Below are positions 1-64,000 of a stretch of DNA of 64,000 nucleotides, in pieces (position 1 is the first letter of the stretch; each line of letters begins with the position of its first letter). The translations under genes and the position numbers were made by a program. This stretch comes from Mesostigma viride (lineage: Eukaryota > Streptophyta > Mesostigmatophyceae > Mesostigmatales > Mesostigmataceae): the NCBI GenBank assembly GCA_009746045.1, contig RPFO01000213.1, positions 6,128,654-6,192,653 of the forward strand, read 5' to 3'. The notes under the pieces were generated by a model. The model was not told where the DNA came from. It saw only the letters and a list, made by a program, of their open reading frames with translations, and did no database searches.

Positions 1-549
1 GCTCTGCAAAGGGCCAAGAAGCAGCCCAAGGTAGCCAAGCTCAGGTGGCATGGCAATCTGGGGCTGGACACTGCCTTAGAAGTAGACACTAATTCTCAGG
101 TTTCCATCATTGGGACCAGAGCTGCAGCAGGGTACAGCATGTCTGAGCCCAGCTATCAGTTTGTGTCTGACTTCAGTGGCGGGGTACACGTGAAGGTACT
201 GGGTGAGGTATCTACTCCTATCCTTGGACAGGACACTGCATTTTGTGTCTTGGAGGGCTATCAGGGACCTGCTCTTCTGGGGCAGAATTTCCTATGCCAG
301 GATGGGGTAGTGATCACGTCCTCTCTCCTGACTAAGGAAGGGGCTGGTCAGGTCCCACTGATTAATTTCAGGACCACTCACCTATCACATGCAGTAACCA
401 GGTCGGTTACTAGCGTGTGCAAGTGTGCCAGGGGCAGGAGCCCTTGGTTGATGACCTCATATTGCCAGCTGCTAGTCATCCAAGCAGTTTGGGCATTGGT
501 CCTCACTCACTTGCTGGACACAGCCCTATCAACTACCAAGGCCTGGTGA
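1..549 (+). pseudogene. copia-like polyprotein fragment, protease region
   Basis: This frame is open from the left edge to a stop at 547-549, so it is the truncated 5' side of a polyprotein. Around positions 88-130 it reads EVDTNSQVSIIGT, which has the D-T-x-[SG] plus hydrophobic pattern of a retropepsin active site, although Gly is replaced by Asn. About 60 codons later comes ALLGQNFL, like the [IL]-[IL]-G-x-x-[FW] motif at the end of retropepsins. The downstream reverse transcriptase region is in another frame and overlaps from 417, so the copy is frameshifted. Assignment to an LTR retrotransposon protease is inferred from these short motifs and the adjoining RT. No integrase or LTR lies inside the window. 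Confidence 0.55.
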
Positions 550-1298
550 AGCTCATGTCCTCTCCCATTATGTGTCCCCAGGTCACACTGGGTCTGATTA
601 AATCTGGGGAGGACTGGATCTCCAAGAAATGCGTGGAACCTGTCAATGACCTGCCTCCTGCACGGCGTCTACTCAAGCTCAAGTTTGTCATCAAGATGAA
701 GGAGGTGGACGGGGTCAAGGTACCACATGTCAGGCCAGTGCTGAATGAGTTCAAGGGTACTGGTGAGTGCACTGCTGAGGAGTTGTATACCCCTGGCATG
801 CTGCATGACACTTGGAGGCTGCTGCTGTGTGTATTTCTAGGCCTTCTCAACAAGGGCTTGGACTATGGCTCAGTGGTGGTAGATTTCAAGAGAGCATTTC
901 TGGAGGGGGATGCAGATGTGGCACAGGAAAAGTGGGAGGGCAAGACGCCTTTCTATGTTAGGGTGCCTGCTGTATGGAAAAGGGACATTCACACTGAGTT
1001 CCTTAAAATCCTCAAGGGCCTGGAGGGCCTGAGGTCAAGTCCAATAATCTGGAGGGAGACTCTCAACCGTTTCCTGAAGGAGCATTGCAACTTGAAGGTT
1101 TCTCCTGTAGACCTCTGTATGTTTCTGGGGCAATGGGAAGGCCTACCAGTGTATGCTTCGCTGCACGGGGATGACCTGCACCTGCTGGCTCCTACGTCGT
1201 GGCTTAAGCAGTTGATCTCCATCATTAAGTCCAAGTTTCCTCTGGGTAGGGAGCAATGGCAGGTGGAGAATGAATTGTTAATCATCCCACGGTCCTAA
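417..1298 (+). pseudogene. Ty1/copia-type reverse transcriptase, N-terminal half, broken
   Basis: The translation follows the copia RT plan. A lysine-rich start (LLKLKFVIKMKEVDG) is followed by VRPVLNEFKGTG (the K-A-R-L-V-A-x-G region). Motif A is VVDFKRAFLEGD (canonical D-V-K-T-A-F-L-N-G), and then comes YASLHGDDLHLLAPT, where HGDD stands in the usual YVDD position. Reading ends at 1298 because a separate element with GGTCCTAAATTTAGGAC ends begins at 1291. The RT continues after that insertion at about 3031. The atypical catalytic box and missing downstream half make this copy non-functional. Family assignment is fairly secure; activity is excluded by the break. Confidence 0.75.
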
Positions 1299-3030
1299 AT
1301 TTAGGACTTTGTCCTAAATCGTCCTAGTGGTCACTATAACCGAGGTACCGGGGGGGGGGTCACTATATGGACCGTACCCCATGTGGACCGTACCCGGCAT
1401 GATGTACCCGACCCGTGGTACCGGCACATGGTACCCGGATTCCGTACCCGGGTACCGGGTATAATGGCGGGAAAGTAGGTACCTCGACCAAAAATATAAC
1501 CGATTTTGGAGCGAAAAAGTGGGTGCGGGAATGAAGTGAGGTGGATATGGCGACCTGACAATGGTGGCCGGCGTTTTCACGTGCGTTTATCATTTCGGGC
1601 GCCCAGTAGCAAAAACGAAAGGTTGTTAGTTATGCTTAAAGGCTGTGAATATTTTCTGCGCAAGTTTTTATGTGTAGCGCTGTATCACAGCGGCACAACA
1701 CAAATGGGTCGCAGATCGCCTGCTCGCGGAGGGTCGATTTTGGCACAAACATGTTAGTGTATTAGCAATGGTGGTGCGAATCAAGCCAGGAAATTTTTGT
1801 GGACGATTTTTATTATAGTCTGGAGTTTAGAAACGGAGTATTTGACATGGGAGCGCCTGGGCCGTGATATTCTTGCCCGATTTCCATTGTCGACCATGTT
1901 TTAGGGACGTTCAGGCTGGGCAGCGAGCGCACCTTATAGGTCTTCACTTTCGGTATTTCTTGGACCTAGAACGCAGCACAAGCGTGGTTTATATCATTGT
2001 CGAACCGGTTGGCCAGCTTTGGTGCGCTCAGCTCTCGGAAAGCTGACCTCGCTGCGGATTTCAGCGACTTTTTTGCAACCATCTGGAATGAGGCGACGTA
2101 AGTAGCAGGTAAGTGCCGGGTTGTCCTAGATCATGAGTGTAACTGGCAACGCTGTCGTGGTGTTTTGAGTCAGCCAGCTATGCCTAAAAAGAGGGGACGC
2201 TCTCTGTGCACATAACTGTCACACATAGTTGGTTTACGTCATACAATTTTTTACGTCTCTATCTTCGTCGTCCGCTGCAGCTAAAACACACATGCGTAAG
2301 AGCAGTTTTACTCATGTGTTAGTTATAAACCATGGTCCTATGGCCTGCAGTCGTTCAGGGTGTTCTCAGACAGTATATACAGTATGGTTTACGTGTTACA
2401 TGCACCCTGAATTCGCTCACAAAGCGTTGCATGTTAGCACAACGTTGTTTTGTAACTTGATTTGGCTGCATTCATGTGTTAGTTGCAATGCAAATGCAAT
2501 GTTTTTTCATCGCTGGGTGGTGGCCAGCATGTCCGTGATGTCAAAGAAGGTTTGGCATATGCTTAGAGAAAGTTTACCGCAAGGGGTGGGCCATGTTCAA
2601 GCCGGGCAACCTCAGCAACCATGCAACCCTATATTGCATTACCTGCACCATCTGTGACACCGTTAATCACGCGTATATATAGAGGCAGCCACAGCAGGGT
2701 ATGGCCTTGTTATACGCTGCCCCGCCATCCCAAGGCCTCGTAGGGTCCCCTAGCGCTTGTAAGATGCTCAAGGGACCGTGTGGATAGCATGGTCATGCGT
2801 TGACAATAATTGGTCCTAATGGTCCTAAAACCCACATTTTGGCCAAATTCGCGCTTTGAGGTCTGGCAGGTGGCAGGGCCCATTCATGCACTAAATGTAA
2901 TTATTTGACCCCAGGTTTTTGATAGAAACTAAAAAAGTGTGTTATCTGTCATGGGCACGAATGCCAGGGTCAAATTTTAATGTTTGCATATATATTTTTT
3001 AATTCCACTTGGTCCTAAATTTAGGACTTT
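1291..3030. mobile_element. 1.74-kb insertion with palindromic 20-bp ends in copia RT
   Basis: The same 20-bp sequence occurs at 1291-1310 and 3011-3030. It contains the perfect palindrome GTCCTAAATTTAGGAC, so it is both a direct and an inverted repeat. Copia RT coding stops at the left end and resumes after the right end (FTGKMDNEPLLFVGMEATL), which marks the interval as an insertion. The left part (1340-1465) is packed with GTACC/GGTAC motifs and a poly-G run. Additional TGGTCCTAA motifs lie near the right end (2810-2830). No ORF inside resembles a transposase, so it is probably a non-autonomous DNA transposon. The superfamily is unknown and no clear target-site duplication outside the repeat is seen. 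Confidence 0.6.
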
Positions 3031-3887
3031 TACTGGGAAGATGGACAATGAGCCTCTGCTGTTTGTGGGCATGGAGGCCACACTGGTCAAGAAGGGGGGA
3101 GAATGGCGTATGCTGCTGGTGGGGGGTAATGCTTATCAAGAAACCCTCATTAGCAAGCTTCCTCCAGTCATCACACAGGCAGTGTGTCCTATGGTCAGAG
3201 GCATGGTTGCTTGGGTGGCAGGCATTTCCAGGCCAGACCTTATGGTCATAGCCATGCAGGTTGCCTGATGACATGCTGATGGAGCTAGGGTCTGCCAAGG
3301 TGGCTGATCAGGTCAGGGCTTCGTCTGGCATTCTGTTGTCTGCAGTGGATTTATCACAACCCATTTGCATGGAGCTGTATGTGGATAGCTCAATGGACAG
3401 CAGGCAGGTCTCCAAGGTCAGGGGCAGGGCTGCAGGGCTCTTTGTGCTCTGACAGGAAGGCCTGGGGAGTTTGGTGAGCTGGTTTAGTCGCCTGCACAAA
3501 CGGGTGGCTGTCAGCAGTGATGTGGCAGAATGCAGGGATATTTGTGAAGGCATTCACACAAGCCTTTGATGAAGGAGTTGCTTTAGGCCTTTATCTGTCA
3601 GCCCTGGCCAGGTTGCAGAGGTACTTGTTGAACAAGCTGCCTCACGGTGTAAGTGCCAGTTGTCCTCCAACAAGCCTAGGAAATCACATGCCAAAGCTCT
3701 ACCTCAGGGCATTGGTGATCTGCAGTGTGATATCCAACACATGTTTGGGCATGCCACTTCTCTGTCAAACAACTTTGCCTTCCGTATGGGCAAGGCACCC
3801 CTTCTCAAGGCGTGCCAGAGTCTGTGTAATCAATTGATTGACAGTTCAGCTGTGACAGTGCAGCTGAATACTTGGACGCGTCCCTAG
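3031..3887 (+). pseudogene. Ty1/copia-type RT C-terminus and RNase H remnant
   Basis: This segment continues the RT interrupted at 1291. LLFVGMEATLVKKGGEWRML and SRPDLMVIAMQ resemble the copia RT thumb (the usual G-x-L-x-Y-L-x-x-T-R-P-D-I region). Further on, MELYVDSSMDS, then LVSWFSRLHKRVAVSSDVAE, matches copia RNase H (D-x-D-W ... V-S-W-x-S-x-K-Q-x-x-V-A-L-S-S-x-E-A-E). Several stops and frame changes (about 3268, 3452 and 3570) break it. The tail (3660-3887) has no recognisable domain and runs into the left arm of a long inverted repeat at 3806. No 3' LTR was found before that junction. Confidence 0.65.
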
Positions 3888-3971
3888 CAAGCTATATGTG
3901 TGACTTGGTAGCACCGGGACGCTAGTTCTTGCGTGCACGTTCTCTGGGCACTGCGACCCTGTCGCCTGCTG
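3806..3971 (+). repeat. Left arm of ~166-bp inverted repeat
   Basis: By eye this stretch is about 95% identical to the reverse complement of 5952-6117. The two arms bracket a 2.3-kb segment with two minus-strand ORFs. The gag-like ORF ends inside this arm (stop 3884-3886). Beyond the inner end lie 28 bp (3968-3995) that also occur in the copia RT at 3058-3085. Confidence 0.85.
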
Positions 3972-4906
3972 TTTGTGGGCATGGAGGCCACACTGTTGTC
4001 AGATGCGTTGCCCTGCGTGGGCTTGCCACCCACCCGCTTGAACACGGACTTGGAGTGTGACCTCCCGTCAGGGTCGGGGGAACGGCTGCCCTTGCGCTTG
4101 TTGTGGTTGCCCCCACGCCCTCCTTGGCTTCTGTCAGCCTCAGACGATTTGGAGCCCCCCTGGGCACGCCCACCTGCATGGGTTGCCTTCACAGCTGGCA
4201 CCCCCCCCTCAAACAGCTCCTCAGCTTCGAGGGCTTGCTTGATGATGACCTTGTAGGCCTTCATGGTGGAGTGAGGAGCACACATGACCTTGAGAGATCC
4301 ACGTGTGGCCTTATCCAGCCCAGAGACCTTCAACCTCTTGGTCAGGGCTATATTGTCTGCCACGTTGAAACCGTGGGCCCTGCCTTCCTCAACCATTTTG
4401 CAATAGTTAAGGAAATTCTGGATGAGATCCCCCTTGACCTCCCACCCTTGATACTTGTCTTGCCAATGGATGCCGACCTTCTTGCGCTGGTCTTCAAGCA
4501 GTTCCTTCAGCTCAGCTACATATAATGCCCAGGCCTTGTTGGCCTTCTTGCACTCCCTGGTCAGGTCCTTGATCTGGTCAGTACACTTTCCAAACGTGCT
4601 ACTTCCTATCCAGATCTGATAGTAGTTGGTACCCCCGTACATTCTAGGAAACCCTTCCAATCCTTCTACAAACTCTTCAGCCTGCTTAGGCTTGGAGTCT
4701 GAGGTCACAGGTTGTAGCTGATTTACAATTAATAGACCCTGGGTGGTGAGGTCAAATCCATGCACAGCTTGTGTATTATTATTGTTGAGAGGGATATTGG
4801 TTATTTCACCGGTGACACCCACGTCATCTACGTGAGCTGTCCCACTACCCGCACCCCCATTATTCCCACTGGCTGGGGCGCCCTTGCTACGTCGCCCGTC
4901 TGCCAT
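3884..4906 (-). CDS. gag-like protein of a retroelement
   Basis: This is an intact 340-codon ORF starting MADGRRSKGAP. The N-terminal ~60 residues are low-complexity. Residues ~70-240 form an alpha-rich, K/E-rich region (ELKELLEDQRKKVGIHWQDK, FLNYCKMVEEGRAHGFNVAD) of the kind seen in retrotransposon capsids. The C-terminal ~100 residues are basic, G/S/R-rich and nucleic-acid-binding in character (HNKRKGSRSPDPDGRSHSK). There is no CCHC knuckle. Its 3' end lies in the inverted-repeat arm and its last ~30 codons are also encoded by the opposite arm at 5952-6046. It runs opposite to the neighbouring copia pol, so it either belongs to a different element or was inverted. The gag role is inferred from composition and context. 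Confidence 0.5.
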   Translation of the reverse strand: MADGRRSKGAPASGNNGGAGSGTAHVDDVGVTGEITNIPLNNNNTQAVHGFDLTTQGLLIVNQLQPVTSDSKPKQAEEFVEGLEGFPRMYGGTNYYQIWIGSSTFGKCTDQIKDLTRECKKANKAWALYVAELKELLEDQRKKVGIHWQDKYQGWEVKGDLIQNFLNYCKMVEEGRAHGFNVADNIALTKRLKVSGLDKATRGSLKVMCAPHSTMKAYKVIIKQALEAEELFEGGVPAVKATHAGGRAQGGSKSSEADRSQGGRGGNHNKRKGSRSPDPDGRSHSKSVFKRVGGKPTQGNASDNSVASMPTNSRRQGRSAQRTCTQELASRCYQVTHIAC

Positions 4907-5066
4907 GATGCACTACAAGCTGTTCTAGAACACTGGAGCAAAGCAGCAAAACAAAATATGTACAAAACTGTCGAGTAATGCCGCCTGCACCGGTGTCGAC
5001 GCCGCCGCGAAATGCCGTCGAAATGCCGACAAAATGCCGACGAGTACTGGAAAAATGGCCGACGTT

Positions 5067-5816
5067 TTAATAATCGAGACCACGGAAGTCGCAGTACTCG
5101 TACGCGAACTCAGCGTCCTCCATGTCTGGCGTAATAGCCGGACCTGCGTCGGCGTGGATTAAAACAGGCGTGCTCGCCTGGTTTTGTGTCGGCAGGAAAA
5201 CTGCGATGCGCCGACGCGCGACAATGCGGAGAGGATGCGTGAAGATGGATAAAAGTTCCCAGCCAGCTGGGATCCACTCATGCAGAGCAGAGAGAAACGC
5301 CACCAGCTTAATGAGAACCTGGCGTTCGCGAGTGCGTACACCGCGAGTGAGCAGCGATAGCAACGCGATATCTTGGAATAAATTTGTTGAGACCACGGGC
5401 GCGCCTCCCGTGCGCGTCGCAGCCCAGTTTTGTAGATTCCGCTGGTAGCCGGTGAGCGACGAAATGGCGTTGTCCACCTCCTCGATGGCGGTGGTGACCT
5501 CGTTAACCGAACGAAGGCCTCCGCGGACCTGGACCGTAAAAGCCGATAGAATTGACCGAATTGAGTCCAACGGACCACGAATCGCCGGCACCAGCTGCGG
5601 CAGGCGTGGATCTTCCGGGAAATCGCCCAGCAACGGTAGAGCTGCCAGCTGTCGACGATGCAATTCGTCGAGCGATGTCGTGACCTCGTCAATTAGAGCT
5701 TGCCACGGCGCAGCAATCGGCTGCGGACCACGCGGTGGTGGAGCCGGTAATGGATCTGCCGGCGGAGCAGCTATTTCCTCGTCAGTGGGAATTCGGAAAT
5801 CGAAGGAATTCGGCAT
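5067..5816 (-). CDS. Hypothetical protein in inverted-repeat segment
   Basis: This intact 249-codon ORF starts MPNSFDFRIPTDEEIAAPPA. It opens with a proline-rich leader, followed by a long helical region (residues ~45-165, e.g. ALIDEVTTSLDELHRRQLAA and VNEVTTAIEEVDNAISSLTG) and a moderately hydrophobic part (VLIKLVAFLSALHEWIPAGW). It ends in an acidic tail. I do not recognise a family. It is upstream of, and codirectional with, the gag-like ORF, with a 160-bp gap, inside the same inverted repeats. It could be a second structural protein of that element, but nothing in the sequence proves it. Confidence 0.45.
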   Translation of the reverse strand: MPNSFDFRIPTDEEIAAPPADPLPAPPPRGPQPIAAPWQALIDEVTTSLDELHRRQLAALPLLGDFPEDPRLPQLVPAIRGPLDSIRSILSAFTVQVRGGLRSVNEVTTAIEEVDNAISSLTGYQRNLQNWAATRTGGAPVVSTNLFQDIALLSLLTRGVRTRERQVLIKLVAFLSALHEWIPAGWELLSIFTHPLRIVARRRIAVFLPTQNQASTPVLIHADAGPAITPDMEDAEFAYEYCDFRGLDY

Positions 5817-5951
5817 GAGTGAGATTCGGCGAGTGATACGAGTTGTGAGAGAGAGATGCCGAAGTTCGCCATGGTTCTTGCAGGAATGTTGCCTTTATTA
5901 TGAATAAGGAAACACAGACGTAAGTCACGTCACTTCCAAGACTGCACGCAG

Positions 5952-6117
5952 CACAGGCGACAGGGTCGCAGTGCCAAGAGAGCGTGCACGCAAGAAGTAG
6001 CGTCCCGGTGCTACCAAGTCACACATATAGCTTGCTAGGGACGCGTCCAAGTATTCAGCTGCACTGTCACAGCTGAACTGTCAATCAATTGATTACACAG
6101 ACTCTGGTACGCCTTTG
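5952..6117 (-). repeat. Right arm of ~166-bp inverted repeat
   Basis: This is the reverse complement of 3806-3971 with a few substitutions. On the plus strand it encodes a second copy of the gag-like C-terminus (ASRCYQVTHIAC then stop), so that tail is present in both orientations 2 kb apart. Confidence 0.85.
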
Positions 6118-6387
6118 GCGCGCAGATCTATCAATTGTCCAAACGGCTAGTCCTGTGGACCTATCCGTACATTCTGTCTCATAGGTCCTGGCGCGCTACA
6201 GCACGCCTACCTATCAATTGACTATCAAGTCCTGTACAATTCCTGTCAACGTCCTGCTGACTATCAAAGTGACACTTGTACATCCTGTGTCCGTACGCGC
6301 CCACAGCACTTGGCGCGCCGGGTACTGTCGGCACAGCCTAGGAAACGTCATAACTATAAGGTAATCTCACTCGTAATACTTAAGCAG
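6118..6387. other. No gene seen; CAATTG-rich spacer
   Basis: No coding similarity is visible. The stretch repeats short words (TATCAATTG, GTCCTGT, GGCGCGC) several times, suggesting decayed tandem duplication next to the inverted-repeat arm. Confidence 0.4.
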
Positions 6388-6888
6388 CCATCGCCGACTT
6401 CGCCACGAAGCTCCAGGAGCTGGAGGACCACCGCCAGGCCCACCAACGGGAGATCACCAACCGCGCTCACCGCGAGTGCCGAGTGGTGCTACGTCACTTC
6501 CCCCAGAAACCAGGTGAGACGTCAACCTCTCTTGCTGACGAGCTCAAGAACCAGCTTCTTACCCTCATGGGCCTGCATGGTAGGTGAGGTAGAACTGCGT
6601 GGGTGCCACGGCCTTCCCCACTCACGGGACAAGGTGGCTCCCCCACCAGTCCTGCTCACCTTCCCCTCCCCTGAGGATAAGCGGCCGTGCCTCTCTCACC
6701 GCAAGGGGTTGCACGACCTCAATTGGACGCTGGTGGATGACGACCTGACCCCCGCTCAGCAACAGCAGCGACGCGACCTGTGTCCGGAATACCTCCGCCA
6801 TAAGCAGGACCCCCAGAAGCCCAAGGTGCACTGGAGGGGCGGGGACCTGATGATCAACCACAAGATGTGGACGCCCCCAGCGGGCTAG
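6388..6888 (+). pseudogene. LINE ORF1-like relic (coiled coil, RRM-like, CTD)
   Basis: Two frames together give the layout of a LINE ORF1 protein. The first frame (6388-6590) reads FATKLQELEDHRQAHQREIT, a coiled coil, then RECRVVLRHFPQK and LADELKNQLLTLMGL, an RRM-like start, and ends at a stop. The second frame (6622-6888) reads VLLTFPSPEDKRPCLSHRKG then WTLVDDDLTPAQQQQRRDLC, which matches the usual ORF1 C-terminal pattern (V-x-F-x-[SN]-x-x-[DE]... D-D-L-T-P-x-Q-x-x-x-R). A frameshift near 6590 and the lack of an ATG mark it as a relic. The LINE-A 3' end follows at 7240-7320, but no ORF2 lies between. Confidence 0.6.
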
Positions 6889-7239
6889 AATAGCAATAGC
6901 CCTAGCTTGTAACCATTGGAGTCACTGCACCGCTAAGGCAGCCATGCCTAGAATGTTTGCCTAGCTGTGCCAACATACCTAGTCATGTGCCGCCAACGCA
7001 CGGTTACTACACAACCAGCCATAGCCTTAGCCTAGTCCTAGTACAGCCATGCTACGCCCTGGCTATGTTCAGATTACTTGCCCACGCTATACTTGTTATG
7101 CCACGCTTACATGGGTCTTATTACAGCCACAGTTTGCCGGATCGTTATAGCCTGTCCTTTTAGCTAGCGCGCCCGAATGCAGCTGTGGCATGCCTTTGGC
7201 ATGAAGGAGACTGGGGGTCTCTGCCCTTTCTCCTGTAGT

Positions 7240-7320
7240 GCACACACAGGGATTACAAGCACTTCGGTGCTCCGTGACTCCCCAACGGGAGCACGTGTTT
7301 AATTAATTAATTAATTAAGG
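7240..7320 (+). mobile_element. LINE-A 3' terminus: hairpin plus (TTAA)n tail
   Basis: GCTCCGTGACTCCCCAACGG followed by GAGCACG forms a stem-loop immediately before a TTAATTAATTAATTAATTAA tract ending at 7320. The same hairpin plus tail closes the larger LINE at 22,112-22,165 (minus) and a fragment at 30,406-30,471 (plus), so this is the family's conserved 3' end. The interval 6889-7240 has no recognisable gene. Confidence 0.65.
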
Positions 7321-9304
7321 TGAGGGTCCGGGCGCGAATTTTTTGGCGCCGAAAAAATTCGCGGTAAATTAAGGTGAGGGTCCGGGCGCGAATTTTTTGG
7401 CGCCGAAAAAATTCGCGGTACCCGTCCGTACCGTGAAAAAGTGGAGCACGGTGCGCGCACCCCTAGCGGAGCTGGCCATGGCGACGGCTTTCAGGCAAAA
7501 CTAGACAAATATAACATGCGGAATGCAGAGAAATTGCGAGAATCTTGAAGGCGGTGAGTTTATGATATTATTTCATCGCTAAGTTTGTGCGCTTTGCAAT
7601 GTCGATAATTTTATTGATGACCATCGCCGCGGGGGTCCAATCCGAAATTTTCGTCGCGAGGAATAAATAAGAATGCACGCTGCACGGCCGTGATTGTCAG
7701 GTTTTATGAGCTTTACTTAGCGTCAAGGATGCGTTTGCATTGTCAATAGAGAATCCTAAAGAAATTTGCCGGGGTTTTGCAAGATTTCCGTCATTTTCGG
7801 TAAGACACTGTCCAGGCTCGCCGGATGCATGCGCGTCTCATCTTTCCATGGAAGGTTGGTCTTTCTTGCGCCGCTGGGCAAATGGCACTGCCGGTAATGG
7901 TACGATCCCGTGCTTAGCGTACCCCTATGAATGTTTCGCTTCTTTAAAGGGTTGTCAACGCAAGTTTTCGCCTTCTATCCGCGCAGTTAGCGCCAGGTAG
8001 CATGCCATTCCGTGCTGCGCATCGCCAGATTCCTGGCAGCTTTCAGTGCCTTAATCTAGGTTGCATCGCTGGGACGTGTCGAATCATGAGCCGTGGCATG
8101 TTGGCAAGTTGTCAGGGATTTGTCGAGTGGTTTCTTGGAAGGAGTTTGGTAAAAACACTCAGTTTTGTATGAATATTGACGCAGCCTTTCTTAGCAGCGG
8201 TTTCAGTGTGCTTAGAGGCTCACAAGGTTGAGGTTGTTTCTTAGCAAACAATCGCGCTGAAAAGAAAAGCTATAGTGGGCGTTCTGAGGGGCATATTGCA
8301 TGGGTGGAACTGCATGTAGGTAGGGGACACCGTTGTTTTCTTGGCCTCTCTCCCACTGAATTATGAGACAGCCCTGTCATATGCTAGCAAGGCAAAGTAA
8401 CCATGGTAAGAAGCCCTGGTGGCACGCAGCATTTATGATTACATATATGACAGTACATATGCTTTCTCTGTGGACTGTCTGTTGTTCCCCTTGGTTGGGC
8501 ATTCAGTGGATATGGCTTTCTAGGGTGCATTGGACACCTTCAGTTGGTTTTGGTATGATGATCACAGCATACGCCTAGAATTTGCTTCAGAAGTGCTGGC
8601 TAGACATGTAGAGCTACCTGCCTTGTTGCTGTGCACACACCCATGAGGTTGCCCGTGCCAAGGTAAGGCAAGGGCACATGAGGTGCCCAGCCACCTCCTT
8701 GTACGTTGTGCTCGCATTGGGCATGGTCTGGAGCCATTTGGATGGCATAGAGAGTGTTCGTGTGCCTTAATACTCACTATTGCCTTCCTTAGCGGCTGCA
8801 CAGGTGGCCAACTGCCAAACGCTATAACTTCCACGTTTGTACTCAGAATGAGCTCAAACTTTGTGGGATTGTGTACGCCCATGTCTAGTATTTGTGTATA
8901 TCTCCCCAGGGTCAAATTGTGTGTCTATGGTTTGGTTTTTTTTTTTCAGCCCAAAAAAAGACCTCTTTTGGGGGAAAATTAATAACTGATGAAATACTCA
9001 CCATTTTGGGGTGCTAATTAGGTGGAAAATTTGCAAACTGGGGCAACTATATAAATGGGAATATATTGAAACATGCAAAAAGATGCCCCAATGGTCCTAG
9101 GCAGAATGTGCCATAAATAGCGTCTTTTGCTATTTTTAGCACAATACGAGCGTGTAACTGTGCATACCACCCTCAACAAGTGGTGGGATGGACCCCCATA
9201 CATCCTTAAATTACTTGCCAAAATCATCTCTTGGGTCCCCCCAGGTCAACAGTACATGTTATTCCATGGTATGGTTTCAGGGGGGCTGGCACCATACCCT
9301 CACC
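7321..9304 (+). mobile_element. ~1.98-kb non-autonomous element with TTAA flanks, copy 1
   Basis: The left end GGTGAGGGTCC follows a TTAA tract and the right end ...ACCCTCACC is followed by TTAA tracts, giving inverted termini with TTAA target-type flanks. The left subterminal region holds a near-palindrome (CGAATTTTTTGGCGCC followed by GAAAAAATTCG) and is duplicated once (7317-7368 and 7369-7420). Copy 2 at 9333-11249 is colinear throughout with scattered differences. No ORF resembles a transposase; the small ORFs (e.g. 7740-8000) are not conserved in frame between copies. It lies directly against the (TTAA)n tail of a LINE-A fragment. Confidence 0.75.
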
Positions 9305-9332
9305 TTAATTAATTAATTAATTAATTAATTAA
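9305..9332. repeat. (TTAA)7 tract between tandem elements
   Basis: Seven perfect TTAA units separate the right end of copy 1 from the left end of copy 2. Such tracts also occur at 7301-7320, 16,207-16,229, 16,651-16,665, 22,112-22,133 and 58,570-58,590, usually at element edges. Confidence 0.9.
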
Positions 9333-11249
9333 GGTGACGGTCCCGGCGCGAAATTTTTGGCGCCGAAAAAATTCGCGGTACCCGTCCGTATGTACCGTGA
9401 AAAAGTGGTGCACGGTGCGCGCACCCCTACCGGAGCTGGCCATGGCGACGTGCTTTCAGGCAGAGTAGAAAAAGATAGCTCGCGGAATGCAGAGAAACTG
9501 TGCTAATCTTAAAGACGACAAGTTTATGATATTACTTCTTAGCGGAGTTCGCGTTTTTTGCAGTGTCGATGATTTTATTGATGACCATCGCCACGGGGGT
9601 CCAATCTGACGTTTTCGTCGAGAGGAATAAATTAGAATGCACGCAGGCGGCGGTGATTGTCAGGTTTTATGGGCTTTACCTAGCGTCAAGGATGCGTTTA
9701 AATTGTTATTGGTAAAGCTTTAAAAAAATTGCTGGGTTTCGGCAAGATTTCCTTCATGATCGGTAAGACATTCTCCAGGCTCGCGGGATGCGCGTCTTAT
9801 ATTATTCCATGGAAGGTTGTTCTTTCCTGCGCCGCTGGGCGAAGGACAACGCCGGTAATGGTACGATCGTGTGCTCAGCGTCACCCTATGGATGCTTCGC
9901 TTCCTTTATGGGTTATCAACGCAAGTTTTCGGCTTCTTTCCGTGCAGTTAGGGCCAGGTAGAATGCCATTCCGTGCTGCGCATCGCCAGATTTCTGGCAC
10001 CTTTTAGTGTTTTGTATGTACGTTGCATGGCTGGGACGTGTCAAAGCGTGAGCCGTGGCATGCCGTCAAGTTGTCAGGGATTTGCTGAGTGCTTTCTTGG
10101 AAGGAGATTGCTAACAGCACTCAGTTTTGTGTGAATATTGACGCAGCCTTTCTTAGCAGCGGCTTCATTGTGGTTAGAGGCTCACAAGCTTGAGGTTGTT
10201 TCTTGGCAAACAATTGCGCTGGAAAGAAAGGTGGCAGTGCCAGGTTGTTCTGAGGGGCATACTGCATGGGTGGAACTGCATGTAGGTAGGGGTTATCGTC
10301 GTCTTGTTGGCCTTTCTCCCACTAAAATGGGAGAGCCCTAATTCATATGCTAGCAAGGCAAGGTAACCATGGTAAGAAGCCTTGGCAAGCAGCATGTATG
10401 ATACTTATGCTTTCTCTGTCGACTGTCTGTTGTTACCCTTGGTTGGGCAATTAGTGGATATGGCTTTCCAGGGTGTGTTTGAATTCGGACAGCTTGGTTT
10501 TGGGATGATGCCCACACCATAAACCTGGAATATGCATAAGAAGTGTTGGCTAGGCATGTAGAGCTACCTGCCTCATTGTTGTGCACACACGCAACAGGTT
10601 GCCCGTGTCGAGGTAAGGCAAGGGTACATGATGTGCCCAGCCACCTCCTTGTACATTGTGGTCAAATTGGGTATGGTCAGGAGCCTTTTGGATGGCATAG
10701 GAAGTGTTAGTGTGCCTTAATACTCACTATTGCCTTCCTTAGCGTCTGCACAGGTGGCAAACTGCCAAACGCTATAACTTCTACGTTTGTACTCAGAATG
10801 AGCTCAGATTTTGTGGCATTAATTGTCGATATGTGTAGTATTTGTGTATATCTCCCCAGGCTCTAAATATGTGTTTTTGATTTGATTTATTTTTTTCAGC
10901 CTTAAAAAGTACGGTTTTTAGGGGAAAATTAATAACTTCAATAATACTCATCATTCCGGGGCTCAAAATAGGTAGGCAACCTCACCATATACGATTTTAT
11001 ATGGGAATATATTGAAACATGAGTAATTGTGCCCCCATTGTCCTAGGGGATATGCCCCTAGACTAGCGTCTTTTGTCCGTTTTTGCGTAATACCGGTCAC
11101 TAAAAGGGGTATATACCCCCCATCAGTAGGTGGGATGGACCCCCACACATCCCATTTACATGGCAAAATCATAGTTTGGGTGCCCCAAGGCCACCTTTGC
11201 ATGTTATTCCATATTATGGTTTTGGGGGGTCTGGCATAGGACCCTCACC
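9333..11249 (+). mobile_element. ~1.92-kb non-autonomous element with TTAA flanks, copy 2
   Basis: This is a diverged second copy of 7321-9304 in the same orientation. The left end GGTGACGGTCC differs from copy 1 by one base, and the right end GGACCCTCACC is followed by TTAATTAA at 11,250-11,257. The left near-palindrome is single here, not doubled. The two copies differ by point changes and small indels over their whole length, so they are probably separate old insertions, not a recent tandem duplication. No transposase is visible. Confidence 0.75.
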
Positions 11250-11356
11250 TTAATTAATATCCCTAGTGGTTACTTGGGCCGGGGAGAATTCCACTTGAAT
11301 TTCCTTTTTTAGCCTCTTACATTCGATCATCATTCAATGTTTCCACATGCATTTAA

Positions 11357-12706
11357 CCCTTAGTCGGGAAACCACCCGACCTGTCGGGTGGTTTGACAAA
11401 CGGTCGAATTTCGCGCCGCGCCGTGAGCGCCGCGCCACTTGTGACGGAGGACAGTTGTCCGGTGGGTCTGGGGACACTTAGGGACGAGGGTGATGCATAG
11501 GTTTGGGGGTAATATTCGCCATAGCCTGGTAATTACAACGTGCATTGAGCAGGTATCACGTGACTTTGGCGGGAAATTTTCACTCGCGCGCGCGCGTAAC
11601 TAGATATGGCTGCCAGCATGCCGTTCTCACGGAAATTTCGCGTGTCGAGGCTAGAAACGGTTCAGAATTTCGCTCAGAATGACTATGCGTGATTTTCGTA
11701 GGTCAGGCATGGCCAAACTTGTAGGATTGGGAAAATTCAGGTAGGGAAATACTGCCTTTTGGGTCGTCAGTGCCAGTCATGAGTAATCGCTTATCATATT
11801 TCCATTTTATCCTCATGGCCGGGCAGTCTGCGCCAGCCCAAGCATCCACATTTGGTACCGGATGTCCGCTGATGCGTTTGCTGGGAATGCGGACGCGTTT
11901 ACAGGTAATATTTGAACGGAGCATCAACCTTGTAATAATAAAGGATGCATGCATGATGCGGCCATGGCGACCTATGCCTGTAAAGCAATGGTATGTGTGA
12001 GATATGAGGGTCCCGGCCAGTGGAATCCGGGCAGGACGTGAACGAGCCAGGTATGGCAACGTGTTTGCGTGTCCTTTGCAGCGGAATACGTCTCCCATGC
12101 ATTATATTTGACGAGATTTTTAGTGCACCTTTCAGCAAGCCTCCATGCCTGCTGTAAAGAGGGGTATTAGCCCTGAAAGTGACCAGTTTATGGCATTTCT
12201 TTGGAGCATATCATTTCGTTAATGCAGGTAGGCAACATGTTTGTATTCCAGCACCTTTGGCAATCTTTTATAGCTTGTTATAATGCATTCTTGTATTGCA
12301 TGTCATAGATGGCTGTTTACGCGCGCGTAACCCACACACAAGTATGAGCACCTTATATAGGTCTAATGGGTTATCCGGGTGGTCTGACCCAAGGAAAGCA
12401 CCATTGGGCTATCCAACTAAGTTGTCCAATGTTGTTGTTGAGGTTCCATACCCTCCCTGGGAAGTTAGGTGGGGGTTCACTTTTCCTTGGGGAAAAAAGA
12501 TCGTCTTTTGGCCAAGTTTGACTGGAGCTATCATCCAAATGCTTCGATAAACCCGTGGTATTATTGCATAATAATTCTGAAAGCCCTCGAAGTGTAGATA
12601 CTCCTAGCATCTTGGTTGGGGGCATTTGGAATTGTGGCCTGTGAGTTATGATTTTTCTCATTTTCAGGGGTCTGAAAGTGCCAAAAATGGTCCTCCCGAC
12701 TAAGGG
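11357..12706. mobile_element. 1.35-kb TTAA-flanked (piggyBac-like) non-autonomous element
   Basis: The 13-bp terminal inverted repeats are CCCTTAGTCGGGA at the left and TCCCGACTAAGGG at the right, flanked by TTAA at 11,353-11,356 and 12,707-12,710. TTAA duplication with termini beginning CCC is characteristic of piggyBac-type elements. Just inside the left end is a palindrome (ACCACCCGACCTGTCGGGTGGT), with a further GGGTGGT motif near 12,376. It has no transposase ORF. The 3.7-kb element at 17,170 has the same architecture with related termini. Confidence 0.8.
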
Positions 12707-12710
12707 TTAA

Positions 12711-15700
12711 TATGTTATAGAAGATTTTGTGTGATTTAAAATACCATACATATACCATGTGAAAAGGCTTAATTATACCGATCCTGCGAAGCAAATGTTT
12801 TTGAATAAAATAAACTACGTAGTAATAATTTTGTTGTGTAATTTGCCTGACACTAGTGGCGCATGGTAAGTCATAATTTAATTAAGTAATGTGTACTGTC
12901 CGCCATATTTTGCAGCTGATCGATAATGTAGATGCATCTGCACTAGTGAGGCGCCCTGCTCTAAGCGAAGTTGCTTACTTTTGCTGTGTCTTTGGTGCTT
13001 ATTCGTGGGGGGGACTGATACGCGTGGTGCAGCTGGGCTTTGGATGGACAAATGGCGTCACCCTATTCTTCTTGGAAAGATTTGCAGATCGAATCACACC
13101 GACACACACATAATGTTCATTACAAACATTCATGAATGATGTTCTTTTTGCATGTCAGACATGCAGCGAGCCGATGAACAAGTACGACCGATAAATCAGC
13201 TTGATGGACAGTATGATCCTTGCTATCTCATGTAGCCCTGTACAGACTGTACATTGCTGTATGTCTGGTGGAATCATGCCAGGTACATGGGTTATTAATA
13301 CTCATTAATCACGGAAGTAAGTAGTTGGCCGTTTAAACGTGGGTGAACCCTGGGTATGGCCCTATTAAACTAGCTGAAACCTTCAGTCAGCTAGGCTCCG
13401 GCAGAGGCCTTTATAACTTAATTCTCCCAATCCGGCGCCTCTAACTAAATGTGTTCCAAGCCTAGATCTGTGGGCTCTGGACCATGGGGCAGCCTTACTG
13501 CATCCGCCACGTTTTTGCTTGCTAATGATCCGAAGCTTAATTATTGCACCCACACTGGTCAACTGCGCCTGCACCATGATGCGGAGAGAGCGCTCTCAGT
13601 GGCCTGCCCACTTAGTACAATATAAAGGGCATTGAGAGGTTCAAGCTAGGGCACCGGCCCTGCCTCCCTCCTCGTTGTTTATCATAGGGGTTTAAGGTTC
13701 CTTTGTATTGGTACCCACGTGACGCTGCCCGCCAGTCTACGTGATAATATAAAGTATTAAGTAAGTAAGCAACATTGCATGGTAAGTAAGTAAGTAGTTG
13801 ATCTGAATTAAGCCTAGCTGCATGCACGGGACTGCGTCAGCGACGTGGCTGACGTGAGCATATAAATTATCATAGCAGACAGCGGCTAGACCAGGCGTGT
13901 CGCACGACGGGTCTATGCCTCACTTGGGACCAAGCAGTGGAGGACCCACAGCGCACAGGAGCACGCATAGTGCAGTTCACGGAATTGGGTATATCAATTG
14001 GGTATAAATAAATCAATTGGTGGGTATAACTGGTTGCCTGATCAATCTTGACCCTTCGACACTGAAAATGAATGGCGGCCGCTGTGCATTGAAGCTGCCA
14101 GGAGCTGCTCGATCGAGTATAGATATAGCATCAGTGGTTATTTTATGCAGCTACTTTAATCAAATGAATTATGGAGACCGTTGCATCTTCGCCAACAACA
14201 AGATGTAGACCGTGGCCCCTGTTCCCCAGACGTCGAGCGCCAGCACCTGCGGCCCCGGCTGCTCCTACCCTGCTCAGCAAGGACAACACCCTTGAAGTGA
14301 AGCAGTGCTGCAGAAGAGCACCTGCATGGCGGACAAGCTAGCTCGCCATGCATGCTGGTTGCAGTCGCCAATTAATTGCGGTCAGCGACTGGTGGAGGTC
14401 AAACTCTCGAATATCGTCATCAAGTTGCAGCCCCAGTCGGTACTCAATCGGCATCATTGGATCAGATGCGGCATCATTAATTGCGGAGGGTGCATCAGTG
14501 GACGGATGGCAGCAGCCCACTCAGTCTACTCAGTGGTGGAGGCCGTCCACCAGCCAGGGGGCGGCCGTCCGAGAGCGGCACGGGACCAGGTAGTCCGTCT
14601 CGATCACTGCATGTTGGGCCCGCGCCTGCGGGGGCCGGCTCTGACATTGACAATTACATATGGGGCTGCCTCGGCTTAGTAGCTGGGCGCAGGGCGTGCA
14701 GCTGCATCCATAATATGCAGCGGGGTCGAGCGGGGGGGGGCGCGGGGCCAGGTCGGGCCCCCTGATAGTTTGGCCTGGGAGCTGAATTTGAAGCTCAAGG
14801 CGTTCACTGGCTGGGGGTCACTCGGGATGTCAGCCCGTTTGTTTTTCCCGCCGGCCGGCCGGTGAGACATACATCGAGAGACGGCCGCACCATGTATGTC
14901 CCGCCTAGTTGTGCTGCCGGTCGGCGGCCGTGTGCAGCGATTGAAGTCTCCAGCAAGTGTCTCCACCGGCCTCCTCCGTGTACATCGGCAGTATATGCTT
15001 GAGTAATCCGCTCGAGTACGGGTGAAATAACAGGTCCTCCCCTCAGCGGCGGGCCTACACTTAGTAGCACCATGCAGCTGGCCGGCAACCACCCCGAGGC
15101 GTCGCGCAGGTATATAGCGTGGCTGGGCGAGCACGCGGGTTGCTCGATCAGGGACTGGCAGCTGACGTAAAGCTGAAGATCCACCGATCGCATAACAGTT
15201 CGTAGGGTGCATATGGCGTGAGATCTACGCCGCGTTTTGCATCCAGGTACATGAAAGGTTGCGCGTCCACAAATTCAGGCGGACCTGATTCGGCGTCGCA
15301 GCGTACGTCATCCTCTATGTAGCTGACCACTTGATCCTGTGCCCGCGGATCGACAGGGCGTAAGCCGCCAGGTCCAATCAGGGCAGCTAGGGCCCCGCGG
15401 GGGGCGCCGGCGGCGCTCCGGGGCCGCTGAAGACGTAGGCGCAATTAGGTTGTGGTGACCATGCATGCGGTGATCCGATGCGACTTTTTTGGGGGTGGTC
15501 AGCGCGTACAGGCATCGATGACAGATCGAAGAGCGCCATTGAACACAAGCCGCACAAGTATGTAGTCTAAGCATATGTACACACCGCCGTCGAGGGAGCA
15601 TCGAGCCGCCCTGCGCATGGGGCCCACAAAGGTCACTAGCGCATAAGGCGGCTTATAGCAAATGAGCGTATTAGTATTGGCAGCAACCCCCAGTGAGTAT

Positions 15701-16239
15701 CAAGGAGACAAACCAGCGCAGGCCAGAAATCGGGAGAATCCGGACCATGGTGGTAGCTCGAGCTGAGTATAGTTGCTCAATGACAAGGGCTCGAGTTGAC
15801 ATTCAATGGTATCGGTTAGGCGCGGCACATCGGTACCGAGGATGGCATTCTCCAGATTTCTGGCCTGCGTGTGCTGGTTGTCTCATTGACATTAGTGAAC
15901 CAGTAGTACTGGATAATAAGCTTGTCAATAGCTCAGCTAAAAGGCCGTCTCATCAAGTGAGTAAGCAGTAAGTACTTGCGTGTCATGCGCATGATGATGG
16001 GCATGCCACGGAGTACTATCTATGCTAGTCTCATCAAGAGGATCTAGTAGTAGATGGAGTGGCGTGTACGGCAAGTGGCTAGCTGAGTTGCAGCCGCCGC
16101 TACATATATAGGTTTTTGGCCTTTGGGCTCCCAGGAGGCACCTCAGTGGCTTGACTTTCTCCCAGTGACATTTCATTATAAAGTGAGACGTCTATTTCTT
16201 TGCTTTTAATTAATTAATTAATTAATTTTTATTAATTAT
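12711..16239. other. No gene recognised; decayed repeat-derived DNA
   Basis: Open frames here (e.g. 14,676-15,212 minus and 14,305-14,679 plus) have no recognisable domains, and overlapping frames are equally open because the sequence is GC-rich. Positions 13,825-13,860 resemble the LINE-B 3' end (GACTGCGTCA context). Positions 15,699-15,750 carry a ~45-bp motif also found near 54,874 and, inverted, near 57,792. I see no RNA gene. Confidence 0.4.
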
Positions 16240-16665
16240 TTAATAGACATGTACGTGACTGCGTCACGGGGGCATAAGTCCTCAGTGGGAGGGGAACATG
16301 GGATGGAATGGATGATGTAAGCTATCTAGGTCCTAGTTACAGGTTTGTGATAGACTCGGCATGGACATGTGCTACACTAGACGTGACGGGCTCACACCCG
16401 GGCAGCCTCCTGGTTTGTCTGTAATATGGAGGCAGATGGTACGCAAGGATAGATGGCAAGTAGTGATGAAGGAGACCACCACTCAAGTCTGTGGGGGCTC
16501 CGCGTGTGACCGCGTATGGCATTCATAGCGATTCGGGCCGCGCTGCCCACAACCCTGTAACTAGGACCTAGATAGCTTATACCATCCATTCCATCCCATG
16601 TTCCCCTCCCACTGAGGACTTATGCCCCCGTGACGCAGTCACGTGTCTATTAATTAATTAATTAA
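16240..16665. mobile_element. LINE-B 3' ends in head-to-head arrangement
   Basis: Positions 16,240-16,330 are the inverted form of 16,555-16,660. Both contain CGTGACTGCGTCACG, the CATCCATTCCATCCCATG tract and a (TTAA)n tail. Positions 16,345-16,560 match the LINE-B 3' coding end at 56,360-56,575 on the plus strand. The block is therefore two LINE-B 3' pieces joined tail-outward. Confidence 0.65.
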
Positions 16666-17165
16666 GTACAGGTTTGTGGGCACCGGCCACGGCCCGAATC
16701 GCTATGAATGCCATACGCGGTCACATGCGGAGCCCACACAGACTTGGGGGTGGTCGCCTTCATCACTACTTACCATCTATATCCTTGCGTACCATCTAAT
16801 TAATGAATAATATGCGTACCATCTGCCTCCATATTACAGACAAACCAGGAGGCTGCCCGGGTACGTGTGAGCCCGTCACGTCTAGGGTAGCTGTACAATG
16901 TCCATGCCGAGTCTATCACGAAAAGTCCACGGGTGGCGGCCCTGCCGCGCGCAGCCTGGGGCACGCCAGGTGCATGAGGATCGACATGACGCTCGATCAG
17001 GCTGGGCGGGCTTGGTGTCAGCTAGTCCGTATCTGATGTGTCTACCTGATCTGTGCGGGCCAGGTGCCCGGCCAGGCCTGCAGGCGCCTGTGCCTAAGAA
17101 TGTGGGAAACATAGGGCAAATCAGCGTACAAATCCTCATCACTAATGTGCAAACCAAAGGGGATG
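16666..17165 (-). pseudogene. LINE-B RT C-terminal part, downstream of a transposon insertion
   Basis: The reverse complement matches 56,131 to about 56,560. It covers the segment after LRKALNIPFGLHISNEDLYA, including the H-I-L-R-H-R-R-L-S-L-A-G-H-L-A-R type C-terminal motif of LINE ORF2. It is the lower part of one LINE copy; the upstream part lies at 20,871-21,480 on the other side of the 17,170-20,866 element. Stops and indels make it non-functional. Confidence 0.7.
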
Positions 17166-18276
17166 TTAACCCTTAAACCGTACTCGGTCCGTTTTAGTGG
17201 ACTGAGTTTTTCTCAGTCCTATTAAACGGACCGAGTTTGTGGCAGAACTAGCTATAATTCTAGCAAACTTTTGAATATTCTGTTTGGACCAGCTTCGAGA
17301 TCTAGATTTGTACTTTCACGTACACCCCTGGTTTGCTACTTTTGGACACCTGGACAGGGACCTATGGTCAAGGAAAGTAGGGGGGGTACCATGGCCAAAC
17401 GAGGACGACGTGAATAAAAATTATTCACGTCCGCGGCTATGGTGGCACAAACAACTGACTGGGGCGAGAGCATGGCTTGACGTATTCGACTGAAACTTTG
17501 TAGGCATCATCCCTAGGTCTTGTAAATGCTATTTGCGTAGCCATGCAACATTTACAAATGCCTAGATATGTCTCGAGGTTATGTGGCGGCACAGCAAATC
17601 GCGTGAGCAGCCAGGCGATGACAGTGCAAGCTGTACTTGTTGCTCGGCAGAAAATGTTCGGATTTTTGCGTATGGATGAGTTAGTTACGTCGTTCCTAGC
17701 ACATTTGACCATCAATGGCGGCCAGGACATGCTTGCGGCTACGTTCGTCGGGTGGGCGTGCTAGCTCCTGCAAACAAGGTAATCTGCGGTTTCGACCAGG
17801 TACGTTTTAGCCTTTTATCATGTCTCAGTGACCGCGCATGTGTCATATATTGTTTCGATACCAGACTCGGGGCTATAATCGAAGCTTTATGACTGTCTTT
17901 TTGTTGTTTTATTGCTTCTGTGCATAGGCTTGTGATGGTTGGGTAGTAATGTTACCTCGGCCAGATTTTGGACGAGTTTTGACTGCTTTTAGCGTATGCT
18001 ACAACATGAATGTCGGTATAACGACAGATATCGTTTGTAATAATGTTCAGTGTGATGATACGATGCTTTCCGTTGCTTAAACAACTCAGGACGAGTGTTT
18101 TTCTGCCCAGTTCTAGGCATGCATGCTGGCCAAGTCCGCCTTCTTTTTGTGTGTTTGCTGTGTGTTAGAGACATAGAGATGCCTGGGATCTGCTTGCATT
18201 TAAGCATCAGCAAGTTGCTAATTTTGTTTCTTTCCTTTCCTTTTGAAGTTGTTTGTAGCGTATAGGGTACGTTGGT

Positions 18277-18690
18277 AATCGGATTTCTTTGAAAAGAGTT
18301 TCTCGAAGTGAGGCGGGGAATAAGGCCGCTCACGGAAGCCGCCTGGATGGTCGGCTGAACCGGGCGGGTTTGGCAGATGTAACCGGATTTGGCTAATGGC
18401 TGGCGACCTGGAATTGTTAGTAGGGGCAGTGGCCCTATTGTACTACAATCTCGAAACAATCTTATGCTTAAAGTTTGACAGGGCCGGGTTTGTTGAACCG
18501 GTATGTCGAATGATAATTAGAACCTTTCGGAAAGGGTATTTGATTGGTTGTTGTTTTTGTGGTACGGTAGGTGTCGCTACATTCTCAGGTTGACATGTTA
18601 AGTTAAGCTCGGTTGCTGATGTCAGCCCCGTGCTAGTGCAGTTTGACTACTTTGGCGGCGTAGTGACATTGTTGTGGTCTTTTTTCTTGT
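18277..18690 (+). repeat. Split direct repeat A1
   Basis: 414 bp starting AATCGGATTTC and ending TTTCTTGT. It is the same as 19,701-20,114. The flanks diverge sharply at both ends. Confidence 0.9.
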
Positions 18691-19576
18691 AAACGTTGGC
18701 TGAGCGCCGACGGCTGAGGCTATGGCGGTACAAGAAATGCCTCACCAGCCTTGCGCTCAGCATGGGTGCGGGGCTAAAATTTGTTAACCAAATTTCCGGC
18801 ATCCATGATCCCTGGCTGCTTAAGGCGGTTGGGATTCATGGCTGCCACTGGCCCGGAATTAATGTCCGGGTGATCGGGGTTTAAATGCGAAGCGGGGGCT
18901 GATGCATTATTTAATGGCTGGTGGTCTGTTTGAAAGAAACGGCCAGCTGGCCGGGTTGGGCAAGGGCTAGCTTGCTTGATGGTTCCGTACCTGGGGATGC
19001 TTGCGCCTCGGGTTGGGCTGTCGGCAGGCTGGCCTGCCTTTGAGTTGTCTCGTACCTGGAAATGCTTGCATTCCGGGTTGGGCTTGGCTTGAGGGCCGCC
19101 GCGGCTCGGGGGGGTAAAAAATTTAAGTCACCGTTGTGGGACACGGAGCCTCGGCGCAGGAGGCAAGGGCTGAAAACCAACTTGATTTCGTAATCAGTGG
19201 TATTTCCACTTTTTTGTACGGAAGGAGTGTTTATGTGCTCGGCACTAGGTTGGTTGCTTTTCAAAAAAGTTGCAAACTGGGCGTCGGCTGGAATCAGCGG
19301 CGCCAGTCAGCAGCTTTTGCTTTGACTTTGTGTTCCGCGACAGCACCCCTTAGCGGACCAGAGAAGAGGTCGGCAACGAGGTCAGCGGGGGCCCCCGAGT
19401 GGGGTCAAAAATGCGAGCTGTGTCGATCGACAGTGCATGAATTTTTGTGCATTCACAGTCGCTGGGAATTAAATCTGTTTTCTGGCAACGGAGAGCGCCC
19501 ATCGCGACAGGACAGCTTTTGACGGGAAAGGAAATGGTGCTTCTTTAGCGGACCGGAGGGCCAGGAAGGGGAGGTT

Positions 19577-19703
19577 GGGTAATCGCGAGCCATGCCTATG
19601 GAGTTCTTAATAGCGGTTCTGTAACCGCTACCTGTCTATATGCATCTACTTATTGTTTTAACAAAGATGCTGGTGACTATGGTGAGCAAACGGGTGTATG
19701 AAT
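19577..19703 (+). repeat. Split direct repeat B1
   Basis: 127 bp from GGGTAATCGCG to GGTGTATGAAT, the same as 20,152-20,278. Its last three bases are the first three of A2. Confidence 0.9.
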
Positions 19704-20114
19704 CGGATTTCTTTGAAAAGAGTTTCTCGAAGTGAGGCGGGGAATAAGGCCGCTCACGGAAGCCGCCTGGATGGTCGGCTGAACCGGGCGGGTTTGGCAG
19801 ATGTAACCGGATTTGGCTAATGGCTGGCGACCTGGAATTGTTAGTAGGGGCAGTGGCCCTATTGTACTACAATCTCGAAACAATCTTATGCTTAAAGTTT
19901 GACAGGGCCGGGTTTGTTGAACCGGTATGTCGAATGATAATTAGAACCTTTCGGAAAGGGTATTTGATTGGTTGTTGTTTTTGTGGTACGGTAGGTGTCG
20001 CTACATTCTCAGGTTGACATGTTAAGTTAAGCTCGGTTGCTGATGTCAGCCCCGTGCTAGTGCAGTTTGACTACTTTGGCGGCGTAGTGACATTGTTGTG
20101 GTCTTTTTTCTTGT
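19701..20114 (+). repeat. Split direct repeat A2
   Basis: Second copy of the 414-bp repeat. It abuts B1 with a 3-bp shared AAT. Confidence 0.9.
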
Positions 20115-20151
20115 CCCCCCCACCCACCCTCTTTGGTGGCCTGGTCTGCGC

Positions 20152-20278
20152 GGGTAATCGCGAGCCATGCCTATGGAGTTCTTAATAGCGGTTCTGTAAC
20201 CGCTACCTGTCTATATGCATCTACTTATTGTTTTAACAAAGATGCTGGTGACTATGGTGAGCAAACGGGTGTATGAAT
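20152..20278 (+). repeat. Split direct repeat B2
   Basis: Second copy of the 127-bp repeat, 37 bp after A2. Its right end would be the element's 3' terminus. Confidence 0.9.
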
Positions 20279-20870
20279 AAGCTCCTTGCATGTGCCTTCT
20301 ACGCGTGCTTTCTGCCCAATGGCACTAGATTTACAGTATTATATAGCATGAGCTGCTGTTTTATATGCTGGAAATGTGTTGGAGGATGCATGTGTGGCCA
20401 GCTATGATGTTTTATGCCACATTGGGATAGGAAACCAAAACGGTAGTGCTAGCCACCCCCCCCAAAAAAACTCAGTCCTATTAAACGGACTGAGCTATTT
20501 TGGGATTTTTGCTAGCTAGCTTGTGCAGTTCTGTAGCATGTCATGTTGTGAATGCATTGATGGCATGCCTGTGATATAAAGTAACTGCCTTTGAAATTCC
20601 AGGGCCTATATATTTGTGTAAGTGGTCCATATTGCATGATGTATGTCTCAAACCCCATTTTTCCGTACCCCCCTGGGGTTGGTGCTATTTATAGCACCCA
20701 AAAGTCATAGATATGGGACCGGTGACATGTCCCCAAAGAAATTCAACATAAATGCATGCTTGGTACCAAGGGGTGGCCAGAAATGGCTTTTAGGCCATAC
20801 ACAACAAATGTGCAAAGATGTGCAACTCAGTCCGTTTTTTAGGACTGAGTTGCTACGGTTTAAGGGTTAA

Positions 20871-21560
20871 GGGCGCCTTGCGCAGCATCTTATTAGTGAC
20901 GTTGCCGTTGAGTCGTTGCTCCAGCCTCCTGCGTCAGTGTCCAGGTCTCGGCGCCGTAGGTCAGGATTGTCAGAATGACGACCTTGGAGAGGTCACGCTT
21001 GACGATCCGAGGTAGGGCGGGGTTGCTCCACCAGCTGGCGGCAGTGGTCATGGACTCAGTTGCGCCCACGGGCCCATGCTGATCCGTGGCGTCAGGTCGT
21101 CCTCGCAGTCGGGAAGCCAACTGCCGAGCAGCTTGAAGCGGCCTGAAGTAGGATAGTGGACCTCGGTGTCGTCTAAGAGGTGGAGTGTGGGCGGGGGCCC
21201 TGCCCTGCCATGCCGAGGGCCAGGGCCTCCGTTTTGGGGCTGATTTCTAGACCAACCGCCCGAGCCTCGAGCGCCAGGCAGTCCAGCCAAAGTCATGCAG
21301 TTGGGCAGACTCCGGCTTCTCGATGAGCGTGATGTCGTCGGCATAAATGAGGTCAGCTAGTAAATTCTGCTTGTTAGTCGGCCCCCCTTCCCCAAGCTCG
21401 TTCGTGATCACTAGGCCAGGGGCACGGCCTGCAATGCTAGCAAAGCGGCCGGGCACGCATGCCGGGCGCATAACATAATATCCACTACAATAATAAACAG
21501 GTACGGCTTCTTGGCATGCATATAGAAGGGATGTACAACGCCCGTGGAAATGTTGCATGT
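20871..21560 (-). pseudogene. LINE-B reverse transcriptase fragment
   Basis: Minus-strand frames read RFASIAGRAPGLVITNELGE, then LLADLIYADDITLIEKPES, which carries the YADD catalytic box, then LLGSWLPDCEDDLTPR and VILTILTYGAETWTLTQEAG. They match 55,540-56,127 on the plus strand but lie in several different frames with stops, so this is a dead copy. It is interrupted at its 3' side by the TTAA element at 17,170-20,866 and resumes at 17,165. The family is a LINE related to the LINE-A of 22-27 kb (same motif order) but clearly distinct in sequence. Confidence 0.75.
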
Positions 21561-21751
21561 TTTCAAGGCCCGGCCCAGGTCAAACCGGAAAAGGTTTTAC
21601 TATTTTGAAGCTTGTCATGTTTGCATTCGGCTGAATTTGAGCCTGTTTCCATGCAAAGCTCAGTTAGCCTGAAAATTTGATTCTAGCCACAAGTTTCTAA
21701 AAATCAAGCTGACTGAACAGGCTAATTTGAGCTGTACGTCAACGGGCATAT

Positions 21752-22014
21752 CTATTCTGATCAGGCACGCCGCAAAGGTGAAAACCATTTTCGTTCAGTG
21801 CCGGTCCGCGGAAAACGCGGAAAAACGCGATCTGCAAATGAATCCGACCCGGGAATCGAACTGGGGACCTCTCGCACCAACTTTCGCTGACTATAGGACG
21901 GACGTCTCTGGATCCTAGGGCATCGCCAACTTACACCTACAGTCATCCGCAAAAGTTCTCCTTTCCGGGGAGTGATGCAAGCCTTTCGGATTTGGTACTA
22001 GATAAATCACTCGA
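21752..22014 (-). repeat. tRNA-related SINE-like repeat, copy 1
   Basis: A ~262-bp unit, nearly identical to 27,479-27,737. On the minus strand it has an A-box-like TATAGTCAGCGAAAGTTGG and a B-box-like AGTTCGATTCC about 25 bp later. The flanks GTCCG and CGGAT could pair as a short acceptor-like stem. There is no anticodon arm, so it is not a functional tRNA. It lies just beyond the 3' end of the LINE-A copy. Confidence 0.6.
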
Positions 22015-22304
22015 GATCTGTGTGTAGGAGTACTACACACGTGTCTGCACGCGAGACTTGTTCAGTCTCGCAACGTGAGACGGGCTGAACACGGAGCCCT
22101 GGAACCTTCTTTATTAATTAATTAATTAATTAGACTCGTGCTCCCGTTGGGGAGTCACGGAGCATTAACCCCGATGGATGGATGGATGGGTGCAAACATT
22201 CCTACCGGTCTAATCTATCTACATTGGCTACATACTACATCTATCTATAACAACATTCTAACTACAACATCTATCTAGGCAGCCGCACGCTGCCCTAGGG
22301 GGAG

Positions 22305-23948
22305 CTATCTAGCGTGCCTCCCGCGGGATTGCACACGCGGGCGCTTCCCCACGGGGGGGGGCTCGTTGTCCTCTATGACCTGGGCCCACTTGGCCTTGTC
22401 CATCATCTTCTTCCAAATCACGGAGAGGCCTAGGCCCCCCATGTCCTCTACTAGCTGTTCTTTGAAGGTGCGGGCCTTGCGGCGTCTAACATCACTGGGC
22501 CCAGCCCACGTCAGGAGGTGCCGGCCAGGCTGGGCTGGTCGCAGTCCTGCGGGGGGGCCACGTGAGGTGTCTACCTGGTTGGTGCGAGCTAGGTGCCCTA
22601 CTAGCTGCAGGCGGCGTTGCTTAATTGTGCTGGTGATATAGGGCATGCCCTGGTACAGGGTCCTCATTGCGGACATGAGCAGCATATCCTACTCTGAAAA
22701 TGGAACGCAGCATGCTGGTGACCGCGCCGTCCAGCTTGCGGGCCAGGTCGGCGGTGAGGGTCCACGTCTCGGCGCCATACGTGAGAACAGGAAGGACGAG
22801 GACCTTGAACAGGTCCTGTTTCTCGATCTTGCCCAGGGGCTTGCGCCACAGGGCCCGTACTGGCGTAAAGCGTGCCAGGCGAGGGAGATGCGGTGGTCCA
22901 CATCAACCTCGCAGCTAGGGAGCAGGCTGCCCAGCAGCTTAACGCGGTCCCGATACAGGACTCGAGAGCCGTCTAGGAGATAGAGGGGCGGCGCTGAGGT
23001 GGTGAGCCCAACCGCCAGGGCCTCTGTCTTCTTGCTGACCTCAAGCCCCACTGCACGGGCCTCGAGAGCCAGGCAGTCAAGCCATGTCTGCACGTGCTCA
23101 GTGTCCTCGAAGAGGGTGGTGTCGTCTGCGTAAATGATGTCTGCTAGCCGAATCTCCGTGTCCGCACCGCCATGCCAGAATTTGTTAGCAACCTGCACTC
23201 CTGGTTCCCTGCCCACGATGCGGGCAAATCGCTTGCGCGCCTGAATCATTACGTATTCGACAACAATAATGAACAGGTAGGGCGACAGCACGCAGCCCTG
23301 CCACACACCCTTCTGTAAAGGGCATGGGGGCGTGGTCCCGTAAGAAGTGCGCACCGAAGTGGTGGACCCTTCATACAGGTTGCGGATGACAGCAATCAGG
23401 GGGCGGGGGATCCGGAACAACTCGAGGATGTCCCAAAGCGCAGGCCAGAAAACCGAATCGAAGGCTTTGATGAAGTCCACCAGCACAAGGTGCAAAGGGG
23501 ACTCACCAGGCTGAAGGCGTTGCAGTTCCTCCACCAGTCGGCGAGTAGCGAAGAGCGCCTGTACTGTGTTGCGACCTGAACGGAAGCCGTGCTGAGTCTC
23601 GCTGAGGTGACCGTCCAGGGCCGTGCGCAGGCGGTTCAGGATGAGCCGCATAAGAAGCTTGAGGGGGGCACTTTGAATGCACACCCCTCTGTAGTTGCCG
23701 GGGTCGGCAGGCGACCCCTTGTTCTTGTACAGCATCGTGCGAAAACTGTGTTGCCAGGCCGCTGGAGGTGGTTGCGACGACAGCAGAAGGCGGTTGCAGA
23801 TGTCCCGGAAGAGCAGCATAACACCTGTGTCCTCGAATTCGGCTGCAAGTTTTACAACTGCGGCCGGAATCTCGTCAGAGCCGGTGGCTGCGTCATAACG
23901 CAGGCGCTGGACCGCCTCCGTGACCTCGCGAGAGGTGAAAGGAGGCAT
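22305..23948 (-). pseudogene. LINE-A ORF2 reverse transcriptase and C-terminal region
   Basis: Recognisable RT blocks in order are LYKNKGSPADPGNYRGVCIQ, SETQHGFRSGRNTVQALF, LVLVDFIKAFDSVFW (motif A, F-x-x-A-F-D), KGVWQGCVLSPYLFIIVVEY, and DIIYADDTTLFED (motif C, YADD). After about 22,860 the frame drifts. The conserved LTYGAETWTLTADLARKLDG lies in another frame, and a stop at 22,689 precedes QRRLQLVGHLARTNQVD, the typical post-RT segment. The catalytic residues are present, but the frame breaks make this copy non-functional. RNase H is not present. Confidence 0.85.
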
Positions 23949-23986
23949 GTCAGACGGGTCGCCAAGTGGGCCGACCAGCGGGGGGA

Positions 23987-24484
23987 CTAGGTAGTCCGCC
24001 GCTGACCTAGGCGGGGCCGGGGGCCCTGCGGGGCCGGCCAGGGCGGCCGGGCGGGCGGCGGCGGCTGGAGCAGGGGTGGGGGCGGCGCAGCTGTCCCCAC
24101 GACCTCGGCCGTGGCCGTGGCCCAGGTACGAAGCCGCTTGGCTGGGGCGCCGGGGACGTCGTGGCGGTGGGGCCGGCCGAGGCCGTCCGGGTGCCCGAGG
24201 CGCTTGTACCAGAACCAGGCCCCCTTGCCGTCGTGCTTCTGCTGGCAGCTGCGCAGGTCCTTGACCATCTGCTGAGCATCTGCCTTCTCAGCCTGCTCGT
24301 AGGCGGCCCTCAGAGCTGCTTGCAGCCCAGGTTTGGCGATCGGATCTCTGTTGCGGCGGAGCATCTGCCTGGCGGCGACCACTGTCGGTGCGTGACGGTG
24401 GACAGCAAGCTGCCGACGCGGAGGCAAGGTGGGGAGGGTGCGGGCAGCCAGGCGATACTTGGCGGCGACACCACGGAGGATCAC
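23987..24484 (-). pseudogene. LINE-A ORF2 segment between endonuclease and RT
   Basis: This frame joins the endonuclease C-terminus to the RT. It has a basic helical stretch (RQMLRRNRDPIAKPGLQAAL, AYEQAEKADAQQMVKDLRSC), then GAWFWYKRLGHPDG, a motif common in this linker of LINE ORF2 proteins, then proline-rich low complexity. It is out of frame with both neighbours, giving at least two frameshifts in ORF2. Confidence 0.65.
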
Positions 24485-25463
24485 TGAAATATCCCCCGGC
24501 GGCGGAATGGCGTGTAACTGCTGTCGGCTGCCCCGGCGTCGAATACGGCCAGGAAATCATCCCTGTGCGACATAGCGGCCTGCTCTTCTGCTGACATCTT
24601 GTCGGCATCCTTCAGCACAATCCGGAGCACTTTCAGATCTGGCTGAGGTGCCAGCTGTCGCGACGGTTTCACCCCAGGAAACCGCAATCTGATGCGAGCG
24701 AGCACGAGACGATGATCAGATTCCACCGTGCTGACAGAATCTTGCAGGACGCGAGCATCGACAACTGAGGGGCGCTGAGCCCGACGTACGCAGACATAAT
24801 CAAGGCACACCACCCGATCCGACGGCCCAAAAAAGGTGGCCAGCTGCTCAGCGGGGCGTGCGAAAGAAGCATTGCATGCAACCAGCGCAGATTCTGCCAG
24901 CAGATTCGCAAATAAAGGCGTGTTACCGTTGGCTGTCGTGTTGGTTGGGGAATACTGAGCGCCCCCAGTGCCAACTGGCAGCGTGGCGTTGGCGTCGAGC
25001 AGCATAACCAGGAAGTGCCGAGCTGGGATGTTGGCCTCCTCCTCCTTGAGGGCGTCGAAGAAGGCCTCACGTTCCGCCTGAGCTCGACCCGCATGTGGTG
25101 CATATCCCACGATAACGGTTAGCGTGTGGTGTGAATGGCCCTCAGTGGCCGAAAAAGTGGCCACTAGCACACGCGGGGACCGCAGCACGATGGACTGGAG
25201 CTGCTCTGATGCTGCCGGCGAGCACAAGAGGCCCACACCACCTTGGCCCGGCGCGTCGCCGCCACCATAGTGGAACCGCCAGCCTGCCGCAGGTCGTCGA
25301 CCAGCAGACCGTTGACCGCGTGCTGAGGGTCAACGGTGCGTCGGTGCTCCTGGACTCCAAGAACAGCGATCTTGTTGTCGGCGCACAGGGCGATCAGCTC
25401 GTCGACGCGTTGGCGTGCTGGGGTGCCGCCGCTCGTAGAAGGATCTGCAGGGAGGGTGCGCAC
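24481..25463 (-). pseudogene. LINE-A ORF2 apurinic/apyrimidinic endonuclease domain
   Basis: Two overlapping frames make up the domain. The first (25,463 to about 25,200) contains IAVLGVQEHRRT, the Q-E-x metal-binding box. The second (25,236-24,481) contains VIVGYAPHAG, FLVMLLDANATL (the D-x-N box), VVCLDYVCVRR and VESDHRLVLARIRL (the terminal S-D-H box). The order and residues are those of APE-type LINE endonucleases, which nick target DNA for target-primed reverse transcription. The frame change near 25,200 disables it. Confidence 0.8.
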
Positions 25464-25877
25464 GTTAAAACTTGCAATACCAAGAATGGGCCGTTGCCCT
25501 ATTAGCGGGGGGGTGGGGGTGGGGGTGGGGGTGGAGAAGGGTAGTGCTGGAGGTGGGGGTGGGGGTGGGGGGGGGGGGAGGGGGAGGGTGGCGATTGGGG
25601 TTAATGCTTGTCAACGCATGGAGGCTTTCTTTCAGGACGGATATGCGTCGTCTCCGTCCTGGCTGGGGTCGCCGGCGTGTCGACTGGGCCTCATCCCGCT
25701 CAAGGCGGGCTAGGAGGCGTGTGAGGCTGGTAAATTGGCGGGAAGGTTGACCGTGGCGTGCCTGGCGACCTTGCATCCTGATCATGCTCGCACGGTGCGA
25801 CATGAGGATGGAAAGGGGCTTGTTTATAAAGGCTGTGCCCAAAGCCTATTGTACCGCGAGGCCGCGAGGGTGTGCCC

Positions 25878-27215
25878 TTACCGGGCGGCATCCATACCCG
25901 GGACGTGCGTAGACGATGATGACGCAGCTGGGGCGGGCCTGGGTACGGCCCGACTTGTGCCGCTTGTTAGGAGCCTGCGCCTCCGTGCGCTGGCCGTTGA
26001 TGAATAGCACGGGGGTGTCGTGGACGAGGCGGACGTAGACCTTCTGGCCTCGTGCCTGGCCTTGATCGCCACGTCGCTGCCCAGCAGACCATTCTTGATG
26101 ACTAGCTGGGCCGGTGAGAGGAGGTCGTCGAGGCTCGGCGCGTTTCTCCCGCCTAGGAGCTTGCGGGCCTGGAGTACCTTCACCTTGCTGGCCACATTCG
26201 CAAAGGTCACCCGGATGGGGCCAGGCTGGCCCGCCATCCAGGCTGCCGACTCAATGCGGATGCGTTCGTTGCCCAGTTGCAGCCTGCCCACGATGAGGCT
26301 GTGGTACAGGCGTTGCGCTAGCATCAGGTCCGTTTCAGGCTGCTGTGCGACCTGGAAATACCGGACCACTATACTGCGTGAGCGCAGGTCCTCCTCGATA
26401 GCAGTCTTGTGGGCTGCAGCCCCCCTGCGTGCGGCATCCTCCATTAGGTTGGCAATGTCCGTCTGTTTGACCATGTTAGCGTAGCTGGTGGCCGGTGCGG
26501 GGGCGGCTGGTTGGGGCGGGCTGGTCAGGGCGGCCTTGACCTCGGCAATGCTGGAGCGGAGCTCGGCAGTGTCTTGACGGATAGCGGTGGACAAGGTGCC
26601 GAGTTGGGCAGCCATGTCTGCGACTTTCTTATTGAGCTTGTGCAGGTCTGCTGCTTCCGGGGAAGCATCGGGGGTGTTGGCGGTGCCGTGATCGGCGTCC
26701 TCGAAGGCGGCAAAGAGTGCCCGGAGGCAAGGGGCCTGCGCGTGACTCAAGAAAACAGAAAGTCGAAGCTGTGGCTCGTCCAAGTCGGGAAGGCGTTCAC
26801 TGGAATGGTCCCGCCAGACGCGTAAGGAAAATATATCTCCTTGCCGGTGTCGTGCAGGTGGCGCAGGATAGCCTGCGCCTGCTCGGCGGTAAGCGAAAAG
26901 AACTGCTGCTCGTCGACAACCTGGCCAGGCATGAAATGCTGGGTCGAACTCAGCGTCGTTAGCGTCGTCGTCGTCGTCGTCGATGGCGTCGTCAATGGGG
27001 GTGTCTTTGGAAGACGATGGCGGGGGGATCTGGCTCTCCATCTCGTCGGCTGGGGCGTAGCAAACCCGCTTGGAGGAGGCGGTAATGGCGGCCGCGTTTG
27101 CCTGGGGCTGCGTCGCAATGGTTTCCGCATCTGCAATTAGTTGCGTAATCGTGTTGGGCGCTGAAGCCTCCCTCTCGGAGAGAGAAGGGGAGGCGGTTGA
27201 CGGAGTTTCTGCCAT
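25878..27215 (-). CDS. LINE-A ORF1 protein
   Basis: An intact 445-codon ORF starting MAETPSTASPSLSE. Residues ~75-95 are acidic and Asp-rich. Residues ~190-230 are a coiled coil (LHKLNKKVADMAAQLGTLST) suited to trimerisation. Next come RSIVVRYFQVAQQPETDLML, an RRM-like beginning, and IRVTFANVASKVKVLQARKL, typical of the C-terminal domain of L1-type ORF1 proteins. These bind the element RNA and act as chaperones. The last ~60 residues are S/T/R-rich and lack a recognised zinc knuckle. ORF1 is the only intact ORF of this LINE. The start is chosen as the first ATG after a GC-poor 5' region. Confidence 0.7.
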   Translation of the reverse strand: MAETPSTASPSLSEREASAPNTITQLIADAETIATQPQANAAAITASSKRVCYAPADEMESQIPPPSSSKDTPIDDAIDDDDDDANDAEFDPAFHAWPGCRRAAVLFAYRRAGAGYPAPPARHRQGDIFSLRVWRDHSSERLPDLDEPQLRLSVFLSHAQAPCLRALFAAFEDADHGTANTPDASPEAADLHKLNKKVADMAAQLGTLSTAIRQDTAELRSSIAEVKAALTSPPQPAAPAPATSYANMVKQTDIANLMEDAARRGAAAHKTAIEEDLRSRSIVVRYFQVAQQPETDLMLAQRLYHSLIVGRLQLGNERIRIESAAWMAGQPGPIRVTFANVASKVKVLQARKLLGGRNAPSLDDLLSPAQLVIKNGLLGSDVAIKARHEARRSTSASSTTPPCYSSTASARRRRLLTSGTSRAVPRPAPAASSSSTHVPGMDAAR

Positions 27216-27478
27216 AGCTGGTTCCGGAAAATTACGAACCCTGCCTGTGCTGCGTTTTATGATATTGCGCTAAATCTTGGGCGATGGCGGCTGAAAATTA
27301 TATCATCGTGTTCGTCATTAAAAGACGCATCTACTGCAATTTACCCGACCAAATTTCATGCCCGGATGTAAAAGTTATGAGCACTCTCGGCATCCATGGC
27401 CATCCTTCTCCATTTATTATCAAGGAGAGTCTTTATTAGAAGGGGGCGTAGCCGGTACTATCGAAATCAGCCAAGCGT

Positions 27479-27737
27479 ATATTCTGATCAGGCACGCCGC
27501 AAAGGTGAAAACCATTTGCGTTCAGTGCCGGTCCGCGGAAAACGCGGAAAAACGCGATCTGCACATGAATCCGACCGGAATCGAGCTGGAGACCTCTCGC
27601 ACCAACTTTCGCTGACTAGGACGGACGTCTCCGGATCCTAGGGCATCGCCAACTTACACCTACAGTCATCCGCAAAAGTTCTCCTTTCCGGGGAGTGATG
27701 CAAGCCTTTCGGATTTGGTACTAGATAAATTACTCGC
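27479..27737 (-). repeat. tRNA-related SINE-like repeat, copy 2
   Basis: Same repeat as 21,752-22,014, with a few substitutions and a 2-bp deletion in the A-box region (CCTAGTCAGCGAAAG) and AGCTCGATTCC as B box. It lies ~230 bp upstream of the LINE-A 5' end, in the same orientation as copy 1. Confidence 0.6.
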
Positions 27738-28704
27738 CAATATCTATATTGGCCGCAAAGATTCAGCTTCGGGAGCCGCTTTGTTTGCACGGCTAGGTTG
27801 GGGGCCGGCGGGTTGGCCCCGGCCCACAATCGGGGGCCCCTAAGTCTGGCTATTTGGCTCGCGGCCCGGTTCATTTTGGCGGGGCGTGCCATGTTGTTGG
27901 CACCAAAGTCCTAGCGCCGGATACTGAAGCTTACATACGATCCACCATGCACGGCAGGAGGTTATGCAGGATAGGTCTTCAAATGGCAGTCGAGGTTATG
28001 CTGGATGCAATCTCCACATGCACTGGTGACCAATAAGTAACTGTGACGTGATATGGAAAACACTATAGCGATTCGGGCCGTGGCGCCCGCCGTTGTACTA
28101 CTAGAAGTGGAGAGTTACCCCACCATTCCACCACCGATTCCATTGAGGATTTATGGCTTACTACGTGAGATTTTGTGGCTCATGCACATGTGACAGTCAC
28201 GTGCACTTTGCCATTTCTATATCTATAGTATTGCTTGTCCCATGATAGGCAAAGCCACAGAAGATGCAAAGGCATTCTCAGTGATAAACCAGATTGACAA
28301 TATACGCACACTATAACAGATAAAGGTTTGATCCAATATACCGGTCCATGCACTCCGAGACCTCGTTGTATAGACAACAACACGGGGAGAGGCATGCTTC
28401 CCGACGAAGTGTCCTTGGCCAATTTGCACAGTAGGGCAGGCCTAGCCCCAGCTTCAAAAAAATGATTAATTAGTCTTGCAGCCAAGCATCTCCCCTCCTC
28501 TTCTTTGTTCCGGAATTGCAGTTCATTTTGGAATTCATGTGCCTGTATTGACACGTGAACGAAACAAGAAACCCTGCCGGCTGCGGCTCACCACTGGATC
28601 TCACGATAACACTGAATAGCAAAAAAGCATGGGCATGTAGCCAGGGGCGTCACTAGATGTCTTGACTTGCAGGCAGCAGCCCGTTGGAAGCACAACAATC
28701 ACCG
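27738..28704. other. No gene seen; LINE-B relic at 28,060-28,190
   Basis: Positions 28,066-28,180 (TAGCGATTCGGGCCGTGG ... CCATTGAGGATTTATG) resemble the LINE-B 3' UTR. The remainder, up to the TGS1 stop codon, shows no coding similarity. Confidence 0.4.
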
Positions 28705-36828
<8,124 letters not shown>

Positions 36829-36995
36829 GACATAACGGATGGGAAACAATTAAATCAGCACAACACGAAAAGGCAGAAGAATGAGCCAATCTCCTGTGGG
36901 GGGCGCCCGCGTGACATAACGGAATCGAAACAATTAAATCAGCACTACAAGAAGAGGCAGAAGAATGAGCTGTTCTCCTGCGGGGGCTGCCATAC

Positions 36996-39900
36996 GATAT
37001 AGATAGAAAACAAAAACAAAAAGAAAGCAAAAGAGGGGAAAGAAGAGAAAAAGACTGGACAGAAAGGGAGGGGAAAAGATTGACAAGCCCAATCGACTGG
37101 GAGAAACATATCAGCACTCGGGTTTTAAGAGCATTCTCAATGTTTCCAGAGCATTCTAAATAAAAGAATCTTCGTCATATTCGTGAGAAAAGAAAAGATG
37201 GGGGTGAGGGGTGAGGAGGGGGGGCAGCGAGATCCATGGCGACGGCTTCACACAGCAACCCCTATCATGTTGGACTCTCATTAGGGACTTCTATTATGGT
37301 GACATGGCTTTTGTTCAATCTGGTTTATGAAGGGGAGTAAACTGGCGTCTAGCACAGGCGGCCAAGCATCGGCGGGCATGGTAATTGACGCAACTAGGAG
37401 TACAGCTATCTCATGGTATGGATGCATGAGCTGTCTCCATCTAGAAGACATGCTACATGACAAGACATAACTAGTAAAGACAGAAAAATGCATGTTGGGA
37501 GCTCAAAACGGGCGTACACTACCAGAGGTAGGGACCCAGAGAAGGCAGACATGATGTCACAAACAGGACGCTAATGCTTGTAGGTGTGCTGCTAGGATGT
37601 GCACGCTGTTTGAAAGGGAGCCCAGTCTACACGATCTTCTCATCAATCCCATACACAGGATCTAGCAGCCTTCAAGTAGCCTCCCAGAGACACAAGGGCC
37701 AATGGCACCACCGAGGCTTACAAAATAGTCTACCAAACGGAACCATCAGCCCCATGGCGATTATTGCATCGAGACATTCCCCTCTGATTCCCCTGCAAGT
37801 GTGCAACCCCCCCCCATCTTTCAATGGCAAGCAGAGAGCCAGCCAGGGAGTCAACAGATAAGGTAGAGCAGCCACACGCAGGTGGTTCCTGCTTGCCGAC
37901 GCGACAACTCTCTGTTGACGTCTAACTTCGGAAGGTAACGCCTCTCGACGCGGGTATGTTTCAGTAGACACGGGTATGTTTCAATAAACGCTGCCCTGTT
38001 CAATCCATAATAAACCTAATCCTAGAATGCTAGAACATGCATAGTACAGGATATCCACAGGGCCAATATTACTGCCTGAGGAATGGGATTCCAAACAAAT
38101 CTCTGAACCTGGCTTGGTTCAAGCAACTTCTGACGCAGGGAAGGCAGCTGTCGGTGTCAGTCTAAAATAGGAAAAAAGTGGTACCCACGTCGAGTGATGC
38201 CGGAGGCGTCCAAAGCGACCTCGCGGGGCGGTGCTTGACCTTGATAAAGCAGCTTGCGTCGTTATCACTGCAAGGAGAGCACAACATGGGAGTACACATC
38301 AGGTGACCACCTTCAAGTTCTGCGGAAATGGCTAGTCTGACAGATCACAGCCGTACAAAACAACGCAAGCACGGCTCCTCGTTTCTCGGCACCATTTGTT
38401 GTCTACAGCCCGCCACCTACGGCAAATTCTAAGATATATTCGGATCGCTAGCCACCCAAGCCCGCAGCCTGAGTTACCAGGTTCACAACACCGAGATGGC
38501 AGGACTCGCAAAACCATTCGGTTTCGGAAGTCGGAAATATAACCTAGCGGGCGGTACCTTAAAAACACGGCGGTATGGAGACATGTTGAAGGAAGGTGAC
38601 CGCAACGCATAGGCGGCTGGTAAATTTTCGTTTGTCGGCTTTCAGCCATCCGACGGCCTTTCCGCTTTTTCCCCATGCACTACTACGGTCCGGCTAATTG
38701 GCTAGTTCATGCGCAACGAAGATGTTCATCCCCGAGTAAAAAATCGGCACACACAGAACAAATAGCAACAAGAAAAAATTTTATCTTAAGACGGGGGTTA
38801 TCCGGCAATACGTTACCGAATTATTAACATAATTCTGCGTTTCCTGGATACACTGCTGCGTTCATTCTTTGCCACCATTTGCCCCCACCCAAAACAACCA
38901 GTTTGGGCAATGGTCGTCGCAAACATCGGATCTCGCTACCAATTATGGGGCACGATGCAAAGAAAGTGGCACAACCACGTGACGACTGATGAGCGCCACC
39001 GACCCACCGTAGCTCGCTGGAGAACGACCAGGCCTCTCACACTGCCCGTGCTGCTGCCGAACGCATACTCGTATGTGTAATGTGGTACAGTACGACTTTT
39101 TAATAGCCGTATCCTGGACGTACATTTCGGGGGCGTGGGTATATTTATTGTCCAATTATAGACAAGATATTTACAATGGGTAACTTGTATCAGCGAATCC
39201 GAAATGAAGGTAGTCAGTAGTCACACACTGATGTGACAGGTGAAGGGGCTAAGGCGCATTAGCCGGACACACAACAACAGCATCTTCCGGAGCTTGTACA
39301 CTTGACGACGTTCACTACTAAACAAGTAAACAACCTAATGCAGCTGGAGTATCCGATGATACAACCGTACATGTCCCCGTTGAGTATTTTTGGTTCTTGT
39401 CTGTTTGTGATGGCATGCTGTTCAGTGTCCTGCCCTCGGCCATTCCAAATCTCTAGCTGCTGCCCATGTGCTGCGTGGGCAACAACAACTACAACAATAA
39501 CGCAGTCCAAAACGAATGAATGTTACAACAACAACAAGTCAACAACAACAACATTCTGAATTTCTGATTCCAACAGCTGGAGTAGCCGTATATTATTTTG
39601 CCGTTGTTTGAGGCGCGCCGCGCCATTGTTCCCTACGGAACATACTTTCGTGCTTCGTCTCAATGGTAGTGTGCGCGGTGCGCCGGCCGCGGACCGCGCC
39701 GCGGTCGAATATACTTCGAATATATTGGTGGCGCGAGGGTTGCAGCCTGGCGCCTTGTTGCTGGGGTGTTGTTGTTGTTACCCGCGCCACACATGGCAGC
39801 ACGTAACTGCCCTCGAAACGGTCTGGTAACTCTTGCGGCGGGGAAGTAAATACGGCGGATGAGAATTACGTAATACTATGTGGAACCGTTAAATTCCGGT

Positions 39901-40565
39901 AGTTCGGAACGGTGATAATGCCGCCTCGCCGTGGCCTAGCGTTTTATCTAGCCGCCAAGTGTCTCCCCAGGCGTCGCCAATTTATTAGCGGCCAAAGTAA
40001 AAGCAAACTTTGCCCTGCCACCTCGCGGGAAAAGTGTACTTTAGCTGCCGAGCCGTTATCAGCCTGCGCCATCCACACTCCACAACCAGCCACGTAACCC
40101 CATCCTGCGCCCTTTTTGCCCTTGTGGCCAGGAAAGCAAACGGGTGATACACAGTCTTCATAGCCATTATCTGTGTGTTCACCTTCGACTGCAGCTCGCC
40201 ACAAACTGGTCAACACCAAGGCGACGGGGGCAGAGAAACTAAAATTCGAAAGCTGTATATGGCTAGAAAGTTTTTCATATAATGTCGCCTTCCTTCTGTG
40301 ACAATAAACCGATGGGGTTTTCAACCGCGGGGCGGCTGTCCCCAGAATTGTTAAATCCTGTGCACTATCAACCCCCATGCCTGGAAGACCGCCTCGCCTT
40401 TCTGCACGAGGTAAAGCGTTTAGGTTCTAGGCTTGCCGTTGAGCGCAAGTGATGGAATTAGGTGTCAGCATGTACTCGCCTCAGTAAATGTGGCGTCCCG
40501 AGAATTTGTTTAGTCCCATGCAGACGTCGTAAATTCCACCAGGCTAATTTTTAGATTATCGAGGA
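36996..40565. other. Divergent intergenic region between TGS1 and the ergothioneine fusion gene
   Basis: About 3.6 kb with no recognised gene. ORFs at 39,944-40,378 (minus) and 39,608-39,829 (plus) lack any domain I know. A (CAA)n-like tract lies at 39,478-39,552 and a GC-rich palindromic patch at 39,612-39,710. The promoters of the two divergent genes presumably lie here, but no specific element can be assigned. Confidence 0.5.
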
Positions 40566-43500
40566 ATGGGGCATGCATTTCACATGCTTTGTCGATGGCT
40601 TCTTGCTATTGCTTGTCTGTGTAGAAATATAGCTAAGCCGCGTCATGAGCTGACGATTGTCGCAATATCCTCGTCGGCGCAGGTTGATGCCGAGATGCAA
40701 CGGGACGGGTTTACGTCGGAAAACCCGGAAGGCCTCGTTTCGCTGGCGTTCCATGATAACAGCCTCGTGTCCGACTTGCTGGCACGCCACATTTCTCAGT
40801 ACCGCGATTCCCTTGTCGAGGTAAGTACCAATGCCGGCTTCATTGGCAACTTTTTAACCCTCAAGTATATTTCTGCATAGGCCATTTGACGAACACGTGC
40901 CTACCTGCCTAGAGGACTTAGATGGTGGGAGTACGCGCTCCGGTTATTAAACAACAGTTACAGCCGCACAGTAGGTCATATTCCAAGGTCCGGTAGGTCT
41001 TACTGTTTCTCATTGAAATCCAGATGCCATTTTCTTTTCCAATCAGGCAATTAAAGATAGGAAATTCGTTGAACAATTCTAAGTCAGAACATTGGTCAGC
41101 AGCATATAATAGGTTGGGGTGCAGGGGTGTAATAACAAGCTAGTTTCAAGGGCTCAAGGCAGCTGCTTTCACAAACTTACTGTCTTGCATGTCAAAGATC
41201 TCATCGCAGTGCGCCCCTTGGGGACAAGTAGACCACTAAACACCTGTGTAATCCCTGTCGTAAATTGCTGGCGACAGCCACACTGTCCGCTCAAAGCAGC
41301 AGAGACAACTCCAGTACTTGGGGTTGGGGGGGGGGAAAGTTGAGAAATTTAAGAACGTCTAGAATGAGTTTACTGGATACAGAGTTTGGAAGCAAAAGTT
41401 TTAAGAATTTTGTCTGGGCGTAGACACCCTCATGGTTCCAACTATTCTTGTGACTGTGAGTGTATGGCTCTGTAGGGCCCTTGGCTGTCCTGTATAGCCA
41501 TATTTGGCCCTATGTGGCCCCACTATGTGACCCTATATGCTCACATCCGGCTGCACTTAGGAAAATTGTGCTACAACATCCCTTGTAGTGGCAGGTGGCA
41601 TGTGCCAGTGGCTACGTGTGCACTCTTTGCACGTTGCAGACCTGTCACTACAACGGACTTACGGCACAATGCACCCAAGTGTTGCTGGATGTAAGCATTC
41701 TACATGTAATCGTGTGCAATTAAATGCGACGCTGGCCCCCCTTGCCGTGACCACTCACAAGCCTTACGACGAACCTCCTTGCAACCAGCACACGCAATCG
41801 ACACAAGTACCCCCTCCCCTTTTCGGCGACTACTGACAATCGCACGCGGTGCCCCATGCTCCGATCTGGTGCCCCTTTTAGCGCGGGCATCCCCTACTTG
41901 TCTCCCTTGGCGTTCGTTGCCATTTCCGCCCCAATCCCCCAGCCACTTACACAAAGACACCCATCACCCGTGAATGCTTCCCCTTCTACCCCCAAAGCGA
42001 TGGCGTCCTCTGCACTTCGCCAGTCAGTACGGTGCTTGCCCACCCGTCTGCAATAACTTCTCACACGCGCAACCCTTGAACTTCCATGCTTCCCCCCCCT
42101 CCACCCAAGAGTGATGGCATCCGCTAGAATTAATGATCCCTGGCATGCTACGGTGCTTGTTTGCCCCCACTCTCACCGTGCTCAACATGCTTGTTTGCCC
42201 CCAAGCATATCTTAACTACTCAACATGCTTGTTTGCCCCCTAGCATATCTTAACTACTCAACATGCTTGTTTGCCCCCTAGCATATCTTAACTACTCAAC
42301 ATGCTTGTTTGCCCCCAAGCATATCTTAACTACTCAACATGCTTGTTTGCCCCCAAGCATATCTTAACTACTCAACATGCTTGTTTGCCCCCAAGCATAT
42401 CTTAACTACTTGCAACCGGGATCACGCCCATCGCCCTGCGATGCTCCCCCTTTCACCCCCCCCTAGAGGGCATCCACGACGAGTCCTCCTTGGCACAACA
42501 ACTTCTCATGCACACAACCTTGCCCTTGTTCTGCCACATCCTTGGCCCCCCCCCCCCCCCCCGAGCAGACTGAAGGCATTCACTACGAGTCCTCCTACGG
42601 GACCGCCTCCCTGCGTGCCTCCATCGCGTCCTACCTGGCCCGCTTCACCTTCCGCCATGTCGACCCTGAAGCACTCGTCGTGTCCAGGGACGTCTCCTCC
42701 TCCCTGCAGCTGCTCATCAACTCGTTGGCCGAGGCGCGGGCATCCCTTGGCAGCCGCTCGGGCAGCTCCCGCAGCAGCTCGGGCGGCGGCTCCTCCCCCA
42801 CGTCAAGCGCGGGGGAGGGGGGATCGGGGTCTGCATCCGTGGCCACCCCGCGTGCGCGGTTTGCGGTCCTCACGCCATCGCCCATCATGGACTCTCACAT
42901 ATGGGCGCTGTCACGTGACCCTCTGGTGGGTGCCTTTTCCGTAACAAAGTCTTTTTCTGTTACAAACTCTACATGTGCCCCTTTGGACACAAACTCTTTT
43001 TGCGTGTGCGTGTTTTATTGTTGTAGTTTTGCCGTTCGGGAGAGATTTCTGGCCTGGCCTTTTGGCGCATCGCTTGGCAATGCGCGCTGCATTTTGGTTG
43101 GCCCCGAGGAGGTCATGTTGTCGGCAGGGTGATCAAGTCAGCAAAATGCAAACGTCTGTAAGGGCATGGCGGGGAATCAGGACCATGTCTGATTGGTCCA
43201 GAAACGAGCGCAATTCTCTGAGTGATCTGGTTTGCACAGTTTGTGGGTGACCATGACTGTAGCCCCCAGGGCCACCTCCACCCCCCGGGCCCACTCCATT
43301 CCCCGGGCTTTGGCCTTCCTCCCCCACCCACGTCACACTCAGGTCCGTCTGATGGAACCACCCCAAAGCATAACAGTATGGCTATATTTATTACCTCCAT
43401 GGCAGTACTACTATATTTATCACCTTATTATATTTATTACCTATTTACCAGGCGGTACTACTATATTTATCACCTATTTACCAGGCGGTACTACTATATT

Positions 43501-46500
43501 TATCACCTCCAGAGCGGTACTAAATTTATTACTTCTTCGTAATCTCTGCCAAAACATAGCAGTATATTTACTACCTAGCAGCACTATATTTTCTACCTCT
43601 ATTAGTAATCTCTGCTTGTGTTGGCTCTACTGCTGTTTGCTGCTCGTTCACTAGGTTTCGTTTTCAGTGACCCCCCCCAAGGGTATGCTCAAACCTAGTG
43701 CACTTTTCATGCCTCGATCATGGCCTGCATTTGTCAGGTCGAGTGCTGCCCCGTGCCCGTGACGGCCGCCACTGGCTACACGCTGGACGAGAACGAGCTC
43801 TCGGCCGCGCTGGCCCGTGCCGAGTCCCAGGGCCTCGAGGGCCTCGCGCTTCTCCTGACAAACCCGAGCCACCAGCTGGGCCGCGCCTACTCGGCCCACC
43901 AGCTGCGCTCCTTTGCACGCTTTGCAATGACCCACGGCCTGCACCTCATCTCGGACGAGACCTTTGCCTCGCACGTGTTCATGCCGACGCCCGCAACGGG
44001 GGTCACCGCGCCGTCCGTCTCCGAAGCTCCTGAGCGACCCATGGATGAGGTCATGGGTGGGCTCAGCCACGGTGGGGCGTGGGATGTGGCTCCCCTGCAG
44101 AGTGCGGCGCTCCAGGCCCGCAGCGGCTTTGTCTCGATACTCGACGCCTGGGACGCTGAGCTGGCGGCCCAGGGGCTCCCGCCCCACCTAGGTGCCGCTG
44201 CCCTCTCGGCCGCGGTGGGTTGTGGCACCAACGAGGCCTCCCGGTGCATCAGAGGTCCGTCAGACGAGGGCAGGAGCAGGAGGAGCAGCTCGGAAGGGTC
44301 GCTCTCTGGTTCTTCCGAAGATGGCACCACCACGCCGACCGAGAAAGAGGACGCAGGGTGTGTTATGCTGGCATCTGGGAACGGTCACGGGGCTACCCAA
44401 GGCTTTGGCAACGGCGATGGCAAGGGCCAGTCTCCCACCCTCCCGGTTCAGTACGGCTCCCCCCGAGGGACCCCCCTGTCGGCGTCCCTGTGCTCCCCCC
44501 ACGTGGTCAGCGGGCTGGGCAAGCTCGGGTCGGAGCGCCTGCGTATGGGCGCCGCGTACATCGGCTGCCCGCACGTGCTGGCGCTCGCACGCGTGCGCTC
44601 GCGGCTGCACACGGCCCCGCTGGACACACAACAGATGATGACCCACGTGCTGGCGCCCGCGCCAGGGCAGGGGCAGGGGCTGGCTGGTGGGGTGGGTGCT
44701 GCGGGGGCAGGGTCCGCCTGCTTTGTGGACGAGCTGCTGGCGACGCTCCAGTCCCGCCTTGCGGAGAACTACGACACGGGTGGGTTACCAATAAGTAACT
44801 TAATATGGTATCGTTCATGATTAGAGTTGGTGGCGGAGAACGTTGGCGCGTGTGCGTTGGGTATAAAGAGACAAGGAATATGTGGGTTAGTAGATGTTTC
44901 CTATTGCGCAGGTTTTTATTATGACACAGTTGAGTTGAGTGGAGCTACGATGAAGGCTGGGTGTTATAGAGCCGCTGCTGGCCGCTGGGTACTTCGTAGG
45001 GCCTGTAGTGCCTGATATAGAAGAGCATGTTTCAGCCACTTCTGCTCTCTTCTTTCAGCCACCCCTGCTCTCTCGGTTCAGCCCATTGCAACGCACCCAT
45101 CCCCTTGCTCGTGCTTGCACTTGCTTGCACTTGCTGGCGACTGACCCCACCCGTCTTGTGTTTATCTCTGGCACCCGTCCCCACCCACCCATGTTTTTTT
45201 TCCCTTGTGCTTGCCTATGCGCCCCTACACTTGCCTGTACGCACCTGCACGTGCCCATACGCGCCTACACTTGCCCATACACGCCCACGCGTGCCCATAC
45301 TCGCCTACGCGTGCCCATACTCGCCTACACGTGCCCATACTTGCCTACACGTGCCCATACGCGCCCACACGTGCCCATACACGCCCACACGTGCCCATAC
45401 GCGCCAGTCGTGCGGGCCATGGACCGCTACGCCATCCCATTCCTGCGCGCGGATGCCGGCGCGTCCGTGTGGCTGGACCTGCGCGCGGCGCTGCCGTACG
45501 TCACCTCCGCCTCCTCCACCCCTCCCCCCCGCGCCGCCAGTGCCGGCAACGTCACGACCATGGTGGCCAAGGGGAGCGGTCGCCGCAGCAGCAGCCACGG
45601 TGGCTCTGCGGATGCCAGCAGCGACGAAGACGTCCCCTCCCTGGTCCCTCTGATGGGGGCACGCTCTCACCTCTCCCTAGGGCCCCGCAGCCACAGCACC
45701 GGCAAGCTAAGCCAGGCTGGCGTCAGCAGCCCCAACGGCAAGTTGACGAATGGGATGGCTGCCAACAGCGTGAAGCGCGAGGGGGTTTTGGACGCGGAGG
45801 GCGGCAAGGGCCAGGGTGCCCCTGGGCAGGGCCTCGCGTCCCTGGGGCAGGCGTTTGCGGCGGAGGACCGGCTGCTGGAGGTGATCCGGACGGAGGCGCG
45901 GGTGCTGCTGGCGTCCGGCGGGATGATGCACAGCGCGGAGCCTGGGTGGTTCCGGTGCGTGCGGCAGCATGGGTTGCGTTGTATGGTGTGGGATGCGTGC
46001 GTGGCAGGATGTACTATAGTGGGCGTGTATAAGTAAGTTGTATTTAAGATGTACTATAATGGGCGTATAAAAGTAAGTTGTATTTAAGATGTACTATAAT
46101 GGGCGTATATAAGTAAGTTGTATTTAAGTTACCATTTGTACTACTATTCCAAAGGGTGCATGTTTGTGTTATCTATGAGTGTGCCAGCATGTAGTGCATG
46201 GCATGTGCGGTACGAGTGCAAAATGCCAGCCTCTAAAGGATGTCCGAGAACTGCGAGTACTGGCTACTTCTCGTCTCTACGTCTCTGTCTCCAACGCCGG
46301 TTTCGCTTTTCCCTATACTGACTTGTCGCCCCGCAACCCCATGGTCACATGCTGAATTCCTTTGGTTTGGGGTAAGATGTAGTTTTGTGTTGTTACATTC
46401 ATAACATCCATGTCATTAAACCCATGTCATTACATGCCGTACCCCTTGTTATATCCCAGGCAACTGGGTATGATCATTAATCAAATACTGCTGCTAATTA

Positions 46501-49500
46501 ATGAAAGCATCCAACTGCATCATGTGGGTCCCAACAAACGAATGTCGACCCCTTCAGTACACGACAAGATTGATACGATCATCAACCCCTCATTCGTATC
46601 CATTTCTGCACACACACCCACACCTTTACCGCCACACCCCCTTACCCCGGTCATGCCCCCCAGGCTGTCCTTTGGCGTCCCCGCCAAGCCCCTGGGCCGT
46701 GCGCTCGCCCGCCTCGGCGCCCTCGTGCGCTCGCGCTTCCCCGCGGTGTGTGCGGCGCGCTACGCCGAGCGGCTGGACGAGGCGTGGCGCCGGACAGACG
46801 TCATCTTCTCCATGCTCGGCGGCGACAAGGCCAAGTTCCTGCACCGCCCGATCGGCCAGCGCCACCCGTTCCTCTTCTACCTAGGGCACCTGCCCGCGTT
46901 TGCCGTGAACATGGCGCGCCGGTCGCTCGAGAACGCTCTTCCATTGGGCAGCAATAACAATACCAGTAATAATAGCAATGGCGATAATAAGCTCTCGTCG
47001 TCTCTGTCTTTTTCTGTGAGTGCGTCCACCAAGACCACGTCCTCGGGTCTCAAACCCACCGCATCTTCTGAGCCACCCGTCTATTTCACCGAGGGCGTCG
47101 GCTCAGCCCCCGGGACATGGACCGTGGTCAGCCCCAACCTGTCCTTTGACGAGCTGTTTGAGAGGGGCATCGACCCCGATGTAGATACCGGCACATGTCA
47201 CGCGCACAGCGCGGCCATCGATTTCGACAAGTGGCCCTCGGTAAAGGAGGTCGCGGGATACCGGGACGCCGCGCGCGCGCTGTTCTTGGCGGCGCTTCAC
47301 CCGCTTCTGGCGACTGCCACCCCCGCGGGCGCCGCCACCTCGTGGTCCGACGAGGCGGCCGCATTGCTGCTGGCCAAGGAGGGGTTGTCCGGCGGTGCGG
47401 ATGCGATTGCAAGTGCGAATGAGAGTAAGAGTGGGAGCGCTCACGCGCTGCCCAGCCGCCCCGCGGCCCCCCTGCCCAACCGGCACATCATCGACATGGT
47501 GCTCGAGCACGAGCTCATGCACCAAGAGACGCTCATGTACATGTTCTTGCAGGAGGGGCTCGAGCACAAGCAGCAGCCGCGCGGCGTGCGCGAGTGGGGC
47601 CAGCCAGCCTCCCTGGACCCCAACCCCGCGAGCATCTCCGACCGCAACGGCAACCCTGCGGACGCCCGCAATGGCGGCAGCGTCGGCACGTGCCTAAAGG
47701 AGGCGGGGACCAAGTGCCACGGGATGGGCACGGAGGGCGCCGCAAAGGGCACCGAGACAAGCTCGTTGTCGGCAGCCAAGGATGGCGTTGTGCGCCGCCC
47801 GGGCGTGCGGGACGAACAGATGCGCAAGTGGGTGTTTGTGCCGCCCGGCCCGGTGGTGATCGGTCAGCCTGCGCCCGGCCAGGCCGGCACGCCCTGTCAG
47901 CCCACGCCCTGTCCCCCTTGTCCGCCGGCGCCCTACCAGCCCCCGCCTTGCAATCCCACGGGCGAAATGTCCAGTTCTGGTGTGGGGATGTCGGTTGAAT
48001 GCGCGGTGGACAGCGATGGCAGCGGTGGGGCAGCGGCTAGCAGCGAGTGGGGGTGGGACAACGAGTTTGGTCAGCGGGTGGTGGACGTGGGAGGCGTGCT
48101 CGTGCAGCGGCTCCCGGTATCCAACGCCAACATGCTCCAGTTCCTGGCGGACAGAGGCTACGAGCGCCAGGAGTTATGGGAGGCAGGGGACTGGGCGTGG
48201 CGGGAGCGTGAGGGGCTGAATTGGCCCATGTCTTGGGTGCGGCGGTCAGCAGAAGATAGTGGGGGTGGTGTTCCTCCTTCTTCTTCTCCTTCTTCTCCTC
48301 CTTCATCATCTTCTTTGCAGTCGTCGTCGGCGCCCGCCCCCTGGCTGGCTCTGGCGGACCAGTTCTGCTTCCGCTCCATGTTCCGCCACGTTCCCCTGGC
48401 CGATGTGCTGACCTGGCCCGCCATTGTGTCCCAGGCTGAGGCCAGCGCGTACGCTCGCTGGCTGGGGGACGACGTGCGGCTGCTAACGGAGCCCGAGTGG
48501 CTGCGCGCGGTGTATGCCGACCCGGCCGCGTATGGCGCCCCCGACGAGGCGGAGAGGCAGCTCCCGCACCCGTGGGGGCGGGCCCCGATGGCGGAGGGCG
48601 TGCGGGCGAACGTGGCGTGGGGATGCTGGTCCCCGGCACCCATCGGCGCGTTCCCGGCGGGCGACTCGTGCTCGGTAGGCCATGATGTTCTGGCGCTTGC
48701 GTGCTTTTTTGGTGGTGCTTGACTCGTGCTCAGCACAGTGTGATTGCATCCGTCTTATTGCTCTTTTGGATGCCATCCGTGGCTTTACTGTGCGCTTTTT
48801 GCTGCCATCCGTGGCTTTATGGTGCGCTTTCTGCTGGTTTCATTGTGCGCTTACTGCTGGCATCTGTGGTTTATTGTGCTCTTGTTGCTGGCATCCCGTT
48901 GTTCTCGTCATCATCCCCCTTGCCATCCCGCCGCCCCAGGGCCTACGTTAACTCACACACCATCATACCTCATTACCATTCCCTGCACCCCCACAACGCA
49001 TCTCCCTTGCCATCCCGCCACCGCAGGGCCTTGTCGACACGCTGGGCTCTGGATGGGAGTGGACCGGGACACCCTTTGGCCCCCACCCAGGGTTTGCCCT
49101 CCATCCGGCCTACCCGGGCTACTCGGCCGACTTTTTCGACGGGAAGCACTTTGTGATGCTGGGTGGGTCGTGGGCCACTGACGCCTGCATGCTGCGGCCC
49201 AGCTTCCGCAACTGGTTCCAGAGCCGGTACCCATACATGCTCGCAAAGTTCCGCTGCTGCCGGCCGGTGAACACATTCCAGGTATGCGGCAGCAGTAGTG
49301 GCATGTAGTGTAGGTCTAGATCTGTTATAGGGTTTTTGTCTACGTAGCACCTTCCAGGTATGGTTAGTTTGACTGCAGCCATTGAAAGATTCTGTAAAAT
49401 ATGTTTTGTATAAAGTTAGTATGGTTAGTTTGACTGCAGCCATTGAAAGATTCTGTAAAATATGTTTTGTATAAAGTTAGTATGGTTAGTTTGACTGCAG

Positions 49501-52500
49501 CCATTGAAAGATTCTGTAAAATATGTTTTGTACAAAGTTAGTGAAGGTCTTAAAAGACGTATCGTACTAAAGCTTTCCCTGTTTTGTCTTTGGTAAGATC
49601 CAGTAGAGGCCACAAGACTGCCATTGGAAAGTTTCTTGTGCCTTTTCATGTTGGAAAGTTCCAAACTGACAAGCCCCAAGTTTAAATAATGTGTGCAGTA
49701 AAGCCCAACATGCCCTGAGCGTGATGTTACTATACTACTATAGATTCATTTCAAATGATAAATTACAGAGGTGAGAGTGGCATGCAACATAAGGAAAACC
49801 CCCCAAAGAAGAAGAACCCTGAAGAAAATATAAATAATCGGACACGGGCATGCAAGGAGCAAGCCAGCACAAGGTACAACTAACTACAACACAAAACTAC
49901 GAGGGCCACGCAGCAACATCATTTCTATATACATACTACAGTACCAAAATTGCATATTATAACTACATGAGAAGTGTATCCGCTCCACCCACACACCACC
50001 AAGCAGGCGTCGTTTGCTTCTTTGCGTCCTGGCTCCCTTGGCTGTGTCACTGCGTCCTTGCATTTCTTAACTACCCTGTACATCGTTCGTCCGATCCTCA
50101 CTTTCTTGCTCGCGTTCTTGCGTCCCTGCCTGTACCTTGGCTGCCCTAACATATATTGCCAATCTTGCGTCCCCAGGACATGCTGGAGGGCGCTCACCTT
50201 GCGGAGGTGGGTGCGGGCGTGGGCGTGGGCGTGCTGGAGGGCGTGCAGCACGTGGGGCAGAGCAGCACAGGCGTGCGCAAGGTCGTGCTGGGGGGGGTGG
50301 ACCACGGCTCCAGCGATGCCGCGCACAAGGGTGAGTGGTGGTACGAGTTGGCATGGGAGCGGGAGGGGGGGGTCAAAGGGATGGTGGGGGAGAAGTAGGT
50401 GGGAGTGAGGGAAGTAAAAGGTTGTGCAAGCGGGAGAAAAAGGTGGGGTTGAGGGAGAGAGAGAGAGAAGAGTTAAGAATTCATGATGTAGAAGAAGGGG
50501 GGAGGAAGTGGGCAGGGTGAAGGGGTGAGGTGGGAGAGGAGAGAACAAAGGGGATGGGAGGGGGAAGAGGACAGGGGGAAGGGAGGGCCACCATTGCTAG
50601 CTAGTTGACATCGTCCCTCACGAATCAGAGGAGGGAGATGTGGTTGGCGTAGGACGGGTTGCAGGCGCCAGCTTTGAAATGAGGGAATGGGACTTGCTGG
50701 TGTTGATTAGCTGGTGGGGGGTGGAAATACGAAGATGAGTTTGTGGCAGTGATGGCAATGGTTGTTTTATTCCTGTCCAACAAACTTTTCCTCAGATCAG
50801 GTTCAAACGCAAAGTACGCTTTACTGAATTCAACATGATATCTGTCAATGTTGTCAATTATTACCCACGCCGCCACCACCACCACCACCACCACCACCAC
50901 CACCACCACCACCACCACCACCACCACCACCACCACCACCACCACCACCACCACCACCACCACCACCACCACCACCACCACCACCACCACCACCACCACC
51001 ACCACCACCACCACCACCGCTGCCACCTGTGCCATGCTGTGTGCTGTCCACAGGAGGAGAAAGGGAAGGAGCCAGCGGAAACAGCGGCGCGATCGAGGGC
51101 GGCAACACGGCCAGCGGGGGGGACCACCTGGTGCAGTTTGCGGCCGATGTGCTGGCGGGGCTGTCCTCCAACCCCAAGCGCCTGTCCTCGCTCTACTTCT
51201 ACGACGACGCCGGGTCCGAGATATTCGCACAGATCACGGAACTGGACGAATACTACCCGACCAGGTGGGCAGACAGGTCCATATCTGTCATCAACGTATC
51301 TATACTGCTACAGGATTTGGAACCCACCCACCTGGGGTATCTTGAGACGTAGCCCATGAGATCAAGCCCAAATCTTTTACCTAAACAGTTGTAGGTGTTT
51401 AGGCCCCTTCTGCTTCTATGGGCCCCCGTTGGACCGCAGTGTTTTTTTTAGATGATCTTATACCTTTGAGGCGGGTGGTCGAGTGATATTGTCCTAGTTC
51501 CCTGTGACTATCTTCCCTGATCATTGAAATCCCCAGTACCTTGATCACGTGGGATCGCGGAAACAGCCCTAATCATGTAAAAGACCCTAAACCCTGAACT
51601 TTGAACCATTATTTCTGTGTGGCTTTATCAGGGTTCATCAAGCAACCTGGCACGTCAACAGCTATCTTATAAGATACAGTACGTCAATAGGACTGGCATT
51701 AGCTTTAGGAAAGCCTCGCGAGATTACCAACACAAGAAAGTGGTGGCTTGTTCCTCGACATACCCCTAGTGTGACCACAACTATCTCTCACTACAATTCC
51801 TCTAGTGCCTATTCCTTCCACGTCATAATGCCTCATATTGAACCAGGAGTGATCCTCGACCCTGCTTGCTGAACATCTCTACCTTACTTTTCTTAACCCA
51901 TCTTCCTAATACTGCTGCTGTTGAAATCGCTGCTGCTGCTGCTACTGCTGCGCCTGCTACCCTACCAGGTGTGAGGCCGAGATCCTGGCGTCTGACACGG
52001 GGGGCGGCGCGCTGGTGGCGCACACATTTGCGGCAACAGGGCGCGACGGCTTCAACCTGGTGGAGCTGGGGGCGGGCGATGGTCGCAAGACACGGCTGCT
52101 GCTGGAGCGCATCCTTGACATACAGGTAGCTATTATTAGTGCAGCGGTGGCTGATAGTTAGATACAGTGGTCAGGAGCCAGGGACAGGTTGCTATTAGTG
52201 CAGCGGTGGCTGATAGTTAGATACAGTGGTCAGGAGCCAGGGACAGGTTGCTAATGGTGCAGCGCTTTACAGTGTAGGATATTGGTAGTGTAGGATGCAG
52301 GTGAGCGCATCCTGGACGTACAGGTGGGGGGAAAAGGTAGCATGAGTGATGGTAGGACATACAGGTGCGATGGGGGCTAGGGCCGTAGCTGGGGTTGTTG
52401 TAGTATTAATGCAGCGTATAGCAGTGATGGTGTAACAGCGGAGCGTCCATGTGCGCCGGGGACACGTTCCTTATGGTGCATCACATGACAGTGTCAGGGT

Positions 52501-54565
52501 AGGTAGGATACGAGACACCCGAGCGAGCCAGGGATATTATGAAAAAGTGTGGCATATAACACGGGTAATGTGTCGATGACACCACCAGTGCATGGTACAA
52601 GGCATCCAGGGGAGCCGGGGAGGAAAGGGACAAAGAGAGGTAGTGCATACGGCTCTTTCTCTTGAGATAGGTGTAGGCTGCGTACGGTGGCCGAAGACAT
52701 GGCATATCAAGGACTCGTGAAGGTGAGCCGAGGTGAGTAAGTAGCTGCTAGTGCATTATGGTCCCAAGGCACAGAGTGGTAGCATAGAGAAAGTAGTGCG
52801 ATACATTTGTCCTCGTAGTAGTTGGGCAGTGCAGAAGAAAAAACTACTTGGTTCATTTGTGAAGGTTATCGCGCCTGATGATGATGTCAGGTCGAGGGCC
52901 AGTCAGCGACGGAGGATCGGGTTATGCATGGCACTCAAAGCATAATCCAGGGGACCTGATGAACTATTTAAAGCGCAGGATGAGAAGCCCCACTTGATAG
53001 CGCATGGCGCAGGTATCAACCCACCGCGTATACCCCACCGCGTCCGCTAATACTCCATGGTCCCACGTCCACCCCTCCGCCGCCGCATCGCAATCCCTCC
53101 ATCGCTGCGCGCAGGATGAGCAATGGCGACAGCACGACACCACGGGGGCGCCCGCCCCCATCCCCTTCTCCTTCATGCCCATTGACGTGAGCGAGGGCGC
53201 GCTCGAATCTCTGGCAGGGAAGCTATCGTCCCTGACGCACGGCCGCAAGCACAACCTGGACATGACCCTCGTGGTGGGCGACAGCACCGACGGACTGCGG
53301 TGGATGTGCTCTTCGTCGTCACGGCGCAACCTGGTCCTCTTCCTAGGCTCCAGCCTGGGCAACTTGGACATGGACCAGTCGGGCAAGGTGCGTGTCATGG
53401 AGGTGGACTGCTAGTTGACTGTTACACAAAAGATATTGCTCCTTATTGCACCCTCCATGTACTATAATGGTCCTACTTTGTAAACTGGATAGTAGTACTT
53501 GGACAGGCATCAGTCAGGGACGGTGCATCTTACATTAGTGGAATGCTTCTGTGGTACATAATCTTTAGCGGCTGACAGATTATGGAAGTGAAATCGGCGA
53601 CACAAGTGTGAGACACGAAACAGATGAACCCTAGCAGGTGGGTAAATAGGCAAGGCAAGAACCCGGCAAGTGGGTAAACATGGCAACACAAGTGTTAGAC
53701 ACGAAAGACATTATTCCCTAGCAAGTTAAAACGGAACCGCGTCTTTGCTCGGCCTACTTACTCACCTGCCACTTCCTTGCCTTGTGCTTTATGATACATT
53801 TGCCACTGTACAAAAGCAGTTCTAATGTGAAGCTATGGCATGTGCATTGCTTTGCCTGTCTGTCCACGACACGCGTGGTCGCTGTATGGTTGCTGTATAG
53901 TAACATGTGCTATTTATAGCAACATGCTTGTTCAGTACTGGATAAAGCGAGCCAATCCACATCCTCTCGCCTGCCTTCTGTCCCCGTGCCAACCCCACCC
54001 GTCATTGACCCCCCCCCCCCCCCCCCCTGCATCCCCACCGCCAAACCGCTCCTCCCCCCAGTTCTTGCGCTCGCTTTACAGCTCGCTCAACGAGGGCGAC
54101 CTCCTGCTGGTCGGGTTCGACCTTCGCAAGGACATCAAGGTCATGCAGGCCGCCTACGACGACGCGCGTGGCGTGACGGCCGCGTTCAACTACAACCTGC
54201 TCACCCGCATCAACCGGGAGCTGGGCGCCGACTTCGATGTCTCCAAGTTCCAGTTCTACTCCACCTATGACGCCCAGGAGGGGGCCATTATCAGCAGCCT
54301 GGTCAGCAAGGAGCCCCAAACAGTGCGCATCAGCGGGCTGCCGGCGGCGGCCGCGTCGGGCGGAAGTCTGCCCGGTCCACGGGAGTTTTTCTTTGACAAG
54401 TGGGAGGCGGTGTTCACTGAACGGAGCGTCAAGTACACGATGGCCATCGTGCATGATCTGGCGGCGCGCGGCGGGTTTGAGGTCGTCGAGGACTTTTATG
54501 ACAGCCGGCAGTGGTTCGTGGACTCGCTGTGGCGCGTCCGCAAGACGCCAGTGTCGTCTGTGTAA
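40566..54565 (+). CDS. PLP enzyme-EgtB-EgtD fusion (putative complete ergothioneine synthase)
   Basis: Eleven exons: 40,566-40,820, 42,569-42,925, 43,738-44,779, 45,408-45,954, 46,664-48,674, 49,027-49,281, 50,177-50,330, 51,054-51,264, 51,969-52,125, 53,115-53,387 and 54,062-54,565. All introns are GT-AG, and the phases (0,0,1,2,0,0,1,2,0,0) close to 1,922 codons including the stop. Order: ACC-synthase-like fold-type-I PLP domain (~50-760), DinB_2/EgtB (~765-1045), FGE-sulfatase (~1120-1489), linker, EgtD methyltransferase (~1560-1921). EgtD makes hercynine from histidine, EgtB adds cysteine as the sulfoxide, and a PLP C-S lyase would release ergothioneine. Exon 5 itself joins the PLP C-terminus to EgtB, which argues strongly against separate genes. 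Residues 7-19 are hydrophobic, so the start is uncertain. The lyase role is inferred. Confidence 0.85.
42181..42408 (+). repeat. Six tandem 38-bp units in intron 1 of the fusion gene
   Basis: CTCAACATGCTTGTTTGCCC followed by CC(A/T)AGCATATCTTAACTA is repeated six times without spacers. It lies 160 bp before the exon 2 acceptor. Confidence 0.95.
43400..43515 (+). repeat. ~33-bp tandem units in intron 2 of the fusion gene
   Basis: GGCGGTACTACTATATTTAT then CACCTATTTACCA is repeated about three times, with degenerate flanking copies. Confidence 0.85.
45226..45407 (+). repeat. Minisatellite ending at the exon 4 splice acceptor
   Basis: Roughly ten copies of an 18-bp unit (CACACGTGCCCATACGCG type). 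The last unit's GCGCCAG provides the splice acceptor at 45,406-45,407. Confidence 0.85.
46013..46128 (+). repeat. Three tandem ~43-bp units in intron 4
   Basis: GTACTATAATGGGCGTATAA then AAGTAAGTTGTATTTAAGAT is repeated three times. Each unit contains a GTAAGT that resembles a splice donor. Confidence 0.9.
46734..47590 (+). other. egtB: Module 2a: DinB_2 domain of Egt1-type EgtB
   Basis: [20 protein letters not shown] then [16 protein letters not shown] is the Egt1/EgtB iron-site entry region. [15 protein letters not shown] with CHAHS and [18 protein letters not shown] is the signature of fungal-type Egt1. [15 protein letters not shown] supplies the H-x3-H-x-E iron ligands (His1016, His1020, Glu1022). 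EgtB is a non-haem-iron sulfoxide synthase that couples hercynine with cysteine (or gamma-Glu-Cys) and O2. A Ser/Asn-rich insert (46,945-47,080) lies between the two metal-binding halves. Confidence 0.88.
47826..49281 (+). other. egtB: Module 2b: FGE-sulfatase domain of EgtB
   Basis: [13 protein letters not shown] opens the fold; a Pro/Cys-rich insert follows, then [36 protein letters not shown] and WMREG-like [16 protein letters not shown]. Exon 6 supplies [38 protein letters not shown] and [17 protein letters not shown], the C-terminal Egt1/FGE signature. The exon 5 to 6 join ([14 protein letters not shown]) is phase 0. In EgtB this domain frames the substrate pocket above the iron. Confidence 0.88.
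49361..49540 (+). repeat. Three tandem ~59-bp units in intron 6
   Basis: ATGGTTAGTTTGACTGCAGC then CATTGAAAGATTCTGTAAAA is present three times with almost no changes. Confidence 0.95.
50873..51018 (+). repeat. (CCA)n microsatellite before the exon 8 acceptor
   Basis: About 48 uninterrupted CCA triplets end 35 bp before the acceptor at 51,053. The apparent poly-His, poly-Thr and poly-Gly ORFs are artefacts. The exon phases place the tract in intron 7. Confidence 0.95.
51054..54565 (+). other. egtD: Module 3: EgtD histidine-specific methyltransferase
   Basis: [20 protein letters not shown] then [12 protein letters not shown] crosses the exon 8/9 junction exactly as in EgtD proteins. [20 protein letters not shown] is the SAM-binding loop, [15 protein letters not shown] the D-V-S motif, [14 protein letters not shown] the G-x-x-x-G-N motif, and [18 protein letters not shown] the substrate-side Tyr/Asn region. 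[16 protein letters not shown] retains the E-x-S pair (Glu1874, Ser1876) that holds the histidine imidazole in bacterial EgtD. The family is Methyltransf_33 (SAM-dependent N-alpha trimethylation of histidine). The exon 7 linker (50,177-50,330) is Gly/Val-rich with no domain. Confidence 0.9.
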
Positions 54566-55490
54566 CGTGTACCTTCGGCTGAAAAAGTCAGCCTATTATC
54601 ATGTCGGCATGTGCACCCCTATGCAGAAGGGAACTTTGAGACAGCACAGCATGACACATGTAACTTTATTGGGCCGCCATGGGCGCGGCAACTTTTTTAT
54701 ACACCTGCCAGCAGTCAATCCTGCAGCGACTGTGCATCATGTGCAAGCTGCTGCTGTGTTTTCCGGAGTATGTGCAGGTGTTTGCCCTGTTGGGGGATAA
54801 AACAAAGCAGGTCTGCACAGTCATGGCCCGTATGCCAATCTAGCTTGTGCAGTCCGCATCAATATACCAAGGGGACAGCCAGCGAAGGCCAGACATCGGG
54901 AGAATCCGGACCATGGCAGGTCGAGCCTGCCGTTATCTTTTCCGCGTATATAAGACTAGGCTGAGTGCGACAGTGAACCAGTGCTGCACTGTTACGCTTG
55001 CACCTGAACCGCAGGACAGAAACATTGTGAGTTTACTGCACAGATAACGTTGGGTCACTGTTTGCTTGTCGGCTTTCATGTAAGGTTGCAACCTGGACCT
55101 AAATGCAAAGCCTAAGTCGCTGATACTTACTCTGGCAAACTATCGCCCCTGATGTTAGCTGCTAGAGATCGACTGGCTACGATGCAATATATGTGGATTG
55201 CAGCTTGGACGCACCTAGAATAAAGCTTCACAGAATGCAGGGCTGGGGCACAATACAGATGAATGCATAACAGATGAAATAACATTAAGACATGGTGCCA
55301 AGAAGTACGTACGTAATTGCATGTCATGTGCGCAGGGGCATGCCATGGAGAATTGTGCTAACCTCAAACTACTATACAATATCACCTGGACATGTGGTAT
55401 CCTATAGGAAGAACAGGCTGGCACCTGGGCAGCCTTCCGGCTTATCTGTAAGTAAGTAAGTACTTGCGTGTCATGCACATAGGCACAATG
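54566..55490. other. 3' flank of the fusion gene; no gene seen
   Basis: A TGTAA-containing stretch (54,657-54,661), the usual poly(A) signal in many green algae, lies about 95 bp after the stop; its use here is a guess. Positions 54,874-54,914 carry a repeated motif also at 15,701 and, inverted, at 57,792. No ORF is recognised. Confidence 0.4.
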
Positions 55491-56680
55491 GATAGCTCAG
55501 CAGGCACCAAGCCCGCCCAACCCGGGCGTTTTGTTCTCACATGGCGTGCGCCAGGCACGTGCTCGCTTTGCTAGCATTGCAGCCCGTGCCCCTGGCCTAG
55601 CGATCACGAACGAGCTTGGAGAAGGGGGGCCGACTAACAAGCAGAATTTACTAGCTGACCTCATTTATGCCGACGACATCACGCTCGTTGAGAAGCCGGA
55701 GTCTGCAGGCCCAACTTTGGCTGGACTGCCTGGCGCTCGAGGCTCGGGCGGTTGGTCTAGAAATCAGCCCCAAAACGGAGGCCCTGGCCCTCGGCATGGC
55801 AGGGCCCCCACCCACGCTTCGCCTCTTAGACGATGCCGAGGTCAACTACCCAGTCTACCCTCCTTCAGGCCGCTTCAAGCTGCTCGGCAGTTGGCTTCCC
55901 GACTGCGAGGACGACATGACGACACGGATCGGCATGGCGTGGGCGCACCTCCATGACCACCGCCGCTGGTGGAGCAACCCCGCCCTACCCCGGATCGTCA
56001 AGCGTGACCTCTTCAAGGTCGTCATTCTGACGATCCTGACCTACGGCGCCGAGACCTGGACACTGACGCAGGAGGCTGGAGCAACGACTCGACAGCAACG
56101 TCACCAAGATGCTGCGCAAGGCCCTTAACATCCCCTTTGGTTTGCACATTAGTAATGAGGATTTGTACGCTGATTTGCCCTATGTTTCCCACATTCTTAG
56201 GCACAGGCGCCTGAGCCTAGCCGGGCACCTGGCCCGCACAGATCAGGTAGATACATCAGATAGACTAGCTGGCACCAAGCCCGCCCAGCCTGGGCGATAT
56301 GTCCTCACCTGGCGTGCCCCCGGCCGCGCGCGGCAGGGCCGCCACCCGTGGACTTTTCGTGATAGACTCGGCATGGACATGTGCTACACTAGACGTGACG
56401 GGCTCACACCCGGGCAGCCTCCTGGTTTGTCTGTAATATGGAGGCAGATGGTGCGCAAGGATAGATGGCAAGTAGTGATGAAGGAGACCACCCCCAAGCC
56501 TAGCTGTGGGGGCTCCGCGTGTGACCAAAGTATGGCATTCATAGCGATTCGGGCCGCAGTGCCCACACCCCTGTAACTAGGACCTAGATAGCTTACACCA
56601 TATCCATTCCATCCCATGTTCCCCTCCCACTGAGGACTTATGCTCACGTGACGCAGTCACGTGTCTATTAATTAACTAAT
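55491..56680 (+). pseudogene. LINE-B reverse transcriptase 3' portion with 3' end
   Basis: Three frames give ARFASIAARAPGLAITNELG, LLADLIYADDITLVEKPES (YADD box), WLDCLALEARAVGLEISPKT, LLGSWLPDCEDDMTTRIGM, VILTILTYGAETWTLTQEAG, LRKALNIPFGLHISNEDLYA and RRLSLAGHLARTDQVDTS, i.e. the end of a LINE ORF2. It finishes with a 3' UTR containing CCATTCCATCCCATG, the hairpin ACGTGACGCAGTCACGT and ATTAATTAA at ~56,670. A fragment of the family's own 3' coding end (55,491-55,550) is fused upstream, so the copy is chimeric. It preserves the empty target site (TTAA at 56,127-56,130) of the transposon found at 17,170-20,866. Confidence 0.8.
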
Positions 56681-57042
56681 GGCGTGCCCCGGGCCGAGCG
56701 TGGCCGGGGCGCCACCCATGGACCTTCCGGGATAGGATAGGCATGGATATGTGTTACCCACGTTGCATGCAATGGGCCATGGCAGCCCCCTGGCATGTCT
56801 GTCAACTGGAGGCAGATGGTTCGCAAGGATAGGTGGCAGGTAGTAATGAAGGAGACCACCCCCAAGTCAGTGAGGGCTCCGCGTGTGACCAAGTGTGGCA
56901 TTCCGAGTGATTCGGGCCGTGGTGCCCACAACCCCGTACGTAACTAGGTCTTAGATTAATTAATAGACACGTGACTGCGTCACGTGAGCATAAGTCCTCC
57001 GTGGGAGGGGAACATGGGATGAACTGGTCTTAGATGGCTAGC
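56681..57042. mobile_element. Two further LINE-B 3' fragments
   Basis: Positions 56,681-56,940 (plus) repeat the region from TGGCGTGCCCC to the GATTCGGGCCGTGG segment. Positions 56,953-57,030 are an inverted 3' terminus with TTAATTAATAG, ACGTGACTGCGTCACGT and GGGAGGGGAACATGGGATG. Confidence 0.6.
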
Positions 57043-57453
57043 TCCATCCATCCCATCCCATCCCATCCCATCCCATCCCATCCCATCCCATCCCATCCCA
57101 TCCCATCCCATCCCATCCCATCCCATCCCATCCCATCCCATCCCATCCCATCCCATCCCATCCCATCCCATCCCATCCCATCCCATCCCATCCCATCCCA
57201 TCCCATCCCATCCCATCCCATCCCATCCCATCCCATCCCATCCCATCCCATCCCATCCCATCCCATCCCATCCCATCCCATCCCATCCCATCCCATCCCA
57301 TCCCATCCCATCCCATCCCATCCCATCCCATCCCATCCCATCCCATCCCATCCCATCCCATCCCATCCCATCCCATCCCATCCCATCCCATCCCATCCCA
57401 TCCCATCCCATCCCATCCCATCCCATCCCATCCCATCCCATCCCATCCCATCG
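57043..57453. repeat. (TCCCA)n satellite, ~81 units
   Basis: About 410 bp of a virtually perfect TCCCA pentamer. Its left flank is a LINE-B 3' UTR that itself contains CCATCCATTCCATCCCATG. Long ORFs on both strands (IPSHP, GMGWD repeats) are artefacts. Confidence 0.97.
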
Positions 57454-58722
57454 TAACGCTGTTGCGTGTTAACTGATTAATTAATTAATGCACATAGGCA
57501 TGCCACGGATGGAGTACTATGCTGATTCGATCATTATATTGAAAAATAGTTACAAAAACAGACAAACATTTTCTGCATCATGCCCCAACCATTTAGTTGA
57601 GTCGAAACACACGCCCTGATCAAGCAAGCTGTTTCCGGCCCCACCGTCTAGGTCACCCGGTCATCTGTATGCACGTAGACCAGCCATATTTTCAATGCAC
57701 AAGCAAGGCTACACATTTCCATCTCCATTCATGTTCATCATCCTGAACTCGCAAACGCGGGCAAGATAACTGCCAGCAGGCTTGAGCTACCATGGTCCGG
57801 ATTCTCCCGATTTCTGGCCTGCGCACGTTGTCTCCTTGATATAGTACTAGATGGGGGTATAATCCTCATCCTAGCTGTCCTCTACTCTGGCTTATCTTTG
57901 ATCTGCCAGGGGCAGATGACTCGCAAAGATAGTTGTCGCACGTAAATTAATTAAGATACACGTGACTGCGTCACGTGAGCATAAGTCCTTTGACCTTGTT
58001 CAAAATATTCGGTAAAATTAGTGTTTCGGGCCGTGGCAGTAGCTCTAGTGCCCACAAACCTGCAAATGGAAGCTCTAGATAGTCATCCATCCCACTGAGG
58101 CCGAACTCATCATAGCTCACGTGACGCATGGTCTATAGGTGTAAATTAATTAGGCACCTGTAGGCACCTAGGCCTTGCCAGCTAGGCACCTAGCCTGCAC
58201 ATATCAGGTAGATCGACACCTTCGAAGTTAGGTGGGCTAGCTGGCACCAAGCCCGCACAGTCCGGGCGCCATGCCCTCACGTACATGGAAGCCCCGGCCT
58301 GATGCTGCGCACTGCGCATGCCCGGTCGCCCCCGCTGGACCCTAGCTCCATGACAGGCTAGGCTTAGACATGTATTATCCTAGAACGAGCTCCATGGGTT
58401 CACCGGCCCCCGGTCAGACTCCTGGCCTATCCGTAATCTGGAGGTATCGATTCGACCCCCAAGGAGCAGCGACACAAGGTTATGACAGATCGACACCATC
58501 CCCACATCGGGTCGGTGGGCCGCGGGGAGACGCGGGTAACTACAATTGGTAAGCATAGCGGGTGCCCGCTATTAATTAATTAATTAATAGCGGGTGGAGC
58601 CGTGGCGCCCGCAAACCGACCACTCGGGGACTTGTAGTTTCCATCTCCATCTCTGGACATGTCAACTCCATTGAGGATTTATCTTCATGTGGTGCAGTCT
58701 ACATTAATTGATTGATTAGTTA
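57454..58722. mobile_element. Cluster of LINE-B-like 3' relics
   Basis: At least three decayed 3' ends are recognisable: 57,946-57,990 (inverted, ACGTGACTGCGTCACGT), 58,094-58,153 (plus) and 58,200-58,720 (plus), the last containing GGCACCAAGCCCGC, CCTATCCGTAATCTGGAGG and an ATTAATTGATTGATTAG tail. TTAA tracts separate them (e.g. 58,570-58,590). No intact ORF remains. Confidence 0.55.
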
Positions 58723-58860
58723 ATTCTATTAACCGTGGAACTCCAGGGTAACCAGACTCTTTATTAAAACAATGAGTGGAGCACATACAAAAGGCAGGCC
58801 ACATCCCGGCCGCCGATGCTCATGGGAACACTTATTGCTTGGCAAAGGCTAGCCTTACCC
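58723..58860 (-). repeat. Split direct repeat B2 (outer 3' end)
   Basis: 138 bp, identical to 59,317-59,454. Its left edge abuts a LINE-B tail (ATTGATTGATTAGTTA) and marks the 3' end of the element. Confidence 0.9.
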
Positions 58861-59319
58861 CCAAACACGCAGGGAGGGTGGGCGGGAAAAGAAAAGAGGC
58901 CGACCTTAGCTAGGTGGGTTTGTTTTTGTCCTTTTTTGCGTGTCATGCGGCCTTGGCCCGGACGGCATTTTTTCGCCACGCAAATGTTGCGTCTGAACAA
59001 ATGACGCAATGTGGCGTTCTAATTGCCGGCAGCTTACGTAAGGCTGCCGGGGCTATTAGGTCACATACTGCGTGAGAGAAAGAATCTAGATCTAGTTAAT
59101 CACTACGCCATGAGCCAAGAAACCTAGACAGTGGCAGGTTTATATCTCAACGTAGCTCCTGCCACCTGGCCAAGAAAAACTGGCCAAAGCTTTGGCCACG
59201 ACTGATCCGGATCAGGCCGCACCGGCCTCAAAAGGTATGTCACGTGAACCCAATAACCTAGCTATAGCGGCTACCCTTCCATCTCACTATAAAGAAACTA
59301 TGTTCAGAGAACCACGATT
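58861..59319 (-). repeat. A2 region of the tyrosine-recombinase element
   Basis: The ~456-bp interval between B1 and B2. On the element strand it begins AATCGTGGTTCTCTG. No partner copy (A1) is visible inside the window. Confidence 0.6.
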
Positions 59320-59454
59320 CTATTAACCGTGGAACTCCAGGGTAACCAGACTCTTTATTAAAACAATGAGTGGAGCACATACAAAAGGCAGGCCACATCC
59401 CGGCCGCCGATGCTCATGGGAACACTTATTGCTTGGCAAAGGCTAGCCTTACCC
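59317..59454 (-). repeat. Split direct repeat B1
   Basis: Identical to 58,723-58,860. It follows the pol stop codon by ~70 bp on the element strand. Confidence 0.9.
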
Positions 59455-59526
59455 TTATATCCCTCCCTGGCGATCCATGCCAGGGGCAAAGAACCTAGCA
59501 TAATGACAGAGAAATGAACAACCAAA

Positions 59527-62500
59527 TTAGGTGGAGGGCAATTTCAAAATAGCCCGCCAGGCCCGAGGGGGGCAGGCGGCCATGGCCCGAAGAATAACCT
59601 CAGGCAGCTGCACCTCCAAACTGCGGTGCAAGCCCACATAATGGGCAACCGTGGAGCTGCTAAGCCAGCGCCCCCGGCCCTGGATGTCCCCCATGCTGCG
59701 ACCCGCGAGGAAATCGTGAGTGGCACCTCCATGCCGCAGCCCGTGAATGGTGAAAATCTGGGCGACCCCCAAGGCCTGACTCGCAGCCTGCCAAATGCGC
59801 CGGAATTGCGGGTAGGTGAAAGGGAACACGGCCTCCCAAGCGTGCTTACCCGCGATGCAGTGACGGAGGATGGTTTCAGACATCACATCTTCTACCACCA
59901 CTGACTGAGTCTTGCCCTTAGAGGTCTTGGTAGACCTCAGCAGTAGGGCGCCCCGTTGAGCCGGCCCAAGCCGAACGTCAGGCTGGAGGCGCACATGGCC
60001 AACACGGAGGTTCAGCGCCTCCGAGATTCGCAGGTAATGGCGGAACACGATGACAACCAGCAGGCCCGCAAGGCGCTGACCTTGCATGACCATCGTGCTG
60101 GCAAGTGCAAACGCCGCCTCCCATGGAATGGGAGGAGGGGCACGGGGGGGCACAAGTGTTTTCCACCCAGCGAGGACGCCACGGGCCAAGTCCCACCGCT
60201 TCACCATACCGGGATAATAAAGTTGCAACCCCATCAAGGCATTGACACACACTTGGCGGCTGTACCCCCGAAAATGAGCCCAGGCGACATACGCACAAAA
60301 TGTCTCCTCAAGGGTGTCAGCTCGTGACGATGACCCGTCCGCCCGCCCACCAGCCTCCCACCAAGTCAAGAGGGAATCAAGACCACGACGGTAGGCCAGC
60401 AAAGTAGCCGGCTTTACTTTCCCCTCTAGCAATGGAAGGTAGCTAACAGGTGCAGGGGGCCCCGGGTTAGGATGGATGCCTTCCGCGGTCAGGTCGCGCA
60501 CCCAGCCTGCCAAGAAAGTCGCCATGGATTGGCCGCGAGAAACGCCATCGGCTGGTTGAAGTGCACTCGGCGTCCACACCCACTGGGAACGACTCCCCGT
60601 GGCGAGGGTCAGCGCGCACAAGCGGCGGCACTGCTTGTTGAGCTTGTGGGATGAGGACCGCCCCTTAGCCAAGCAGCCCAACGCCGCGGTGGAGTCCACC
60701 AACCTCACCACCCGCTTGCCTCGGTTTGCCAAGCTGCGCGCACTCCTCTCCACGCCCTTCACTGCAGCCCGCACCTCCTTCTCGTTGATGTGCATCCCCG
60801 GATCCCGCCAACGACTCCGGACCCCAACCCGCCATTGCTGGCTAGTGATTGCTTGTTGCGCCCGCGCGCTCAGTGGCCTAGGGCCAGCGTAGGCCACCTC
60901 ACTTGGTATGAGCAAAGTCGGGTACCCCCGCACCTCTCGTGCCCTCGCCAGCTCCGTCACATCGCCCGGCTCCATGGTTGCGTACACGACACCTTGCCCG
61001 TAGGTGGACGCGTCAGATGCAACCACCTCACGGGCCAAAGGTGCGCTTCGGTCAACCCTTAGCATGGGAGCCAAGGCCAGGGCACACTCTAACTCCTCCC
61101 GCACCCCGGCCCACAGCACCCAGGATCGCTGCCCCCACCCTTGCAGGCTGATGAATTTGAAACATTGCTGCCAAATGGACAAGCAGCTGCGGCTTAACAT
61201 CTGCAGCCACAACCACCGCCCCAAGACGGCAGCCAGCCCCTCGGCCGTAGCTCGGCCTCGAGTGAGTATAGCCTGCGTGTGGGCGATCACAAGGTTGAGC
61301 TGCTTGACCGTTGGTTCCAGCACGCCGTTCCGTCGGTGCACCACCCCTAGGGCTTCTAGCTCGTCCCCTTCCAGGCTCGCCATCTTAGTCTTCTCCTTAG
61401 ACGGCACAAGGTTGTTAGGGAGGTAGCCTTCCTCAATAGCGCGCGTGATGAGCTGGTTCACCGCCTCGCAGGTCCGCCCGTTGCTGGCCACCAAGTCATC
61501 AATAGTGATGGACAGCATGGGGGCAGGGGGGTTTTCCAGGTCAATCTGAAGCTCCCCGGCGCGCTCCTCCTTGTACTCGATGGCCAAGCGCAGTGGCTGG
61601 CCACACTCGTCGCGCACCAAGGTGAGCTCACCTGCGCTTGAGAGGTAGTTGACCTGGCGCCTCGGATCCAGGGCACCGGTCATGTAGAGCACCATCTCAT
61701 GGATGGCCTCCCCCAGCGCCACCGCATGGGAATGTCCCATGGCCAGCACCTTGAGCACGGGCCACACCTTCCGCCTGGGCCCTGCCAGACCTACGCTAGT
61801 CGACCACACACTAGGAAGCCCTTGGTAGTCCCACCACCACTCGGGCACCTCGATGGAATAGTAGTATGACACGAGGTCGCTCTTGGCGCAGTAGCACCAG
61901 CCTTTGATGTAGACCTCCACGAGGATGCCCAGGTGGGGTAGCAGGATCTTGGGGGGGTCCACCCACAGCAGGTTGCCCAGCTTCCTGTTGACGATGAACC
62001 GAAGCTCACCCACCCCCTTGGCCACTCCAAAGCAGCCATCCACCCACTTGGGCCGCCTCTCCCGGAACGCCACCATGCCCACGCCCGCTGCCCGGCTCAT
62101 GAGCTTGCCCCATTCAGCCATGGAGCATCCCCGGCTGGGCTTGGGCACATTCCAATACTTTGCGCTCGCCACGACCGCTGGCTTGATGCAGTTCTCTTCG
62201 CTGGCATATATCTCCCGCCAGCTCGGCCGCATAGCCAACAGGTCGAGCAGCCGTGCCTTCCCCGCCACCTCCGCCTTTGGTAGACTCACCGCGTCCGCGC
62301 GCAGTTGTTCATACTTATTCTGCTTCCCATATATTGCATCAGCACCTTCTTGCTCCTGGCCTGTCGCAACGCCCCCTACGCGGCGACTGTGCCAGGTGCA
62401 GTGCCTCTTGACCCTCGCAAGGGCCTCCTCCCTCCCCTTAGAGCACGCCCCTCTAGGGTTAGGAGGAGGGTCTTGCCCCCCTCCCCACAGCCAATTAAGC

Positions 62501-63180
62501 CAACGCACTACCTTGCATTGCAGTGTGTACTCGCGGTGGCGGCGCGTGGCACGCTGTCGCCGGCGTGCCGATCTCACCCTGCCCCACGCGGTGTACGCTG
62601 GCCTAAGTGGGTATGGCAGCGGGAAAAGGGAGCGGTCCCGCTGGGATTCTATTTCCCTACTTGTTGAGCCTTGCTGAGCTTGTCCAAGAGGATGGCAGTT
62701 TGGAGAGCTGCCTTGACAGCCGGGGTGGCTGACAGTGCAGCCTCCTCCCCCAATGGCAGGAGGTGGCTGGCCACCTTCCACCCCCCCCCTCCTTGCCCTT
62801 CCACCTGCAGCAAGGCCGCCACCACCCTCATTAGGTACTCCATGCCCACAAGCTCCCCGGCTGCTGAGCCCAGCTCCTTGAGAAGGGTGTCCATGGCCAA
62901 TGCAATGTTCATGACAATTTTCCTGTTCTCCATGTTCCGCCAATTTCCAGGCTTTACCGTCATGACCCACGACCGGATTCCCATCCCATTGTCGCTGGCG
63001 TCCTCCAACACCCCCGGCAGCACCCGCTCCGAAACCCGATATTTCACGCTCTTGGCGGGCGTCCCCAACATCTACTGCTCCAATTTTGGTACTTTTGAAA
63101 TTCCATGCCTGGAGCGCAAAGTTTGCAATATATGTGCCGTTTGTAGCTCTAGCTCTATAATAACCTGACCAACCCCGCAT
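59527..63180 (-). CDS. Pol: reverse transcriptase-RNase H-tyrosine recombinase
   Basis: An intact 1,217-codon ORF. RT: SDLVSYYYSIEVPEWWW (motif A) and MLSITIDDLVASNG (motif C as I-D-D), followed by PSKEKTKMASLEGDELEALG, the DIRS-type thumb. RNase H: VASDASTYGQGVVYA, HINEKEVRAAVKG, VVRLVDSTAALGCLAKG and WVWTPSALQPADGVSR supply D, E, D, D. GIHPNPGP at residue ~901-908 precedes the recombinase. Recombinase: FRHYLRISEALNLRVGHV (Arg), FTIHGLRHGGATHDFL (His-x-x-Arg) and SSTVAHYVGLH (Tyr), the complete R-H-R-Y set. The first ~270 residues have no recognised domain and the true start may be internal. The recombinase would integrate a circular DNA copy without target duplication. Confidence 0.9.
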   Translation of the reverse strand: MRGWSGYYRARATNGTYIANFALQAWNFKSTKIGAVDVGDARQEREISGFGAGAAGGVGGRQRQWDGNPVVGHDGKAWKLAEHGEQENCHEHCIGHGHPSQGAGLSSRGACGHGVPNEGGGGLAAGGRARRGGVEGGQPPPAIGGGGCTVSHPGCQGSSPNCHPLGQAQQGSTSREIESQRDRSLFPLPYPLRPAYTAWGRVRSARRRQRATRRHREYTLQCKVVRWLNWLWGGGQDPPPNPRGACSKGREEALARVKRHCTWHSRRVGGVATGQEQEGADAIYGKQNKYEQLRADAVSLPKAEVAGKARLLDLLAMRPSWREIYASEENCIKPAVVASAKYWNVPKPSRGCSMAEWGKLMSRAAGVGMVAFRERRPKWVDGCFGVAKGVGELRFIVNRKLGNLLWVDPPKILLPHLGILVEVYIKGWCYCAKSDLVSYYYSIEVPEWWWDYQGLPSVWSTSVGLAGPRRKVWPVLKVLAMGHSHAVALGEAIHEMVLYMTGALDPRRQVNYLSSAGELTLVRDECGQPLRLAIEYKEERAGELQIDLENPPAPMLSITIDDLVASNGRTCEAVNQLITRAIEEGYLPNNLVPSKEKTKMASLEGDELEALGVVHRRNGVLEPTVKQLNLVIAHTQAILTRGRATAEGLAAVLGRWLWLQMLSRSCLSIWQQCFKFISLQGWGQRSWVLWAGVREELECALALAPMLRVDRSAPLAREVVASDASTYGQGVVYATMEPGDVTELARAREVRGYPTLLIPSEVAYAGPRPLSARAQQAITSQQWRVGVRSRWRDPGMHINEKEVRAAVKGVERSARSLANRGKRVVRLVDSTAALGCLAKGRSSSHKLNKQCRRLCALTLATGSRSQWVWTPSALQPADGVSRGQSMATFLAGWVRDLTAEGIHPNPGPPAPVSYLPLLEGKVKPATLLAYRRGLDSLLTWWEAGGRADGSSSRADTLEETFCAYVAWAHFRGYSRQVCVNALMGLQLYYPGMVKRWDLARGVLAGWKTLVPPRAPPPIPWEAAFALASTMVMQGQRLAGLLVVIVFRHYLRISEALNLRVGHVRLQPDVRLGPAQRGALLLRSTKTSKGKTQSVVVEDVMSETILRHCIAGKHAWEAVFPFTYPQFRRIWQAASQALGVAQIFTIHGLRHGGATHDFLAGRSMGDIQGRGRWLSSSTVAHYVGLHRSLEVQLPEVILRAMAACPPRAWRAILKLPST

Positions 63181-63712
63181 TCCTCAAAGTAGCACTTGTT
63201 GCCTATTCTCAAATGTTATGCGAATCACATGATTAGGATCTGCTTCACGATTGCTATTGCTCGAGATTCAATTAAGAATGATTGAGATCAATAAATGATG
63301 AACCAAATAAACCAAATTAGGCCACTTGACAAGTTCATGATCCATTTACATTGTACAATTAAGCGATTAATTAATTCATAAATCATACATTACATGGGAT
63401 ACCCCCGTCGACGAGCTAGTGGTACGTACAATGAAACATTTGAGTTTGTAACATGTCTCCATGGATATATACATGTATGCTGGACCTCGCGCATCTCAGC
63501 CCTCTAAGAAATGTTATTTGAACTCAGGTCTAGATCTAAATATATACATGATCTGGATAATATTATACACTTCCTTAAAAGAGCATGAATCGAGCTTTAC
63601 AATTCAGGACAAGGAACTCGTTTGCAAATCACGGCTGAAAGGCAAGTGCTCACAACGAAGCACGTGCTCTCAAGGCTGTCCACCTCGTCCAACCAAGCCC
63701 GGGCGAGCTGGC
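63181..63712. other. AT-rich spacer, no gene seen
   Basis: The spacer between the pol ORF and the partial upstream ORF has scattered ATTAATTAAT-like words but no repeat matching A2. Confidence 0.5.
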
Positions 63713-64000
63713 CTACTGAACAGGTCTCTTCTTGGCCAAGTTCGTGAGCCGTTTCTCGACGTCTGTCGGAATGGTCAAGATGGCCTGGCGATTGTTAGCT
63801 GGGTTGACAACAATGGTGTGTTCGAACCCCGCGTCCATGCACAGGTAGCAATTGACCAAGTTTGGCTGTTCAGGTTGGGCATCGGCGTCCATTTTGAACA
63901 TCGTCGCCATACCCGGAAATCTGTCCCAGTAGCGCACCCCCACCACCCATTGTCCCTTACGGAACAACTCCCTATCGACCTTGCCGTTTCTGTCGGCCAC
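63713..64000 (-). CDS. Partial ORF upstream of pol, possible gag
   Basis: A 95-codon frame open to the right edge, ending KKRPVQ then stop. It includes GQWVVGVRYWDRFPGMATMF, NLVNCYLCMDAGFEHTIVVN and ILTIPTDVEKRLTNLAKK. No family is recognised and there is no zinc knuckle. Its strand and position upstream of pol match the gag slot of a Kangaroo-type element. The N-terminal part lies outside the window, so this assignment rests on context only. Confidence 0.45.
   Translation of the reverse strand: MADRNGKVDRELFRKGQWVVGVRYWDRFPGMATMFKMDADAQPEQPNLVNCYLCMDAGFEHTIVVNPANNRQAILTIPTDVEKRLTNLAKKRPVQ

Follow-up and report, generated by a model that had tools for sequence, protein, structure and literature searches.

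Fungi make ergothioneine from histidine, cysteine, S-adenosylmethionine (SAM) and O2 by means of Egt1 (EgtA), with Egt2 as a separate protein (PMC4020840, PMC5066259), and the S. pombe member of the Egt1 group is reported to serve ergothioneine (PMC4020840). The C-S lyases EgtE and Egt2 are described as cysteine-desulfurase-like (PMC4020840). In April 2026, Kock et al. (2026; PMC13358676) reported that plants make ergothioneine as well; these authors define EGT1 as a methyltransferase followed by an FGE domain, and within the KCM grade, the deepest streptophytes, they report EGT1 from Klebsormidium nitens. A comparable fusion is on record for the related compound ovothiol: OvoB-OvoA proteins are reported in hydrozoans and bacteria (PMC9103826). 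Further background is found in PMC9890322.

Here we describe a gene of Mesostigma viride whose predicted product carries a PLP-dependent enzyme, EgtB and EgtD in one polypeptide. This organism is a freshwater green alga and a deep-branching streptophyte. The closest precedents of the architecture are the OvoB-OvoA fusions and fungal Egt1. Like Egt1, the Mesostigma protein unites EgtD and EgtB, but in the opposite order (EgtB-EgtD instead of EgtD-EgtB), and whereas the fungal lyase Egt2 stands alone and is of the cysteine-desulfurase kind, the PLP module is here fused and comes from a PLP family different from that of EgtE/Egt2, although the presumed reaction is alike. The plant EGT1/EGT2 system also places ergothioneine genes in streptophyte algae; however, its order is methyltransferase-FGE (the trees presented below were built without plant EGT1). 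The OvoB-OvoA fusions, with which we compare by description, likewise join a PLP lyase to a sulfoxide synthase (PMC9103826), but they belong to the ovothiol pathway and carry the OvoA methyltransferase, whereas the Mesostigma protein has EgtD and an EgtB that falls outside the OvoA clade.

The Mesostigma gene and its exons

The window, i.e., the whole stretch of DNA analysed, comprises 64,000 nt of contig RPFO01000213.1 (14.3 Mb, in an assembly totalling 440 Mb). An earlier note on this DNA had read a gene of eleven exons, and this reading splices at the coordinates given to 5,766 nt, i.e., 1,921 amino acids plus a stop, with ten GT-AG introns whose phases close. Re-splicing also confirmed that the arginine codon of the PGWFR motif is split by the intron 45,955-46,663, and that exon 46,664-48,674 completes the PLP domain and opens EgtB within a single open frame. 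A protein database search returned the EukProt entry jgi/Mesvir1 Mv00300-RA.1 (P0001; 1,925 aa), identical (100%) over 98% of the eleven-exon protein; Mesvir1 is the PhycoCosm portal for Mesostigma viride (PMC9164057). P0001 is obtained letter for letter from a 12-exon version whose start lies at 40,282 (40,282-40,410 and 40,683-40,820, followed by exons 2-11 of the earlier reading). Exons 2-11 thus agree with the published model, while the start at 40,566 and the first 39 codons differ from it. Homology does not settle the choice between the two candidate N-termini (starts at 40,282 and 40,566), and both gene models are predictions. The features of the 12-exon version are as follows.

40282..54565, + strand: whole gene, 12-exon version of Mv00300-RA.1, 1,925 aa; spliced translation identical to P0001
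40282..40410, + strand: exon 1 of the published model, not in the eleven-exon model; the intron after it, 40411-40682, is GT-AG
40683..40820, + strand: exon 2, where the PLP domain begins; the eleven-exon model had 40566-40820 as its exon 1
42569..42925, + strand: exon 3, PLP domain (from splicing and alignment with relatives)
43738..44779, + strand: exon 4, PLP domain, with Asp281 at 43954-43956 and the PLP lysine Lys470 at 44521-44523 (residue alignment)
45408..45954, + strand: exon 5, PLP domain through PGWF and two bases of Arg738 (splicing, alignment)
46664..48674, + strand: bridging exon in which the PLP domain ends and DinB_2 follows (from about 46770), together with the larger part of FGE; His813 at 46887-46889, HX3HXE at 47508-47528 (Pfam, alignment)
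49027..49281, + strand: final part of EgtB (FGE), containing SFRNWFQ (Pfam)
50177..50330, + strand: EgtB-EgtD linker exon, with no homology support of its own (splicing, alignment)
51054..51264, + strand: first EgtD exon, the module running from about 51137 (Pfam, alignment)
51969..52125, + strand: EgtD exon with ELGAGDG (splicing, alignment)
53115..53387, + strand: EgtD exon with Asn1750 of LGSSLGN (alignment)
54062..54565, + strand: last EgtD exon with Tyr1790, the TERS motif and the stop codon (splicing, alignment)

A contaminant origin was rejected, since the gene has introns and sits in a contig of this size. Its introns hold six 38-base tandem copies and a long CAC run (42183-42410 and 50874-51017, + strand).

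Proteins with the same fusion

Pfam recognises in one translation, and in this order, Aminotran_1_2 (3.3e-14), DinB_2 (4.7e-6), FGE-sulfatase (8.8e-28) and Methyltransf_33 (2.6e-85). Together with the matching published model, this bears out the earlier proposal of a single gene model with three enzyme modules (PLP, EgtB and EgtD). Searched twice, a set of 5.8 billion proteins yielded 6 and 19 matches (8,000 candidates were scored each time). Among these matches, nine proteins link a PLP domain to EgtB, that of Mesostigma included. Five of them, P0001 to P0005, carry complete PLP, EgtB and EgtD modules; P0007 and P0008 start within the PLP domain and continue through EgtB and EgtD, and P0006 and P0010 consist of PLP and EgtB and end short of EgtD. 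One of the complete fusions, P0003, is an Nk52 gene, a prefix that denotes the ichthyosporean Chromosphaera perkinsii (PMC6981761). Ichthyosporeans are relatives of the animals. The protein of Plasmodiophora brassicae (P0009) shares the EgtB-EgtD order of the fusion but in the available model lacks the PLP module, owing either to loss or to a missed 5′ part. P0011 to P0014 are fungal, and EgtD precedes EgtB in both of those scanned.

The architecture had been put forward as new. Indeed, full-text searches of the open-licence literature gave no paper describing a PLP-EgtB-EgtD protein among the matches listed, and as far as this literature goes the architecture is undescribed; it is, however, not specific to this locus, given the nine proteins with PLP-EgtB. 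A viral origin was also considered and rejected: none of 58 pattern matches in viral contigs was confirmed.

Proposed pathway and role of the PLP module

From the domain content we infer an activity for each module. The C-terminal EgtD would convert histidine to hercynine by trimethylation with SAM; the central EgtB, a non-haem iron enzyme, would combine hercynine, cysteine and O2 into hercynylcysteine sulfoxide; and the N-terminal PLP module, whose origin would lie in the ACC-synthase family instead of EgtE/Egt2, would cleave the C-S bond to yield the antioxidant ergothioneine. Being fused, the modules would hand over the intermediate, the sulfoxide passing directly from EgtB to the PLP module. 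The C-S lyase role is proposed because PLP-dependent C-S cleavage is the step missing from EgtD plus EgtB, and because 9 of the 12 members of the PLP clade are joined to EgtB. In the PLP tree, where P0007 and P0008 fill less than half of the columns, the nine fused domains lie in this clade of 12 (95/88); the three PLP-only entries within it, P0022 (378 aa) and P0025 and P0034 (both about 230 aa), may be fragments or free enzymes. These entries, as well as the gene order in the best-scoring bacteria (see below), slightly weaken the three-module reading. Overall, assignment to the ergothioneine pathway is likely and that of the PLP module as C-S lyase probable, and we consider that the Mesostigma gene quite probably encodes a three-module ergothioneine synthase with the PLP module acting as the lyase. 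We lean, by a little, towards the wider proposal that the whole pathway in one polypeptide is common to Mesostigma as a deep-branching streptophyte, to an ichthyosporean and to uncultured organisms, with an ACC-synthase relative turned C-S lyase that takes the sulfoxide directly from EgtB.

The alternative that survives best accepts one protein, but denies the PLP module its lyase role: the module would be degenerate, structural or directed at a different amino acid, with the last step of ergothioneine formation left to a separate EGT2-like enzyme. Among the fused PLP domains, that of Mesostigma diverges most, having the longest branch of them in the PLP tree (1.94), and it keeps 47 of 74 invariant columns; for EgtB the figure is 116 of 147 and for EgtD 80 of 88. 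At the position of Asn202 in ACC synthase, four of the seven fusions with data have Asn, two have Ser and Mesostigma has His, and Tyr233 is Tyr in four and Phe in four of the eight fused rows, Mesostigma having Phe. With these two PLP-holding residues altered to His and Phe, PLP activity is least sure in this alga. Plasmodiophora, moreover, has EgtB-EgtD without the PLP module, and Mesostigma may possess a lyase apart from the fusion, since Kock et al. report EGT2 homologues from every plant that they analysed (PMC13358676). PLP itself is reported to convert some of the sulfoxide (PMC4020840). On the other hand, the equivalents of Lys470, Asp281 and Arg738 are kept in all eight fused rows of the residue comparison (P0008 left out), and the pairing of PLP with EgtB recurs in nine proteins, which include those of an alga and of an ichthyosporean, two widely separated organisms. 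Considering both sides, we regard a PLP module without lyase function as rather unlikely.

Support for the joins between modules

A second alternative is that adjacent genes were merged in annotation, so that PLP and EgtB-EgtD, or EgtB and EgtD, would be separate proteins in Mesostigma. For the first join, chance or mis-splicing was rejected, since the PLP end and the EgtB start lie in one exon and one frame, and the relatives can be aligned through this point with no gap longer than 3 residues. Six of the 11 exon junctions (after 40,820, 44,779, 45,954, 48,674, 51,264 and 53,387) are flanked by 20 gapless columns in four relatives. In contrast, the linker junctions 49,281/50,177 and 50,330/51,054 fall in gaps of all four relatives compared, which makes EgtB-EgtD the join with the least homology support; the predicted fusion rests at this point on closing frames, on the published model and on relatives that are single proteins. 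These two junctions and the predicted nature of both gene models speak for a merger, but the relatives are single proteins with the same module order. We therefore judge a merger very unlikely, the predicted gene model and the PLP-EgtB-EgtD architecture being well supported.

Relationship of the PLP module to ACC synthases

The only PLP family found by Pfam in the Mesostigma protein at E≤1e-3 is Aminotran_1_2. With P0002 to P0006 as queries, the structures matched by sequence belong to ACC synthases and to class I aminotransferases or lyases, the ACC synthases (1m4n, 1iax and 7dlw) being the closest at 7.5e-76, as compared to 3.7e-27 for the next family. They are also the closest by fold in a comparison made with the model of P0005, which has pLDDT <50 over residues 731-856 and whose matches mostly cover residues 7-381, the EgtB part lying outside. 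These results on its relatives bear out the description of the module as ACC-synthase-like. Families of the cysteine-desulfurase type (EgtE/Egt2) are absent among the PLP-module matches listed from Pfam, profiles and solved structures; by sequence, the module is not of the EgtE/Egt2 kind.

This closeness, and the fact that EgtD is also a SAM user, could suggest that the PLP module is itself an ACC synthase or another SAM-linked enzyme serving methyl-donor turnover and not sulfur. Tyr85 matters for ACC synthase, yet it is replaced in all seven fused rows covering the position (Ser in Mesostigma), while Glu47 is kept in five of six and is Asp in Mesostigma; the module is therefore unlikely to be an ACC synthase. 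Furthermore, plant ACC synthases come nearest to the PLP half, but the ACC synthases fall outside the fused PLP clade. A role in methyl-donor turnover thus has slighter chances still than a merger of genes, and the C-S lyase remains the preferred reading of the module.

EgtB and EgtD modules

The middle module contains DinB_2 and FGE with the iron motif HX3HXE and a further histidine, His813, which we take to be the third histidine of the EgtB iron site. HX3HXE is the motif named for the sulfoxide synthase in PMC4020840. The module scores higher with the ovoA_Nterm profile than with that of EgtB, and P0005 matches OvoA (8khq) nearly as well as EgtB-IV. An OvoA-like middle module was nevertheless rejected: the fungal EgtD-EgtB proteins show the same score order (two of two tested), and in a tree with OvoA the fused EgtBs group with EgtB/Egt1, apart from OvoA (99/98 against 100/97). 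In this tree, which includes 17 hand-chosen rows of the 62 bacterial ones and one very long branch (Picosynechococcus EgtB, 4.46), EgtB-IV falls on the OvoA side, and fungal EgtB shares one large fork with the fusions, though it is placed with myxobacteria (99/98 and 88/89). A tree of EgtB only was built with 62 of the 64 bacterial rows, two of <350 residues being dropped and P0012 left out. The EgtB trees alone leave a single clade of fusions unsettled.

The C-terminal module reaches 263.5 bits with the EgtD profile (below the NCBIfam cut-off of 290.9) against 128.4 with EasF, and it matches the solved structure 4uy6 at 4.2e-44. Tyr1611, Asn1750 and Tyr1790 align with M. smegmatis EgtD, whose histidine-binding set is presumably Tyr, Asn, Tyr and Glu-x-Ser; Glu1878-x-Ser lies past the end of this alignment and was recognised from the motif alone. 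Assignment of the predicted module to EgtD, the histidine N-alpha-methyltransferase family, is well supported. The ergothioneine type that had been claimed for both modules is upheld by the EgtB tree with OvoA, the EgtD profile score and the catalytic motifs. That the product is instead another mercaptohistidine (ovothiol or selenoneine), made through an OvoB-OvoA-like fusion, is the least probable reading of all, for although the make-up resembles the reported OvoB-OvoA fusions (PMC9103826) and the profile scores point towards OvoA, the score order recurs in fungi, the tree sets the fused EgtBs apart from OvoA, and the methyltransferase is EgtD.

In the EgtD tree (all 45 bacterial EgtD rows, P0012 left out), Mesostigma groups with P0003 and P0002 (99/90), and the fusions and Plasmodiophora form one clade (100/99), while fungal EgtD is far removed. 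A topology that unites the seven fusions to the exclusion of Plasmodiophora is not rejected (p-AU 0.447).

Origin of the modules

A scan of 84,980 prokaryote species was made with two peptide patterns, both from EgtB, so that PLP-only relatives were beyond its reach; it gave 64 EgtB loci. No locus matches the query residues before 361, hence a fused PLP domain was detected in none of them. The bacterial egtB and egtD (from Acidobacteriota, Rokubacteria and others) are related to the modules of the fusion, but are separate genes. EgtD lies within the available stretch in 45 of the 64 loci, downstream and on the same strand in 32, and in 31 of the latter the two genes are at most 200 bases apart or overlap. 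Fused-type PLP was found near egtB in none of the 64 loci at E≤1e-5, and Pfam detected no PLP enzyme in nine open frames from six of them. The ten loci with the highest scores (Rokubacteria, Thermoanaerobaculales, deltaproteobacteria and others) differ in gene order: six have no EgtD in the stretch, two have it upstream and two on the opposite strand. With egtD downstream in none of these ten, a simple fusion of the closest bacterial gene pair as the origin of the EgtB-EgtD half is only weakly borne out; a bacterial egtB-egtD pair is a possible source. The fusion may have arisen separately from fungal Egt1 or may share its origin, fungal EgtD being distant and fungal EgtB lying in the common fork. 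The trees allow both one old fusion with later loss of PLP in Plasmodiophora and spread by transfer.

If the proposed function is true, this would be, within the literature searched, the first protein to contain the ergothioneine pathway in full. It would also offer a ready-made single-gene construct for ergothioneine production and represent a new C-S lyase family beside EgtE/Egt2. Green plants would then have two ergothioneine systems of opposite domain order, and the plant pathway may have originated in more than one event. A definition of EGT1 that demands the methyltransferase before FGE would overlook the Mesostigma gene.

Two loci on Caballeronia plasmids (L071 and L072) contain relatives of the EgtB of the fusion; searches of the available stretch gave no EgtD and no PLP of the fused type. 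No lyase was found beside the plasmid ovoA that came up while an OvoB was sought for comparison.

Other features of the window

Rfam and tRNA scans of the window found nothing. On the − strand, a 1,218-codon open frame (59527-63183) has a C-terminal tyrosine-recombinase match (Phage_integrase, 8.1e-7), and its middle part resembles, by eye and not by Pfam, the reverse transcriptase of a DIRS/Ngaro-type element. Also on the − strand, the open frame 22689-24287 contains a reverse transcriptase (RVT_1, 3.5e-26) of a non-LTR-like element; the frame 24481-25329 is endonuclease-like by eye, with no Pfam match. A fragment of a Copia-type reverse transcriptase (RVT_2, 1.4e-7) lies at 414-1298 on the + strand. 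Finally, a 719-codon open frame at 33391-35550 (− strand) has one WW domain and is probably an exon of another gene.
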